Assembly (NCBI GenBank): GCA_020061995.1
Contig: JAGUXE010000166.1
Coordinates: forward strand, 82,424-146,423
Direction: 5' to 3'
DNA: 64,000 nucleotides
DNA from: Ignavibacteriales bacterium
Lineage (GTDB): Bacteria > Bacteroidota > Ignavibacteria > Ignavibacteriales > Ignavibacteriaceae
Each line of letters begins with the position of its first letter. Position 1 is the first letter of the stretch. This document shows positions 1-64,000 of this stretch, piece after piece. The notes under the pieces were generated by a model. That model ran no database searches. It was not told the DNA's origin and saw nothing but the letters and a program-made list of their open reading frames with translations. The position numbers and the translations under genes were made by a program.

Positions 1-2212
1 ATAAAATCAAAAGAAGAAACATTGCAGTTAAAATTCCCAAAGAATATAAAGGCTGCCAGGTAAGGAAACTCATCACCTCCATTATTGTGTGGCTTCCGAA
101 AGCAAGTAGAAATTTCTCAAAAAAAATGTCAGTTCTTAAATGGTATAATATACTGCTTGTTATTAATGCCAGAACTGCTGATGCTGCTATCGAAAGAACC
201 GCGGTATGTAATCCCGAAATAATTCGTAAATCTCTAATATCAGCATAAAAATTATAAGGACGAAGGAGTGCACGTGAACTATCTTCTCTAAATTTTCTTC
301 CGGTGTTAACTAAAAATCCTATCATTAAAGCCAATACCAATCCGAAAAGAATAAATACCATCGGCGCATCATCTTTTCTAACACCGAGAGGAATTGTAAC
401 TCTCTCCAAATTATTCAATTTTGATTGAATAACTTTGTAGGTAATCCGGTTTAAATTTCTTTTTTCACTGAGAATCCCAAGACGAATAACCTTATCAATA
501 TTATAACCTGAAGCAATTGAGTGATAATCGCTTCGATAATCGAACATAGTATTTAAGAAAAAACCGGCGCTATAATTTTCTTCAGAAAAAGAAATTAAAT
601 CAGCGAAGTATTTTGCCTGAGCTTCATAAGTGAATTCGTTTGTATAACCGGTTGAACTTCCGAGGTTTGCGATATATCCCGCTTCGCTAATGAATAATTT
701 TCCTCTTCCGACTAATTCACTCAAATTATTATAAGTCTCTTTATCTTCAGCAATCGAACGATTAATAAATTCAAATCCGTAAAGATCGAGTTCCGGAAAG
801 TCTATTCCATCAAAGGATGCAAACGAAGCATAAACCAGCAAAGATTTATAATTTTTTAATAATTGAGATAACTGTTTTATGTATTCAATAGAACCAACTG
901 AAGTTGACACATAACCGGTTCCGAGTCCAAAGCCTGCTATTGAACTAAAGTCTCTGAAGGCAGCCGCAAACTGGTTTAAATAATTTTTTGACCTCACAAG
1001 AAAATTCTGAGATTCGATAACCCCTTCAGGAATCGAATTAACCGGAATTTCGATAAACGCCAATAAACCATATTTTTCACAGAGTGAAATCAAATAGGGA
1101 TGGGGTGTATGAAATGCAAATCGAACAGCATTAAAGCCTGTCTCTTTAATTAATCTAAGGTCCTCTTCCATTGCATCATAAGTAAGCATTGATAAAAAGG
1201 ATTCATTCGAGGGTATATATGTTACCCCTTTTAATTGATAAGATTTTCCGTTTAGATAGAGTGAATCTTTTGATGAATGTATGTTATAAAAACTTACACT
1301 TTTAGTTACTTCGTCAATTACAATTCCATCTTTTGAAACCTCTATTTGTACTGCATATTTATGTGGTGAATCCGGATGCCACAAGGTTGGGTTTATATCA
1401 AAATTTTGGACTAAGTTTTTTTCTTTTCCCTTAGTAATTTGAACAGAGATTGTTGAGGTTGCAACAACTGATTTGTCATCGGAAATTAAATTGAATTTAA
1501 CATCAAACCAATTAGATTTTAACGCTGAATCAGGTTGAATTTTGAAATTTGTATTTTCAATTTTTGATGTAACGGTAAGTTTGAATTTATTGTTCCCTCC
1601 TAAATATTTGTAGGAGGATGAAAAAGAAGAGACGAAAATATTCGGCACAACCCGAATATAGACATCACGAAAAATTCCCCCGATATGTGCGGGAGCTAAA
1701 AATCGCTGCTTCACCGGAATAGTGTTTTCGGAATCTAATTTGGATGAAATCTTAACTGATAAAATATTTCTTTTATCATGCCTCAATAAATCTTTAGGAA
1801 GTATAAAAGAAAATGGAAAATCGCCTCCGGTGTGCCTATAAATCAGAGAGTTGTTAATTGAAATATCGGCTGAATAATTCAATCCCAAAAAATGAAGATC
1901 AAAGTTACTATTTGTTAAATCTTTATAGCTCAGCTCAAAAGATTTTTCAAAGACTAATTCTGCTTCACTATTATAAAATGATGGGACCGAGACAGTCGTT
2001 TTCTGTTTTGCATCATCATCGGCAAAATAGACGTTCCACTTTCCGTTTAAGTGAATTACCTTACGAACCCCGGATTCTTCAATAAAATTAAATAAAGAAT
2101 TGGAGTTGTTTTGCGAGGCTAATTCTTTAAAAACAACCTGTGCAAATGATGTTTGGATGGAAAAAGATAAAAGAACGGAGAAAATAAGAAAGTAAAATCT
2201 GTAAACCGTCAT
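1..2212 (-). CDS. Glycoside hydrolase family 2-like protein with membrane C-terminus, partial (3' end outside window)
   Basis: The frame is open from an ATG at 2212 to the window edge, giving 737 codons without a stop. It starts with a signal peptide (MTVYRFYFLIFSVLLSF…) and then shows a GH2 sugar-binding/jelly-roll region (LNGKWNVYF near residue 40; APAHIGGIFRDVYIR near 180), an immunoglobulin-like sandwich, and a TIM barrel beginning at LKGVTYIPSNE (about 330). GH2 enzymes are exo-acting beta-galactosidases, mannosidases or glucuronidases. The nucleophile-type segment KLFISEAG is present near residue 509. Where the acid/base Asn-Glu is expected (about residue 428) the protein reads GFGLGTGY, so that glutamate is missing. 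The last 110 residues are hydrophobic and look like several membrane spans, which is unusual for GH2. It stands alone and diverges from rpsT. The family call is firm, but activity is doubtful. Confidence 0.8.
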   Translation of the reverse strand, partial: MTVYRFYFLIFSVLLSFSIQTSFAQVVFKELASQNNSNSLFNFIEESGVRKVIHLNGKWNVYFADDDAKQKTTVSVPSFYNSEAELVFEKSFELSYKDLTNSNFDLHFLGLNYSADISINNSLIYRHTGGDFPFSFILPKDLLRHDKRNILSVKISSKLDSENTIPVKQRFLAPAHIGGIFRDVYIRVVPNIFVSSFSSSYKYLGGNNKFKLTVTSKIENTNFKIQPDSALKSNWFDVKFNLISDDKSVVATSTISVQITKGKEKNLVQNFDINPTLWHPDSPHKYAVQIEVSKDGIVIDEVTKSVSFYNIHSSKDSLYLNGKSYQLKGVTYIPSNESFLSMLTYDAMEEDLRLIKETGFNAVRFAFHTPHPYLISLCEKYGLLAFIEIPVNSIPEGVIESQNFLVRSKNYLNQFAAAFRDFSSIAGFGLGTGYVSTSVGSIEYIKQLSQLLKNYKSLLVYASFASFDGIDFPELDLYGFEFINRSIAEDKETYNNLSELVGRGKLFISEAGYIANLGSSTGYTNEFTYEAQAKYFADLISFSEENYSAGFFLNTMFDYRSDYHSIASGYNIDKVIRLGILSEKRNLNRITYKVIQSKLNNLERVTIPLGVRKDDAPMVFILFGLVLALMIGFLVNTGRKFREDSSRALLRPYNFYADIRDLRIISGLHTAVLSIAASAVLALITSSILYHLRTDIFFEKFLLAFGSHTIMEVMSFLTWQPLYSLGILTAMFLLLIL

Positions 2213-2439
2213 CAACAGTAGTTTTCCTAAAATTGTAAAATCAAACCACAAATATACTATATTGAGGTAGGGGAAATCAATACAAAAGTAGGGTCACCTA
2301 AAGGAGTCATATAAGCTCAAACTCATAAGGCGTTTGTATGTAAAGGGTTAACTATTTGAGAGTTCTATTTATTTTTTGAAAAAGTATGGAAAAGTGGTTC
2401 AAAAGAGGGATTAAACGGGGTAGGGTTAGAATTTTTTAT

Positions 2440-2468
2440 TTGACAGAGGTGAAATTTAGTTATATATT
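2440..2468 (+). promoter_or_regulatory. Sigma70-type promoter of rpsT
   Basis: TTGACA at 2440-2445 and TATATT at 2463-2468 are separated by 17 nt, a near-consensus housekeeping promoter 37 nt upstream of the rpsT start. Nothing else in the 293-bp gap between the GH2-like gene and rpsT looks like a gene. Confidence 0.7.
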
Positions 2469-2505
2469 AAGGGTCAATTTTTTCAAGATTATAAGGCACT
2501 AAGTA

Positions 2506-2769
2506 ATGGCAAATCATAAATCTGCTAAAAAGAGAATATTAGTAAGCGCAAAGAAGAGAGCTGTAAATAAAAACACAATTTCTAAATTGAAGACTTTAAC
2601 AAAAAAAGTTTTATCTTCAACTGAAAAGACCGAAGCAGAAGGATTATACAAAGAAGCAGTTGCATTTATCGATAGAATTGCTACAAAAGGAAAAATACAC
2701 CGTAATACAGCAGCAAGAAGAAAATCTGCTTTAACGGGGCATGTAAACGGTTTAACCGTTACTCAATAA
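2506..2769 (+). CDS. rpsT: 30S ribosomal protein S20
   Basis: An 87-residue basic protein beginning MANHKSAKKRI, with the S20 helical bundle pattern and the conserved segment KGKIHRNTAARRKSAL near the C-terminus. S20 binds 16S rRNA early in assembly of the small subunit. Length and start match the family. AAGG about 10 nt upstream may serve as a ribosome binding site. It is preceded by a strong sigma70-like promoter and followed 73 nt later by tRNA-Asn, so the two may share a transcript that ends at the hairpin after the tRNA. Confidence 0.97.
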   Translation: MANHKSAKKRILVSAKKRAVNKNTISKLKTLTKKVLSSTEKTEAEGLYKEAVAFIDRIATKGKIHRNTAARRKSALTGHVNGLTVTQ

Positions 2770-2842
2770 AGTAATATATTCAGTTCGTTGGTTGACAAGT
2801 TCAACCATTATTCTTAATTTTATGTTCTAAAAAAAATAGTAT

Positions 2843-2917
2843 TCCGCGATAGCTCAATGGTGGAGCATTCGGCTGTTAACCGAAGGGTTGCAGGTTCGAG
2901 TCCTGCTCGCGGAGCCA
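2843..2917 (+). tRNA. tRNA-Asn (anticodon GTT)
   Basis: The cloverleaf can be drawn by eye. The acceptor stem TCCGCGA (2843-2849) pairs with TCGCGGA (2907-2913), followed by discriminator G and an encoded CCA (2915-2917). The anticodon stem TTCGG/CCGAA holds the loop CTGTTAA with GTT at 2875-2877. The T arm contains GGTTCGAGTCC. A GTT anticodon reads Asn codons. Confidence 0.97.
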
Positions 2918-2956
2918 AAGAACCCCATCCAAAAGGTTGGGGTTCTTTATTTTAAT
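2918..2956 (+). terminator. Intrinsic terminator after tRNA-Asn
   Basis: AAGAACCCCATCC, an AAAA loop and GGTTGGGGTTCTT form a 13-bp stem with one mismatch, directly followed by TATTTTAAT. It lies between the tRNA and the stop of the convergent minus-strand gene and may also slow transcription from that side. Confidence 0.85.
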
Positions 2957-2970
2957 CACTTCACATTTTT

Positions 2971-5900
2971 TTACTTTACCTTAATAACCACAAAAGTAAC
3001 ATCATCATCAGGTTCTAAATTATTTGTCCAACGCATTCCTTCTTCTTTAAGATGGTTGACAATTTCTTCCGGTTCTCTCCGTGCGGTTTTCTCGAAACAA
3101 TACCTTGCCCGACTGTAACCGTATAGTTCATCTTTTTCGTTTTTCAGTTCAGCGAATCCATCACTCATCAATAGTAAAGTATCTCCTCTCTCTATGCGAG
3201 ATTCTTTCACTTCATAGGAAACCCCTTTCATAGCACCCAATGGCATATTGCTGATTACAACTTCTTCGATGGTTTGACTATTTTTTCTATAGATTAATAG
3301 TGGAGGCATACCCGCATTTGTAGTTACTATTTTGTTATTACTTATTTGTACGCAAGTAAGCGCCATCATTAATCTGCCGAGCTGCATATCTTTTATTGCT
3401 GAACTTGCATTTTCAAAAAATGGTTTTAGTTCTTTGTTGGTTCTATCCGACATAAAAAGTGATTTCATAATAGAGACCATCATTCCCGACATCATTCCAT
3501 GTCCGGTCGCATCTCCAAGAACTACAGTTAGTGTACCATCAAGATGAAGATGAAAATCGTAATAATCGCCCCCAACTTCGGTGGCAGTTTTCATATAGAC
3601 AGCAATATCAAGATTCGGAAGTTGAGGTAGTCCTTTCGGAAGCATTGAAAGCTGCAGATTACGGGCTTCTTCAAGTTCTTTTGTCTTTCTATCATTCTCA
3701 ATCTGGAGGAATTTCTTGTTTTCGTTTTCCTTTCTTCTCTCTAATTCATACTTTCTTATTCCGCCTAACACTCCTACAAAACCGATAATATAAATTCCAT
3801 ATGCCCACCACGTAAGCCACCAGGGGGGATTAATCCTAAATGAATAAACATCTTCATTTGTTTTTACTCCATTTGATGTGATAGCCCTAACTCTGAAAGT
3901 ATAATTCCCCGAAGGAAGATTTTGATATTCGACATATGGGAGAACTGACGGACGAGACCATTCTTTATCAAATCCCTCTAAGAAATGTTCATAGCTCGAT
4001 TGACGGGGGTCTCTGTAATTAAGAGCCGCATAATTAAAGACAAATGAATTTTCTGAGCTTGAAAGAGTTCGAGGATATGAATAATAATAAAACTGTTTAT
4101 TAACGCTTACAGAAGTAATCTTTAAGGGATAATTTTTTTGTTCACTTTTATAAATGTAAAGCCCAACTCCATTAAAAAACAATACCATATTTCCGAAACC
4201 ATCAAGTGTAGAAGAAGAAGGGACTCCGGTGGCAATATTTTCGTCAGTGGGAAATAATTGGAACTGATCGCCCTCAGTTTTTATCGACCCCAAAGGGGAT
4301 GAGAAATAAACAATTTCTCTAAAACGATCAAGAACGGGATTTGAAAGTCCGGCTGAAGGAAGCCCATCTTTCTTGGTATAGAATTTTAGATTAGTTCCGT
4401 CAAAAATTACAAGCCCTCTCCCTCTAAGCCTGATATATAAATTTTCTCCGGCCTGGATATCCGTTTTAGTTCCCGCAACACTTGCCCCTTTTAAAATTCT
4501 GAAATCAGCATTTGCATTTACACTATCAATTAAGTTGACAAAACTTTTTCCGTTAAAGACATAAAAACCACCAACCGTTAAGAAGTAGACTCCATTCTTC
4601 AGTTTACCAACGTAGTGAAGCTGTTCTGAAGGGACGTTCCAACTTTTCGGCGGTTTTGTCCACGACTTCCCATCATATAACATTATTTCCGAATGAGCAG
4701 AAGAAATATCCTTTATGGTCTCAGCAAATATTCCAATGAACCAAAGCCTCTTATCATTATCTTCAATTAGATTAAACAAACTATATTTACTACTATTATC
4801 CTCATTACTAAAAGGGGATTTAATCTCTGCAAATTTTTCTCCATCAAATCGCCCGAGATAGTAATCAGATTTAATGAGCTTATCGGCAGCAGGTCTTACA
4901 TAGTTTTCCCAGGTATAAATATCACCATCGCTTGTTTCAAGTATGTTTGATGTGCTATAATGCTTACCGCCTTTTTCAGAAATACTCTTAGGTTTCAGAA
5001 TCACTTCCCCGTCACTATTTAAAATTTTATTTACCATAGTGACTCCATTGGAGGTTGCAATCCAAATTCGCTTTTGGGAATCCTGATAAGTCTTAAAGGA
5101 GATGTTACTGGCAAGCCCATCTTCTTCAGTAATTGTTCGCAATTTATCACCATCCCAAACATTCAGACCCACGTTTTCGGTTCTTGCATAATCGGGAATT
5201 TCACTATACGAATATGAAACCCAAACCCAGCCATCACGGTCTGCGTAAGGATTTGTGATACCGCCTTGTGTTAATAATAAGCCATCTTTTTTTGTTAGCA
5301 TTTTGGAGTAATTAGTATAATATATTCCCAAGCCCTTTGTGGTATTTAATAAAATCCCATCATCGAGGGGAATTCCGTAAAAGCCATTCAGTGCATCGAA
5401 TTTAACCAATTTCTCATTGCTAAGTGAAAAGAGTTGATCGGGATATTTTGAACTTTGGTCTTCTATAGTTCCGGGCAAAACGAATAACTCAGGAAAATAT
5501 TTGTTAGGCTTTGTAAAAAGAGCATTTGTAAATCGAAAATCGTTTATTGTTTTGCCGGATTTCAGATCTTTAAAATCATTCATTCCCTTCATAATATCTG
5601 ATGGTTTCCACTTACCGTTATCAAATTCATAAATAATGTTATTATTGGTATTGAACAACTCACCGTCGAAGAAAAATGTAGTTAAAAATAATTTATTCAG
5701 GTTTTTACTGTAATAAACCTGTAATGGACGCTGATCAGATTTAAGCTGCTTCATCATGTCTGTAAACTGGTGGAATTTATTCCCATCGTACATTAAGACA
5801 CCGGAATTATTAGCAGTTTCTATTATTAAACTTCCACCATTAAATGCCATCCATGTGTTTCCTTCCTTATCAATCGATGAACGCAAAGCATCAGGAAAGA

Positions 5901-6606
5901 AATTTGCTCCCTTAAGTGTAACGCCCAATGACTCATCTACCCTTGCAAATTTTCCATTTTTGTATAACGCTAAATATGCTCCTTCAAAAGTTCGGGTGTT
6001 GCGTCCAGAAGAATTAAATATCAAATCTCCATAAGGAGTTTCAATGAAATCAGTGGCGTTATCGAGAGGAAAGTTAGTAGAATCGAAAACAGTAAACCTA
6101 TCATTTTGGAAATATGTTAATCCCCCGTTATTTTTTTTATCCACGTACGGTGTTGTGGATCCAATCCAAATGCGGCCTTTACTGTCGGGTCTAATAAATG
6201 AAATTATTTGACCGGAAGATCCTTTTATAACATATCCCTCTTTTTCAGTATATACTTTAAATTCTTTTCCAGTAAAAGATATAAATTTTGTAGGCGATGC
6301 AAAGTACATTTTATTGTTTGTTGAATCGTAATACATACTTTGCATTGTCGGTAATCCAATATCAGTTCCAATTTCTTCAAATTCGTAACCATTAAATCTG
6401 TACGTTCCTTCAATTCCTGAAATCCAGATGAAACCATCTTTAGTTTGAACAATATTGGAAATAGCTGTAGAGGGCAAACCTTCTTTGTTAGTGTATTCAA
6501 TCAAATCAGCATTTGCTTCTGTCTTTTGTTTTTGCTGCGGGCTAATCACTATCGAAAACAAGAGTGAAAATAGTAATAAGTTACTTTTTAAAGATTTGAG
6601 CTTCAT
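2971..6606 (-). CDS. Exported beta-propeller sensor with SpoIIE/PP2C-type serine phosphatase output
   Basis: About 1,211 residues. A signal peptide is followed by a long region of two-component-regulator-propeller repeats (GFIWISG, GRIWIGS, KRIWIATSNGV, KRLWFIG), a Y_Y_Y-type Ig domain (SYEHFLEGFDKEWS; LPSGNYTFRVRA), one membrane span (WWLTWWAYGIYIIGFVGVLGG), a short coiled coil and a C-terminal PP2C domain. Phosphatase signatures are VGGDYYDF, LGDATGHGM, MSDGFAEL and the terminal PDDDVTFVVIKVK. The periplasmic propeller would sense a ligand and the cytoplasmic phosphatase would act on a STAS protein. This is the hybrid two-component layout with a phosphatase in place of the kinase. The ATG at 6606 has GGAG six nt upstream; a further in-frame ATG at 6618 lies before that site and is less likely. 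The ligand is unknown. Confidence 0.9.
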   Translation of the reverse strand: MKLKSLKSNLLLFSLLFSIVISPQQKQKTEANADLIEYTNKEGLPSTAISNIVQTKDGFIWISGIEGTYRFNGYEFEEIGTDIGLPTMQSMYYDSTNNKMYFASPTKFISFTGKEFKVYTEKEGYVIKGSSGQIISFIRPDSKGRIWIGSTTPYVDKKNNGGLTYFQNDRFTVFDSTNFPLDNATDFIETPYGDLIFNSSGRNTRTFEGAYLALYKNGKFARVDESLGVTLKGANFFPDALRSSIDKEGNTWMAFNGGSLIIETANNSGVLMYDGNKFHQFTDMMKQLKSDQRPLQVYYSKNLNKLFLTTFFFDGELFNTNNNIIYEFDNGKWKPSDIMKGMNDFKDLKSGKTINDFRFTNALFTKPNKYFPELFVLPGTIEDQSSKYPDQLFSLSNEKLVKFDALNGFYGIPLDDGILLNTTKGLGIYYTNYSKMLTKKDGLLLTQGGITNPYADRDGWVWVSYSYSEIPDYARTENVGLNVWDGDKLRTITEEDGLASNISFKTYQDSQKRIWIATSNGVTMVNKILNSDGEVILKPKSISEKGGKHYSTSNILETSDGDIYTWENYVRPAADKLIKSDYYLGRFDGEKFAEIKSPFSNEDNSSKYSLFNLIEDNDKRLWFIGIFAETIKDISSAHSEIMLYDGKSWTKPPKSWNVPSEQLHYVGKLKNGVYFLTVGGFYVFNGKSFVNLIDSVNANADFRILKGASVAGTKTDIQAGENLYIRLRGRGLVIFDGTNLKFYTKKDGLPSAGLSNPVLDRFREIVYFSSPLGSIKTEGDQFQLFPTDENIATGVPSSSTLDGFGNMVLFFNGVGLYIYKSEQKNYPLKITSVSVNKQFYYYSYPRTLSSSENSFVFNYAALNYRDPRQSSYEHFLEGFDKEWSRPSVLPYVEYQNLPSGNYTFRVRAITSNGVKTNEDVYSFRINPPWWLTWWAYGIYIIGFVGVLGGIRKYELERRKENENKKFLQIENDRKTKELEEARNLQLSMLPKGLPQLPNLDIAVYMKTATEVGGDYYDFHLHLDGTLTVVLGDATGHGMMSGMMVSIMKSLFMSDRTNKELKPFFENASSAIKDMQLGRLMMALTCVQISNNKIVTTNAGMPPLLIYRKNSQTIEEVVISNMPLGAMKGVSYEVKESRIERGDTLLLMSDGFAELKNEKDELYGYSRARYCFEKTARREPEEIVNHLKEEGMRWTNNLEPDDDVTFVVIKVK

Positions 6607-6700
6607 AAGATTCTCCATATCAACTCATTGTAAATGCACATTACACAAACAGACTTAATGCAGATATATTTATAAAAAATTTATTCATTATTTTGATTAA

Positions 6701-6717
6701 ATAAACCAAAGGTTTAT
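6701..6717 (-). terminator. Weak hairpin downstream of the amidohydrolase pair
   Basis: ATAAACC (6701-6707), AAA loop and GGTTTAT (6711-6717) form a perfect 7-bp stem just past the stop of the gene ending at 6743. The following minus-strand sequence is only moderately T-rich, so termination is a guess. Confidence 0.3.
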
Positions 6718-6742
6718 ACCCTGAGATATTTTTAGTATATCT

Positions 6743-7921
6743 CTATTTGCAATCTTTTTTTATGATTTCCCCATTGATAATTACTTCACATGCGTGAGTT
6801 GTATATTCAAACGGATTTCCGTCAAACACAACAATGTCAGCATCTTTCCCTTTCTCAAGGCTACCGACCTTTTTGTCAATATTAAGTATTCTAGCTGCAT
6901 CAATTGTAATCGACGATAATGATTGCTCAAAAGTAAGTCCGTTTGCTACTGCTATAGCTGCCTCAAACAGAACATTTCTTACTTTTGGAACATACGATTC
7001 ATAACCCCCCTGTATGGCAAACGAGACATTATTATCCTTTAACAATTTTGGCGTAGTATAAGAAATATTTTTAGTTCGTCCCATCATTGGATGAAGGAGT
7101 ATAGCGACTTTAGATTTGATAATTTCATCTTTAACCAGGTATGCTTCTGCAGCGCCATCAAGTATTAAATCAAAGCTGAATTCTTCTGCAAGTCTTAATG
7201 CCCCAAGTATGTCTACTGAAGTATTTGCAGTGATAATTGCTTTTACTTTTCTGTTTAATATATCGGTCAGAATTTCATTCTTAAGATTTAATTCAACCTT
7301 TCCCGCATTTTTTTGAGCTTTATAATTTTGAGCCCCAATAAAAGCAGACCTTAACATAGCAATCCCTTTCGGTCTACTCCCCGGAGTTTTAAACTGTCCG
7401 GAAATATTATTCCCTAATGAGAAGGTAACAGCATAGACACTATCAAGAATGGAACTACCCAACTCTCCGGTAGTTTTAATAATCATTGTTTGACCCGATG
7501 CTAATGCCCCAGGCGCATGTCCTGTATTGACAGTTGTAATCCCAAAACCAGCCAGCCATGCTATTAATGGGTCGTTAGGATTGTATGCATCAAAGGCACG
7601 TAGCTCCGGTTGAATGGGGTCAGAATATTCGAGTTGATCCTGGTCGTGCTTCTGATTAGAAATTCCTGATAAACCGACGACCGTTCGTGAATCAATTAAT
7701 CCGGGAGTAACATATTCCCCCACAATTATTCTATAACCCTCGGGAATCACAATGTCATCTTGCTTCCCGACAATTTCAATTTTCTCTTTATTAATCAATA
7801 CAATTCCATTTTCAATAACTTCACCGGCCATTGTATAAACTTTTTTCCCTTTGACTGCTATTTGTGCAGTTGCCTGGAAAGAAATCAGACTTAACATCAA
7901 TAGAATAAATAGTATTCTCAT
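6743..7921 (-). CDS. Amidohydrolase-fold protein lacking the metal-binding histidines
   Basis: A 392-residue protein with an N-terminal signal peptide (MRILFILLMLSLISFQATAQ) and the overall amidohydrolase layout: a small beta domain, VTPGLIDSRTVVG, a TIM barrel and a C-terminal KKVGSLEKGKDADIVVFDG segment. The paralogue directly upstream in the operon has THSHIG, HFHTHRADD, LHHVSEAW and HTDD at the metal and catalytic positions. Here these read DSRTVVG, ITANTSVD, LDGAAEAY and IQGGYES, so every recognisable zinc ligand is gone. It may be a non-catalytic partner of the upstream enzyme. The 2-nt gap to that gene implies co-transcription and perhaps a complex. The family fold is clear and loss of activity is inferred from the missing ligands. 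Confidence 0.85.
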   Translation of the reverse strand: MRILFILLMLSLISFQATAQIAVKGKKVYTMAGEVIENGIVLINKEKIEIVGKQDDIVIPEGYRIIVGEYVTPGLIDSRTVVGLSGISNQKHDQDQLEYSDPIQPELRAFDAYNPNDPLIAWLAGFGITTVNTGHAPGALASGQTMIIKTTGELGSSILDSVYAVTFSLGNNISGQFKTPGSRPKGIAMLRSAFIGAQNYKAQKNAGKVELNLKNEILTDILNRKVKAIITANTSVDILGALRLAEEFSFDLILDGAAEAYLVKDEIIKSKVAILLHPMMGRTKNISYTTPKLLKDNNVSFAIQGGYESYVPKVRNVLFEAAIAVANGLTFEQSLSSITIDAARILNIDKKVGSLEKGKDADIVVFDGNPFEYTTHACEVIINGEIIKKDCK

Positions 7922-7923
7922 TT

Positions 7924-9225
7924 TTATTCATCTCCTTCACAATGACTTAAATGCCCACTGCTTCTGTAAACATCATACCCACCCACGGCATATTTTAAGT
8001 CGTTTTCGTCGGTTCTATCAAAAGTTTTAACTCCCTCAATCCAAGTCTCTTCAATTTTTGTATAAACCGAAAAAGGTTCACCTGACAAAACAATAAAATC
8101 GGCATCCTTACCAACTTCTAAAGACCCAACTCTATCGGCAAGTTCTAATTGTTTTGCTCCGTTAATTGTTAAAGCTTTAATTGCTTGTTCTTCGGATAAT
8201 CCACTTCTTACAGCGAGCGCGGCACTTCTTAAGAACAGCCTTGAATCAGTAATAAAATCATCGGTATGAATGGAGATTTCAACCCCCGCATCCGCTAAAA
8301 TTTTCGCCGTTTCAAATTTTAATTCGAGAGTCTCAAGTTTACCGCCCGGTGAATCAATTACAATTACGGAGCAACCTACTTTTGCATCTGCGATTTCTTT
8401 AGTTACTTTCCAAGCTTCACTTACGTGATGAAGCACTACATTAAAACCAAACTCCTCCTTTAATCGAAGAACGGTCAATACATCATCAGCCCGGTGAGTA
8501 TGAAAGTGAACCATTCTTTTTTTATCAAGAATTTGAACTAAAGCATCCAATTCAAGATCCTTCGAAGGAAGTTTTGATTTATCGTTACCTGCTTGTTCAA
8601 TTTTCTTTTTATAATCTAAAGCTTTATAAAATAAGCTTCTAATTATTGCCGCCGATTTACCGCGTGTATTTGGAAAAGGTTTTTCTTTCATGGAATTTGT
8701 ACCGTTAGCCATTTTCATACCGCCAACTATTCCTTCCGTAGGATTGTCAGCAAAAATCATTTCGTATACATTTGTTACTTTTTTGGGTTTAAGATAAATG
8801 GTTTGACCACTCATCAAGTGTCCGGAGCCGGGCATAATGTTGATAGTGGTTATTCCGCCTGCACGCGCTCTGTTAAATGAATCGTGAAATGGATTAATAG
8901 CATCCATAATCCTCAACGATGGTTGAGTAGGAGAATCCGAATCAAATCCCCAATCCATTCCTATATGTGAATGTGTATCGATAAGACCCGGGAGAATAAC
9001 TTTTCCGGACAAATCTACAACTTCGTGTTTATCCGAAAAATTAGTATTATCATATTCACCCACATAAATGATTTTACCCTTTTCGACAATTAAAGAGCCG
9101 TTGTTAATAATTTTTCCTGTTGCAGTGTAAATCTTACCATTAATAAATGCGGTAGGTTTATTCTGTCCATTTATTGAAATAGCGATTAGCAAAAGCAAGG
9201 AAATTAGATTTGTGAAACGGAACAT
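7924..9225 (-). CDS. Exported amidohydrolase (imidazolonepropionase/prolidase-like)
   Basis: 433 residues from the ATG at 9225, which has AAAAGGAG five nt upstream; an in-frame ATG at 9264 lacks such a site and would put a charged tail before the signal peptide (MFRFTNLISLLLLIAIS). The metal site is visible: LPGLIDTHSHIG gives the HxH on strand 1, and HFHTHRADD, VVLHHVSEAW and SIHTDD supply later histidines and the catalytic Asp. The C-terminus carries ADRVGSLEVGKDADFIVLSG, typical of the superfamily. Such exported enzymes hydrolyse C-N bonds of dipeptides or cyclic amides, but the substrate cannot be named. It lies inside a cluster of signalling phosphatases, just upstream of its ligand-less paralogue. 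Confidence 0.88.
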   Translation of the reverse strand: MFRFTNLISLLLLIAISINGQNKPTAFINGKIYTATGKIINNGSLIVEKGKIIYVGEYDNTNFSDKHEVVDLSGKVILPGLIDTHSHIGMDWGFDSDSPTQPSLRIMDAINPFHDSFNRARAGGITTINIMPGSGHLMSGQTIYLKPKKVTNVYEMIFADNPTEGIVGGMKMANGTNSMKEKPFPNTRGKSAAIIRSLFYKALDYKKKIEQAGNDKSKLPSKDLELDALVQILDKKRMVHFHTHRADDVLTVLRLKEEFGFNVVLHHVSEAWKVTKEIADAKVGCSVIVIDSPGGKLETLELKFETAKILADAGVEISIHTDDFITDSRLFLRSAALAVRSGLSEEQAIKALTINGAKQLELADRVGSLEVGKDADFIVLSGEPFSVYTKIEETWIEGVKTFDRTDENDLKYAVGGYDVYRSSGHLSHCEGDE

Positions 9226-9292
9226 ATTACTCCTTTTTATTTTATTTTTAATTACAACAAACATAACGTCATTCCGTTTTGGCGGAAAAGCG

Positions 9293-11374
9293 TCATTTCA
9301 CTTTTATTACTACAAACGTAATATCATCATCCGGCACATTTGCACCTGACCACTCTTTTGCAGAGTTCCTCAAGTGCTCAATTATTTCTTCCGCTGACCT
9401 TTCTCCGGTTTCCCTAAGTGTTTTTATAACTCTATCATAACCAAAAGGTTCTTTCTCTTTATTTGTCAATTCAGGAAAACCATCGCTCAACAAGAATATT
9501 ACATCTCCAGAGTTCAATTCGGTTTTTGTTTCTTTATATGGATAGTTACTTATAGCTCCCAGAGGCATTCCCTTGTTATCTATTTCTTCAACTTTATTAT
9601 CGATATGCCTGTAAATGTAAACCGGGGGTACTCCGGCATTCGAAAGGGATAATTGGTATCCTCTAATTTTCAGAAAAGCAAACGCCATCATTAATCTGCC
9701 CAGCTTAATTTCTTTTAGTGCCATCACCGATTTTTCAAAGAAAGAGAGTACGTCGCTGTTTTCTGATTCGAGAGTGAAGATTCCTTTCATTATTGTTACG
9801 AGAGTTCCCGCCTGTAAGCCGTGACCAGTAGCATCACCAAGAGCAATATTCAGGACTCCATCTCCACCAACACGAAAATCATAATAGTCTCCGCCAACTT
9901 CAGTCGCCGTTTTCATATAAACGGCAATATCAAGATTAGGCAGATTTGGCAACTCCTTAGGCAGCATTGAAATTTGAATTTGTCTAGCCGCTTCTAATTC
10001 TTCTGATTTACGTTCACTCTCAATTCGTTCCCTTTCAGCTTCTAATAGCAGCTCGGAGTTTTTCCTTTCCTGTTTAATTTGTCTCTCTGACATTTCTTGA
10101 ATAGTGACGATCCGTTCCTCAAGCTCGATATTTGTATTAGCGAATGTTTTAGCGAGATAAATAGCCATTGAAAAAGGGATTGAACAGATAAGTATTGGGA
10201 TCAAATAGTCAAATGATATAACAAGCAATTCAACATAAAATTCACTCAAAGCAACAAAGAATAAAATCACCGAAAGAGAAACGATTATTCCGCCGGCTAT
10301 TACTCTAATGTTCGGTATTTTTTTTCTAATACCGATGACAATTACTCTAACAGTTTCTATCCCAAGTATTACTACCCCAATTAACATGGGGGTGTTATCA
10401 GAATTAAGGTGATCAAAGCTAAAGAATATTATAAGATTAATAACGAGAAAGAGGATGAGAAAAAACCAAAATAATTTAATTGTTTTTTTGTAAACGATTT
10501 GATATAAGAAAAGTAATAAGTTGATAAAGATGATAGTGAGCGAAATAAAACCTAGAAAGCGAGCAAATATAACAACATAAAAAGAAGCTTTAAATATATA
10601 CTCAATTGTTCCCGCTGTAAATATTAAAAATATACCAAAAACAAAGAATGCGAAATAAAGATTTTCTTTCTTTTTTGAATAAAAAAAGTAGAGTAAAACA
10701 AATATAACAGCGAACGCCAAACTAAATCCTTGGATACCCCAATCAAAAGAAAATTTTTTGTAATGACTTTCTAATATCTTTTTACTCTGAGTATTGTTTT
10801 CGAACAGAAAAATACTAAACCCTATATGACCAATAAATTTATTATAAAGATATTTGTACTTTTCTGCATTCTGATTCGATATTCTTACAGCCATAGTGTA
10901 CACAGAACTGGTATCAAGACTTATAGTTGTTGGGAAAAAATTGGGATCATAAGGTTTTTCTTCATCCACAGTTTTACCGAATTCGCCAAAGGTTAATACT
11001 TTTTTACCATTTAAATAAATTTCGGAAGCTCCGTCGTGGTGCATTTTAAAACCAACCGCTTTACCTTTAAGGGAAGAATCAATTTCAAATACAAATCTTA
11101 ACCAGGCAACACCTTTCCATTTACTTTGATCAAATTTCCCGATTTCCAACCACGAGGTAACCGTATCCCAATCGCTGTGGTTATACTCTGGGAGTGCCCA
11201 CGAAAGATCATCTCCGGCTTTATAATGCCAATCAGCTTTATCCCACCTGCCTAAAAAAAACTCAGTACTAACAAGACTATCAGCTGTTATAAAGTGCGTA
11301 TCTTTATTTTGGGAATAACTATTTAATGTAAGAACAAGTAAATATAGAATTAAAGAGATAATATTTTTATTCAT
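9293..11374 (-). CDS. 7TM sensor with extracytoplasmic carbohydrate-binding-like domain and PP2C phosphatase output
   Basis: 693 residues: a signal peptide, a periplasmic jelly-roll domain (about 40-190, with WLRFVFEIDSSLKGKAVGF and SEIYLNGKKVLTFGEFGK, resembling galactose-binding-like modules), seven hydrophobic spans (about 210-410), a coiled coil, then a SpoIIE-type phosphatase (about 460-693). The phosphatase has VGGDYYDF, LGDATGHGLQAG, LSDGFPEL and PDDDITFVVIKVK. The arrangement is that of 7TMR-DISM receptors with a phosphatase output. It is one of four close phosphatase paralogues in this cluster. No clear Shine-Dalgarno precedes the start. Confidence 0.88.
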   Translation of the reverse strand: MNKNIISLILYLLVLTLNSYSQNKDTHFITADSLVSTEFFLGRWDKADWHYKAGDDLSWALPEYNHSDWDTVTSWLEIGKFDQSKWKGVAWLRFVFEIDSSLKGKAVGFKMHHDGASEIYLNGKKVLTFGEFGKTVDEEKPYDPNFFPTTISLDTSSVYTMAVRISNQNAEKYKYLYNKFIGHIGFSIFLFENNTQSKKILESHYKKFSFDWGIQGFSLAFAVIFVLLYFFYSKKKENLYFAFFVFGIFLIFTAGTIEYIFKASFYVVIFARFLGFISLTIIFINLLLFLYQIVYKKTIKLFWFFLILFLVINLIIFFSFDHLNSDNTPMLIGVVILGIETVRVIVIGIRKKIPNIRVIAGGIIVSLSVILFFVALSEFYVELLVISFDYLIPILICSIPFSMAIYLAKTFANTNIELEERIVTIQEMSERQIKQERKNSELLLEAERERIESERKSEELEAARQIQISMLPKELPNLPNLDIAVYMKTATEVGGDYYDFRVGGDGVLNIALGDATGHGLQAGTLVTIMKGIFTLESENSDVLSFFEKSVMALKEIKLGRLMMAFAFLKIRGYQLSLSNAGVPPVYIYRHIDNKVEEIDNKGMPLGAISNYPYKETKTELNSGDVIFLLSDGFPELTNKEKEPFGYDRVIKTLRETGERSAEEIIEHLRNSAKEWSGANVPDDDITFVVIKVK

Positions 11375-11454
11375 ATAAATCGATTTTAAAAATGAATTCC
11401 AAAAAAAAGAGCATCCAATATTTTTCGGTTTGTAAACAAAGAAACGCTCACAGT

Positions 11455-14400
11455 TTATTTAATTTTAATTACCACAAAAGTTACATCATCATCAGGTACT
11501 TTATTATCAGTCCAGCGATTGCCTTCATTTTTTAGGTAATCAATAATATTTTCCGGGTCTTTTTCTGCAACTTCTTCAAACGAATTTCTTGCACGTTTAT
11601 ATCCGAACATTTCTTTATTGGTATTTTGCAATTCAGGGAATCCATCACTCATTAATAGCAATGTATCCCCTTTTAATAATTCCAATTCTTTCAATTCATA
11701 AGGAAAATTATCCATAGTACCCAAAGGCATTCCTTCAATTAAATGTTCTTCAACAATTTTATTCTTTTTTCGGAACAGATAAACCGGGGGCATTCCCGCA
11801 GAGGACATTAAAAGCTTATTGTTTTGAATCTTCAGCATCATCATACTCATTGCGAGTGACTGGAACTGCATTTGTTTGATGCATCGTGTCATTTCACGAA
11901 ATGTAAATAGTATATCAGGGTTTGCTGCATAACTATTAAATAATGATTTAGTAGAAGTAACCATTGTACCGGCTCTCATTCCGTGTCCGGTTGCATCACC
12001 GAGAACAACAGTTAAAGTTCCATCCATTCCAACATTAAAATCATAATAATCACCTCCGACCTCGGTCGCAGTTTTCATGTATACAGCAATATCAAGATGG
12101 GGTAACTGCGGAAGTGTTTTGGGAAGCATAGAAAGTTGGAGTTGGCGAGCCTCTTCTAATTCTTCCGTCTTTCGTGCGTTTTCTGTTTCGGCAAGTTGTG
12201 CCCGGAGATTAGCTTCATTAATTGCCGCGGCATTGCGTTCCTTTGTTAAAATTCTCCTCCTCTGAACCCGATCTATACCGAATACAACACCGGCGAAGAA
12301 GAAAAAATATCCGATGTAAGCAAAAGTGGTTTTCCACCAGGGGGGAGATATAATTATTCGAATTGCTTTTCCTTCATCATTCCATATTCCATCGCCGTTT
12401 GAACCTTTCACTCTAAAAGTATATTCGCCGGGTTCAAGATTTGTGAATGATACAAAATTTCTTTCAGCAGGTATCCAATTATTGTTGAAACCTTCCAGCA
12501 TATAAATAATTTTGTTTTTCTCCGGACGTGAAAAATGTATGGAGGCAAACTCAAATGAAATGTTATTTTGTGCATATGAAAGAGTAAGTTCCTCAAGTTG
12601 CATGATACTTTTTTCAAGTTTCACTTTTGCCGAATCTGATTTAAGAGATACATCAGAAACTTTAATATCATAAATAACCAGATCCGGTTTTACTTCATTT
12701 ATTTTTCCGGGATAGAAGTAATTTATACCATCATTGCTGCCGAATACTAACTCCCCATCTTTAGTAATCCAGCTTGCCGTACTATTGCTAAAACCTTGCA
12801 GTCCGTCTCTTGTATCAAAATTGACAAAATTCCATTTTTCTTTCGGAGCATTTTTATTGAGTTTGGACAAACCGGCAGATGTGCTGATCCAAAGATTTCC
12901 CTGAATGTCTTCAATTATAGAATTAACCAGGCTTGAAGGGAGCCCATCTTTTTGATCAAACTTTTCGATTTTTTCGGTAATGGGATCAAATCTTAACATA
13001 TTGTGTAGCGTTGCAATCCATACTATACCTTCTCTATCCTCAAAAATGTGACTAATAGAATTGTTTGGTGAAAATCGATTTATCGAGTCAAAATTGTATT
13101 GCTTAAAATTTCCCGTGTTAAGATCGTATCTAAAAAAACTATTAACTCTGGAACCAAGCCAAACTATATTATAAAGTTTTTTACTGAATTCTAAGCATGT
13201 ACCAATTTCCATGGGGATATATTTATCAGAAAGAATTTCCTTGTCATTTATTTCATTAATACTTTTGAATTCAGACTCATTCAAGCCTAATACTTGGATT
13301 CCATACCAATTTGAGTCGGGTGGGGCAAGAACATTCCAATTACCGTAAGAGTGTCCAACATCCGATGAGAATATAATTTTATAATCTCCTTTTTTCAGAT
13401 TTATACATTTAACTGCGATCCGGTTTTTAAAACCCCCTCCGTTATTAAATGTTTTCGATAAATCATTCATTGACCAGATAAGTGTTCCATCGCTACTTAA
13501 AAGTGAACCTTTATCGAATAATCCAGCATTGCCTTGAACAAGTCGTCCTTCACCTACAGAAAGAATAAGGACTTTCTGATCGCTATTTAATGTAAACTTC
13601 TTCTCTAAATTTGAAGCTTCACCAACCCTTAGAATAGAAGCGATGGGTTCACGGGATTGTGGAATTGCACGAATTATCTGCTCAAAGTTGCTGCTCATCT
13701 TCTTCGTCATGATAGTAGGTAAAAGTGTAAACTCGTTTTTAGCGGGATTATATTTCTCAAAGCCATATAAAGAAGCAATCCAAATATTGCCGGACAAATC
13801 TATTTTAATCGAGTTAGTATTAAAAGTTGATGTTTTATTTTCGTGAGGTGATTTAAAGGAACTTAAAAAATTATTTTTATCAATTTTTTGTAGTCCGGAA
13901 TTATTGTATGCGAACCATTTATTACCATCAGCATCTACGGCCAAACTCTGAATGTTAATATTACCATCCGAAACATTTGCCCGATTATATTTGATTTTCA
14001 AGTTGACAGATTTTTTATTATCCAGATTATAGGAGAACAAACCTTTTGTCGATGTTCCAACAATTAATTCATTGTTCTGACGAGAACCGGCAATTACAGT
14101 AACAGAACTTGTACCGGTACCTGTGATCTCTTCACTATTAAATTTAGAATAATTAAATGGTTCTTTAAGAGGGTCGAATTTTGTAAGCCCTAAACCCCAC
14201 GTTGCTATCCAGATTATGTTGTATTTATCTTTATATATTGATTGAATTACTTTCCGCTCAGCTATTTCTGAATTGGCGGCACCAAAATCAAATTTTCGGA
14301 TATCTCTTGTTTTAGTATCAACTCTATAAAGTCCTTGCGAATATACACCCACCCAAAGAAATCCTTCTTCATCCTGAATTATACCTGTAACGTTATCGTA

Positions 14401-15225
14401 ATTAGTAGGAACTTTAAAAAGACTGAATACATCATAATCGTCAGTAGTATAGTAAGCAGGAGAATATTTTATCAATTTATCTCTACCTCCAAACCAAATA
14501 TTACCGGAAGCATCTTCATAAATAGCACTAATTTCATTCGGGCTGAAATTTGTTTTAAGGTAATAAGGTTGAAATAAATTTAGTTTTTCATTAAAAATTT
14601 TTATACCGCTTCCATAATCAGATGCTAAAATATTTCCATTCTTTAATTCGATAAGGCTATAGATTTCGCCCCATTTTGGATTAGTATTATTAGGATCAAG
14701 ATGTACTTGTTCAAATTTATTTTTCGACCTGTTAAACTTTTGCATCCCATGATTTGTTGATCCGAACCATACATTTCCTTTCGAATCTAAAAGGGCGGTA
14801 AAAAAGTCTGATATGTCTGAAACGCTTCCGGTCTCAAACCGATATCTTTTGAATGTCTCATTTTTAGGATCATACTTTGCTATTATGTTTCCAAAAACAC
14901 CAACCCAGATAGATCCTTCTGTATCTTCTATAATGGCAAAACAATTATTATTTGGTATTGTTGTGGAATCATTCGGGTCGTTTTTAAAAACTTTAATTTT
15001 ATTTCCATCATATCTGTTGAGTCCATCGGCTGTTGAGACCCAGAGAAAGCCATTACTATCTTGAAAGATATAATTTACTGTAGAATTCGATAGACCATTG
15101 GGAATAGAAATATTTTCGAAAAGGTAATTGCGCTGTGCATAGCTCGAAGAGGTTAGAATAAGGGACAATATTACGAATATCAATCTTGATACTCTGGTTG
15201 GTTTAAACATGGAAATCTTTTGCAT
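11455..15225 (-). CDS. Exported beta-propeller sensor with PP2C phosphatase output and an inserted domain
   Basis: 1,256 residues with a signal peptide (ending …TSSSYAQ), propeller repeats (GFLWVSTADGLNRYDG, GSIWVGVFG, GNVWFGSTNHG, NIIWIATWG, GIVWIATL, GNLWISTSAGL), a Y_Y_Y-type domain (MLEGFNNNWIPAERN; LEPGEYTFRVKG), one membrane span, a coiled coil and a SpoIIE phosphatase (from about 1,020: VGGDYYDF, LGDATGHGMRAG, MSDGFPEL, PDDDVTFVVIKIK). Between propeller blades at about residues 500-660 lies a segment without propeller motifs (ILSVGEGRLVQGNAGLFD … GDYKIIFSSDVGHSYGNW), probably an inserted beta-sandwich. The ATG at 15225 has AAAAGGA at good spacing. It starts 18 nt after the receiver-phosphatase gene ends, so the two are likely co-transcribed. 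Confidence 0.9.
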   Translation of the reverse strand: MQKISMFKPTRVSRLIFVILSLILTSSSYAQRNYLFENISIPNGLSNSTVNYIFQDSNGFLWVSTADGLNRYDGNKIKVFKNDPNDSTTIPNNNCFAIIEDTEGSIWVGVFGNIIAKYDPKNETFKRYRFETGSVSDISDFFTALLDSKGNVWFGSTNHGMQKFNRSKNKFEQVHLDPNNTNPKWGEIYSLIELKNGNILASDYGSGIKIFNEKLNLFQPYYLKTNFSPNEISAIYEDASGNIWFGGRDKLIKYSPAYYTTDDYDVFSLFKVPTNYDNVTGIIQDEEGFLWVGVYSQGLYRVDTKTRDIRKFDFGAANSEIAERKVIQSIYKDKYNIIWIATWGLGLTKFDPLKEPFNYSKFNSEEITGTGTSSVTVIAGSRQNNELIVGTSTKGLFSYNLDNKKSVNLKIKYNRANVSDGNINIQSLAVDADGNKWFAYNNSGLQKIDKNNFLSSFKSPHENKTSTFNTNSIKIDLSGNIWIASLYGFEKYNPAKNEFTLLPTIMTKKMSSNFEQIIRAIPQSREPIASILRVGEASNLEKKFTLNSDQKVLILSVGEGRLVQGNAGLFDKGSLLSSDGTLIWSMNDLSKTFNNGGGFKNRIAVKCINLKKGDYKIIFSSDVGHSYGNWNVLAPPDSNWYGIQVLGLNESEFKSINEINDKEILSDKYIPMEIGTCLEFSKKLYNIVWLGSRVNSFFRYDLNTGNFKQYNFDSINRFSPNNSISHIFEDREGIVWIATLHNMLRFDPITEKIEKFDQKDGLPSSLVNSIIEDIQGNLWISTSAGLSKLNKNAPKEKWNFVNFDTRDGLQGFSNSTASWITKDGELVFGSNDGINYFYPGKINEVKPDLVIYDIKVSDVSLKSDSAKVKLEKSIMQLEELTLSYAQNNISFEFASIHFSRPEKNKIIYMLEGFNNNWIPAERNFVSFTNLEPGEYTFRVKGSNGDGIWNDEGKAIRIIISPPWWKTTFAYIGYFFFFAGVVFGIDRVQRRRILTKERNAAAINEANLRAQLAETENARKTEELEEARQLQLSMLPKTLPQLPHLDIAVYMKTATEVGGDYYDFNVGMDGTLTVVLGDATGHGMRAGTMVTSTKSLFNSYAANPDILFTFREMTRCIKQMQFQSLAMSMMMLKIQNNKLLMSSAGMPPVYLFRKKNKIVEEHLIEGMPLGTMDNFPYELKELELLKGDTLLLMSDGFPELQNTNKEMFGYKRARNSFEEVAEKDPENIIDYLKNEGNRWTDNKVPDDDVTFVVIKIK

Positions 15226-15243
15226 TAATATTCCTTTTGAGAG

Positions 15244-16395
15244 CTATTTTATTTTTATCACAACAAACGTTATATCATCATCGGGTTCAGTTTTTGATGA
15301 CCAACTATCTCCTTCTTCTTTAAGAAACGAAATTATTGCTTCCGGATTTTCATGAGCAACAGATTTAAATGATTCCTTCAAGCGAGCATAACCATATTGT
15401 TCATTTAACTCATTTTGTAATTCCGGGAATCCGTCACTCAGTAATAGAATAGTGTCTCCTGATGAAATATCTATTTCTCTATCTTGAAACGGAAAATCAC
15501 TAATTGCTCCGAAAGGCATTCCGTTGGTCATAACTTCTTCAACAAGATTCAATCTTTCTCTGTATATATAAAAGGGGGGCATCCCGGCACTTACAAATCG
15601 GATTTTGTTTTTGCTGATATTCAAAAGAGCAAACGCCATAAGCATTCTGCCGAGATTTAAAGTTTTAATGGTTTTATTGGAGAGTGAAAAGAAATCGATT
15701 AAATCAGATTTAGAATTATCAGAGACAAACAATGTTTTCATCACCGCCACCATAATTCCTGCTCGCATTCCATGACCGGTTGCATCCCCAATTGCAACAC
15801 TTACCGATCCGTCATCATGATTAATAAAATCATAATAATCACCGCCGACCTCACTAGCTGTATTCATATAGACGGCAAAATCAAAATGCTCTGTTTTCGG
15901 AAGTGTCTTGGGGAGCATTGATAGCTGGAGTGTCTTTGCTTCCTCAAGTTCCTTGCGCACGGTTATTAATTCATCACGTGATTGCAGTGCTTTTTTTAGG
16001 GTGATAAGATTGTCGAATGCTTTTTGAATTGTAATTTCAAGGTCATTTAAATTTATTGGTTTAACCACAAAATCGAATGCCCCGCCATTCATAGCAGTTC
16101 TAATATTAAGAATATCTCCGCGTGCAGAGACTATTACAGAATGTAACAACGGATTATTCAGCTCCTTGATTTTGGATAGAAGCGTAAGTCCATCCATCTT
16201 GGGCATATTAATATCTGTAAGAACTAACTGGACTTCCTTGTTTTCTTTTAATTTAGATAAAGCTTCAACCCCATTTGCGGCAAATAAAAAAGCATACTTG
16301 TTACTTTTAATTTCTTTTCTAAATCTTCGATTGATCAATAACTCGAGATCCGGTTCGTCATCCACAACCAAAATTTTAGGTGTTACATCATTCAT
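15244..16395 (-). CDS. Response regulator with SpoIIE/PP2C phosphatase output (RsbU-like)
   Basis: 383 residues: a receiver domain (about 6-125) with the acidic pair VVDDE, phospho-acceptor in LTDINMPKMDG and the conserved Lys in VVKPI, then a short coiled coil and a phosphatase domain (from about 150) with VGGDYYDF, IGDATGHGMRAG, LSDGFPEL and PDDDITFVVIKIK. Phosphorylation of the receiver would control dephosphorylation of a STAS antagonist. Its ATG overlaps the stop of the upstream histidine kinase gene by 8 bases, so translation is coupled and that kinase is the obvious phosphodonor. The receiver closely resembles the stand-alone receiver at 21523-21888 (both have RFRKEIK and AFLFA). Confidence 0.93.
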   Translation of the reverse strand: MNDVTPKILVVDDEPDLELLINRRFRKEIKSNKYAFLFAANGVEALSKLKENKEVQLVLTDINMPKMDGLTLLSKIKELNNPLLHSVIVSARGDILNIRTAMNGGAFDFVVKPINLNDLEITIQKAFDNLITLKKALQSRDELITVRKELEEAKTLQLSMLPKTLPKTEHFDFAVYMNTASEVGGDYYDFINHDDGSVSVAIGDATGHGMRAGIMVAVMKTLFVSDNSKSDLIDFFSLSNKTIKTLNLGRMLMAFALLNISKNKIRFVSAGMPPFYIYRERLNLVEEVMTNGMPFGAISDFPFQDREIDISSGDTILLLSDGFPELQNELNEQYGYARLKESFKSVAHENPEAIISFLKEEGDSWSSKTEPDDDITFVVIKIK

Positions 16396-19300
16396 AGTTT
16401 TTACTCTTAATAGTTTTGGGAAGTCTAATTAAAAATTCGGTGAATTTACCTTCTTCGGTTTCGAATAAAAGCTCACCTTGGTGTTCAGCTACTACTATAT
16501 CGTAACTTATTGATAAACCAAGCCCTGTTCCTTTACCGCTTGGTTTTGTAGTAAAGAAAGGTGTAAAAAGATCACCGCGAATATTCTCCGGAATACCGTT
16601 TCCGTTATCTCTAATTCTAATTTCTACATGAGAATCTGTTTCAGAAGTTTTAATCCTAATTTCAGCAGCCTCTTCACTGTTTGACTCAACGACTTTTCGG
16701 TGAGATTCATAACATCCGTTTGTTAAGATGTTAAGAAATACTCTTGATATATCTTGGGGGATTACATCAATCTTGCTCATATTTTCAGAATATTCTTTTT
16801 CAATATTAATGTTGAATGCTCCATCCTGGGCACGCATTCCGTGATAAACTAGGTTTATATCTTCATCGAGCATTGTATTAATATCTGTTAATTGTTTCTC
16901 TCCGGCTTGGCCTCTCGAATGTTGAAGCATACTGTTAACAATGCTGTCGGCTCTTTTTCCGTGTTCATTAATTTTATCCGCATTCTGTTTCAGCCCTTCA
17001 ATAATTTCAATCATATCTTCCAAAACCAGTGGATCAAATTTGTCTGAAACTTTATCGAATTCTTCTTTTAATTCATCAAGCATTCCGACAGATAATTCCG
17101 AGAAATTATTTACAAAGTTCAACGGATTTTTAATTTCATGTGCTATACCAGCGGTAAGCTGACCAAGTGAGGCAAGCTTTTCTTGAGCAATAAGCTGGTT
17201 TTGTGTTGCCTGCAAATCGGCTAATGTTTTGTTCAATTCTTCGTATGAGTTAGCGTTATTGATGGCGATACCAACGTGAGCGGCTATTGTTCCGAGGAGA
17301 CGCATATCATCTTCGTTAAAAAGGTTTTCCTGCTCAGTACTTTGGACACTGAGGACACCAATGATTTCATCACCAACCGGAATAGGTACTCCTAAATATG
17401 ATGCAGAATGAATCCCGATTCTTTTAACGCCAAGTTCTTCGGTCTTTCTATCGAGCTCCCGATTAATCAATAGAGGTTCTTTTTGAAGAATTATTTTTGA
17501 GGTTAGTCCTTCACCAAGTTTTAAAGGAGGATAATCATCTCCATATCCGTAAGGGAACTCAATCACCTTTTTCTCTTTATTCAAAAGAGCGAGATATACG
17601 ATATTTGCTTTAAAGAGAGTTCTAACTTTTTCACCCACCAAATGAATTAACTTATCGATTTCCAGATGCCCTGCAATTGCTTGGCTGATACTGTTTACCG
17701 TCCCTAACTCTTCAGCCCGTTTTTTACTTTCATTGAGCAATCTTAATGTTTCATCAAATAGCCGAGCATTCTCGAGTGCAACGCTCATACTATTCGCCAC
17801 AGTTGTAACTAATCTAACATCTGAATCACTGAATGCATTTTCTTTATCAACATTTTGAAGACTAATAGAACCGATAACCATATCTCCCACAATTATCGGA
17901 ACAAATACAGCCGATTTAGGTGGAAAGCCTTTCGTAACTCCGGTTCCCCCATATTTCTGGGCAGTCTCCACATACCTTTCTTTTATGTCCAGATGTTTTT
18001 TTGTCTCTATCAATTGCTTATTTGCCCAATTGAATGGGCGCGGATCAACCTCTAAACGAATTCCTTTTTCAACTGCATACTGCCATTCTTCGAGTCCTTT
18101 ATCATGATTGAATGTTCGTATAACTAGTGTTTGCGAGTCGGGAAATAAACTGCAAAGCCTATCTCCTACGAGATTATATATTCCTGATGTATCAAGTTCT
18201 TTTGCTAACCCCTCTTGAACGCTATTAATTACTGAAAGTTCTGCAGTTCGCTGTTCGGTTTCTTTTAGCAATCTATTTGTTTCATCGAATAGACGAGCAT
18301 TTTCAAGAGCAACACTCATACTGTTTGCAACCGTTGTTAAAAGTCTAACTTCAGAATCACTGAAAGCATCTTCTTTCTCATAATTTTCTATTAGTATTAA
18401 ACCTTTTGCCTCAGTTCCTACAATAATGGGGACAAATACTAATGACTTACTCTCATCAGTTCCCGGGATTGTTGTTTGTCCGGTAATTCCGAGTTTAGCA
18501 ATTTCTTCTTCAGTCGCTTTTTTGAGAAGGAGCATTTTACCGGTTTCAAGAACATATTTGGATAATGGTGTTGGCTCCATCGATGGAATTTCCAATCTTA
18601 CACCATGCTCATATTCGTAAGGGAAGTGAAGAATATTATTTTCTCGATCATATATTCGGATACCCAAATCCTGAAACCCAAGAGCTTCTCTGAATTTATC
18701 TCCTACAAGTGTTATGATGGAATTAAAATCCATCTCCATCACCAAGCCTTCTTGAATAGTATTTAAAATTGCAAGCTCAACATTTCTCTGCTGTGTTTCG
18801 TTTAGCAATCTTTTTGTCTCTTCGAATAATCGAGCATTCTCAAGCGCAACTCCCATATTTGAAGCCAGTGTGAGTAATAGCTTACCATCTTTTTCTGAAT
18901 AAAGATTTTTTCGATCTAAATCTTGAACAGTAATAACACCTGTAGCTTTTTGATTATGAATAATCGGAACACCCATAAAAGATTCAGGCATTTCACCATC
19001 AAGAACTTGCTCACCGCTATGATCAATAATTTCTTGACTTGAACCGAAGATTAAGGGGAGTTTAGTTGTGATTATTTCTTTTCTGTCGGGATCAATTTGC
19101 AAAGGCTCATCGAAATAAAATCTTTCATCTTTTTCAACTACATACCTGTGATGAATAGCATCTTTATGTTCGTCATAAGTCGAAATAGATACAACCTGTG
19201 CATTAAACACCTCTCTAATTTTATCTCCGACCAAATCAACAATAGATTGGAAATCTAATTGTTTAGCTAAACCTTCACCAACGCTATTGATAATTGCCAA

Positions 19301-21478
19301 TTCAATTGCTTGTTGCTTCGATTCCTCCAGAAGTTTATTTGTCTCATCAAACAGCTTAGCATTCTGTAAAGCAATTCCCATGCTCGCCGAAAGTGTAGAA
19401 AGGAGTCTTAAATTGTTTTCATCATATACATTTTGATTATAGCTTTGTATACTAACAACACCAAGAACTTTTTCACTAAATAAAATCGGAACCCCCATAT
19501 AAGATTCAGTTTTATCTTCATCGCTCTGAATGATTGCGCCATGTTTTATTTGATCTTCGATATTATTCAGTAATAGAGGTTTTCTGGAACGAATAACTTT
19601 GGAAGTTAAGCCTTCACCCAATGGAAACGGACTGAAGGTTTGATAACCATTATAATAAGAATAAGGGATTTCTATTATTTCTCTCTCATGGTCAAGGAGT
19701 AGAATTTCTGTTACTTCAGTATGAAATATTTCACGTACTTTATCGCCTACAATTTTTGTTACTGCATTTATATCCAATTCTTTGGACATAGCTTCGCCAA
19801 CGCTATTAATGATTGCTAGTTCTGCTGTCCGCTGTTCAGTTTGTTTTAGAAGGCGATTGGTTTCGTCAAATAATCTTGCATTTTCAAGAGCCACACTCAT
19901 TGCGTTTGTAAGTGTAGTTAGAAGGGTAACATCAGATTCATCAAAAGCATTTTCGTTATCAAGGTTTTGAAGAGAGATAACACCTTTGGCTTCACCATTA
20001 ACAATCATGGGGACGTACAGCATTGATTTTGCAGCTTCACCCTGGATTACTAAAGGATTACCATAAAGTCGAGAAACTTCCGAATTGTTATTTTTGATTA
20101 AGAGAGGCTGCCGTGTCTCCAGCACATGTTTGCGAAATCCAATAACCTCAAGTGGTTCATCGGGAAAGCGTACACCTCTTTCAATAGTATACGGGAAATG
20201 AAACAGATTTTCGTCAGAGTGGTGAAGTCCAATATCAACAACTTGCGCATCGAAAATGTCTCTTATCTTATCGCCTACCAAATCGTAAATAGCCTGCATT
20301 TCCAGTTTAGTAGCAAGCCCTTCCTGCACGCTGTTAATTATTGCAAGTTCGGCTGTGCGTTGTTCCGTTTCAATGAGTAGTCTTTTTGTCTCTTCGAAAA
20401 GTTTGGCGTTTTGTAAAGTAACTCCCATGTTTGTTGAGAGCGTGGAGAGTAACCGAACATCATTTTCATTATAGGCATTTTTTTGATAACTCTGAATGCT
20501 TACAACACCAAGGATTTTATCATTAAATAATATCGGAACACCCATATAGGTTTCGGTTATATCGGCTTCTCCAAGGTTATCATCCGTTATTGCTCCCCGC
20601 TTAATTTGATCATCAAAGCTGAGCAGAAGCAACGGTTTTCTGGTATTAATAACTTCAGAAGTTAATCCAGTCCCTAACTTAAATGGCTCAACAATTTGAT
20701 AGCCGTTATAGTATGAATAAGGAATGCTGATAATGCCCCTCTCGTGATCAAGCAGAAGAATTTCGGTCACTTCAGCACTAAAAATATCTTTTAATTTATC
20801 GCCGACAATTTTTGTAACTGTTAAAACATCTAATTGCTTAGACATAGCTTCACCTACACTATTAATAATTGTAAGTTCAGCCGTTCGCTGCTCGGTTTCA
20901 GTTAATAATCTTTTCGTTTCGTTAAAAAGTTTTGCATTCTGAAGAGCAATTCCCATGTTTGTAGAAAGTATCGAAAGAAGACGAATTTTTTCATCATTGT
21001 AATCATTCTTCTTATAACTCTGAATGCTTACAACCCCAATAACCTTATCATTAACAGTAATTGGAACGCCGATATATGTTTCGGTTTTTTCTTCTTCGGA
21101 TTGAACAAGAACGCCTAATTTCAAAGCTTCTTCAAATGTTCCGTGTACTAGTGGTTTTCCGGATTTGATTATTTTGGAAGTTAACCCTTCTCCAAAAGGA
21201 AATGCGTCGGCTTGTGCATAATCGCGATAAAAAGAATAGGGGACGTGAATCATGTTGGTTGATTCATCTAATAAAAGAATTTCAGTAACCTCAGACTTGA
21301 AAATATCTCTTACTTTGTCGCCGATAATTTTAGTTATAGTTTCAATATTAAGTTGTTTTGAAATAGCTTCGCTAACGCTACTGATAATTGCAAGTTCGGC
21401 TTCTTTTTGCGCTAATTGTTTGTTAAATAATTCAGTCTCGTCCGTTAAAGAATCTTTTGGGGTTACTTTTTTCGCCAT
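16388..21478 (-). CDS. Cytoplasmic sensor histidine kinase with eight tandem GAF domains
   Basis: 1,696 residues without membrane spans. Eight GAF units of about 175 residues begin near 32, 203, 380, 556, 729, 904, 1083 and 1259. Each opens with a heptad-like linker (TEQRTAELAIINSV and variants) and contains a VGDKIRDIF-like helix and a GVPI or FVPI strand. The HisKA domain follows with the H-box AGIAHEIKNPLNF (about 1,448), then a HATPase domain with an N-box near ILTNGCYES, RDNGNGIPE and GKGTGLGLSIS. GAF domains bind small molecules or tetrapyrroles, but which ones is not visible. The units fall into two alternating sub-types (VTEILLLDHE versus the remainder), suggesting duplication of a block. 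Next downstream is the receiver-phosphatase gene, overlapping by 8 bases. Confidence 0.95.
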   Translation of the reverse strand: MAKKVTPKDSLTDETELFNKQLAQKEAELAIISSVSEAISKQLNIETITKIIGDKVRDIFKSEVTEILLLDESTNMIHVPYSFYRDYAQADAFPFGEGLTSKIIKSGKPLVHGTFEEALKLGVLVQSEEEKTETYIGVPITVNDKVIGVVSIQSYKKNDYNDEKIRLLSILSTNMGIALQNAKLFNETKRLLTETEQRTAELTIINSVGEAMSKQLDVLTVTKIVGDKLKDIFSAEVTEILLLDHERGIISIPYSYYNGYQIVEPFKLGTGLTSEVINTRKPLLLLSFDDQIKRGAITDDNLGEADITETYMGVPILFNDKILGVVSIQSYQKNAYNENDVRLLSTLSTNMGVTLQNAKLFEETKRLLIETEQRTAELAIINSVQEGLATKLEMQAIYDLVGDKIRDIFDAQVVDIGLHHSDENLFHFPYTIERGVRFPDEPLEVIGFRKHVLETRQPLLIKNNNSEVSRLYGNPLVIQGEAAKSMLYVPMIVNGEAKGVISLQNLDNENAFDESDVTLLTTLTNAMSVALENARLFDETNRLLKQTEQRTAELAIINSVGEAMSKELDINAVTKIVGDKVREIFHTEVTEILLLDHEREIIEIPYSYYNGYQTFSPFPLGEGLTSKVIRSRKPLLLNNIEDQIKHGAIIQSDEDKTESYMGVPILFSEKVLGVVSIQSYNQNVYDENNLRLLSTLSASMGIALQNAKLFDETNKLLEESKQQAIELAIINSVGEGLAKQLDFQSIVDLVGDKIREVFNAQVVSISTYDEHKDAIHHRYVVEKDERFYFDEPLQIDPDRKEIITTKLPLIFGSSQEIIDHSGEQVLDGEMPESFMGVPIIHNQKATGVITVQDLDRKNLYSEKDGKLLLTLASNMGVALENARLFEETKRLLNETQQRNVELAILNTIQEGLVMEMDFNSIITLVGDKFREALGFQDLGIRIYDRENNILHFPYEYEHGVRLEIPSMEPTPLSKYVLETGKMLLLKKATEEEIAKLGITGQTTIPGTDESKSLVFVPIIVGTEAKGLILIENYEKEDAFSDSEVRLLTTVANSMSVALENARLFDETNRLLKETEQRTAELSVINSVQEGLAKELDTSGIYNLVGDRLCSLFPDSQTLVIRTFNHDKGLEEWQYAVEKGIRLEVDPRPFNWANKQLIETKKHLDIKERYVETAQKYGGTGVTKGFPPKSAVFVPIIVGDMVIGSISLQNVDKENAFSDSDVRLVTTVANSMSVALENARLFDETLRLLNESKKRAEELGTVNSISQAIAGHLEIDKLIHLVGEKVRTLFKANIVYLALLNKEKKVIEFPYGYGDDYPPLKLGEGLTSKIILQKEPLLINRELDRKTEELGVKRIGIHSASYLGVPIPVGDEIIGVLSVQSTEQENLFNEDDMRLLGTIAAHVGIAINNANSYEELNKTLADLQATQNQLIAQEKLASLGQLTAGIAHEIKNPLNFVNNFSELSVGMLDELKEEFDKVSDKFDPLVLEDMIEIIEGLKQNADKINEHGKRADSIVNSMLQHSRGQAGEKQLTDINTMLDEDINLVYHGMRAQDGAFNINIEKEYSENMSKIDVIPQDISRVFLNILTNGCYESHRKVVESNSEEAAEIRIKTSETDSHVEIRIRDNGNGIPENIRGDLFTPFFTTKPSGKGTGLGLSISYDIVVAEHQGELLFETEEGKFTEFLIRLPKTIKSKNYE

Positions 21479-21522
21479 ATTTATTCCATTGTTAGTAAAT
21501 GATTCATCAAGAATTTAAGAGA

Positions 21523-21888
21523 TCAGGGGAAAACTTTTTCTTTTAGTTGACTAAAGTCTAACGGTTTTGTTAAATAATCATCACAACCATATTCCATTGC
21601 CTGTTTGTAATTGTTTTTATCACCGTAAGCGGTAATCATTGCAACTTTTAATTCGGGATAATTATCTTTAATCCACTTTAATAATTCCAATCCGTTCATC
21701 CCGGGCATGTTTATATCGGATAGAATTTGATTTACATCTTCAGCCCCGTTTGACTTTAAATAATCACGTGCTTCCTCTCCCGAAAAAGCAAAGAGAAAGG
21801 CAACTTTACCTGTTTTTATTTCTTTACGGAACCTTTGCTCAAATAATAACTGGACATCTTTTTCATCATCAACGACCATTATTTTCAT
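21523..21888 (-). CDS. Single-domain response regulator (CheY-like)
   Basis: A 121-residue receiver and nothing else: VVDDEKD acidic pocket, phospho-Asp in LSDINMPGMNG, switch Thr in MITAYG and Lys in YLTKPL. No output domain follows. It lies 44 nt upstream of the eight-GAF kinase in the same direction, so it may be a phosphate sink or a shuttle between that kinase and a partner. Its sequence is close to the receiver of the phosphatase gene ending at 15244, pointing to a shared kinase and a duplication. Confidence 0.92.
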   Translation of the reverse strand: MKIMVVDDEKDVQLLFEQRFRKEIKTGKVAFLFAFSGEEARDYLKSNGAEDVNQILSDINMPGMNGLELLKWIKDNYPELKVAMITAYGDKNNYKQAMEYGCDDYLTKPLDFSQLKEKVFP

Positions 21889-21980
21889 AAAACCTCACTT
21901 GTTAATTACACTAAAAATTGTTGCTCGGTTAACTTTTTAAATTTGCGTTACACTGTCATCGAGTGTATGTTCGTAAGAGG

Positions 21981-23582
21981 TTAATTCCTCTTGATAATTA
22001 GTACTGTTATATCGTCACTTTGTTTTGCAGCACCGACATAATCTTTAACCTCTTTTACAATCAAATCGATAAATTTTTTTGCCGGAAGTTCGGAATGGAG
22101 TTCCAAGAAATTTATCATCTTTTCATCGGAGTATTCTTCTTCATTTTCATTCATGGCTTCGGGGATGCCGTCTGTATATAGGAATAATTTATCGCCCGAT
22201 TCCATTTTCAATTTTTGCCCACCGAATGGAATACCGAAATCAAACATACCAAGCCCTACACCACCTGCATCTATCTTTTCAATTTCACCATTATTTCTTA
22301 GCAACAAGATTGGATTATGCCCAGCATTAACAATATCCAATTCCCCTGAGTTTGAATCTAAAACTGCAATAAAAAAAGTTATAAACTTATCTGATGGGGA
22401 AGATTTGTAAATAAGTTTATTAAGTCTATCAGTCATTTCGGTTAAAGGAATATCAAATTGCAGATATGAATAAAGTGCAGCATTTAATGTGCTGACTAAT
22501 AGAGCTGCGCCGATTCCTTTACCGGCAACATCGGCAATAATAAGAGCATATTTTCCGTTTCCTAAATCGACGCAATCGTAATAATCGCCACTTACTTCGC
22601 TTGACGGAATATTAATTCCGAACAAATCATAACCCTTAAGACTCGGCAACTTTTCAGGAAGGATTCGTTGTTGAATTGAAGCAGCAACATTTAATTCCTG
22701 CTCCATAATTTCTTTTTCAATGGCTTGACTGTTCAAATATTGATTTTCGATGGAAGCTTGAACTTGCCGTGCAATCGCATCAAGAAGCAATTTGTCTATT
22801 TCATTAAAATGAGTAACCCCTTTTCGGGTTTCTTTCTCGGCTAATGTAAAGCGATATGCAAAATGATTAAACTCAAATGCAGATTCCAACTTATATAGAC
22901 TTGTTAAAACGGTATCACTATTTATTCCGGTTGGGAAGGAATAAAGCTTCTCGATTTTATTATCTTGAACAATTTGAAGAATTGCTGATGAAGCATTTGT
23001 AAGTGATGCGATTCTTTCAAGTGCTAATTCAAACAGAATATTTCTTTTATCATAACGAGTAATTTCTATTCCGGTATCAATAAGATTATTGAGTTGAACA
23101 ACTTTTTCATTTAACTCGAATACGAGGGTTTTCTCTTTCCTTTGATTTAGAAATGATTTATGGGCGCTATCAAAAACTTGAAGCAATATTTGTAATGTGA
23201 TTTTATCAAAAACAGAAAACCCGCTTTTGTCCATTTTAGGACCTATGAGAAGTCCTAAAAAGGAATTATCTGAAAGGGGAAGAATAACAGAAACATCGAA
23301 ATTATTATCTTCGAAGTAAGAGATGAGTAAAGTTTCTGTTTCCAGGAAATGTGATGTGTCTGATAACGCACTATTTTTTTTTGAAACAATAAGCTTCCAT
23401 TCAGAATCATTTTGCTTTTTGTGAAACGCAGAGATGTCTGAAATAATAAAATTTCCTCGCAATAGATGGAGAAAATTGTTAACCATCTCATCAAAGTTGT
23501 ATGATTTAGAAAGGATTTCAAATCCCTCCTGAAATGATGCAACTTGTAGAGAAAGTTTTTCTACAAGATTTTTTTTACTCAA
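21981..23582 (-). CDS. GAF-domain SpoIIE/PP2C-type phosphatase (RsbU/RsbP-like)
   Basis: 533 residues, soluble. The N-terminal 290 residues look like two GAF-type folds linked by helices (HFNEIDKLLLDAIARQVQASIENQ is a typical GAF C-terminal helix). The C-terminal phosphatase (about 300-533) has ASIQQRILPEKLP, SGDYYDCVDL, IADVAGKGIGAAL, YTDGIPEAMNE and QSDDITVLIIKRN. It is clearly more distant from the other four phosphatases of the cluster, which share almost identical tails. The start used is TTG at 23582, and no good ribosome binding site supports it; the first internal ATG is at residue 32. It is the phosphatase nearest the STAS and anti-sigma genes, so it is the best candidate for the core phosphatase of that switch. 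Confidence 0.9.
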   Translation of the reverse strand: MSKKNLVEKLSLQVASFQEGFEILSKSYNFDEMVNNFLHLLRGNFIISDISAFHKKQNDSEWKLIVSKKNSALSDTSHFLETETLLISYFEDNNFDVSVILPLSDNSFLGLLIGPKMDKSGFSVFDKITLQILLQVFDSAHKSFLNQRKEKTLVFELNEKVVQLNNLIDTGIEITRYDKRNILFELALERIASLTNASSAILQIVQDNKIEKLYSFPTGINSDTVLTSLYKLESAFEFNHFAYRFTLAEKETRKGVTHFNEIDKLLLDAIARQVQASIENQYLNSQAIEKEIMEQELNVAASIQQRILPEKLPSLKGYDLFGINIPSSEVSGDYYDCVDLGNGKYALIIADVAGKGIGAALLVSTLNAALYSYLQFDIPLTEMTDRLNKLIYKSSPSDKFITFFIAVLDSNSGELDIVNAGHNPILLLRNNGEIEKIDAGGVGLGMFDFGIPFGGQKLKMESGDKLFLYTDGIPEAMNENEEEYSDEKMINFLELHSELPAKKFIDLIVKEVKDYVGAAKQSDDITVLIIKRN

Positions 23583-23615
23583 TGTTTTTTACTTTTTAGA
23601 AAGAATATAAAAATT

Positions 23616-23639
23616 ACTTTTTCTGCCCAAAGAAAAAGT
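23616..23639 (-). terminator. Intercistronic hairpin between STAS and phosphatase genes
   Basis: ACTTTTTCT and AGAAAAAGT (9-bp perfect stem, 6-nt loop) lie between the STAS stop and the phosphatase start. On the minus strand the stem is followed by AATTTTTAT. It could be a partial terminator that lowers phosphatase expression relative to the upstream pair. Confidence 0.4.
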
Positions 23640-23652
23640 AAAGTTGATTGTA

Positions 23653-23988
23653 TCAGCTAATTAAAGCAGCTTCTACTGTATCTGCTTTCTCTGCGAACTG
23701 AAATAATCCCATAATAGTAAAAGTTTTTTCTATTGTGGGATCCAAATTTGTGAAAATCAGTTTCCCGTTTATTTGATTTAACTTTTCGATAATCTCAATC
23801 AAGTGAGAGATACCAATAGAATTTACAACTTTAGAATTTTCAAGATTAAGGATAAGCCTATTCACATCGGCATGTTTTGAAAATTCGTGAACAATTTTTT
23901 CGCCGCCTGTATTATTGATATATCCTTCAATTTTAATTACGAGAGTTTTATCATGTAATTCAGAATTTATCTTAAAATCTGTGCTCAT
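23653..23988 (-). CDS. STAS-domain anti-sigma factor antagonist (RsbV/SpoIIAA-like)
   Basis: 111 residues forming one STAS domain: an N-terminal strand (KTLVIKIEGYIN), the motif VVNSIGISHLIEII and a C-terminal helix. In this family the Ser after the Asp (here Asn) of the D-S-x-G loop is phosphorylated by the partner kinase. The Ser in NSIG is retained, so the switch is probably functional. The unphosphorylated form would bind the anti-sigma kinase and free its target. The ATG at 23988 has GGAG eight nt upstream; a TTG one codon earlier is less likely. It follows the anti-sigma gene by 13 nt. Confidence 0.92.
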   Translation of the reverse strand: MSTDFKINSELHDKTLVIKIEGYINNTGGEKIVHEFSKHADVNRLILNLENSKVVNSIGISHLIEIIEKLNQINGKLIFTNLDPTIEKTFTIMGLFQFAEKADTVEAALIS

Positions 23989-24001
23989 CAAAGTTCTCCG
24001 C

Positions 24002-24421
24002 TTAAATTAATTTTTTTATAATTGTAATTTTTGTGCCGCTTGGTCCTGATTCAATAATTAGATCATCAGACATAGATTTCATCAGTTTAAGCCCCCAGCC
24101 ACGTTTATTAGGACTATGAATTTTGTCAGACATAATTGGTTCCTCAACGCTCTCGGGTGCGAATCCGGGTCCGAAATCGGTTACAAGAATAATTAGCTTT
24201 TCTTTATCCATGCTGAACTCAACCTGTACATATTGATTTTGGTCTCCCGAATGTTCCAATCCGTTAATGATGGCTTCTGTTACGATAATTTTAGCTTCGC
24301 CAACCTTATCATCAGAAATTCCTAAATGCCTACCCATAATTTGTAAGCTTTCTATCGCGACCATTTCAATGTCAGGAATATTAGGGAGTTTGATCTCTAA
24401 TTTTATATTTTCGTTCATCAT
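24002..24421 (-). CDS. Anti-sigma factor serine kinase (RsbW/SpoIIAB-like HATPase)
   Basis: 139 residues with the GHKL ATPase fold of anti-sigma kinases: helix [17 protein letters not shown] (N-box), [11 protein letters not shown] (G1) and [13 protein letters not shown] (G2). Such proteins bind a sigma factor or another target and phosphorylate their STAS antagonist. Here the STAS gene follows directly. No sigma gene is present in the window, so the target is unknown. GGAAAG lies just upstream of the paired ATG codons. It appears to be the first gene of the long minus-strand signalling locus. Confidence 0.92.
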
Positions 24422-24762
24422 AAATCTTTCCAGCTAATTTTTAGTAATGAATTATTAAAAGCGGATCAGTAGGGGAGAAATATAATACAATTTTTAACAT
24501 TCTGAACAAATATCAATACTTAATACAAAATATTTTTTGCCGTATGGCATTAATTGAGCTTTGGGCAACAACAAAAGACGGAGTTTTTTTAGCTAACATT
24601 TTTTACTTAAAGAATTAATAATATTTATTTGAGTAAGTACAATTTTCTATTTATTTTATCCTCTGCGCATTCGTTGTTTATATTGTTTTAACAGGTGCAG
24701 ATTACAATTTCGCAAAACTACTCGACTTGCATCAAAGCGAGTATAGATACAGCAATAATAAT
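24422..24762. other. Divergent intergenic region
   Basis: This AT-rich gap separates the minus-strand anti-sigma operon from the plus-strand solute-binding gene. It contains one promoter-like pair on the minus strand (listed separately) and a short inverted repeat TACTCG … CGAGTA near 24720-24743 just upstream of the solute-binding gene. No gene or RNA structure was recognised. Confidence 0.5.
24482..24509 (-). promoter_or_regulatory. Possible promoter of the anti-sigma/STAS operon
   Basis: Read on the minus strand, TTGTTC (24509-24504) and TATTAT (24487-24482) are 16 nt apart and lie about 60 nt before the anti-sigma start. The match is moderate and chance occurrence in AT-rich DNA is possible. 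Confidence 0.35.
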
Positions 24763-26214
24763 ATGAAAGTAAATTTGATGAAGAAAAGTTTATTAATACT
24801 TATTTCAATCCTTTTCTCTTTTTCGGGATGCAAAAAAGAATCACCAACCAATCCTGAATCATACGGATTTAAATTCCAGTTTATGACCGAAAATTATAAA
24901 CCGCTAAATTATCAAGAGGGAAGTGAACTTAAAGGATTAGCCCCCGATTTACTTCGTGAGATATGTGCTAATTTAAATATCCCGTTTGAAGTATCCGTTC
25001 TACCCTGGGAAGAAGCCTATCAATCAGCGCTTAATAACAATAATGCAGTCTTGTTCTCCACGATATTAAATTCAAACAGAAAGAATCTGTTTAAGTGGGC
25101 AGGACCAATTGCCTCACTTGATTGGATTTTTTACTCTGCCTCACCTGCAACTTTTACTCTAATTTCATTGGATGCGGCTAAAAATATTCCCAAAATCGGA
25201 GTTATAAAGGATTATGCTATAGAACAATACCTAACAGAGCAGGGATTTACAAACTTAGTCTACCTGAATAATAACATAGAAGCATTTGATAAACTTCTAA
25301 AAAATGAAATTGATCTCTTTCCATCTGATAGGATAACTGCCGAAGCCGCATTACAATCGATAAATAAGAGTATTTGGTCTGTAACACCCCAATTAACCAT
25401 TCTTACGGATCTTGTCTATTTTGCATTTAATAAACAGGTCCCTGATGCTGTAGTGGCAGATTTCCAAAAGGAAATCGACAAGTTAAAAGGGAACGGAAAA
25501 TTGCTAAGTCTATATCAGAAGTATATGCAACAGCAAAATCCCCCGGGTATATTGCAGGTTTATACAGAACAATATCCCCCTCTCTCGTTCCGTAATAGTT
25601 TTGGAGAGATTACAGGATTTGGAACAGATATCGTCAATGAAATAATGAAAAGAAACCAAAATTATTCAACCATCACTCTTTCACTTTGGAGTAACGGTTA
25701 TTCAATGATACAGAATAATCCAAACTTCTGTTTATTTACGATGGAACGAATTGCATCAAGAGATACATTATTCCAATGGGTGGGACCATTGGGAACAAAT
25801 AGCACATATTTCTTTTCGAAAGCCGGGTCGGGAATAACTATTGAGTCACTCGAAGATGCAAAAAATCTTACGTCAGTAGGCACCGTAAACTCATGGTTCT
25901 CTGATCAATATTTAAGACAGCTTGGTTTTGATAATTTAATCTCCGATTCTGATCCATTAGTCATGACAAAAAAACTGATGCATGGAGAAATAGATGTATT
26001 TGTTTGCTCGGCAGTAACATTTCCAGAGATACTTAAAGAATTGGGTTATAAATACAATCAAGTAGTTCCGGCATTTGAACTTATGTCTTCTGATTACTAT
26101 ATCGCATTTTCAAAGAACACTCCAATTACTATTATAAATCAATGGCAGAGTGCGCTTAATTCAATTAAGCAAGATGGTTCTTATGATGCTATATACCGTA
26201 AATGGTTTAATTGA
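24763..26214 (+). CDS. Lipoprotein with two tandem family-3 solute-binding domains
   Basis: About 483 residues from the ATG at 24763 (an ATG at 24778 is equally possible; a TTG at 24727 is less so). The signal peptide ends in a lipobox (SFSGCKK). Two amino-acid-type periplasmic binding domains (SBP_bac_3) follow, roughly residues 35-255 and 265-483, each with the pattern of a residue patch near …EVSVLPWEEAYQSAL or …TLSLWSNGYSMIQ and a second lobe with IGVIKDYAIEQYL or VGTVNSWFSDQYL. No permease or ATPase gene is nearby, so this may be a receptor-like protein rather than a transporter part. Its last 411 coding bases plus the next 14 bases are duplicated at 37421-37845. Confidence 0.85.
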   Translation: MKVNLMKKSLLILISILFSFSGCKKESPTNPESYGFKFQFMTENYKPLNYQEGSELKGLAPDLLREICANLNIPFEVSVLPWEEAYQSALNNNNAVLFSTILNSNRKNLFKWAGPIASLDWIFYSASPATFTLISLDAAKNIPKIGVIKDYAIEQYLTEQGFTNLVYLNNNIEAFDKLLKNEIDLFPSDRITAEAALQSINKSIWSVTPQLTILTDLVYFAFNKQVPDAVVADFQKEIDKLKGNGKLLSLYQKYMQQQNPPGILQVYTEQYPPLSFRNSFGEITGFGTDIVNEIMKRNQNYSTITLSLWSNGYSMIQNNPNFCLFTMERIASRDTLFQWVGPLGTNSTYFFSKAGSGITIESLEDAKNLTSVGTVNSWFSDQYLRQLGFDNLISDSDPLVMTKKLMHGEIDVFVCSAVTFPEILKELGYKYNQVVPAFELMSSDYYIAFSKNTPITIINQWQSALNSIKQDGSYDAIYRKWFN

Positions 26215-26228
26215 TTGGAGTTTTGTAA
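25804..26228 (+). repeat. Direct repeat copy A (3' end of solute-binding gene)
   Basis: This 425-bp stretch recurs at 37421-37845 in the same orientation, without gaps, at a constant offset of 11,617 bases and with about 11 mismatches (roughly 97% identity). The homology starts inside the second solute-binding domain and ends 14 bases past the stop codon. Confidence 0.95.
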
Positions 26229-26315
26229 CTTAAAAAAAGAAATTGAGTATTTTACTTGAAGATTTTTTTGTCGAGTGACTCCACGAACTTGCACTATTTC
26301 CGGGAGATATCTCTA

Positions 26316-27053
26316 TTACTTTAGGATCATTCTCTTTTTTATTTGGGCTGCATATCTTCTACTGATGGAAATCGGCTCTTCAATATTTTTCATAATAACA
26401 TGGTAAGAATAGTTTTTACCTCTTTCAATTCTTTCAACAAAATTCATGTTAATAATCGTTGATCTATGGATTTGAGTAAAAGAACTTTTAGGAAGACGTT
26501 TTTCCCACTCGCATAATTGTTTATTCGTTAATCCTTTTAATCCTTTTGCAGTAATTACTTCTGTAAAGTGGTCAGCTGCAGTTATTTTAATGATTGAATC
26601 CACGCGAAGAAAATAATATTTATAATTCAGCTGTAGATAAATCGAGTCCTCTTCAGTAAGTGAAATACTCGGGTGAATCTGCTGCTCATGATTTTCCGGA
26701 AGACGTTTAATCGCAAGTGCAAGGCGATCCGGATTTACCGGTTTTAGTAGATAGTCACACGCATTAACATCAAAAGCACGGATGGCATATTCATCATAGG
26801 CGGTAACAAAAATCACTTTTGCATGTATATCGACTTTATCAAATAATTCGAAACCGGTTTCACCGGGAAACTGAATATCAAGAAATATGAGATCCGGCCT
26901 TAAATATTCAATTGCCTCAATAGCGGATTTGATATTTTTTGCTTCACCAACAACCTCTATTGTAGAAAAAACAGAAAGAAGTTCTTTTAAATCGCTTCGA
27001 GCGTATTTCTCATCATCAACTATGAGAGTTCTGTATTTTTTCTCTTCATTCAT
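26316..27053 (-). CDS. LytTR-family response regulator
   Basis: 245 residues: a receiver domain (LIVDDEKYARSDL; phospho-Asp in LIFLDIQFPGETG; switch Thr in VTAYDEYAI; Lys in YLLKPVNPDRL) followed by a LytTR DNA-binding domain (about 140-245; KITAADHFTEVIT, FTQIHRSTIINMNFVERIERG). LytTR regulators bind paired direct repeats upstream of target genes. Its start overlaps the stop of the sensor kinase by 4 bases. The convergent solute-binding lipoprotein gene is a plausible neighbour in function, but this is not shown. Confidence 0.93.
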   Translation of the reverse strand: MNEEKKYRTLIVDDEKYARSDLKELLSVFSTIEVVGEAKNIKSAIEAIEYLRPDLIFLDIQFPGETGFELFDKVDIHAKVIFVTAYDEYAIRAFDVNACDYLLKPVNPDRLALAIKRLPENHEQQIHPSISLTEEDSIYLQLNYKYYFLRVDSIIKITAADHFTEVITAKGLKGLTNKQLCEWEKRLPKSSFTQIHRSTIINMNFVERIERGKNYSYHVIMKNIEEPISISRRYAAQIKKRMILK

Positions 27054-28123
27054 TGTTTTTCGTAAAAAATCGTAATTGTGATTTTAACAAATTCCGGTTC
27101 TTTAATGATGTCAAAAGTAAATTTTCCGGGGAAAGAATTTTCTAAACGTTTTTTAATATTTTGCAGACCGATTCCTGAGTTGATAGCACCATTTTTTTGG
27201 TCTTTGTCGATCCAATTACCACTGTTTTTTACTTCGATTATTAAAGTATGGTTTTCTATTTTGGAATGTATAAAAATATTTAAAGGGAGTTTACTTGTCT
27301 GCATACCATGTTTTACAGCGTTTTCTACAAGCGGATGAATTAAAAATATCGGGATCATAAAATCATTTGTTTCAGGCGAGACATCAAACTCAACGAGCAA
27401 ATCTTCGTTGTAACGCACTTGTTCAATATTTAGATATTGTTTGATTATCTCAATCTCTTTAATAAACTGAACTTCATTGTTCTTCCCCTCCAATAAAGAG
27501 TATCTTAAGAATTCCGAAATATGAGTAACCATTGCTTTGGCTTTTACCGGATCAGCAGTAATTAGACCGCGCAAGGAACTTAGCGTGTTAAATAAAAAGT
27601 GGGGATTTAATTGGTATTTCAGCATCTCTAATTGTGAAGTTCTTAAAAGAGCACGCTCATGTTCTAATTGATATTTTTGGTCTTTCAATTCTTCCCATAT
27701 TTTGTATCCTAAATATAGGCAGCTCCAAAGTAATACCGTTGTATAGTTGAGCGACACCATCTGAATTAAATGATTTAGAGGAATTTTGATAGATTCTCCG
27801 GTAAAGTTACTGCTTACTATTATTGTTACAAACGCCCATACCGCTCCCGCTATAAATGAATAAATGAAAGCCAACACAACCAAAGCAAGAAGTTTATATC
27901 TATGAAAGAAATATTTTTTATATAAAACACGCAAACATAGGGTAATCAAAAAACCTTCAAGACCAATTATTACTAATAACCAAAACGCTTTAAACGATCC
28001 TACCGACTCCGGAAAAACAATACCGGTCTCAACTATAACTCCTATCCAGAATATCGAATGTCCCAGCCAGAACGACCATTTACCATTTGAGAAAAGATTT
28101 TCTACTTCTCTTGAATATTTCAT
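27050..28123 (-). CDS. LytS-type sensor histidine kinase
   Basis: 357 residues with four hydrophobic spans in the first 150 residues, a short coiled coil, a His_kinase domain with the phospho-His in LKYQLNPHFLFNTLSSLRGL, and a HATPase domain (FLIHPLVENAVKHGM; GIGLQNIKKRLENSF). This is the usual partner of LytTR regulators, encoded immediately downstream with a 4-base overlap. There is no extracytoplasmic domain of note, so any signal is probably sensed in the membrane. Confidence 0.93.
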   Translation of the reverse strand: MKYSREVENLFSNGKWSFWLGHSIFWIGVIVETGIVFPESVGSFKAFWLLVIIGLEGFLITLCLRVLYKKYFFHRYKLLALVVLAFIYSFIAGAVWAFVTIIVSSNFTGESIKIPLNHLIQMVSLNYTTVLLWSCLYLGYKIWEELKDQKYQLEHERALLRTSQLEMLKYQLNPHFLFNTLSSLRGLITADPVKAKAMVTHISEFLRYSLLEGKNNEVQFIKEIEIIKQYLNIEQVRYNEDLLVEFDVSPETNDFMIPIFLIHPLVENAVKHGMQTSKLPLNIFIHSKIENHTLIIEVKNSGNWIDKDQKNGAINSGIGLQNIKKRLENSFPGKFTFDIIKEPEFVKITITIFYEKQ

Positions 28124-28522
28124 TTTAAATTAGATTTACTGCTGTTAAATATTTTATGATATAAAATAGATTTGTCACCATTGAAATGTATCAATTTTCT
28201 TGTAAAGATTTTATAGAATCTCTTTCATTTTATACCACTCACGAACAATTTCAACCACCCATGAAGTGACAGTTTATTTCACGAAAAATTTCACTTAGTT
28301 TTATACAGTCTCTTTCAACAAGCATAAATATTCTAGTAAGAGAAGTTATGAAAGTAAGTCAGTTGGTAAGTTAAAATAGTCCATCTTTGACAGAAATGTT
28401 TTTGAAAGATAAAAAGAAGACTTAGTTACTGTTTGGAGCTTAAGAAGGATTTAGAAAGATTGTTCTAACCAGTTAAAAATAAGTGGTATAGACAAAATGC
28501 AAATTAAATAATTGGAGGAATC
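28124..28522. other. Divergent intergenic region upstream of lytS-like gene and lipoprotein operon
   Basis: No gene seen. It contains a LytTR-like half site ACAGTTTAT at 28269-28277 but no convincing second half at the usual spacing, several TTTCAC words (28205-28300), and TTGACA at 28387-28392 with a poor -10 (TAAAAA) 17 nt on, facing the plus-strand lipoprotein gene. GGAGG at 28514-28518 is the ribosome binding site for that gene. Confidence 0.4.
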
Positions 28523-29323
28523 ATGCTTTTAAGAAAAACCGTCGTAATATTAATAATATTTTGTTCAATTGTTAGCCTTTCCTCATGCAAAAAAGAGTTA
28601 ACGACTGAACCTACAAATCCTGGACCGGATTTAACTGAATTAAAAAATATTCATGTTGGTTTGTATATAGATAATGGGGCTGGAGGAATTGACGAAGTAA
28701 AAAACATGCTAAACCAACTTGGTTGTTTTTATTCAACGATTAATAAAGATACAATTCTGACATGTGACTTGAACAAATATGATTTAATACTTTTTCCGGG
28801 AGGTGATATGTGGGTTTATAAAAGTCACCTTACTGCGACGGGTGTAAATAAAATTAGAGAATATGTTAAGCTTGGAGGTGGATATATTGGTATTTGTGCA
28901 GGTTCCTATTTTGCTGCTGATAAAATTGTTTGGAGGGGTTGGGCTGATGAACCCCGGCAATATTTAACAAACACTGGATTAGGATTTATTTCAGGTACTG
29001 CTGATGGTCCGATAGACGATTACGCCCCCACATATCAAGATTATAATTGTATCGTAAATATTAATCAGAATCATCCCATAACATCTAATATTTCCCAGCA
29101 AATAGAATATCCATATTCATTTGGACCCAAATTCATTCTTGAAGATAGTTCCAATGTTTCTATACTTGGTAGAACTGCTTCGGGGAATAATTTGGTAGTA
29201 TTAGCGGTTCAGTACGAATTGGGGCGGGTTTTTCTGACCGGCTTACACCCTGAATTTGATGACGATAAATCACCCTGGGGAATGGTAACAAATGCGATAC
29301 TATGGTGCTCTCATAAATTATAG
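28523..29323 (+). CDS. Lipoprotein with a class I glutamine amidotransferase-like (BPL_N-type) domain
   Basis: 266 residues. The signal peptide ends in a lipobox (SLSSCKKE). The rest resembles the domain found at the N-terminus of eukaryotic-type biotin protein ligases (BPL_N): IHVGLYIDNGAGG, YDLILFPGGDMW, and the nucleophile-elbow-like GGGYIGICAGSYFAAD, followed by GRVFLTGLHPEFD. The Cys of GICAG sits where class I amidotransferases keep their nucleophile. Being exported and membrane-anchored, it is unlikely to be a biotin ligase part, and its role is unknown. A strong GGAGG lies five nt upstream of the ATG. The FISUMP lipoprotein gene follows after 27 nt. Confidence 0.75.
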   Translation: MLLRKTVVILIIFCSIVSLSSCKKELTTEPTNPGPDLTELKNIHVGLYIDNGAGGIDEVKNMLNQLGCFYSTINKDTILTCDLNKYDLILFPGGDMWVYKSHLTATGVNKIREYVKLGGGYIGICAGSYFAADKIVWRGWADEPRQYLTNTGLGFISGTADGPIDDYAPTYQDYNCIVNINQNHPITSNISQQIEYPYSFGPKFILEDSSNVSILGRTASGNNLVVLAVQYELGRVFLTGLHPEFDDDKSPWGMVTNAILWCSHKL

Positions 29324-29350
29324 ATACTATTAAAAAACGGAGTTATTACA

Positions 29351-30004
29351 GTGACGCGGATAATAAAAATATTTATTGTTCTCTCTATTACAGTTTTTCA
29401 ATTGGCATGCTCAAAGGACGATTCCATTGTCCACTTGCAGCCATCACCCGACAGTTTATTTACTGATGTGGAAGGGAACATTTATAAAGTTAAAAAGATT
29501 GGTAGCAATTATTGGATGATAGAAAATTTTAGGGCTGTCAAGAATGCAAACGGGCAGGACATGAATGAAGTATATGTGTATGACAACAACATTAGTAATG
29601 CATCCGGATACGGTAGATTATATACCTGGAATGCGGTTGTGTTGGCAACCCCGACAGGCTGGCATTTACCAACAAAAGAAGAATGGGAAGAACTAATTAA
29701 TGCGCAGGGAGGCACTAATGTTGCCGGAGGAAATTTAAAAGAAACCGGAACATCGCATTGGAATAGCCCAAATACAGGGGCAACAAATTCATCCGGTTTA
29801 GCAGCAGTAGGAAGCGGTTTTAGGGGACCGGATGGAATTTACTATGATCTTGGAAAACATGGTTCATATTGGGGAACGGCAAATAGTGCCCAAGATCCTT
29901 TTTGTGTTTACATATATCATAATAGTGTAAATGTAATCTCGGAAGTCAGTCCAATAGATAAAACTTCTGGAATTGCATTCGCAGTTCGTTATGTAAAAAA
30001 TTAA
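29351..30004 (+). CDS. FISUMP-domain lipoprotein (Fibrobacter major paralogous domain)
   Basis: 217 residues starting at GTG, with a lipoprotein signal (FQLACSKDD). The body matches the fib_succ_major domain: DVEGNIYKVKKIGSNYWMIEN, GRLYTWNAVV, GWHLPTKEEWEEL, LKETGTSHWNSPNTGATN, SGFRGPDGIY and FAVRYVKN at the end. This domain has an FGE-sulfatase/C-type-lectin-like fold and occurs in many copies in Fibrobacteres, Bacteroidota and Ignavibacteria; its function is not established. CGGAG about 9 nt upstream supports the GTG start. Confidence 0.85.
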   Translation: MTRIIKIFIVLSITVFQLACSKDDSIVHLQPSPDSLFTDVEGNIYKVKKIGSNYWMIENFRAVKNANGQDMNEVYVYDNNISNASGYGRLYTWNAVVLATPTGWHLPTKEEWEELINAQGGTNVAGGNLKETGTSHWNSPNTGATNSSGLAAVGSGFRGPDGIYYDLGKHGSYWGTANSAQDPFCVYIYHNSVNVISEVSPIDKTSGIAFAVRYVKN

Positions 30005-30086
30005 AAAAATATTACTCAATAAAGAATACCAAAAAAAATGGCAGTTGTTATTGTGCTCATAATTAACAATAGACGGAGAAAGCAAA

Positions 30087-31274
30087 ATGTTCAAAAATTA
30101 TGCTCTATATATCATAATAGTTCTTTTAATATTTTCATCTTCAATAGAGGCACAATGGGTAAAGTGCAACGGGTTTTCTAATGAGGATGTTCGCAGCTTA
30201 ATAACACTAGAGGATAATATTTTTGCGGGGACAATTGATAAAGGAATTTATGTCTCTTCTGATAATGGAACTAGCTGGATTCGAACTACTTTAAATAATA
30301 AAATAGTTTGGGCGTTTGCTGCAATTGGAAATACTCTCTATGCCGGCACAGGTGGAGTTGGTGTATTTCAATCTACAAATAAAGGAACCAGCTGGGCACA
30401 AACATCATTAAATAATGTAAGTATTTTGTCTTTGACTACTATTGGAGATAATATCTTTGCCGGAACGGATTTTAACGGAATATATCGTTCTACCAATAAA
30501 GGAACCAGCTGGACTCAAACTTCTATTAATAATAAAACTATTCTTGCTATAACAACTCTTGGAAATAATATATATGCAAGCGTAGCTCACGAAGGAATTT
30601 ATATGTCCACCAACATGGGTACTAGTTGGATAAAAACATCTTTCCCAGGGGATGCATGGTCATTTGCAAAAATTGATAATAATCTATATGCTGGGGGCTT
30701 TTATGGTGGTGTATTTCTATCTACAAATGGGGGAACCAGTTGGTCGCAAATTACTTTAGACGGTACAACAGTTTATTCTATGGCAGCTTTCGGGGACAAT
30801 GTATTTGCGGGGACTTATCAAAAAGGAATTTATCTTTCTGAAAATAAAGGTGTCAACTGGAACGAAATAAATGAAGGATTACCAACCGGTGCTACAGTTA
30901 AGGCGATACAAGTTAAAGATGAATTTGTCTATGCCGGAACAGAACAAGGAGTCTGGCGTCGTTCAATGTCTGAAATTACCGGAGTAGATAAATTTTCATC
31001 AGAAGTACCATCAAAATATTCTTTGCATCAAAATTATCCAAATCCGTTCAATCCATCGACAACAATTAAATACGAACTGAAATCTCCAACCTTCGTAAAT
31101 ATGAGCTTTACAAATGTTCTGGGAGAAATTGTTTTCGAAGCGATAAATGAAGTGAAAGAGGCAGGCATTCATGAATACAACTTTAACGCTGTCAATCTTT
31201 CGAGCGGAATTTATTTCTATCAATTAGTTGTTGGGAATTATCGGGAGATAAAGAAAATGGTTTTATTACGATGA
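30087..31274 (+). CDS. Type IX-secreted beta-propeller (BNR-like repeats) protein
   Basis: 395 residues: a signal peptide (…SSSIEAQ), about seven repeats of 41 residues with the cores NIFAGT or NLYAGG, GIYxSTNKGTSW and IxxLTTIGDN (BNR/sortilin-like blades), then a short linker and a C-terminal sorting domain (YSLHQNYPNPFNPSTTIKYEL … SSGIYFYQLVVG … KKMVLL). The tail directs export through the type IX system with cleavage at the surface. The propeller ligand is unknown. GGAG nine nt upstream supports the ATG. The stop overlaps an ATG of the S41 peptidase frame. Confidence 0.87.
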   Translation: MFKNYALYIIIVLLIFSSSIEAQWVKCNGFSNEDVRSLITLEDNIFAGTIDKGIYVSSDNGTSWIRTTLNNKIVWAFAAIGNTLYAGTGGVGVFQSTNKGTSWAQTSLNNVSILSLTTIGDNIFAGTDFNGIYRSTNKGTSWTQTSINNKTILAITTLGNNIYASVAHEGIYMSTNMGTSWIKTSFPGDAWSFAKIDNNLYAGGFYGGVFLSTNGGTSWSQITLDGTTVYSMAAFGDNVFAGTYQKGIYLSENKGVNWNEINEGLPTGATVKAIQVKDEFVYAGTEQGVWRRSMSEITGVDKFSSEVPSKYSLHQNYPNPFNPSTTIKYELKSPTFVNMSFTNVLGEIVFEAINEVKEAGIHEYNFNAVNLSSGIYFYQLVVGNYREIKKMVLLR

Positions 31275-31303
31275 AACAAATATTCACTAATAAGGAATCC
31301 CAA

Positions 31304-33049
31304 ATGAGAGAAAAATCAAACAATATAAATTTGCTGATTCTAATATCAGCTCTTATTTTTATTATTAATACGTCTTTTGCTCAGTCTAAGGATGTAACTG
31401 ATAATCGAGAATGGACAGGCTCAACCGAACAAAAAGTATTTGGATTAATGACTATTTGGTCTGAAGTAAAATATAATTTCCCCTGGTTTGATAAGCTGCC
31501 CGATTTAGATTGGGATGCAAAAGTAACCGAGTATATTCCACGCGTTATTGCCGCACAGAATATTGATACCTATTACAACATATTAATGGAGTTTGTTACT
31601 TTATTAAAAGATGGGCACACGAATATTTGGCCACCCTGGTTCCCATCCAAACAAACGGATGATCTACCCGCAATTGAAGTGCAGATAGTTGAAAACAAAT
31701 TTGTTATTGCTCGTGTTGGGGAAACCGAAGAAAACAAAAACCAGAATGTATATCCCGGATTGGAGATATTAGAAGTTGATGCAAATACTCCCATTGAAAC
31801 ATATTTCAAAGAAAATGTTCTACGATATAATACAACCGGAACTGAACTTGGCGATCAAGTACTAGTGTGGTCATTATTTCTTGGTCCAAGAGGAAGCAAG
31901 CTTTCTCTAAAAGTAAAAGATAATGACGGAACAATAAGAAATGTTGTATTAACCAGAAATAGTATTGCTTCAAGTAAACCCTTCGTACCACGATTTGCTT
32001 TATGGAATGGCTTTGAGAAAAGTATCGAAGTGAAGACATTTTCAGGAGACATTCAATATGTACGCATCCCAAATTTCACAAATGAGGGAATGGTTAAAGA
32101 ATTCCAATTGATGATAGACAATATGGATTTAGACAAAACAAAAGGAATGATAATAGACTTGAGGTATAATTCGGGAGGCAACGATAGATTTGAAAAGCAG
32201 ATGATAAGTTGTTTAATTGAAAAACCAATTAGCACTCCATTATTAAAAACTCCGCAATACATTGCTGCTTACCGCGCTTGGGGTAAGGAAATGCCGCTGT
32301 TGGAAAAAAGCTCTCTAATTATTCCACGCGCTCAAAAAAAATATTTGGGACCTTTAGTTGTACTTACGGGAATAGGCACTGCCAGCACAGCGGAAGATTT
32401 TGCTATCGAAGTGGGGTTTTCGGGTAGAGCCATTCTTGTTGGCGAAATGACCCCCGGCAGCGCAGGTAACCCGATTCATGTCCCTCTACCGGGTGGCGGA
32501 ACACTGAGAGTTGCTACATTCAAATCATATTATCCGGACGGAACCGAATATATGCATAGCGGTGTGAAGCCGGATGTTGAGGTACTTACGACTCAGAAAA
32601 ACTTGTATGACGGAGTTGAGCCAATAATAGAAAAGGGAATTGAAGTAATTAATAATTGGACTGCATTTAATAAAACCGATAAAAAATTTAAAACTTCTGC
32701 GGTAGCCGGAATCAGTAAAATTCTTAATCACAAAAGTTATGAGGATGCAAAATCAGAGATAGATGATATAGTGATTGATGGTACCGAGTACTATTTCTTG
32801 GAAAATGAATTTATCAATTATGGTTATGATTTGATAAAGAAGGATAGAATCAGTGACGCTGCCGAGATATTCAAAATGACAACCGAATTGTATCCTGCTT
32901 CATGGAATGCTTATGATAGCTATGCCGAAGCACTGATGAAAAAAGGAGAAAATGAAGGAGCGATTGAGAATTATAAAAAATCATTGAAGCTTAATCCGAA
33001 AAACAAGAACGGTGAAGAGATGTTGAAATTACTGAATGACAACAACTAA
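31304..33049 (+). CDS. Exported S41-family peptidase with C-terminal TPR
   Basis: 581 residues from the ATG at 31304, which has AAGGAA eight nt upstream and starts a proper signal peptide (MREKSNNINLLILISALIF…FAQ). An ATG at 31271 overlapping the previous stop would add 11 residues. The middle (about 60-430) is an S41/tail-specific protease: MEFVTLLKDGHTNIWPP, GMIIDLRYNSGGNDRF, and the catalytic Ser in GIGTASTAEDFAIEV followed by GEMTPGSAGNP. The C-terminal 110 residues contain tetratricopeptide helices (AEIFKMTTELYPASWNAYDSYAEALMKKG; AIENYKKSLKLNP). It probably processes exported peptides. Confidence 0.88.
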   Translation: MREKSNNINLLILISALIFIINTSFAQSKDVTDNREWTGSTEQKVFGLMTIWSEVKYNFPWFDKLPDLDWDAKVTEYIPRVIAAQNIDTYYNILMEFVTLLKDGHTNIWPPWFPSKQTDDLPAIEVQIVENKFVIARVGETEENKNQNVYPGLEILEVDANTPIETYFKENVLRYNTTGTELGDQVLVWSLFLGPRGSKLSLKVKDNDGTIRNVVLTRNSIASSKPFVPRFALWNGFEKSIEVKTFSGDIQYVRIPNFTNEGMVKEFQLMIDNMDLDKTKGMIIDLRYNSGGNDRFEKQMISCLIEKPISTPLLKTPQYIAAYRAWGKEMPLLEKSSLIIPRAQKKYLGPLVVLTGIGTASTAEDFAIEVGFSGRAILVGEMTPGSAGNPIHVPLPGGGTLRVATFKSYYPDGTEYMHSGVKPDVEVLTTQKNLYDGVEPIIEKGIEVINNWTAFNKTDKKFKTSAVAGISKILNHKSYEDAKSEIDDIVIDGTEYYFLENEFINYGYDLIKKDRISDAAEIFKMTTELYPASWNAYDSYAEALMKKGENEGAIENYKKSLKLNPKNKNGEEMLKLLNDNN

Positions 33050-33092
33050 TTTCCTATAAAGTTTTGAAACTAATATTAAAAGGAGACTAAAA

Positions 33093-34274
33093 ATGAAAAA
33101 AATGATTTCACTTATAATGATGACTACCATTCTTATATTTACATCAAACTCATTATCTCAAGTTCTTCCATACCTCGGTCAAACACCGCCGGGTAACACA
33201 CCGGTTAGATTAGTGCCGGACAGTCTTGCGGCTAACAGCGAGTGGCAATATCACGGTACTCCAACATTTTCTCCTGATGGAAATGAAATGTATTATGCTA
33301 TATACCGATTTAATCCTGGTAGAATAGAAATATGGTTCACCGAATGTGTTAATGGTGCCTGGATCTCTCCTCAAAGAGCCCCTTTCTCAAATAACAACTA
33401 TAGTGACAACAATCCATACTTTTCACAACATAAAGATACATTGTTTTTCTTATCTGATAGACCGAATGGGCCTATTTTTAAGGTTACTAGAACTAATGGT
33501 ATCTGGTCATCTCCACTTAGGTTAAATATAGCAGTTCCTGTTGGTTATTTTAGAGGATGGCAGTTTTCCATTGCTAATAACGGGAATATTTACGCTGAAT
33601 TGACCAACAGTACAAACGGTGAAGAAGACATTTATCTTTGGCGTTTCGTTAACGGTGAATATCAATCGCCGGAAAAACTAACGGCGATTTGCAGTTCGCA
33701 ATTAGATTTCACACCATACATCGATCCCGCAGAACGGTTTATAATGTTTGCTTCGAGACGCCCCGGTGGATTTGGTAATACCGACATTTACATAAGTAAA
33801 AAAAATGGAGATGAGACATGGGGGACTCCAATTAATTTGGGACCGGAAATCAATTCCGGTAATGTTATATCACCACTTATATCACGTGACGGTAAGTACT
33901 TCTTTTTCGAAGCATGGATGCCAAACGCTGTGGGTGGTAATCCTTATTGGGTGGATGCAAATGTTATTTATAACTTGATAACCGATATGAAAGATGAGCC
34001 TATCAATCCAACCGGATATAATCTTTTTCAAAATTATCCAAATCCATTTAATCCTTCAACAACAATAAAGTACACAATGAATACTCAATCGCATGTAAAA
34101 CTGAACATTACAAATATTCTCGGAGAGACTGTTTTAAATGCAATTGACGAAATGAAAGATGCGGGAGTTTATGAATATAATTTTAACGCCTCCAATCTTT
34201 CGACTGGAATCTACTTTTATCAATTGGTTGTTGGGAATTATCGGGAGACAAAGAAAATGGTTTTATTAGGGTGA
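33093..34274 (+). CDS. Type IX-secreted PD40/WD40-like propeller protein
   Basis: 393 residues: a signal peptide (…SNSLSQ), a TolB-like propeller with PD40 motifs (HGTPTFSPDGNEMYYAIYR, NNPYFSQHKDTLFFLSDRP, FTPYIDPAERFIMFASRRPGG, ISPLISRDGKYFFFEAW), then a type IX sorting domain (YNLFQNYPNPFNPSTTIKYTM … TGIYFYQLVVGNYRE … MVLLG). AGGAG lies upstream of the start. The last 60 coding bases are almost identical to those of the other sorting-domain gene exactly 3,000 bases upstream. A weak hairpin TGCTGA … TCAGCA (34284-34318) follows the gene. Confidence 0.87.
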   Translation: MKKMISLIMMTTILIFTSNSLSQVLPYLGQTPPGNTPVRLVPDSLAANSEWQYHGTPTFSPDGNEMYYAIYRFNPGRIEIWFTECVNGAWISPQRAPFSNNNYSDNNPYFSQHKDTLFFLSDRPNGPIFKVTRTNGIWSSPLRLNIAVPVGYFRGWQFSIANNGNIYAELTNSTNGEEDIYLWRFVNGEYQSPEKLTAICSSQLDFTPYIDPAERFIMFASRRPGGFGNTDIYISKKNGDETWGTPINLGPEINSGNVISPLISRDGKYFFFEAWMPNAVGGNPYWVDANVIYNLITDMKDEPINPTGYNLFQNYPNPFNPSTTIKYTMNTQSHVKLNITNILGETVLNAIDEMKDAGVYEYNFNASNLSTGIYFYQLVVGNYRETKKMVLLG

Positions 34275-34442
34275 GTGTGAAAATGCTGAGGTGGGGGGAT
34301 GGTATAATATTGTCAGCACTTATTCTTTTAGTTTTCTGAAAAGAACTTAAGTACAAAAGTTAATACAAATAGAATGTTAAAGAATAAAAATTGAATTTAA
34401 TATTTTCTAAACAGAGTGAACCTCTAAATCAAAGGAGTATCT

Positions 34443-35993
34443 ATGAGCCAAAGTATCTCTAGAAGAAAATTTCTTGCAAACGGTTCGAAAGGATTAGTTG
34501 CAGTTGCGTTAATTCCCTCATTTTTAAGAGGAGACTTAACAAAAGCATTTGCAACTTCTAAAGGAGAATCTATGAAATTGCAAGACTACTACAATCATTT
34601 CGGGGTGGATGAGAAGATCATTCAAGATGTTCTCGCGCAAGCTCTTTCACGCGGAGGTGATTATTGTGATCTCTATTTTCAACATCAAGTTTCAAACTAC
34701 ATCGGATTAGAGGATAAATCTGTAAACAGAGCTTACACCAATGTGGCGTTTGGCGTTGGTATTCGCGTGTTAAAGGGAGATCAAACCGGCTATTCATTCA
34801 CTGAAGAAATTACTCCCAACGCAATGAAACTTGCCGCTCAAACCGCTGCTAACATTGCTAATGGAAGTAAAAAAGTAGGTCCCGTAAAACTAAAACTGAA
34901 GAACGTGCCAAGTTATTATCCGATTGAAACGCCCTGGGAACTTATCTCGATCGATAAAAAAATTCCTTATCTGCAAACTATTAACGACAAAGTTTTTGCC
35001 GCTGATTCCCGAGTCATTAAATCCAACGTATCTTTTTCCAACGATACTTCATACATCCTTGTCATAACTTCCGAAGGGGAGGTTACTTGCGATTATCGAC
35101 CCATGGGACAAATTGCTGTATCAGTTAGTGCGGAACAAAACGGAAAACGTGAACAAAATTATTTTGATCTTTCCGGAAGAAGAGGTATTGAATTTTTTAC
35201 ACCGGAAAATATAAATCGATTAGCAAACGAGCCGGTTAAGAGAACCATTGCTTTGTTTGACGCGGTTAAACCAGATGCAGGTGAAATGGAAGTTGTTCTT
35301 GCCGCCGGAAGTTCGGGAATATTATTACATGAAGCTATCGGTCATGGGATGGAAGCCGATTTTAACAGGAAAAATATTTCCATTTTTGCAGACAAGATTG
35401 GAAAACCGGTTGCGGAAAAATTTGTTACCATTGTTGATGACGGAACCAATCCAAACATACGCGGATCTATCAATATTGATGACGAGGGAAATCTATCCGA
35501 AAAAACATTTTTGGTAGAGAACGGAATTCTCAAAAGTTATCTGCACGATAGAATCAGCGCGAAACATTATAATCTAAAATCAACCGGAAGCGGAAGAAGG
35601 CAATCATTCCAATACGCACCGATGCCGAGAATGAGAAATACTTATATGCTTCCCGGTCCTCATAAAAAAGAAGAAATAATTGCGAGTGTTAAGAAGGGGA
35701 TTTATGCCGAGACTTTTACGAATGGACAAGTGTTTGTTGGAGCCGGTGATTTTACTTTTTATGTTAAATCCGGTTTCTTAATTGAAGATGGAAAATTAAC
35801 CAAACCTATTAAAGATGTTAATATCATCGGCAATGGTCCGCAAGTATTAAAAGATATAGTAATGGTTGCAGATGATTTTGCCATGGCAGAAGGTGGAGGT
35901 ACTTGCGGCAAGAATGGGCAAGGCGTTCCGGTTTCGATGGGTTTGCCAACTGTTAAAGTTTCTAAGATTACTGTTGGCGGAGTAAAAAGTTAA
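34443..35993 (+). CDS. TldD-like metalloprotease with Tat signal
   Basis: 516 residues. The N-terminus has a twin-arginine signal (SRRKFLANGSKGLVAVALIP), unexpected because classical TldD is cytosolic. The TldD body includes the zinc-protease motif LLHEAIGHGMEADF (HExxxH, about residue 285-290), GTNPNIRGSINIDDEG, KHYNLKSTGSGRRQSFQYAP, RMRNTYMLPG, and the tail GGGTCGKNGQGVPVSMG. TldD and TldE form a heterodimer that cleaves unfolded peptides, including RiPP leaders and CcdA. AAGGAG precedes the ATG. The partner gene follows after 33 nt. Confidence 0.92.
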   Translation: MSQSISRRKFLANGSKGLVAVALIPSFLRGDLTKAFATSKGESMKLQDYYNHFGVDEKIIQDVLAQALSRGGDYCDLYFQHQVSNYIGLEDKSVNRAYTNVAFGVGIRVLKGDQTGYSFTEEITPNAMKLAAQTAANIANGSKKVGPVKLKLKNVPSYYPIETPWELISIDKKIPYLQTINDKVFAADSRVIKSNVSFSNDTSYILVITSEGEVTCDYRPMGQIAVSVSAEQNGKREQNYFDLSGRRGIEFFTPENINRLANEPVKRTIALFDAVKPDAGEMEVVLAAGSSGILLHEAIGHGMEADFNRKNISIFADKIGKPVAEKFVTIVDDGTNPNIRGSINIDDEGNLSEKTFLVENGILKSYLHDRISAKHYNLKSTGSGRRQSFQYAPMPRMRNTYMLPGPHKKEEIIASVKKGIYAETFTNGQVFVGAGDFTFYVKSGFLIEDGKLTKPIKDVNIIGNGPQVLKDIVMVADDFAMAEGGGTCGKNGQGVPVSMGLPTVKVSKITVGGVKS

Positions 35994-36026
35994 TTATTTC
36001 ATCAGAAAAAATAAAAGGAGTTTTAT

Positions 36027-37349
36027 ATGAATAACAAAGAAAGATTAGAATTGGCCAACTGGTCTATGAAGCATGCGTTGAAATCCGGCGCAAATGAATC
36101 GGTTGTTTCCATCTACAATAGCCGTGATATTGAAATTGAATACCGCGACAAAAAAATTGAGAAACTGCAAGAATCAACTCAAAGCGGATTGAATTTACAA
36201 GTATACTTCAATCATAAATATTCAAGCCATTCAACAAATGATTTGCGAAAAGATTCATTAGCAAAATTTATTGAGGAAGCTGTTGCCGGAACTAAGTATT
36301 TAACAGAAGATAAATTCCGTTCACTCGTTGATCCGAAATATTATCCTAAAGATTTAGCAGTAGATTTGAAATTACATGATGAATCGTATGAGAAGATTGA
36401 CTCAGCCGATCGTGTTAGACTTGCCTCAGAAATTGAAGAAGCTGCTATGTCTGTAAGCGACCAAATAATTTCTTCAACTGCGGGATATTCTGATTCGTAT
36501 TATGAAACTACGCGTCTTCACAGTAACGGATTTATGGGTGAAACCAAAGGTACTTCATTTAGCGCCGGTGCAGAAGTTTCCGCTAAAGATATCGGCGGCG
36601 GTAGACCTGAAGACTATTGCTATGTCAGTACTCGTTTCAGGAATGAAATACTATCTCCCGACTATTTAGGAAAAGAGGCAGCAAAACGAGCTTTAAGAAA
36701 AATTGGTCAGAAGAAAATTGAATCGGGAACATACCAAATGTTGGTTGAAAACCGGGCAAGTGCGAGACTGCTTGGGATTTTCAGCGGTGCAATGACTGCT
36801 CGTTCAATTCAACAGAAAAGCTCTTTTCTTGACGGAATGCTGAATAAAAAAATCGCATCTGAAAAGTTAACTATGATTGATGATCCGTTTATTGTGAAAG
36901 GTTTAGGCTCAAGATTATTTGACGGTGACGGAATTGCGGCAATGAAAAGGGTAATGATTGAGAAGGGAGTTCTCAAAAATTATTTTATAGATAATTACTA
37001 CGGTAAAAAATTAGGATGGGAACCAACCACCGCTTCACCGGCAAACATTGTTCTTGAGTATGGTAACAAATCTTTCGATCTATTATTAAAAGAGATTTCC
37101 AAAGGTATTTTGGTAACCGGATTTATTGGTGGTAATTCAAATTCAACTACCGGAGATTTTTCATTCGGATTGATTGGAATGTTAGTTGAGAATGGTGAAA
37201 TAGTAAAGCCGGTTAATGAAATGAATATTTCCGGTAATGCAAGGGAAGTCTGGAATCAGCTGGTTGAACTTGGTAACGATCCGTATCTATATTCTTCATA
37301 CAGAGTTCCCTCAATGCTTTTTGAAGGAATTCAATTTAGCGGCATTTAA
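36027..37349 (+). CDS. TldE/PmbA-like protease subunit
   Basis: 440 residues of the TldE/PmbA type, without HExxxH: SGLNLQVYFNHKYSSHSTND, VENRASARLLGIFSGAMTARSIQQKSSF, DPFIVKGLGSRLFDGDG, KNYFIDNYYGKKLGWEPTT, TGFIGGNSNSTTGDFSFGLIGMLVENG and NEMNISGNAREVW. No signal peptide is visible although its partner has a Tat signal; it might travel piggy-back through Tat, or the partner's signal may be uncleaved or inactive. AAAAGGAG lies before the ATG. The last gene of the pair is followed by the duplicated solute-binding fragment. Confidence 0.92.
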   Translation: MNNKERLELANWSMKHALKSGANESVVSIYNSRDIEIEYRDKKIEKLQESTQSGLNLQVYFNHKYSSHSTNDLRKDSLAKFIEEAVAGTKYLTEDKFRSLVDPKYYPKDLAVDLKLHDESYEKIDSADRVRLASEIEEAAMSVSDQIISSTAGYSDSYYETTRLHSNGFMGETKGTSFSAGAEVSAKDIGGGRPEDYCYVSTRFRNEILSPDYLGKEAAKRALRKIGQKKIESGTYQMLVENRASARLLGIFSGAMTARSIQQKSSFLDGMLNKKIASEKLTMIDDPFIVKGLGSRLFDGDGIAAMKRVMIEKGVLKNYFIDNYYGKKLGWEPTTASPANIVLEYGNKSFDLLLKEISKGILVTGFIGGNSNSTTGDFSFGLIGMLVENGEIVKPVNEMNISGNAREVWNQLVELGNDPYLYSSYRVPSMLFEGIQFSGI

Positions 37350-37420
37350 AACTATTTGTTACCATTAATAGTCTTTGAATTATTTCATCGGTTATTATAT
37401 TCTCTCGATTAGTTAATTAG

Positions 37421-37845
37421 ACATTTTTCTTTTCGAAAGCCGGGTCGGGAATAACTATTGAGTCACTCGAAGATGCAAAAAATCTTATGTCAGTAGGCAC
37501 CGTAAACTCATGGTTCTCTGATCAATATTTAAGACAGCTTGGTTTTGATAATTTAGTCTCCGATTCTGATCCATTAGTCATGACAAAAAAACTGATGCAT
37601 GGAGAAATAGATGTATTTGTTTGCTCGGCAGTAACATTTTTAGAGATACTTAAAGAATTGGGTTACAAATTCAATCAAGTAGTTCCTGCATTTGAACTTA
37701 TGTCTTCTGATTACTATATCGCATTTTCAAAGAACACTCCAATTAGTATTATAAATCAATGGCAGAGTGCGCTTAATTCAATTAAGCAAGATGGCTCTTA
37801 TGATGCTATATATCGTAAATGGTTTAATTGATTGGAGTTTTGTAA
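37421..37845 (+). pseudogene. Duplicated 3' fragment of the tandem solute-binding gene (repeat copy B)
   Basis: The sequence matches 25804-26228 without gaps and with about 11 differences. It encodes only the second lobe of the second solute-binding domain, has no signal peptide and no ribosome binding site, and is presumably non-functional. One substitution (C in the source at 25871, T here at 37488) creates an ATG at 37487, giving a 114-codon open frame ending at 37831 that is a relic, not a designed gene. Most differences between the copies change few residues, so the copy is recent or conserved by exchange with its source. Confidence 0.88.
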
Positions 37846-38209
37846 GAGAAGGAGGAAGTTTAGTGTTTAAATTGAGATGTTTTATCGATTGATCTCATGA
37901 TTTTTTACCATGAAAAGGAGTGATCCAATTTTTAGGGTATTTTCAACTTAATTGGAAGGGGATAATCAATTATTCCCAGCACAATGTATTTGTTTGACTA
38001 AAGTTGTCTATAAACAGAAAGCTTTTTTATGTGTGACTTTTGAGTAAGTGGTCCCGAGCGCAGAAATAAACAGGCAAAAGGAATTTTTATTTTGGCGATT
38101 AATAATATTATTTTGATCTTTGTGTGTTCAATACACCAATCTCATCAAATCCTTATTAAGAATTCAATTTTAGTAATCCGTTTTTGTAAAAATTCAACCA
38201 ACCAGCATT
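37846..38209. other. Intergenic region without a recognised gene
   Basis: This 364-bp AT-rich stretch lies between the duplicated fragment and the pullulanase stop. A few AGGAG words (37848, 37915) occur without an open frame behind them. No terminator with a clear T tract was found for the pullulanase gene. Confidence 0.5.
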
Positions 38210-40318
38210 TTATTTCTTCTTCAATACAAATCCTGATGAAGGGGGAACGTTAATTTTTCCGGAAATAGTCTCGATAACTTTCGTTCCTGCTTTTTCGGGA
38301 TTTACTAAAACTTCCCATTTACCTTTTGGTAATTGAAAGATTTCACTTTTTGTTAAGTCAGCATTAACAAGAACAATCAATTCTTCTTTTTCATAATTTA
38401 AGTGATAACCTAAAGCGAATTCATTCTGACTCTGGGAGAAGAAAGAGACGTTTTCGTGTGGGGCTCTTCTAAATGCTTCAAATTTATTTCTTAATGCAAT
38501 TAAACCTTGATAATACTGAAGCAAGTCTTTATTTGTTTCTGCATGTGAATAGTTGATATAATTAACTTCGTTGTCTTTGTCGTAAGTATTATGGTCAATT
38601 CTTCCTTTGTGTGAATCGTTAACATCAATGTTGTGGGGAATAACTTTTGTCCGGGCGAATTCTTGTCCTGAATGAATCATTGTTATTCCCTGCGAAGTGA
38701 AGAGGAATAATGCCCCGAGTTTATTCAGTTTTAACTGAAGCGGCGTGAGTTTGACAAATTTATCGACATCTTTAATTATAGTTGTATCGGAAGCATCTTT
38801 TAAACCGATTCTGATAAAATCTCCAAGTGTATAACCGTCGTGCGATTCAAGATAATTTACAGAATGCTCTTTCTTTTGGAAAAGACCGAGAGTATCTGTA
38901 ATTAATGTTCCGTTAACATAACTTTTAATTCGCTGAGGATTATTATTCCCGTACCATTTACCGAAAATCCAACCATGTCCGTTATTTGGATTTTCTCCTT
39001 TAATTCCATTCCTTATTTGATCATTCCAACTTCCCCAGCCGCGAAGAGAAAAGCCCATAGGATCATATCCGCCGCCCCAGGGTTCGGCAACGAAAACTAC
39101 ATGGGGATTAATCTTTTGTGCTTCAAAAATTATATCTTCAAGAGTTTCCCAATCAATCAACTTACCGAGATCAAAACGGAAACCGTCTACATGATATTCT
39201 TTCATCCAGTAAAGAATACTTTCGATAATTAATTTACGCATCATTGGTCGTTCGGTTTTCAAATCGTTACCGCAGTAACTTTCTGCGATGTAATTTCCGT
39301 TTGCATCTAATCTGAAATAATATTCTTTATCTATTTCCTTAAGGTTGCCGAATTCATATTCCGAAAGATGGTTATAAACGACATCCATAATTACAGCAAT
39401 TCCTTCTTTGTGGAATGCTTTAACCATATCCTTAAAATCATTAACCTGCTTACCCGATTTTCCCTGCCATTTATTCCATTGAAGGTCGGGAACCGCATCA
39501 CTATAATAAGCTTCGGGGGCAAAAAATGCGGCAGTCATGTAACCCCAATGATTTCTTTCATAAGGATTCCATGTATTCAATCTTCCGAGTAAAGAATCTT
39601 TATAAGGAATTTCTATATTAGCAAATTCCTGAGCGGGTAAAAGTTCAACCGTATTTACACCCAGATTTTTGATATAACTAATACCACCGGGTTTATTCTT
39701 TTCGGTTAAACCAAGATAAGTCCCTTTTTCAGAAACTCCCGATGAAGGGTGAACTGTCATATCACGAACATGCATTTCATAAATAATTAAATCACGCCAA
39801 TCACGTTGAATCCATTCATCGCCTTCCCAATCATAATCAAATTCTTTAATCACAATCCCTCTTCTGGGGGATAAATATGTATTGTAAGATGTAACAGCTT
39901 TAGCGTAAGGATCAAGAGAAATTACTCTTTCTTTGGTTGTATCATCACCGCTGTTAAAAACTTGAAAGCCGTAATAAAGTCCATATAATTCCCCCTCAAG
40001 TGAAGTTTCCCAAACTCCATCTTTATCCTTTTCTAGCGGAAATCGTTCGGGCTTCGTTTGTTCGGGTTCGTTAAAAGTACATAATACAACAGCAAGTGCT
40101 TGAGGGGCGAAAATTCTGAAAACAGTATTTCCATTTTCAACAAACGACCCGAGTTTTTTTGTCGAATAATATTTGTCGAGGTCTTTTAGTTTTTTTACAT
40201 AGTCTTGTTGATGAGTTGATAACCGTTTTGTTTTCTCGCTGATTAACAATGAGGCACCTGTAGATTTATTGAAAAATATAATAATGGATAAACAAATTAA
40301 AAATATTCTAGCTGTCAT
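38210..40318 (-). CDS. pulA: Type I pullulanase (GH13)
   Basis: 702 residues: a hydrophobic signal-like N-terminus (MTARIFLICLSIIIFF), a CBM48 sandwich (about 60-170; NTVFRIFAPQALAVVLC), then a GH13 barrel with YEMHVRDMTVH, the pullulanase YNWGY-like segment NHWGYMTAAFFAPEA, VIMDVVYNHLSE, the nucleophile Asp in GFRFDLGKL, the acid/base Glu in VFVAEPWGGGYD and the transition-state His-Asp in YLESHDGYTLGD. It hydrolyses alpha-1,6 branches of pullulan, glycogen or starch. GGAG seven to eight nt upstream supports the ATG. No other glycan genes flank it. The signal suggests a periplasmic or surface enzyme. Confidence 0.92.
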   Translation of the reverse strand: MTARIFLICLSIIIFFNKSTGASLLISEKTKRLSTHQQDYVKKLKDLDKYYSTKKLGSFVENGNTVFRIFAPQALAVVLCTFNEPEQTKPERFPLEKDKDGVWETSLEGELYGLYYGFQVFNSGDDTTKERVISLDPYAKAVTSYNTYLSPRRGIVIKEFDYDWEGDEWIQRDWRDLIIYEMHVRDMTVHPSSGVSEKGTYLGLTEKNKPGGISYIKNLGVNTVELLPAQEFANIEIPYKDSLLGRLNTWNPYERNHWGYMTAAFFAPEAYYSDAVPDLQWNKWQGKSGKQVNDFKDMVKAFHKEGIAVIMDVVYNHLSEYEFGNLKEIDKEYYFRLDANGNYIAESYCGNDLKTERPMMRKLIIESILYWMKEYHVDGFRFDLGKLIDWETLEDIIFEAQKINPHVVFVAEPWGGGYDPMGFSLRGWGSWNDQIRNGIKGENPNNGHGWIFGKWYGNNNPQRIKSYVNGTLITDTLGLFQKKEHSVNYLESHDGYTLGDFIRIGLKDASDTTIIKDVDKFVKLTPLQLKLNKLGALFLFTSQGITMIHSGQEFARTKVIPHNIDVNDSHKGRIDHNTYDKDNEVNYINYSHAETNKDLLQYYQGLIALRNKFEAFRRAPHENVSFFSQSQNEFALGYHLNYEKEELIVLVNADLTKSEIFQLPKGKWEVLVNPEKAGTKVIETISGKINVPPSSGFVLKKK

Positions 40319-40422
40319 GAAGTTTCTCCAAAAGTTGAAACCAAAAAATGTATATCTGAAATTTATTCTCTTCTTACCAATTGAACAAATGAAATCTTTT
40401 TACGCATTAGTTATGATTGAAT

Positions 40423-40560
40423 ATTGTCATCAGTATGATGAGAGAGAGTGGTTATGCTGTACTTGATTCAGCCTCTTTCTTATTGCAGAATTAGCTGCTG
40501 ATTGTCATCAGCATGACAAAGAGCGAGTGTGGTCATACCGAACTATATTCGGAATCCTAC
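40423..40560. repeat. Two degenerate direct repeats in the 40.3-40.6 kb gap
   Basis: The stretches 40423-40481 and 40501-40560 both begin ATTGTCATCAG and stay alignable for about 55 nt (ATGA..AGAG.GAGTG, then .ATGCTGTACTTGATTCAG versus .ATACCGAACTATATTCGG), with a 78-nt period. Part of the unit resembles the arms of the palindromic element at 50607-50745. The rest of this 320-bp gap (40319-40641) holds no gene that I recognise. Confidence 0.6.
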
Positions 40561-40641
40561 TTGTCACGGCACAAGATGTTGACTTTCTTCACATAAGAGG
40601 TGTGAGAACTAACCCGTTGTGGATTGAGAATGGGGAGAAGT

Positions 40642-41079
40642 TTAAGCCTCGATAATCTTTTTAACCGAGATAATTACGGGGAGAATGGAAATATCATTTT
40701 TTCGGAATAAAAAATGGAATGAAAAGTAAATTCCCGTTAATGAAACTCCCGTAAGAAACGAAAAAAATTCTTTTAATTCAAAGTGTTGAAAGATAGAATA
40801 TCCGGCGAGTATTCCCGCAATAAACAATACCAATGGGACTAAATATAATTGACTACTAGCTTTTAATATATTTCCCCCGTTAACTGAAAAGCGGACAACA
40901 TCCCCCGGAGCAACTCCAAAAGGATCAACTACTTCAATACTATTTTCAAAATCTGAAGACGGTTTACAGAAAAGTTTTGCTGAGCATTCTTTACATTCGT
41001 CTTTATTGGTGAGAATAACTTCCGCATATTTCCCATTAATTTTTCTGACGATACCCTCTTCGATAAATTCTTCTTTCAT
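40642..41079 (-). CDS. rseC: RseC/MucC-family membrane protein of the Rnf operon
   Basis: 145 residues: an N-terminal domain with a cysteine cluster (ECKECSAKLFCKPS), VAPGDVVRFSV, and two membrane spans (LYLVPLVLFIAGILAGY; FFSFLTGVSLTGIYFSFHF). RseC-family proteins accompany Rnf/Rsx operons. In E. coli the Rsx-RseC complex keeps SoxR reduced, but no soxR is visible here, so a role in assembly or electron delivery is as likely. It is the last gene of the operon, 7 nt after rnfB. Confidence 0.85.
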   Translation of the reverse strand: MKEEFIEEGIVRKINGKYAEVILTNKDECKECSAKLFCKPSSDFENSIEVVDPFGVAPGDVVRFSVNGGNILKASSQLYLVPLVLFIAGILAGYSIFQHFELKEFFSFLTGVSLTGIYFSFHFLFRKNDISILPVIISVKKIIEA

Positions 41080-41086
41080 CTTAATT

Positions 41087-41896
41087 CTAATTTTTTGAGA
41101 AATTATTTTTGCGAATCACTTTTGTACTGCATTTATCGAACGGTATTTTGGATTCATCAAACTTATCGTAATCGATTATGGCTAGATAATTATCCATTAC
41201 AACGCCTCCGTCAGATTTCCTTGCGCATATTCCGCATCCCATACATGAGACATGACAAACATTTTTCGATGTTTTGGGGTCATCATGATTTTTACAGAAA
41301 ACAAATACTTCTCTATCTTCAGGGTGCATTTCGATTATATTGCGCGGACAAGCTTTAACGCACATTCCGCAGCCGGTACAAAGCTCATCAATTACTTCCG
41401 GCAATCCTTTTTCATTCATTACCATTGCATCAAATGGGCAAGCAACTACACAATCGGCACCACCAAGACATCCGTATAAACAAAGTTTATCGCCGCCTGA
41501 AATTTGTGCCATTGCCGAGCAGGAAAGAGGTCCGTAATAAGTTGTCATTTTCTTTACTGCTTCTTCATTATCGCCGCAGCATAAAATTCTTGGTAACATT
41601 CTTACAGATGTTGATGCATCAATACCCATTAGTGTTGCGACATCTACTGCTGTATCTTGTCCACCAACCGGACAACCGGTAACGGGAGCCTTTCCTTCAA
41701 CAACATTAACCGCAAAATCGTAACAACCGGCATAACCGCATCCGCCGCAATTTGCACCGGGAAGAACTTCGTTAACTTGAGCAATTAAAGGATTTTCCTC
41801 AACCCGTAATTTTTTATCGGCTACAGCAAGAGCCCCGGCAAATATGAATCCAAGCCCTCCCATTGTAGCAACGGCAAGAATAATTCCTAAGTCCAT
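41087..41896 (-). CDS. rnfB: Rnf complex subunit B (ferredoxin-type electron entry subunit)
   Basis: 269 residues: one N-terminal membrane anchor (LGIILAVATMGGLGFIFAGALAVA), a Fe-S domain with GANCGGCGYAGC and a further Cys in VTGCPVGG, then ferredoxin motifs (CLYGCLGGADCVVACP; CTGCGMCVKACP) and a C-terminal cysteine group (CHVSCMGCGICARK). RnfB accepts electrons from reduced ferredoxin on the cytoplasmic side. GGAG seven nt upstream supports the ATG. It lies 3 nt after apbE. Confidence 0.96.
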   Translation of the reverse strand: MDLGIILAVATMGGLGFIFAGALAVADKKLRVEENPLIAQVNEVLPGANCGGCGYAGCYDFAVNVVEGKAPVTGCPVGGQDTAVDVATLMGIDASTSVRMLPRILCCGDNEEAVKKMTTYYGPLSCSAMAQISGGDKLCLYGCLGGADCVVACPFDAMVMNEKGLPEVIDELCTGCGMCVKACPRNIIEMHPEDREVFVFCKNHDDPKTSKNVCHVSCMGCGICARKSDGGVVMDNYLAIIDYDKFDESKIPFDKCSTKVIRKNNFSKN

Positions 41897-41899
41897 TGA

Positions 41900-42895
41900 C
41901 TATCTCCAAACATATTTATTAAATCCCGATGAAGTAAAAACCTCACCGGAGTTATTAATTATCATTCCTTCAATCAAAGAATTACTTTCGATTAATTTCA
42001 TCCCTTCATCTTTTCCCAAAACAAATATTCCTGTTGCAAATGCATCTGCTGTAAGATCATCTTTTGCAATGATTGTAACACTTTGACATCCGTTTGCCGG
42101 AAATCCATTTGCAGGATCAATTATATGATGATATCGTTTTCCGTTTATCTCAAAATATTGTTCATAATCCCCCGAAGTTGCAACCGAGATATTATCAATC
42201 ATTAAGGTTTTAACAATCTCATTTGTTTTTCTTGGATGTTGAATTCCGATTTTCCAGTTGCTGCCGGAAGTTTTAATCTCGCCCCCAGCGTTTATTAGAA
42301 AATCGGTTATCCCCAAATCGCTCAATACTTTAGCCGCACAATCAACAGCATAACCTTTTACTATAGCGCCGAAGTTGAAAGAAATATTTTTCTTTTTGAT
42401 TAAGATAAAATCGTTTTTTAGTTCAATATTTTTCCATCCTGAATTACTTAATCCCAAAGATAAAATTGAGTCCTCTGGAACAATTGGATTTTCCGAACCG
42501 AAATTCCAAAGATTTATAATGTTTCCTGTTGCAATATCAAAAGCACCGTTTGTGGCTTTAGTAATATCGTTACACTTTGAAAGTATATAAAACATTTCAG
42601 AATCAATTATGAAATCGGTTTTGCTACTGTCTTTATTTATTATCGAAATATTACTTGTATCGTTATAAGTTGAGAAAACATTATTTATTCTTTCAAACTC
42701 GGCAAAGGCTTTATTTATAGCATTATTAGCGGTCTCATCTGATTTTCCCCGAACAATAATTTCAACAAGAGTTCCCATCGTTATTCTTTCTCGTTTAACG
42801 GTGCTATCCGCCGAGTCATATTTATACGAACCGAGAAAAAAACCGGCAACAAAAAAGAAAACGAAAATTCCGCCTGCTATAAGAAAGTTTTTCAA
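41900..42895 (-). CDS. apbE: FAD:protein FMN transferase
   Basis: 331 residues with an N-terminal membrane anchor or signal (LIAGGIFVFFFVAGFFLGS) and the ApbE fold: RERITMGTLVEIIV, NFGAIVKGYAVDCAAKVL, NAGGEIKTSG, HHIIDPANGFPANG and the metal/FAD motif TADAFATGIFVLG. ApbE moves FMN from FAD onto a Thr of target proteins; the RnfG and RnfD subunits encoded in this operon carry that acceptor motif. The start is TTG, overlapping the previous stop by 4 bases, so translation is coupled. Confidence 0.95.
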   Translation of the reverse strand: MKNFLIAGGIFVFFFVAGFFLGSYKYDSADSTVKRERITMGTLVEIIVRGKSDETANNAINKAFAEFERINNVFSTYNDTSNISIINKDSSKTDFIIDSEMFYILSKCNDITKATNGAFDIATGNIINLWNFGSENPIVPEDSILSLGLSNSGWKNIELKNDFILIKKKNISFNFGAIVKGYAVDCAAKVLSDLGITDFLINAGGEIKTSGSNWKIGIQHPRKTNEIVKTLMIDNISVATSGDYEQYFEINGKRYHHIIDPANGFPANGCQSVTIIAKDDLTADAFATGIFVLGKDEGMKLIESNSLIEGMIINNSGEVFTSSGFNKYVWR

Positions 42896-43635
42896 GCCTG
42901 TTCAATCCTTAAGATAACTTTATTCGGCGCACAGGCAATAAAATCACCTTTTGAAATTGCATGTCCGCTTTGCTTGCACAATTGATGTCTGCAAGAGGAA
43001 GAATGAACATGTGCAAAACCATCACCAATATTAAATACAACTTTACCCTGACTACCGTTTGCAGAAAGAGTAACACCTTTTCGGTTAAGATTAATTTTTT
43101 CGATTATTCCTTTTTCATTTTCTATAACTGCAACTTTATCGTTGCTATTGAATAAATCGAAGAATGAATTTTCTTTAATTTCAGCTTGAAGAAGATAAAC
43201 CCCATCTTTTCCGGAAATTGAATTTCTTATATCGATAAATCTTTGGGAAAAATCCGATTCGGGAGAATAGATATAGGAATTACTTTCTTTAATCAGAATA
43301 TCTGCCGGTAAAGGGGAATTGAGTCTGCTGATATTCACTATTACTTTGTTCCCTGAAATAATATTATTACCGTTACTTTGAATCCTTGTTTTAATTACTG
43401 AAGCTAAAGAAGGATCTCCCTTTACATGTAATTCAAACGGATTATTTCTAAGCGTTGTATCTATAAATGAATTTAACAAAGTTATAATGCTTTCTTTATC
43501 CTCCGGGACAAACCCGCAAAGAATCAGATTTTTGTTTGTTGAATTATTTGAAACAAATTTCCCGACAGTTAAACCGCTTCCGAGAGAAACAGCGGCAAAT
43601 CCTGATAACTTTAAAAATGATCTTCTTGAAATCAT
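42892..43635 (-). CDS. Tat-exported protein with NusG domain II-like C-terminus
   Basis: 247 residues. The N-terminus has a twin-arginine signal (SRRSFLKLSGFAAVSLGSGL). The middle (about 40-170) is unfamiliar and may be a degenerate binding fold (ILCGFVPEDKESIITLL). The last 80 residues resemble the NusG domain II modules found beside Rnf and ApbE genes: KVAVIENEKGIIEKINL, then HVHSSSCRHQLCKQSG and ISKGDFIACAPNKVILRIE. The three cysteines of that module are retained. It sits between rnfA and apbE, overlapping apbE by 4 bases, so a role in maturation or electron transfer of the complex is likely but unproven. Confidence 0.75.
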   Translation of the reverse strand: MISRRSFLKLSGFAAVSLGSGLTVGKFVSNNSTNKNLILCGFVPEDKESIITLLNSFIDTTLRNNPFELHVKGDPSLASVIKTRIQSNGNNIISGNKVIVNISRLNSPLPADILIKESNSYIYSPESDFSQRFIDIRNSISGKDGVYLLQAEIKENSFFDLFNSNDKVAVIENEKGIIEKINLNRKGVTLSANGSQGKVVFNIGDGFAHVHSSSCRHQLCKQSGHAISKGDFIACAPNKVILRIEQA

Positions 43636-43658
43636 TGAATTTATTCCTTATAAAAAAA

Positions 43659-44234
43659 TTATGAAATCATTCCGGCAAAACCCATAAAAGCAAGCGCAAG
43701 AAGTCCGGCTACAATAAGTGTAATCGGTGCGCCTCTAAATGGTTTGGGAACGTCAGCCAATTCGAGCTCTTCCCGAATTCCGGCCATAATTATCAATGCT
43801 AATGTGAAACCGGCTCCTGCGCCGAGACCAAAGAAAATTCCTTCGAGAAAAGAATAATCTTTCATCGCTATCAACAAAGCTAAACCTAGGATTGCGCAGT
43901 TTGTTGTTATTAATGGAAGAAAAATTCCAAGGGCACGGTAAATCGGTTGACTCACTTTTTTAATAAACATTTCTACAAATTGAACTAAAGAAGCTATTAC
44001 AAGAATAAATGCGGGAATTTGTAAAAACTCAAGATTATTCGGAACAAGCACTAAAAACCAAATCAGCCAACTGACAACAGCAGTAATTACCATTACAAAT
44101 GTTGTTGCCATTCCCATTGATAAAGCCGAAGAAAATTTATTCGATACACCGATAAACGGGCAAATGCCAAGGAACATCGAAAGGACAAAGTTGTTGATTA
44201 TCGCTGCTGATATAAACAATAAAAAGTATTCCAT
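43659..44234 (-). CDS. rnfA: Rnf complex subunit A
   Basis: 191 residues with six membrane spans of the RnfA/NqrE family. Conserved cysteines appear in FLGICPFIGVSN and TTNCAILGLALL, the positions that hold an intramembrane Fe-S centre with RnfE in this family. Its ATG lies 1 nt after the rnfE stop. Confidence 0.95.
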   Translation of the reverse strand: MEYFLLFISAAIINNFVLSMFLGICPFIGVSNKFSSALSMGMATTFVMVITAVVSWLIWFLVLVPNNLEFLQIPAFILVIASLVQFVEMFIKKVSQPIYRALGIFLPLITTNCAILGLALLIAMKDYSFLEGIFFGLGAGAGFTLALIIMAGIREELELADVPKPFRGAPITLIVAGLLALAFMGFAGMIS

Positions 44235-44235
44235 T

Positions 44236-44913
44236 TTATGCCTCCGGCTCTGCTAATTGAACTTGTTTACTTGCACGGAATTTCTCAAGTATATTATCAC
44301 GCTCTTTCGATTTTTTAGAATCGACATAAAAATTTGCTAATCCCATTAATAATCCTAGAGTTAAAAATGCTCCTGCGGGGAGAATCATAATCAGCCAGGG
44401 TTCAAACATTTGTGGCATTAGTTGATAACCGAGAAGTGTCCCCGAACCTATTATTTCTCTTATTCCACCGATTGTAAATAGAGCGAGGAGAAAACCTGTT
44501 CCATTTCCTAATGAATCCATCAGAGCACGAATCGGGGTGTTCTTTGATGCAAATGCTTCTGCACGTCCAAGAATAACACAGTTAACAACAATAAGCGGAA
44601 TGAATGGTCCAAGTGCTTTACTTAATTCGGGGAATTGCGCTTTCATTACCAAATCGGCAATTGTTACAAATGTTGCAATTATAACAATGTAAGAAGCAAT
44701 GCGTACTTGTGAAGGAATAAGTTTTCTTATAATCGAAATAATTAAACTTGAAAGAACAAGTACAAACGTGGTTGCAAGAGCCATCGCGATACCGTTAATT
44801 GCGCTTACCGTAACGGCTAATGTCGGACACATCCCAAGTACTTGTTTGAAAACGGGATTTATTTCCCACAAACCTTTTGTATATTCTTTTAAGAGAGTTA
44901 CCTGCTTTTTCAT
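44236..44913 (-). CDS. rnfE: Rnf complex subunit E
   Basis: 225 residues with six membrane spans, homologous to RnfA and to NqrD. Cysteines in VLGMCPTLAVT and VVNCVILGRAEAFA mirror those of RnfA. The start overlaps the rnfG stop by 4 bases. RnfE with RnfA forms the central electron-passing and ion-translocating pair. Confidence 0.95.
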   Translation of the reverse strand: MKKQVTLLKEYTKGLWEINPVFKQVLGMCPTLAVTVSAINGIAMALATTFVLVLSSLIISIIRKLIPSQVRIASYIVIIATFVTIADLVMKAQFPELSKALGPFIPLIVVNCVILGRAEAFASKNTPIRALMDSLGNGTGFLLALFTIGGIREIIGSGTLLGYQLMPQMFEPWLIMILPAGAFLTLGLLMGLANFYVDSKKSKERDNILEKFRASKQVQLAEPEA

Positions 44914-45479
44914 AAACTACTCCCTTCCTTTGCTTCTGCTTTTCTGAGCGCTTCAATTCCATTATTGATAATAACAACAACGGCTTTTGAAGAGATTGTC
45001 GCCCCGGTTATTGCTTGAATCTCATTGTCTTTTGTCGGAGGTGACCCTTTAACCCATTCAATAGGTGAGGATGTATTTAGCTTATTGAACTGACCTTTAA
45101 ATGGCTCTTCTAAAATTTTGGTGCCGAGTCCGGGTGTTTCAATTTGGTCAAGCACTTCCATCGCAAGAATAGAGTTTAGATCAGGCTTCAGTCCAACCAT
45201 TAATCTAATTTTTCCTTGAAAACCGTTCCCTTCATAAGGGAGTGAATAACCGATGAAATTTTTCTCTTTATCGAAAACTTTATATGCTTCAAAATTTACC
45301 GAAGTCATTTTTTCATAAGAAGAAGCATCCGGTTGAACAAGAAAAATTGCACGTTCAGTTTCGGCTTTTTGATTTGCTGCAATAAGAGGTGTCGCCCAAC
45401 TATTAACAAACGATAATGCTCCCCCTGCAATTATTCCGATAAAGCCCAAAGTTATAATCATTTTTGCTGTATTATTCAT
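44910..45479 (-). CDS. rnfG: Rnf complex subunit G (covalent flavoprotein)
   Basis: 189 residues: one N-terminal span (MIITLGFIGIIAGGALSFV) and an FMN-binding domain with GNGFQGKIRLMVGL, DQIETPGLGTKI and the flavinylation motif ITGATISSKAV, whose Thr is the expected FMN attachment site for ApbE. It overlaps rnfD by 4 bases and rnfE by 4 bases. Confidence 0.96.
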   Translation of the reverse strand: MNNTAKMIITLGFIGIIAGGALSFVNSWATPLIAANQKAETERAIFLVQPDASSYEKMTSVNFEAYKVFDKEKNFIGYSLPYEGNGFQGKIRLMVGLKPDLNSILAMEVLDQIETPGLGTKILEEPFKGQFNKLNTSSPIEWVKGSPPTKDNEIQAITGATISSKAVVVIINNGIEALRKAEAKEGSSL

Positions 45480-46441
45480 TTTACCGCTCCGAAAGTTTTT
45501 GGTTGCGTGAAGCGATTAATTAAAGGAACAAATCCATTCATAAAAAGAATTGAGAACATTACGCCTTCAGGAAGTCCGCCGTAAACTCTAATCAAAACTA
45601 CAAGGAGTGAAATCCCCATTCCGAAAATCCACATTCCCTTTGCAGTTATCGGAGAAGTTACCCAATCGGTTGCCATGAAGAACATTCCAAATAAAAATCC
45701 CCCTGCAAAAATGTGGAAGAAAGGATCGGGATTTTTAACTGGATCAACAAGCCAGAGTATTCCGCCGAATATTATCATCCCCAATATCATAGAAACGGGA
45801 ATTCTCCAATTAACAACACCGATTGCAATCAGAAACACTCCGCCGATAATAACGGCTAATGCTGAAGTTTCCCCAATCGATCCACCTATATTGCCCCAAA
45901 AGAGAGGGGATAAGGATGTATGAATTTGATCAAATTTCATTGAAGCGAGCGGAGTTGCTGTTGTTGTTGCATCTAATGCAAAGTTCGGGATTGTCCATGT
46001 CGTCATTGCTACCGGAAAAGAGGCTTGCAAAAAAGCTCTTCCTGCTAAAGCGGGATTAAAAATATTATATCCTAATCCGCCAAAAACTTCTTTACCGATT
46101 CCGATTGCGATAACCGCACCGATTATTGTTCCGAATAAAGAAAAATTAGGAGGAAGTATAAGTGCTAAAAGCAAACCGGTTATTACTCCGCTTCCGTCAC
46201 TAATAGTAATTTTTCTTTTTCTGATGTATTTGATTAACGCTTCTGTTCCTAAAGCTGTGCCGATACTAAATCCGATGATAACAAGTTGATACCATCCGAA
46301 AAAGAGTACAGCCGAAACAACAGAAGGAATCAATGCTGCTACTACAAGCCACATTGCATATTGAGTCGACCAGCGCGAATGAATATGAGGCGAGCTTGTG
46401 AGTTCTAATCTATAAGAAGGATTTTCTGTAACTGTTTCCAT
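45476..46441 (-). CDS. rnfD: Rnf complex subunit D (covalent flavoprotein, membrane)
   Basis: 321 residues of the NqrB/RnfD family with about nine spans. It begins with SPHIHSRWSTQYAMW and includes FGGLGYNIFNPALAGRAFLQASFP. The stretch ATTTATPLAS holds the Thr expected to carry covalent FMN. RnfD passes electrons and forms part of the ion channel with RnfE and RnfA. It follows rnfC after 55 nt, the only sizeable gap in the operon. Confidence 0.96.
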   Translation of the reverse strand: METVTENPSYRLELTSSPHIHSRWSTQYAMWLVVAALIPSVVSAVLFFGWYQLVIIGFSIGTALGTEALIKYIRKRKITISDGSGVITGLLLALILPPNFSLFGTIIGAVIAIGIGKEVFGGLGYNIFNPALAGRAFLQASFPVAMTTWTIPNFALDATTTATPLASMKFDQIHTSLSPLFWGNIGGSIGETSALAVIIGGVFLIAIGVVNWRIPVSMILGMIIFGGILWLVDPVKNPDPFFHIFAGGFLFGMFFMATDWVTSPITAKGMWIFGMGISLLVVLIRVYGGLPEGVMFSILFMNGFVPLINRFTQPKTFGAVK

Positions 46442-46496
46442 TTATTACTTTGTTGATTCAATAAATTCTGAATTTATATTTCTTTCACTTTAAAAA

Positions 46497-47822
46497 TTAT
46501 TTTGCTTTTTCCATTACTTTCTTTTTACCAAGTCTTATCCACTGAACAAGCGGAATATTAGCGGGACAAGTATATGCACATGTACCGCATTCCATACAAA
46601 CACGAATATCGAGAGCCTCAGCCTCTTCAATTTTACCGAGCTGGCTGTAACGCGCTAATTTTGTTGGAATAAGATTAACTGGACAAGCTTCAACACATTT
46701 ACCGCATCTTAAACAGGGTGTTTCCGGTTTTTCGGCAACTTCTTGCTTTGTTAGAACAAGTATTCCTGATGTAGCCTTCATAACCGGCGCAGAAAAATCG
46801 TATTGAGAAACTCCCATCATCGGACCGCCAACTACTACTTTTATAGCGTCATCTGTAACTCCGCCGCAATAGTTTAGAACTTCATCAATCGGGGTACCGA
46901 CACGGACAATCAAATTTTTACTCTCTTTAATTCCATTTCCCGTTATTGTAAGAGCGGCAGTAATAGAAGGCTCACCTTTAACCACAGCTAAATAAATTGA
47001 AACGGCTGTTCCGATATTTTGAACAATTATTCCGGAATCTAACGGCAATTTACCTGGAGGAACTTCTCTGTTTGTTAATGCTTTTATAAGCATCTTTTCG
47101 GCACCTTGCGGATATTTAGTTTCAACTGCTTCAACTGAAATATTGTTAAAAGTTTTAGCCGCTTTTTTCATTGATTCAATAGCAAGCGGTTTGTTGTCTT
47201 CAATTCCGACAATTCCTTTTTCAACTCCGGTTGCTTTCATGATAAGTTGAAGTCCTGCCAAAACCGCTTCGGGCTGTTCGAGCATGTAGCGGTAATCTCT
47301 TGTAAGATAAGGCTCACATTCGCAGCCGTTTAGAATTATGTAGTCAATCTTTTTATCTTTTGGAGGAGAGAGTTTAACTGATGCGGGGAATGCAGCCCCT
47401 CCTTGCCCAACAATTCCGACAAGCCGAACACGTTCAATTATTTCTTCAGCAGAAATAGTTTCACCGTTTAACGTAGGAAGAAAATCAAATTCTTCAATCT
47501 CAGTAGGTTCAATAATTATAGATTCTTTTGGAAATCCGGATGTATTAACAGTCGTTGTTACTGCAGTTACTTTTCCGGTTACGGGACTGTGAATTGGTGA
47601 TGAAACTACACCCTGAGCCTCTGCGATTACCGATCCTGTTTTAACCTCACTCCCTTTTTTTACTAAAGATAAAGCAGGTTTACCAAGATGCTGTGATAAT
47701 GGAACAATAATCCTCTTCGGAAGGGGCATTATTTCAAAAGGTTTATCTTTTGATGGTTGTTTATATTCCGGCGGATGTACACCGCCTTTAAATGTTTTAT
47801 GTTTTGAAAAAGAAAACATCAT
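46497..47822 (-). CDS. rnfC: Rnf complex subunit C (NAD(H)/FMN and Fe-S subunit)
   Basis: 441 residues: an N-terminal barrel-sandwich region (GVHPPEYK, HSPVTGKVTAV), the nucleotide/FMN-binding core (GIVGQGGAAFPASVKL, NGCECEPYLTRDYRYM, EAVETKYPQGAEKMLI), and two [4Fe-4S] motifs (CLRCGKCVEACP; CMECGTCAYTCP). RnfC exchanges electrons with NAD(H). It is the first gene of the Rnf operon. The length is close to that of short bacterial RnfC, without the long Ala/Lys-rich tail of the enterobacterial protein. Confidence 0.96.
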   Translation of the reverse strand: MMFSFSKHKTFKGGVHPPEYKQPSKDKPFEIMPLPKRIIVPLSQHLGKPALSLVKKGSEVKTGSVIAEAQGVVSSPIHSPVTGKVTAVTTTVNTSGFPKESIIIEPTEIEEFDFLPTLNGETISAEEIIERVRLVGIVGQGGAAFPASVKLSPPKDKKIDYIILNGCECEPYLTRDYRYMLEQPEAVLAGLQLIMKATGVEKGIVGIEDNKPLAIESMKKAAKTFNNISVEAVETKYPQGAEKMLIKALTNREVPPGKLPLDSGIIVQNIGTAVSIYLAVVKGEPSITAALTITGNGIKESKNLIVRVGTPIDEVLNYCGGVTDDAIKVVVGGPMMGVSQYDFSAPVMKATSGILVLTKQEVAEKPETPCLRCGKCVEACPVNLIPTKLARYSQLGKIEEAEALDIRVCMECGTCAYTCPANIPLVQWIRLGKKKVMEKAK

Positions 47823-48174
47823 TTTATCCGATATTCATTAATAGCTCCCCATGTAGCCATAAACTATGCCAATTTACAAGAGTAAAAAGTTTTGTTTTTA
47901 GTGAAATTTCAAAGAAAAGTTAGAAGACTTTTCAAATATGAAAAATCTTTTTTCCATAGAATGGAAAGGAAAAGATTGCTTTTTATCAATGATAACTAAT
48001 AGACAAATAACTAAATTCAATTTGCTTTTGCAGAAAATGTTAATGTTGAAACGATGTCAGAAAAACATCCGCAAAGTTTTAAAGACTACTTGTCTTTTTC
48101 GTTTTTTTGATTTTGTATATTTGGAGTGTGCACATAATAATCTTTGCATTTTTATATTAACTCAATAGGGGATT
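47823..48174. other. Divergent intergenic region upstream of the Rnf operon
   Basis: The operon promoter should lie here on the minus strand, but no convincing -35/-10 pair was found. A 76-codon plus-strand frame (47938-48168) has no ribosome binding site and reads as low-complexity K/L/F-rich sequence; I do not regard it as a gene. AGGGG at 48168-48172 is the likely ribosome binding site for the small lipoprotein frame that follows. Confidence 0.45.
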
Positions 48175-48321
48175 ATGTCCTTAAACTTGATAACTAAACT
48201 GTTAGTTTTATTATTACTCCCATTACTGTTTACTGCTGTTAGTTGTAATAAACCAACTGAGCCGCCGCCACCCGAGAAGTATTTTTTAGAAATTAATGGA
48301 GCAGATGCTAATATAAAATGA
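48175..48321 (+). CDS. Very short lipoprotein frame
   Basis: 48 codons: a lipoprotein signal (LLLLLPLLFTAVSCNKP), a proline-rich stretch (TEPPPPEKYFLEINGADANIK) and a stop that overlaps the ATG of the next lipoprotein frame (ATGA). AGGGG lies four nt before the start. It is either a genuine tiny lipoprotein or the 5' remnant of a longer lipoprotein gene now cut short; the abrupt end after the linker favours the remnant. Confidence 0.5.
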   Translation: MSLNLITKLLVLLLLPLLFTAVSCNKPTEPPPPEKYFLEINGADANIK

Positions 48322-49490
48322 AAGAATTTAGGATGAATAGAAGAATAAGTCTATTGCTGATATTAGTCACTATTTTATTAATTGCATCGTTTAGTTGTAA
48401 AAATAATCCTTCCCAACCTCCGGAAAAGGAAACGGATTGCTCCTTCCCGCCCGGAAACAGAAATTTTTCCTGGCATGCCGATACTGTTGCCATCTTCCCT
48501 TCATTTATGGGTGGTGTTTGGGCTTTTTCAGACTCAGATGCTTATGTTATGGGTTCTATTTTTTTAAGAGATGATGATGGTAATTTGCAAGGATATTTTG
48601 GACTACATTGGAATGGAACTAATTGGGATAAAAATATTAATGGTACTGTTTTCGAAATTAACCATGACAGTAGAGATGTTACCGGAGATGATTTTTACAT
48701 GGTATCAGCAGGAATGTAAGGTTATAATAATCCCAGAGCAGCTATAGGTGAGTTTGACAACAAAACTAAAAAATGGAAAAGTTTTTTGTTTGAAACTGCC
48801 GGGGAATTATACTCAGTATGGACAGACAAAAATGGCTATTTTATTGCCGGCGGAAGTAACGGAATGGTTTACATTAAGGATGGTTACTCATCATCATGGA
48901 ATTATATTAAAGCTCCAACCGATTTCAGTTTTTTCGACATTGATGGAATAAACAAAAATGAAATTTATTTATTGGGTTATAAAAACTATGTCACAGGTGA
49001 AGGTCATCGCCAATTATGGAAATATTATAACGAAAATTGGATCAAACTCATCGATACCGAGGATACCCTTAGTTCATTCATTAATTTTCAAGGTGTTTCA
49101 TATGATATAAATGATATTGCTGCTTTAAGATGTGAAATTACTGATTCATTATATTTATTCCTGATTGGGAATGAATCCTTTCGATTAAATTCTTACAAAC
49201 ACACTACGAATTATTTTACTGAAAATCTTAAAGAATTTGGTTTGCCAAATTTTTCTTCGGCTGTAGATATACGACTCTTTTCATTGAATGATTTTTTTGT
49301 CGGAGGTTATTATTTCACTTTATATCATTGGAATGGTTTTGATTTTAAAAAAATTGAGCCATTTCCATACTTTTCAAATAGTAACCCAAAAGGTAGGATT
49401 GTAAAAATAACCAAAAGCAGTTCCGGTAAAATCTGGATACTAATTGAAACAACTTCACAAACTTTTCAAATATTGCAAGGAGAAATATGA
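48318..49490 (+). pseudogene. Lipoprotein gene interrupted by one in-frame stop
   Basis: A single frame runs from the ATG at 48318 to the stop at 49488-49490 except for TAA at 48717-48719. The first part (133 codons) has a lipoprotein signal (IASFSCKNNP) and a propeller-like start (PSFMGGVWAFSDSDAYVMG; DFYMVSAGM). Directly after the stop, without frame change, come GYNNPRAAIGEFDNKTKKW and further similar units (LYSVWTDKNGYFIAGGSNG; GKIWILIETTSQTF). Total length without the stop would be 390 residues. The sequence seems intact otherwise, so the stop is a recent mutation, a sequencing error, or is read through. The function is unknown. Confidence 0.8.
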
Positions 49491-49521
49491 TATGAAATGG
49501 AAAAAAAACTTGCCCCCACGG

Positions 49522-49543
49522 CTGTCGAGAACCACTTCTCGAC
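49522..49543. repeat. Perfect 9-bp hairpin between convergent genes
   Basis: TGTCGAGAA, CCAC loop, TTCTCGACA; outer CCCA and TGGG extend the pairing loosely. A second inverted pair TCTCAC … GTGAGA with a run of T in the loop follows at about 49554-49581. They lie between the interrupted lipoprotein gene and the convergent ligase stop and may act as terminators. Confidence 0.55.
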
Positions 49544-49590
49544 ATGGGATAACAATCTCACAGACTTTTTTTAGCGGTGAGACGAGCTAA

Positions 49591-50580
49591 TTAGTAAAGT
49601 ACATCCATTAAATCATTTAACTCGATATTTCCGAAATATTCTTTTACCTCTACTTTTTGTAATGTGTTAAATAATTCATCTCTATCATACTTAAGTCCTG
49701 TAAGCAAATCTTCAATTTCAGCAACATCATTTTGACCAAAGAAATCGCCATAAATTTTTACGCTTTCGATTAGTCCGTTTTCTACTTGCAAACGAATATC
49801 GATTTCACCGATTGGAAATCTTTTTGTTTTCTGAAGATTAAACTTTGGAGAAAGACCATAATTCCATTCCCATGTTCTATATTTTTTATCGGCGAGTTCG
49901 GTTACCTTCTGCCAATCTTCATCAGACAAAATTAATTTTGGAATTTCGCTAAATCCTTCAAAAATATTATCAAGCAGCGTTTGGCGGAATTCTTCAGTTG
50001 TTAACTTTTGTTCCATATATTCGCTGATATTTGCAACACGACTTCGTACCGATTTAATCCCCTTCGATTCAATCTTTCCGATTTTAACATTAAGCGCAGA
50101 GACAACATTATCAATAGCGGAATCAAAAAGGAGCGTTCCATGACTAAACATTCTGTCTTTATTTGTGAACTGAGCATTTCCCGAAATCTTTTTTCCATCA
50201 ACAAGAATATCATTACGCCCGCTTAATTCAGCATTAACACCAAGTTTATGAAGCACATTGATTACAGGTCCGGTAAACTCTTTGTAATTGTTAAAATGTT
50301 TCGGGTCATATTTTGTGATAAAGCTGAAGTTTAAGTTTCCGTGATCGTGATAAACCGTTCCACCACCGGAAATTCTTCTTACAACATGAATATTATTTTC
50401 ACGAACATATTCATGGTTAATCTCTTCAAGCGTATTCTGGTTTTTCCCGATTATAATTGACGGTTCATTAATATAGAATAGTAAATATGTTTCACTTATA
50501 TCGACATTGCGAAGACAATATTCTTCAAGAGCTAAGTTTAAATATGGATCGTGGTTATTTTTATTATCGATAAAAAGCAT
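49591..50580 (-). CDS. lplA: Lipoate-protein ligase A
   Basis: 329 residues with the ligase signature RRISGGGTVYHDHGNLNFSF, SIIIGKNQNTLEEIN, and the catalytic-Lys region DGKKISGNAQF followed by HGTLLFDSA. The C-terminal third is the accessory domain of bacterial long-form LplA. It attaches lipoate, through lipoyl-AMP, to E2 subunits and to GcvH. No lipoate-dependent complex genes lie nearby. Confidence 0.93.
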   Translation of the reverse strand: MLFIDNKNNHDPYLNLALEEYCLRNVDISETYLLFYINEPSIIIGKNQNTLEEINHEYVRENNIHVVRRISGGGTVYHDHGNLNFSFITKYDPKHFNNYKEFTGPVINVLHKLGVNAELSGRNDILVDGKKISGNAQFTNKDRMFSHGTLLFDSAIDNVVSALNVKIGKIESKGIKSVRSRVANISEYMEQKLTTEEFRQTLLDNIFEGFSEIPKLILSDEDWQKVTELADKKYRTWEWNYGLSPKFNLQKTKRFPIGEIDIRLQVENGLIESVKIYGDFFGQNDVAEIEDLLTGLKYDRDELFNTLQKVEVKEYFGNIELNDLMDVLY

Positions 50581-50606
50581 AAGACTCCGTTAGTTTTATT
50601 TAAGTC

Positions 50607-50745
50607 ACCTTACGCAGATGTCATGCTGTACGCCGTGGCGAATCATTTCAGCATCTAAATATTATTGGAAAACAGATTCTGAAACAATTCGCCCTGGCGA
50701 ACAGAATGACAAGTAGTCTTTTTTTTCATATCTTCTGCGTAAGGT
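50607..50745. repeat. Nested palindromic element
   Basis: Two inverted pairs lie one inside the other. The outer arms ACCTTACGCAGA (50607-50618) and TCTGCGTAAGGT (50734-50745) match perfectly over 12 bp. The inner arms at 50619-50656 and 50674-50711 (38 nt each) match with about six differences, around a 17-nt loop. The whole 139-bp unit fits exactly between the ligase start and the peptidase stop. It has no coding capacity and could be a miniature mobile element or a folded RNA. Confidence 0.8.
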
Positions 50746-50748
50746 CAG

Positions 50749-51939
50749 TTATTTGATTAAAATTAATTCAATTTGCGGATTTGTTAAATATTCGCATCCA
50801 TCTTTTGTAACAACAATTTCTTCTTCCATTGTTACAACACCATGTCCTTCAACAAAAAGTCGAGGTTCAATCGTATAGATTTGATTCTCCTCAATAGGAA
50901 GAAAAGGAAGATTTCCGTATCGCTCCCAACGAGGGAAAAATCCGCCACCGCCATCGTGCGCTGTTCTACCAAGCTGATGTCCGAGTCCGTGCTGATATTC
51001 GGCATATCCGTTTTCAACAATAAAATTTCTTGCAGCATCATCAACTTCACAACCTTTTAATCCGGGACGAACCACAGCTTTTGCTTTTTTAATTGCCGTT
51101 TTTAAAACATCAAATCCGCGCTGAACCTCAGTCGGAGCCGTATCCTCACCATCGCGAAGTATGTACCATGTTCTTTGCATATCGGAACAATAGCCTTTAT
51201 ACTTTACTCCGAAATCCATATTTATGATATGTCCCTTTTCGACTTTTCTATTGGTGGGACCTGCGTGAGCGCCTGCTGTATCGGGTCCTGTGAATACCGA
51301 AGGACAATGATCTTCTGCCCAGGCGAGACCGAGACCTCGAGCAAAAATTCTTTCTTTAACAAATTGCGCTATTTCGATTTCAGTTTTTCCGGGTTTTATA
51401 AATTCAGTAGCTTCAACAAAAATTTCTTCAGTATGATTAACTGCAATTTTCATTAATTCAATTTCAGAAGACGATTTTCTTCCCCTCAAAGAGGCAATTA
51501 TTTCTTCAGAAGAAACAAATCTATCTACGAAAGAAGTTCCCTCTAAATGCTTTTTCAGAATAACATAAAGCCCATGTGTAAGTCCATCGGCAAGGTTTGA
51601 ATTTAATGAATAATTAAGAGCAATCTTTTGCGGATTCTCTTTTGATAAGTATTCATGTAGAGGTTCTTTTACTGATTGCAAATATCCTATAACATTTTTG
51701 TAAGTACCGACCATCTTCATATTTGGGACTTCAAGTGAGCCTACAATAGCGGTTGTATCTCCGTTTCTATTTATAAGAAAAGCAGATTGCCACGTTGCAT
51801 TTGTCCCGACTACCATTTCCATGGCGGGGTCGCGCATAGTTCCGCTTTCACGGACGAAAGTCATCCATAAATCAATATCTTTTTCATTAAGTATTGATAT
51901 AGCCTGCTGAATTTTTTCGGTTACTAAATTTGTACTCAC
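50749..51939 (-). CDS. M24-family aminopeptidase (Xaa-Pro peptidase-like)
   Basis: 396 residues: an N-terminal creatinase-like domain and the C-terminal pita-bread domain with the five metal ligands in INMDFGVKYKGYCSDMQRTW (two Asp), HGLGHQLG (His), YTIEPRLFVEG and TMEEEIV (two Glu). It would remove residues N-terminal to proline or act on a related peptide. The start is GTG with AGAGG seven nt upstream. The substrate cannot be fixed from the sequence. Confidence 0.88.
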   Translation of the reverse strand: MSTNLVTEKIQQAISILNEKDIDLWMTFVRESGTMRDPAMEMVVGTNATWQSAFLINRNGDTTAIVGSLEVPNMKMVGTYKNVIGYLQSVKEPLHEYLSKENPQKIALNYSLNSNLADGLTHGLYVILKKHLEGTSFVDRFVSSEEIIASLRGRKSSSEIELMKIAVNHTEEIFVEATEFIKPGKTEIEIAQFVKERIFARGLGLAWAEDHCPSVFTGPDTAGAHAGPTNRKVEKGHIINMDFGVKYKGYCSDMQRTWYILRDGEDTAPTEVQRGFDVLKTAIKKAKAVVRPGLKGCEVDDAARNFIVENGYAEYQHGLGHQLGRTAHDGGGGFFPRWERYGNLPFLPIEENQIYTIEPRLFVEGHGVVTMEEEIVVTKDGCEYLTNPQIELILIK

Positions 51940-52305
51940 ATCAAACCTCTAATTTTCTTTTATGTAAATCTAAGTTATTTTGAGGAAAAATATTATTTAT
52001 TTACCGCACTCAGTAATTTTATAATTGAATAACTCCGATATTTATAGCAGAGTACGGGGCATTATCAAACTTACAGATTTTAGTCCAAAAACGACTTGCT
52101 TCTGTGGCTAAAGCCAAAGTGTATCCGACATATTTAACTTCGTCATAAATGACGGACTTAATTCATAATCGATGTTGTACAATTTATACTATGAGACCTG
52201 TTAATCGAAATTAAATACTTTTAAGCTTAATCACTTAAAGACATTGAAAATATTTTTTATTAAATTAGCTGAAAGAAAAACTTATCCACATTATTTTAAT
52301 ATCAG
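51940..52305. other. Divergent intergenic region with small palindromes
   Basis: No gene seen between the M24 peptidase and the antiporter. Two perfect short hairpins stand out: TGGCTAAAGCCA near 52107 and CGTCATAAATGACG near 52142. They lie about 35 nt apart in a less AT-rich block (about 52045-52185), which looks like a degraded repeat unit rather than a promoter. Confidence 0.45.
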
Positions 52306-54291
52306 ATGCATGACTACGGTATAATCAGAGAAATAGTTATTATCCTTGCGGTTTCACTCCCCATACTTTTTTTATTTAAGAAAGTAAACATACCAAGCAT
52401 TATAGGCTTTCTAATTGCCGGTGTAATTATCGGTCCATTTGGTTTTAAGCTGATTGACGATACTTCAAAAATTGAAGTGATGGCGGAAATCGGTGTTATT
52501 TTATTAATGTTCACTATCGGACTTGAATTTTCAATTGAGAAGTTAATCAAGATGAAAGACCTTCTTTTCTATACAGGAGGATTTCAAGTATTGGGAACAA
52601 TTGCAGTTGCCGGAATTTTGTTTTATAGTTTTGGTGTAAGCATTAATCAAGCTATCTTTTTAGGAATGCTGATTTCACTATCAAGCACTGCCATAGTCTT
52701 GAAAATTCTTGTCGATAAAAATGATTTGAGTGCCCCTTACGGAAAAATATCATTGAGCATATTGATTTTCCAAGATTTAGCTATCGTGCCGATGCTTATA
52801 TTACTGCCTGTTCTAAGTGCAACAGGGAATGTAAGTTTTTTAGCTGTTTCAATTCAGATGCTGATTTCGTTTGGGTTAGTTGCGGTTATTATTCTTCTCG
52901 CTAAGTTTTTAATTCCCAAATTACTTTTTCATATCGCGAACTTAAGAATACGTGAAGTATTTACGATTGGTATTTTATTGTTTGTTCTCGGTATTTCATA
53001 CATGACAGAGATGGTGGGATTATCATTCAGTATAGGTGCTTTTATAGCGGGAATAATAATATCCGAATCAGAATTCAGTTATGAAATAGTAGCCGAAATT
53101 CTTCCATTTAAAGATGCTTTTAATAGTCTCTTTTTCGTCTCGGTTGGATTGTTATTAAATGTTCAATTTATTCTTGAAAATCCGGTTATAGTTTTTCCAA
53201 TTATTTTAGGCATAATAATAGTCAAAAGCGGTATTATTCTTTTAATTGTAAAAGCTATGAAGTATCCTGCAAGGGTAGGTATTATGGCGGGATTCAGTTT
53301 AGCACAAATCGGTGAATTCTCTTTTATCTTAGCTCAAGCCGGAATGGGTTATGAATTAATCAGTAAAGAATTTTTTAACGCTTTCCTCGCAGCATCAATC
53401 TTTACAATGATATTAACACCATTTATGATTCAGATTGCTCCATTTTTTGCATCAAAAGTTTCTTTCCTTGACGGGAAAAATATCGTCTTAAACGAAGATG
53501 AAAATGATGTTGAAGAATCAACATTAAAAAATCATGTTGTGATTGTAGGCTTTGGGTTAAACGGGAAAAATCTTGCAACTGTTTTGAAGGAGACCGGAAT
53601 TCAATATATAGTTATTGAACTAAATCCCGAAACAGTACTTCGACAAAAATCGCTTGGCGAAAATATTCTTTATGGAGACAGCACTAAAAAAGAAATTCTT
53701 CATAAGACACACATCCACGAGGCCAAAGTAATAGTTTTTGCAATATCAGATCCAAGTTCAACGCGAGCATCTCTTAAAGTGGTTAAGCAGATGAATCCAC
53801 ATGTTTATGCGATTGTAAGAACCCGTTACATTAGTGAAATAGAGGATTTAATGAAACTTGGGGCCGATGAAGTTATACCTGAAGAATTTGAAACATCACT
53901 CCAGATATTCGGAAAAGTATTAACACAATATCATATTCCGCTAAACGTCATAGCAAAACAAACCGCATTGTTGAGAGGTCAATCTTATAAAATGATGCGC
54001 CACTCAGGAAATGAGGCACCACAATATTATCACCTTGATGAAATCCTCGCACAAGGTTTAACCGACACATTTTTTGTCTCTGAAAATAATAAGTTTATCG
54101 GTAAAACATTAAAAGAAATTAATCTTCGGGCAGTTACCGATGCTACAATAATAGCCATTGTACGCGGAAGTAAGACAATCTCCAATCCATCAGGAAAAGA
54201 AAAAATTTTTTATAATGATACAATCGTAATAACCGGTACCCACATGGCGGTTGATAAGGCGTTCGATTATTTGGAAGATGAAAAGAGTTGA
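52306..54291 (+). CDS. CPA2-family cation:proton antiporter with RCK domains (Kef-type)
   Basis: 661 residues: a Na+/H+ exchanger domain with 12 or so spans (IPSIIGFLIAGVIIGPFG; GVILLMFTIGLEFS; LSSTAIVLKIL; FQDLAIVPMLIL; LAQIGEFSFILAQAGMG), an RCK/TrkA-N domain (HVVIVGFGLNGKNLATVL … YGDSTKKEIL, about 408-525) and a TrkA-C domain (about 570-655; SENNKFIGKTLKEINLR). Potassium or sodium efflux gated by nucleotide binding is the family role. The paired genes here converge with an AEC carrier 8 nt downstream. Confidence 0.93.
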   Translation: MHDYGIIREIVIILAVSLPILFLFKKVNIPSIIGFLIAGVIIGPFGFKLIDDTSKIEVMAEIGVILLMFTIGLEFSIEKLIKMKDLLFYTGGFQVLGTIAVAGILFYSFGVSINQAIFLGMLISLSSTAIVLKILVDKNDLSAPYGKISLSILIFQDLAIVPMLILLPVLSATGNVSFLAVSIQMLISFGLVAVIILLAKFLIPKLLFHIANLRIREVFTIGILLFVLGISYMTEMVGLSFSIGAFIAGIIISESEFSYEIVAEILPFKDAFNSLFFVSVGLLLNVQFILENPVIVFPIILGIIIVKSGIILLIVKAMKYPARVGIMAGFSLAQIGEFSFILAQAGMGYELISKEFFNAFLAASIFTMILTPFMIQIAPFFASKVSFLDGKNIVLNEDENDVEESTLKNHVVIVGFGLNGKNLATVLKETGIQYIVIELNPETVLRQKSLGENILYGDSTKKEILHKTHIHEAKVIVFAISDPSSTRASLKVVKQMNPHVYAIVRTRYISEIEDLMKLGADEVIPEEFETSLQIFGKVLTQYHIPLNVIAKQTALLRGQSYKMMRHSGNEAPQYYHLDEILAQGLTDTFFVSENNKFIGKTLKEINLRAVTDATIIAIVRGSKTISNPSGKEKIFYNDTIVITGTHMAVDKAFDYLEDEKS

Positions 54292-54299
54292 ATTAAAAA

Positions 54300-55244
54300 T
54301 CACAAACCAAACTCCTTAATCACAAATATTCCTAAACTCATTGTGAAGATAAATCCGATTGTTGTAATCACAATGATATTTCCCGCAAGTTTTTCGTTTG
54401 AACCCATCGCTCCGGCCATGATAAAACTGACTACTGCAGTCGGGCAGGCAAAAAGTACAAATAAAATCATTAAATCATTTCCTTTATAACCGAAATAGAA
54501 AGCCGCCAACGTAAATATTACCGGATAAAAAACTATTTTTAATACCGATGATAAAACAGCCGGAAGAGTTGAAGTTTTTACTGAATTCCAATTTAGCGAT
54601 CCTCCAATTCCAATTAATGCTAGCGGCAACGAGATTGAAGCTATATAAGAGATCGTTTTATTAACAAATTCATAAGGTCTAATTTCGAAATAAGAAACGG
54701 GAATCGAAAAAATAACGGCAAGGATTAACGGGTTTGTAATTATATCTTTTATACTCTTTGTAACAGAAATACTCCCTTCCTTTCTGAAAGGAAGATATAA
54801 TGCAATGATTGCAAGAATATTATATAACGGAAGTAAAAACCCAAGTATTAACGCTGCTTTTGCTGCTCCTGCCGAACCGGAGACGTTTAATATTACCGCA
54901 AGTCCTACGATTGCAAAATTCCCCCTAAAACTCCCTTGAACAAAAGCTCCTTTATTCTTTAAATCATGAATATAGAATTTTGAAATAAAAAGACTAATCA
55001 AAAAGGAGGCAAATGTGGCAACGTAAATAAATGTAATCATTCCGAAATCAATTGCTTCACTAATGCGTAATACCGACAACTTTGAAAAGATAAAAACCGG
55101 AAGTGCAATGTTATAGACTAATTTTGACGAAACTTTAATAAAGCTGTCATCAATAAAATTTTTTGTTCGGAGGAAAAGTCCGATTACAACTAATATAAAT
55201 ACCGGCGCAATTGTGTTTGCTGAAAAGAGTAGATTGTCCAACAA
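54300..55244 (-). CDS. AEC-family transporter
   Basis: 314 residues with about ten membrane spans in two five-span halves, the pattern of the auxin efflux carrier (AEC) family: VFILVVIGLFLRTKNFID, NIALPVFIFSKLS, FVQGSFRGNFAIVGLAVIL, PLALIGIGGSLNW and FACPTAVVSFIMAGAMGSN. Bacterial members export or import malate, malonate or other small organic acids; the substrate is not evident. It converges on the antiporter gene with only 8 nt between stops. Confidence 0.88.
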   Translation of the reverse strand: MLDNLLFSANTIAPVFILVVIGLFLRTKNFIDDSFIKVSSKLVYNIALPVFIFSKLSVLRISEAIDFGMITFIYVATFASFLISLFISKFYIHDLKNKGAFVQGSFRGNFAIVGLAVILNVSGSAGAAKAALILGFLLPLYNILAIIALYLPFRKEGSISVTKSIKDIITNPLILAVIFSIPVSYFEIRPYEFVNKTISYIASISLPLALIGIGGSLNWNSVKTSTLPAVLSSVLKIVFYPVIFTLAAFYFGYKGNDLMILFVLFACPTAVVSFIMAGAMGSNEKLAGNIIVITTIGFIFTMSLGIFVIKEFGL

Positions 55245-55430
55245 ATTATTAAGACCTAAAAAAAAATTATTTTATGCACAAAGTTACAAAATATGAGTAG
55301 AACAGCTATTATTTGAGGTGATATTTTAGTTTTATCGAGCACCAAAATAATGATTTCAAAAAAGACTAAACTTCTCAATGTTTTTTTCGATAATAGCCTC
55401 GTATAACTATCTTTAAATAAGAAAGATGAG

Positions 55431-57311
55431 ATGTTCGAAGATCAGCAAATAAATAATATTGCATTTAGTGGCGATGAGGTTATAAGTAATCCCGTTTCAG
55501 AAGAAGTGATGCTTGAAAGGGATTTGGGAAAATTTAATAAAGTTGGCAGAGATTATTTTCATGTTGAATTAAGACGCGAAGTAGATCTGCTGGCTAGTAT
55601 TAAAAACAGTTCCAGGTTTTATAATCTTCAACTACCTGCTAACTTAAATGAATTCTTCATTAGACATGAGGAATCGGCATTATTTTGGATTTTCGAAATT
55701 CCACTTCTGAGCTATCTAGAAGAGCATACTAAAAATCAACTTGGAACAAAGAGCGCAATTTATGATTATAAATTAATCAAAGATTATTTTTCAAAATGGG
55801 CAATTGCGAAAAATGAGGGGCAGAAGAAGATGCTGGCAAACTCCACGATGAGTCTTTTACGTAAAGAAGGGAACTCGGGAGTTATTTTAAATTCGATTTT
55901 TATGGCAGTCTTGTATTCATTCGAACCAACATTACAAAACCCGATTAAAGCAGTTGATGAATTTAAGAAAGTAATAATGTCGCCGGCGGTCTCAAAAATG
56001 GCTGACAAATTTAAGATTGAGCTATACTATTTGATGGAAGTTTATTCCGGTTTTGCTTATCTGTCTGTCTTCAATTATTACGATTCATCAATCCATTTTA
56101 CGGAAGCACTGAAACATAATCCTTATGGAATGACTGCAAAGCTGTATTTATCATACACCTCAATAAAAATGCAGCAAAACGAAATAGCAGGCTATCTGTT
56201 AAAAGAAATTTACAGTTACGATTTATATAGACTTATGTATGCCGTAGAAAACAGTAGCACGGCGATGTTTATATACTTTTTGAGAAATCCGATTATTAAA
56301 AACATTTTCTATTATCCTCCATTTGCTATACATATAGATACCATAACTGACAAGTTGAATGAATCTCCGGTATCAGATTATTCAAAATTTGTAAAACTTA
56401 GAGATAAAATTAATCTATTGGAAAAACTTCAACTCGAAGGTTACTATTCTGATGATATTAAAAAGAACATTACATTTTTAACAAAAATGATTGGAAATTC
56501 AGAGGAGACGAAGCATGTTTTCTTTATAGCCTCATTGGATCATTTTAAAGAAAAATATAATAAGACCATTGAATTAATTGAAGCAGCCGTAAACGAAAAA
56601 TTCCACACTGAATATAGACCGCAATTAGAACTTTTTGATGCTAAAATTAAAGATAACGGTATGGTTATCGAACAATTCATGAAGGAGCTTCAAGACGCCA
56701 AAAATGATCTAAAGACAAAGTTAAAAGAGGTTATATCTAAGCTCGAAAAAATCACATACGAAAATATTAGTGTAGTTGAGAACAGATTAAATAATCTTCA
56801 TTTGGAAAAAGAATATGACCCGAATGTATCATTCCAAAATTCGATGACATATAATTTTATTATTGCATTAACCGTCTTTCTTATTGGCGGTTTTGCGGGG
56901 TATTCAAACAACCTTAATAATAGTTCCGGTACTTTTGATGGTACAATGGGGACGATATTATTTACCGGAATTAAATGGTCGATGCTGACTTTTGGAATTG
57001 GGTTTTTAATTTCATTGGTATTCTCAGGTTTTGTTCTTTTAGAACGCTCTAACCAGAAGCAGAGATTGCTTCAGAAAATCAGTGCTTATAAAAATGAAAA
57101 AGACAGAAAAATTGAATACGTTAAGAAAGAAGCCGAGATGAAAGAAAAATCAATCACGGAAAACTTCAATGACAGAATTGAACTTCATAAAGCATCAATA
57201 GAAGACCTCAAACGTCGTAGAGCAGCTGATGAAATAGCATTTAGAGAAGAAGCAGAATCCAAAATAGAACCGATAAGAGCAAGTCTAAGAAAAATTTTAG
57301 AAGAAACATGA
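55431..57311 (+). CDS. Uncharacterised membrane protein with helical repeats and coiled coils
   Basis: 626 residues, not recognised. The N-terminal 300 residues are helical with TPR-like pairs (YSGFAYLSVFNYYDSSIHFTEALKHNPYGMTAKLYLSY). Next come a long coiled coil (about 390-465), two membrane spans near 480-500 and 520-545 (FIIALTVFLIGGFAGYS; MLTFGIGFLISLVFSGFVLL) and a second charged coiled coil to the end. No signal peptide, so both ends probably face the cytoplasm. The layout suggests a scaffold or a mechanically coupled membrane protein. The neighbouring genes give no hint. No strong ribosome binding site is seen. Confidence 0.8.
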   Translation: MFEDQQINNIAFSGDEVISNPVSEEVMLERDLGKFNKVGRDYFHVELRREVDLLASIKNSSRFYNLQLPANLNEFFIRHEESALFWIFEIPLLSYLEEHTKNQLGTKSAIYDYKLIKDYFSKWAIAKNEGQKKMLANSTMSLLRKEGNSGVILNSIFMAVLYSFEPTLQNPIKAVDEFKKVIMSPAVSKMADKFKIELYYLMEVYSGFAYLSVFNYYDSSIHFTEALKHNPYGMTAKLYLSYTSIKMQQNEIAGYLLKEIYSYDLYRLMYAVENSSTAMFIYFLRNPIIKNIFYYPPFAIHIDTITDKLNESPVSDYSKFVKLRDKINLLEKLQLEGYYSDDIKKNITFLTKMIGNSEETKHVFFIASLDHFKEKYNKTIELIEAAVNEKFHTEYRPQLELFDAKIKDNGMVIEQFMKELQDAKNDLKTKLKEVISKLEKITYENISVVENRLNNLHLEKEYDPNVSFQNSMTYNFIIALTVFLIGGFAGYSNNLNNSSGTFDGTMGTILFTGIKWSMLTFGIGFLISLVFSGFVLLERSNQKQRLLQKISAYKNEKDRKIEYVKKEAEMKEKSITENFNDRIELHKASIEDLKRRRAADEIAFREEAESKIEPIRASLRKILEET

Positions 57312-57779
57312 TCGCATAAAAATAAAGAAAACACTTCGTTTTAAGTCACCGACTCAGCGTTTCAACACAATTTACCTCCAAGCCAGAAATAAAGTCTCAC
57401 AAAATTAATCCAATCTAAAACCCCAATAATAGCATGTTGGCTAATATTGGACAGCCATTCACTAAAAAGAGAGAAATATTGAGACAAAATGGAGAATAAT
57501 GAGAGAATTGCATTTCGGCATGGAAATGGGAAATAGAGTTGATATTTATAGGATTTTTTTTGCAAGATAGAATAAAAGCTAAGCAATCTTCTCTGATTAA
57601 GTTGTGTAATGATCATAAATAATTGAATAACAATTTTTTGAATAAAGGAGTAATTAGAGATTAGATGATGATCACTCAGAAGATATTTTCCAGACTAAAC
57701 TCTGCCAGAAAAAACAATGAAGATATTAGCGTTTTATTTGATATGAAAGACACTTGCCGAATTCAGAACAATAAATGTT
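57312..57779. other. Region upstream of the giant glycosyltransferase gene
   Basis: This 468-bp stretch lacks a convincing gene. A 44-codon plus-strand frame (57665-57799) has AAGGAG 14 nt before its ATG, which is too far, and no recognisable protein signature. An 84-codon minus-strand frame (57362-57616) is hydrophobic and lacks a ribosome binding site. Promoters for the giant gene are not obvious. Confidence 0.4.
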
Positions 57780-60700
57780 ATGGTAAATATGAAAAATAAC
57801 AAACATCCAGAAGCAATTTTTATTCAACTAAATACATACTGTAATGCAACATGCATAAATTGCCCACATGTATTTACTTATAAAACAGTGCATCCAAAAG
57901 GAAGCATGAATGAAAAAACTTGGAAAAAAATTCTTAATGATCTGATTGAAATGAATTATGGTGGTCAGGTTGGTTTTTATCTTCACCATGAACCACTGAT
58001 TGATGTTACTTTATATGATAAAATTAAAGATATTAATTTAAGAACAAATGCTCATGTAGTAATCTCGACAAATGGGGCTCTATTAAATAAGGAACACAGA
58101 AAAAAACTTATTGAAGCTGGGCCTAGAAAAGTTCATATAAATATCAATTCGGGCATTGAAGAAGAATATGAAAGGTCAATGGGCCTAAATTTTAAAAGTA
58201 CAATTGAAAATGCTCAAAATTTTATTAAAGAGGCGGAAGGGGCAATTAGTGTTGAGATTAATTGTCCGGTTATGGAGGGTTATGATGTTAAATCGCTAGA
58301 ACAACTTTTCCCTTCTACGAAAGTAAATCTGGATTATTATGCAAATTCTAGAGGTGGTTTGATTCCTGATCTTTATGGAAAAGTTAAGGGGAGTCGTTTT
58401 AAGATCGAAGAATATTGCGTACAACCCTCACAAAATTTCAATATTCTTTTTGATGGCACTGTTATTTTGTGCTGTATCGATTGGATGCATGAATCCAAGG
58501 AGGATTATGGGAATATAAATGATTCTTCGATTGCCGAACTATATTCAAAAGTATGTGAAGAGGAAGAAGGTTTTAAAAAGGGAGATTATTCAAAGTATAA
58601 CATGTGTGATATTTGTTCAGAAGAGATGGGGTTTAATAAAAAATCTAGCAAAATAACTAAACTAAAAATACTCATTACAAACCATCATTTATTAGATTAT
58701 ACCGGGTCAGAAGTGTACACGCTAACTTTAACAGAGCAACTATTAAAGTATGGTCATGAAGTTGTTATTTACTCGAAATATGTTGATAAGATAGAGGGAG
58801 AGTTTCTAAATCTAAATGTCCCAGTTGTCAATCATTTAGAAGAAATTAAAGAATTACACTTTGATATAGCACATGTTCACCATAACATTAATGCGGCTGA
58901 GGTAAGATATTTTTTCCAAAATCTTCCCATTGTCTATTTATCTCATGGGGTTCTTCCATTTTTGGAACAACCATCAATATTTAATTTAGGAATTACACAT
59001 TATGTAGCTGTTAGCGAAGAAGTGAAAAACAACTTAGTTTCAAATGGAATTCAGGAAAATGATATTAGCATGGTTGGAAATATCATAGACACTCATAAGT
59101 TTAGTTCATTTAAAACGGTAAATAGTTTTCCCCAAAAAGCACTAGTTGTAAGTGCAAAAATTGGTGATGAAAAAAAGAAACGAATTGAGCAAGCGTGCAG
59201 CTATTTAGGAATTGAATGTAAATTTGTTGGTGGGAGAAATGGAGAAGTCAAGCGTGAACACATTGCTGATTTGATAGTTGAAGCGGATGTTGTCTTTTCT
59301 TTAGGTCGTGGGGCAATAGAGGCTATGTTATGTGAAAGAAATGTAATTGTCTATGATGAAAACGGAGGTGATGGATTAATCACTAAAGATAATTTTGATG
59401 AAATACGAAAACATAATTTTTCCGGGAGAAGATTTCACAGAGATTTTTCTATAGAAGAATTAATTTCGCTACTAAAAGATTGTCCGCAAAACGATGTTAG
59501 ATATGTAAAAGATAAAGCATACGAATTATTTGCCGCAGAAAAGGTAATTCATAAACTCACAGCTATTTATATAAAAACTATACAAGAATTTATTAAAGAT
59601 GACTCTGTTGACTTTAAAATGTTAGAAAGCTTTTATAAATCACTGCAAGATACCAGAGACTACACGAAAATTGTATCCCAAAGAAAATTATCACTAAATA
59701 ATGTTAGCAGTGAAAAACAAATATCGACAAAAGAAATCTTATTTAAGTACAATTCAAAAGTAGATAAGCTGTTGCGTAGATCTGCCAGGGCAAACAATGT
59801 TAAAAGTCAAATGCAGTTGGTTGACAAACAGTATGACGTATTAATACCAATTTACAATGCATATGAGCAAGTAAAAGTATGTGTCGAAAGTGTTTTGAGA
59901 AATACAAAATCTATTCATAAAATATATTTGCTTGATGATGCAAGTCCGGATAAAAATATTCTACCAATGCTGAATGCATTTGCCGAAAATGACAATCGTG
60001 TTATAGTTGTTTCGGCAAAAAAAAACCTTGGTTTTGTTGGCAATATGAATGTTGGTTTTAAGCTTTCTAATAATGATGTAATAATCTTGAACTCAGATAC
60101 CGAAGTAACACCCAATTGGATAGAAAAATTAAATCTATGTGCTCAATCAGATTTTCAAATAGGGATTGTTTCACCATTATCTAATAACGCAACAATACTC
60201 TCCGTCCCCGAGTTTAACGCAAATAATAAACTTCCAAAGGATATATCGGTTGATCAATTTGCAAAAATTGTAGAAGAATGTTCAAATAAAGATTATCCCG
60301 AATTACCTACCGCAGTAGGTTTTTGCATGCTTATTAAAAGGGAAGTCCTAAATAAAATAGGTTACTTCGATGAAATATTTGGGTTAGGGTACGGAGAAGA
60401 AAATGATTTTTGCGAACGGGCTAAAGAAAATGGATACAAAATAGTTTGTTGCGATAATCTTTATGTCCATCATTATGGCGAAGCCTCTTTTTCATCTGTG
60501 GAGCAAATTAGTGAGAGGAGAAAAACCAATCAATTAAAACTTGAAAGTAGATGGCCAAACTATGCGAAAGAAATATTTGGATTTTGTAGAACAAATCCAT
60601 TAAGACGAATACAAGAGAAGATATATTTCGACATAAATAAGCATAATTCATCTCCGCATGTATTGAATGTGATTCATAGTTATAATGCGCCCGGTGGTAC

Positions 60701-63700
60701 GGAGTTGCATACTTCTGATGTAATGGAAAGAATAAAGGATTCATTTAGGTTTAGCATAATGTATCCGGCTTCTCTAGGCCTTGATTACACAGACGCAAAA
60801 ACAAGCATCAATAAGCAAGGTATTCGAGAAATAAAAATCGCCAAAGAGAATAATCTCGCTGTGGAATATTTTAATGGTATGCCTGGAGATTTAACAAGTG
60901 AATTGATAGAGCAAAATTTTGTTAATTTCCTTCAAGGTGGTGATTATAACATTGTCCATTTTCAACATCTTCTAAATTGGTCATCGCTTTTGCTTCCGCT
61001 GATAGTAAAAAAGTTAAATAAGAAAGTGATAATTACTCTTCATGATTATTATTTAATGTGTCCCGAGTTCAATATGATATTCCCGGAAACTCTCTCCAGA
61101 TGTAATAAACCATTCGCGAGTTCAACCGATGAAGAGTGTCTATATTGTTTAGGAAGTAAGCGAAGAAGAAGAATTCCTAAGAATGCACAATCGCTTTCTA
61201 ATTATTTATTTGAAAGACATGAAATTATCAAGAACATTTTCAAGAATTCTGATTTGCTAATTTCTCCTTCTGAATTTGTAAAGCAAAAATTTATTTCAGC
61301 TTATGGGGATGATGTTGCTCACAAAATAAAAGTTCTTTCGCACGGAATACACCCACTAAAAAAAGTAAACCGCCCGAAATTTGAAAAATATTTATATGTC
61401 GGTTTTCTAGGAAACGTTACGACGATCAAAGGCGCAAATATATTGCTTGCGCTAGGTAAAAGACTCGTTGGAAAAGATATAAGACTGGAAGTTTTCGGAA
61501 ATGTTGCAGTAGAATTCAGTGCTTTACTCCAAGAGGTAGGAATCAAGATTCACGGTGGTTACGAACGTGAAAAACTATACAAATTAGTAAAACATATTCA
61601 ATTAATTATTATTCCTTCAATTTGGGATGAAACATTTTGTCTTACTCTTTCTGAAGCCATGGAGCTGGGAATTCCAGTCATCGCTTCTGATTCTGGAGCT
61701 ATGAGTGAAAGAATAATCGAGGGTGAAACGGGGTTCTTGTTCAAAACAGGCAGCGCTTACGATTTAGAGAACAAACTTTTCAAGCTTTTGGCCAATCCCT
61801 TTCTGCTAGAAAAGGTTCAGAAAAACCTTGCCCAACTTAAAATTAAAACCATTGATGAAAACGCAGAAAATTATAGATCAATTTACAATGATGTTTTAAA
61901 CTCAATCAACAAGACTGTTATTAATTCCTCAAAAAAATTAGACTTATACGACCACAGGGTAATCACAACATCAATTGTGGTCTTAACATACAATGCGCTA
62001 GAGTACACTAAAAAGTTTTACCAATCTTTGGTCGATTCAAAGGTCAAAGATTATGAGCTAATTATAATTGATAATGCGAGTACTGATGGAACAATAGAAT
62101 ATTTAAAGAGGAGTTTTGTTGGAATCACAAATGCTGTGGTTCTCTTCAATGAAAATAACTTAGGCTTTCCAGCCGCAGTTAACCAAGGAATTAATGAAGC
62201 GAAGGGAAAATACATTGTTATAGTAAATAACGATATTGTTCTGACAAAAGGTTGGATTGAGCGCATGATAGAAATTGTTGAATCTAATTCAAGAATTGGC
62301 CTTGTTGGTCCAATCAGCAACGATGTTAGCGGTTTGCAAAAAGATAAAAAAGCAAACTACAAATCAATTGATAATATGCATAAATATGCAGCAAAAGTTG
62401 CAGAGGAAAACAAAGGGGAAATCCTACAGTTCCCACGAGTTGCGTTTTTATGTACATTAATTAAAAAGGAAGTTATCGACAAAATCGGTGGACTTGATGA
62501 ACGTTTTTCTCCTGGTAATTATGAGGATGATGACTTCTGTTTGCGCGCACAACTTGCCGGTTATAAAACAGTAATTGCAAAAGATGTATTCATTCATCAT
62601 TACGGTTCGAAAAGTTTTAAGGCAAATGGTAATGCAGCTTATCAAGAACGACTTGATATTAACCGTGCCAAATTTGTTGATAAATGGGGAGTAACCCCTG
62701 AAGAAATTTGGCTTGAAAACAAACAAGTAAAACCCCGTCAAATTTTTTATCCGATAAAGAAAGATTTGTTCGCTCAATTGTTTGAACGTACCAATGTTCA
62801 TATTGCCGATAATGAACTCGTTCTTGCTGAAGAAGCAATATCAAAAGCTATTGATAACTTTATTTCGGGAAATGGAAAAATTGAGAGATCTGAATTACTT
62901 GACCTAGCCGGAAATATCTGTCTTGCAAACGGTAATCCGGAAAAAGCTCAAGAATATTTTTCGTTAGAGTTAGATTTAATTCCTTCATCTTCTTCCGCGT
63001 GTCTTGGTTTAGGAAATGTGTTTATCGGCTCTGAACAATTCGTTAACGCAAAAACAATGATCGAGTGGGCTGTTAAAAATGATCAAACAAACAAGGTTGC
63101 AAAAAATAGATTAAGTGAAATTAATCAACTTCTTGGTTATGCACCAAACCACAATTCTTTGTTTGAAAACAGTGTTGATGAAGATCGAACAGAGTCTATT
63201 CTACAAAATATTGTTGATCTATTTGTTGCAGATAAATATGATGAAGCAAGAATGATGGTAGAAGAAAATAATGAACAGCTTACCCAATACGTTGATAGCT
63301 TTGACAACGATGGAGACAAAGCTGAATATTACAATATGAAAGGTTTTATCTACTTATCGGTGGATAATAATTTGGCTCGTGAATGCTTTGAAAAAGCCCT
63401 CGGTTTTAATCAAACTTCATCACAAGCATGTGTCGGTTTAGGCGAATTATTCTTTCTTGATAATATGCTCAACGAAGCGAAAACTATGTATGAGTGGGGA
63501 GTATTCAATGACCCGACAAATCAACTTGCAGTAAACGGACTTGCAAAATTAAATGAACTACTCGGCTTCGAATTAGCCCATAATACTTTAGTAAAAGAAA
63601 TTGTTTTTGAAGATGTTTTTATGGAAGCGGCGGAGCTGTACAAAAAATCACAATTTCATGAGGCAATAGAATTTATTGAACAACATGTAAATAGTTTATC

Positions 63701-64000
63701 AGTTTTACTTGATAATGGAGTTACAAATGTTGAACTCTCAACCCTTTTTAATCTAAAGGGATTTTGCTATCTCGGCTTAAGTGATGAAGAAAACGCAGAA
63801 GCTGCTTTTGGAAAATCTATAAATATTAATCCGGAATCATCACAAGCCTGTGCAGGTATAGGAGTCGTTTTTCTTTCACAAGGAAGAACTAATGATGCAA
63901 AAACAATGCTTGAATGGGCTTTAAAAAATGATAACACCAATGCCATTGCAAAACCAACACTTGCTAAAGTGAATGAAATGTTGGGTTTCACTTTGCATCA
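57780..64000 (+). CDS. Giant radical SAM / four-glycosyltransferase / TPR fusion protein, partial (3' end outside window)
   Basis: One uninterrupted frame of 2,073 codons that leaves the window still open. ATG at 57780 or 57789 may be the start; neither has a good ribosome binding site. Domains in order: radical SAM with CNATCINC at about 21-28 and a SPASM-like tail (CVQPSQNFNILFDG … CCIDW … CDIC, about 213-280); a GT4-like domain (about 296-601, TGSEVYTLTLTEQL, degenerate E-loop); a GT2 domain (about 686-904: LLDDASPD, NSDTEVTPNW, GEENDFCERA); a GT4 domain (about 960-1381: APGGTELHTSDV, ETFCLTLSEAMELGIPVIAS); a second GT2 domain (about 1397-1614: DNASTDG, NNDIVLTKGW, EDDDFCLRA); then TPR helices with a repeat of about 141 residues. 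It probably builds a surface or protein-linked glycan. Confidence 0.88.
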   Translation, partial: MVNMKNNKHPEAIFIQLNTYCNATCINCPHVFTYKTVHPKGSMNEKTWKKILNDLIEMNYGGQVGFYLHHEPLIDVTLYDKIKDINLRTNAHVVISTNGALLNKEHRKKLIEAGPRKVHININSGIEEEYERSMGLNFKSTIENAQNFIKEAEGAISVEINCPVMEGYDVKSLEQLFPSTKVNLDYYANSRGGLIPDLYGKVKGSRFKIEEYCVQPSQNFNILFDGTVILCCIDWMHESKEDYGNINDSSIAELYSKVCEEEEGFKKGDYSKYNMCDICSEEMGFNKKSSKITKLKILITNHHLLDYTGSEVYTLTLTEQLLKYGHEVVIYSKYVDKIEGEFLNLNVPVVNHLEEIKELHFDIAHVHHNINAAEVRYFFQNLPIVYLSHGVLPFLEQPSIFNLGITHYVAVSEEVKNNLVSNGIQENDISMVGNIIDTHKFSSFKTVNSFPQKALVVSAKIGDEKKKRIEQACSYLGIECKFVGGRNGEVKREHIADLIVEADVVFSLGRGAIEAMLCERNVIVYDENGGDGLITKDNFDEIRKHNFSGRRFHRDFSIEELISLLKDCPQNDVRYVKDKAYELFAAEKVIHKLTAIYIKTIQEFIKDDSVDFKMLESFYKSLQDTRDYTKIVSQRKLSLNNVSSEKQISTKEILFKYNSKVDKLLRRSARANNVKSQMQLVDKQYDVLIPIYNAYEQVKVCVESVLRNTKSIHKIYLLDDASPDKNILPMLNAFAENDNRVIVVSAKKNLGFVGNMNVGFKLSNNDVIILNSDTEVTPNWIEKLNLCAQSDFQIGIVSPLSNNATILSVPEFNANNKLPKDISVDQFAKIVEECSNKDYPELPTAVGFCMLIKREVLNKIGYFDEIFGLGYGEENDFCERAKENGYKIVCCDNLYVHHYGEASFSSVEQISERRKTNQLKLESRWPNYAKEIFGFCRTNPLRRIQEKIYFDINKHNSSPHVLNVIHSYNAPGGTELHTSDVMERIKDSFRFSIMYPASLGLDYTDAKTSINKQGIREIKIAKENNLAVEYFNGMPGDLTSELIEQNFVNFLQGGDYNIVHFQHLLNWSSLLLPLIVKKLNKKVIITLHDYYLMCPEFNMIFPETLSRCNKPFASSTDEECLYCLGSKRRRRIPKNAQSLSNYLFERHEIIKNIFKNSDLLISPSEFVKQKFISAYGDDVAHKIKVLSHGIHPLKKVNRPKFEKYLYVGFLGNVTTIKGANILLALGKRLVGKDIRLEVFGNVAVEFSALLQEVGIKIHGGYEREKLYKLVKHIQLIIIPSIWDETFCLTLSEAMELGIPVIASDSGAMSERIIEGETGFLFKTGSAYDLENKLFKLLANPFLLEKVQKNLAQLKIKTIDENAENYRSIYNDVLNSINKTVINSSKKLDLYDHRVITTSIVVLTYNALEYTKKFYQSLVDSKVKDYELIIIDNASTDGTIEYLKRSFVGITNAVVLFNENNLGFPAAVNQGINEAKGKYIVIVNNDIVLTKGWIERMIEIVESNSRIGLVGPISNDVSGLQKDKKANYKSIDNMHKYAAKVAEENKGEILQFPRVAFLCTLIKKEVIDKIGGLDERFSPGNYEDDDFCLRAQLAGYKTVIAKDVFIHHYGSKSFKANGNAAYQERLDINRAKFVDKWGVTPEEIWLENKQVKPRQIFYPIKKDLFAQLFERTNVHIADNELVLAEEAISKAIDNFISGNGKIERSELLDLAGNICLANGNPEKAQEYFSLELDLIPSSSSACLGLGNVFIGSEQFVNAKTMIEWAVKNDQTNKVAKNRLSEINQLLGYAPNHNSLFENSVDEDRTESILQNIVDLFVADKYDEARMMVEENNEQLTQYVDSFDNDGDKAEYYNMKGFIYLSVDNNLARECFEKALGFNQTSSQACVGLGELFFLDNMLNEAKTMYEWGVFNDPTNQLAVNGLAKLNELLGFELAHNTLVKEIVFEDVFMEAAELYKKSQFHEAIEFIEQHVNSLSVLLDNGVTNVELSTLFNLKGFCYLGLSDEENAEAAFGKSININPESSQACAGIGVVFLSQGRTNDAKTMLEWALKNDNTNAIAKPTLAKVNEMLGFTLH

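Follow-up and report, generated by a model that had tools for sequence, protein, structure and literature searches.

BtrN is a twitch radical SAM dehydrogenase of 2-deoxy-scyllo-inosamine (PDB 4m7s, 4m7t), and anSME is a radical SAM enzyme that oxidises Cys or Ser. FlmG of Caulobacter is reported to be a 596-aa flagellin glycosyltransferase that joins TPRs at its N-terminus to a single GT-B domain; flagellins are bound by the TPRs, and modification is not restored by the GT domain on its own (PMC7591256). Two reports on mycobacteriophages state that the capsid carries glycans (PMC11256854, PMC12619734), and one of them says so of the tail tube as well. The locus described here joins a radical SAM module, four glycosyltransferase (GT) modules and a TPR region in a single reading frame, which lies at the 3′ end of the 64,000-nucleotide stretch of DNA that was analysed (the window).

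The frame runs on the forward strand from 57780 to 63998 and comprises 2073 codons without a stop in the list of open reading frames, remaining open at its 3′ end where the window stops. The chance of such a stop-free run at the base composition of the frame (33% GC) is about 7e-70, which bears out the unbroken frame reported in the preliminary description. GC by codon position is steady throughout, and both other forward frames are interrupted by at least four stops per block of up to 200 codons. Translation may in fact begin at the ATG at 57789, since relatives begin near the motif HPEAIF, and the gene probably extends beyond the visible 2073 codons, because the TPR region of the homologue P0019 continues 150 residues further. 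In the Pfam search the modules follow the order radical SAM, SPASM-type, GT4, GT2, GT4, GT2 and TPR, the same order that had been read from the translation, with two GT2 and two GT4 domains and then TPR units behind a radical SAM head. An assembly artefact fusing separate genes could draw on the fact that the gene leaves the window within a TPR repeat region. We rejected it, and regard its probability as practically negligible, on the basis of the steady codon pattern and of three homologues on other contigs (P0001, P0002 and P0003, on contigs of 192, 278 and 403 kb), which have an identical module order and 56–57% identity over 86% of the query. The earlier judgement that misassembly was unlikely is thus upheld, and the search for homologues of the same architecture that had been proposed was successful. 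The fusion is genuine and conserved as a family. That no system with this exact order had been described agrees with our literature search, but the order itself is not unique, being shared by these three proteins.

In total, 310 homologues of the giant protein were found, and the counts that follow refer to the best 120 listed. A close relative of the last GT2 module (GT2b, at least 45% identity) is present in 103 of these 120, the series GT2a-GT4b-GT2b in 19 and the full series GT4a-GT2a-GT4b-GT2b in 11. Fourteen carry a radical SAM module at the extreme N-terminus (starting at residues 1–17), and a fifteenth carrier, P0113, has an internal match of 26%. The mosaics P0013 and P0005 also contain methyltransferase and deacetylase, or WbsX, domains. 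A rule that GT2b is always the last enzyme, which holds in 103 of 103 proteins by window-like modules, was discarded, as Pfam finds a later GT2 in P0005. Among the listed homologues with a named organism, 13 of 15 belong to Ignavibacteria or lower taxa (Melioribacteraceae, Stygiobacter and Rosettibacter being placed taxonomically for this count), one to Kapaibacterium and one to Bacteroidota. At E 1e-50 or better the radical SAM module was found in genome G001 alone among 395 genomes of its phylum. Among plasmids, 408 records match the whole protein, with query coverage never above 80%, and six match the radical SAM module alone at 22–27% identity.

The radical SAM barrel (aa 1–200; 57780..58379, forward strand) is supported by Pfam, by alignment and by a predicted fold nearest to BtrN. 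The canonical CX3CX2C N-terminus that had been noted is confirmed, with Cys21, Cys25 and Cys28 in place and a match to PF04055 at aa 19–176 (39.4 bits, cut-off 29.5) that assigns the module to the superfamily. It is followed by a twitch/SPASM-like auxiliary cluster region (aa 213–279; 58416..58616, forward strand), identified by PF13186 (29.0 bits, cut-off 21.5), by alignment to BtrN and by conservation in 74 rows. Cys213, Cys231, Cys276 and Cys279 align with BtrN cysteines, and Cys232 and Asp234 are additional invariant residues of the 74-row alignment. The cysteines of a second auxiliary cluster are absent from the alignments, in which the C-terminal region keeps just Cys213, 231, 232, 276 and 279. 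The SPASM-like cysteine tail proposed earlier therefore stands as far as the PF13186 match is concerned, but its sequence retains the cysteines of one auxiliary cluster, where a full SPASM domain has those of two. Single-cluster cysteines together with the BtrN-like predicted fold place the module in the twitch, BtrN-like class. In the fold comparison the Z score of BtrN 4m7t exceeds that of SuiB by 3.9 and that of anSME by 4.8, while BtrN 4m7s ties with SuiB. An earlier model from 10 sequences (pLDDT 69.3), in which BtrN tied with many folds, was superseded by the 74-row model.

Because the modelled module is nearer to BtrN than to the peptide maturases, a role in oxidising a sugar or an alcohol seems likelier than one in modifying peptides. 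Of the peptide- or sugar-modifying enzyme proposed in the preliminary description, it is thus the sugar alternative that we retain. A peptide (RiPP) maturase was ranked lower after the NCBIfam scores, the single cluster set and the BtrN-nearer fold were considered; scores against the named NCBIfam radical SAM models stay below the cut-offs (for example TIGR04317, 53.4 bits against a cut-off of 380; spiro-SPASM TIGR04321, 45.6 against 250). Arg191 occurs in all 46 close rows but in 2 of 28 distant rows, and it aligns with BtrN Arg152 (residue number counted from the alignment), which we take to be a substrate residue in BtrN; a BtrN-like substrate role for Arg191 is put forward as a lead only. 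The alignment A2 comprised 73 of 86 radical SAM proteins and left out short or partial sequences (P0158, P0162, P0167 and P0169–P0171), two proteins fused to GT4 (P0179 and P0190) and the five weakest (P0202–P0206). P0179 and P0190, from outside the window, are distant radical SAM/SPASM relatives (25–26% identical; 400 and 506 aa) fused to Glycos_transf_1.

The four GT modules and the TPR region follow on the same strand. GT4a (aa 295–640; 58662..59699) belongs to an "NFSGR" family, kin to phage and Desulfovibrio genes, and its N-terminal half is covered by PF13439, which matches in two stretches, the best at aa 308–439. By eye, GT4a lacks the first Glu of the E-x7-E motif, which we take to be the usual GT4 motif, having Phe there and retaining the second Glu. 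GT2a (aa 684–960; 59829..60659) is defined by the second stretch of PF00535, by PF13632 and by a match to chondroitin synthase. GT4b (aa 961–1380; 60660..61919), matched by PF00534 and PF13692 (91.3 bits, cut-off 26.4), is a GT4 member with Glycos_transf_1 at aa 1198–1349, and the same motif is kept in DETFCLTLSE of its translation. GT2b (aa 1394–1650; 61959..62729) contains the best stretch of PF00535 (aa 1398–1525); both stretches together reach 161.7 bits over the whole protein against a cut-off of 23.3, which identifies GT2 membership. The resemblance of the GT2 modules to exopolysaccharide enzymes falls below the NCBIfam cut-offs. The TPR region (aa 1660–2073; 62757..63998) runs off the window; TPR families match within aa 1705–2062, and three long units can be discerned by eye. 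It is 71% identical to that of P0019 over 430 residues, and the best matches of P0001–P0003 to this part cover about the first 157 of 433 residues.

A search of genome contigs gave five loci (L001–L005), with fused giant proteins in two of them, both next to flagellin genes. In L001, genes for FliD, FlaG and flagellin lie upstream of the fused gene on the opposite strand, and in L002 those for a flagellin-like protein (FlgL-like by eye), FliW, flagellin, FliD and FliS lie upstream on the same strand as the giant gene. Directly upstream of the latter, L002:7920-9974 encodes a 685-aa protein in which another radical SAM is joined to a GT2-like part and TPR, and which is not a close relative of the giant protein. 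In the Desulfovibrio locus L005 a GT4 that belongs with GT4a (E 7e-10, against 0.34 to GT4b) adjoins a radical SAM gene within a polysaccharide-like cluster with an ABC transporter, RgpF and CTP_transf_like; the radical SAM gene itself is split over two frames (L005:10001-10934). No GT was seen by eye beside the radical SAM gene of the Croceicoccus locus L003, which is near an integrase, or of the sphingomonad locus L004.

By eye, no flagellar gene was noticed in the reading frame lists of the 64-kb window, and no exporter or polymerase in those of positions 44000-57780. Two window proteins have type IX secretion sorting domains over cut-off, in keeping with the mainly Ignavibacteria affinity of the named homologues. 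Other genes of the window, also read by eye, include large sensor-like frames with SpoIIE/PP2C-like phosphatase ends (2971-23582), amid which a 1696-aa protein has many repeated GAF-like units and a kinase-like end, and an Rnf-like electron transport gene set with an ApbE-like gene (41087-47822).

Annotated phages gave no match with two queries, and related cassettes were found on viral contigs. In L013 a GT4, a radical SAM gene and an unmatched 390-aa frame lie between the major head and portal genes; this GT4 has no Pfam or PHROGs match and reaches E 1e-7 to GT4a. The GT4a profile included sequences from L013, L005, L001 and L002, which match it by construction, so that the independent evidence for GT4a in L013 and L005 is that from BLAST. 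A wider query added L014 and L015, and the radical SAM protein of L014 used as query gave 16 loci, making 17 with L013, which DNA identity sorts into 10 groups. Nine of the 10 have a GT4a-family gene or fusion in the radical SAM cassette; in the tenth (L018) the contig stops about 850 bases past the radical SAM gene. More generally, L013–L030 are tailed-phage contigs with a radical SAM and GT4a-family cassette, often with GT2, amid head, connector and tail genes. PHROGs identifies portal, head protease, major head, head closure, tail terminator and tape measure proteins around L028, and head-tail adaptor, neck, major tail and tape measure proteins around L014; the one gene tested in each case was a head-tail adaptor in L015 and a head protease in L029. 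The phage radical SAM proteins have 214–224 aa, often about 219, with a shortened barrel in seven groups, 253 aa in L025 and full length in L013, and the frame is broken in L030. All eight aligned phage forms keep CX3CX2C, CCxDW and SRAG, the last being SRGG in the window protein. Four of four phage GT2 parts that match the GT2 modules of the window are nearer to GT2b than to GT2a.

A query built from GT4a only, taken from four phage cassettes with radical SAM (A5), gave 24 viral loci, with radical SAM detected in 10 and not in 14; grouped by DNA identity, four of 13 groups have it and nine do not. All ten positives were on contigs known from the radical SAM query, so no new pair was added. 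Nine of the 14 loci in which radical SAM was not detected were read by eye. In four of them the GT4 is preceded by a GT2-like gene, another one contains methyltransferase-like genes, and in the remaining four no separate partner is visible beside the GT4. A tail-tube-like frame of 128–172 aa follows in eight of these nine; PHROGs confirms a tail-tube-type protein in L014 only, and the candidate in L028 was tested and gave no match. Since the pair occurs in four of 13 groups of the GT4a-only search, GT4a looks like the core of the phage cassettes and radical SAM like an accessory.

We favour a role in protein glycosylation, because of the flagellin clusters at L001 and L002, the capsid and tail loci of the phages and the TPR-GT precedent of FlmG, evidence which lends partial support to the earlier proposal that GT and TPR fusions glycosylate proteins. 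The giant protein would then act in the cytoplasm of an Ignavibacteria-like bacterium as a multi-enzyme glycosylation machine on a surface or filament protein, with its radical SAM module oxidising a glycan hydroxyl, a reading to which we give about an even chance and in which the acceptor, the sugars, the step order and the reaction are what we infer. The C-terminal TPR superhelix would dock the acceptor, for which a surface filament or layer subunit is the likeliest candidate, by analogy with FlmG. GT2b, next to the TPRs, and GT4a, GT2a and GT4b would assemble a short glycan on this acceptor or transfer one to it, and the twitch radical SAM module would cleave AdoMet and take a hydrogen from a hydroxyl-bearing carbon of a sugar or of the glycosylated residue. 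The second electron could pass to the four-cysteine auxiliary cluster, leaving a keto group as in a BtrN-like dehydrogenation, and the fusion may serve to hold the intermediates on one carrier. We favour a glycan over a side chain as the radical SAM substrate, given that the enzyme looks like an accessory in phages and that L005 lies in polysaccharide-like surroundings. More tentatively, and with rather more doubt than belief, we suggest a shared toolkit in which a BtrN-like radical SAM enzyme, GT4a and GT2 put an oxidised sugar on flagellar and on capsid or tail-tube subunits, and which in Ignavibacteria merged with additional transferases and a docking arm to give a single recombining assembly-line protein.

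The polysaccharide-like cluster of L005 would suit assembly of a lipid-linked surface polysaccharide repeat unit (of LPS, capsule or rhamnan type), with the TPRs organising the complex and the radical SAM module oxidising or epimerising a sugar. The GT2 modules, which resemble chondroitin and heparosan synthases and, below cut-off, exopolysaccharide enzymes, point the same way, as do the WbsX and polysaccharide deacetylase domains of P0005 and P0013. We consider this unlikely in view of the flagellin clusters, the phage structural loci and the lack of a noticed exporter or polymerase at 44000-57780, a reading by eye that concerns the upstream side of the gene.

Two further alternatives concern the radical SAM step. 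An anSME-like activity could modify an acceptor side chain, for example by oxidising Ser or Thr, and so create the site for the fused GTs. This is improbable, as the fold comparison favours BtrN 4m7t over SuiB and anSME (with 4m7s level with SuiB), one auxiliary cluster set and no more is conserved, and phage GT4a genes occur without detected radical SAM at 14 of 24 loci, so that radical SAM need not create the acceptor. The module could instead be a sugar epimerase or another redox-neutral enzyme, with the invariant Cys232 as hydrogen donor. This we find quite improbable, since 4m7t is clearly nearer in fold and the CC pair is perhaps simply common in this SPASM-type domain.

The literature search, which mostly covered papers outside subscription and looked for radical SAM enzymes in connection with flagellin glycosylation, Ignavibacteria, phage tail proteins or fused GT/TPR proteins, returned no account of such a system; the radical SAM enzyme of one paper that it did return is unrelated. 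We rate the giant protein as a form of TPR-guided protein glycosylation for which no earlier description was found. If the proposal of protein-bound glycan oxidation is true, it widens the glycosylation repertoire of bacteria and phages and explains the presence of radical SAM enzymes beside flagellin, capsid and tail genes. The mosaic family, in which modules change ahead of a GT2b-TPR end, is a natural series on which to ask if multi-enzyme glycosyltransferases read like assembly lines. The phage cassettes are small, separate versions of related enzymes, suited to biochemistry, and the phage branch deserves a separate study.

Compared with known systems, the GT2 modules are closest to polymerases: chondroitin synthase (2z86, 2z87) and heparosan synthase B, which make polysaccharide, are the best or high solved-structure matches of both GT2a and GT2b. 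Polymerases of this type are not known to have a radical SAM module, a GT4 module or a long TPR tail. The radical SAM module shares with BtrN the predicted fold, the CX3CX2C motif, the four auxiliary-cluster Cys positions and the Arg191/Arg152 alignment, but it is only 22% identical over 231 residues, is fused to GTs, and has Cys232 where BtrN has Phe. The phage cassettes lie near genes of the kind whose products, capsid and tail-tube subunits, are thought to be the targets of GTs in virion glycosylation, and they differ from the mycobacteriophage systems in that the accessible text on the latter does not mention radical SAM (PMC11256854, PMC12619734). The window protein departs from FlmG in having its TPR region at the C-terminus, four GTs and a radical SAM module, with flagellin binding being putative, and resembles FlmG in joining TPR and glycosyltransferase in one chain and in that two of its relatives adjoin flagellin genes.
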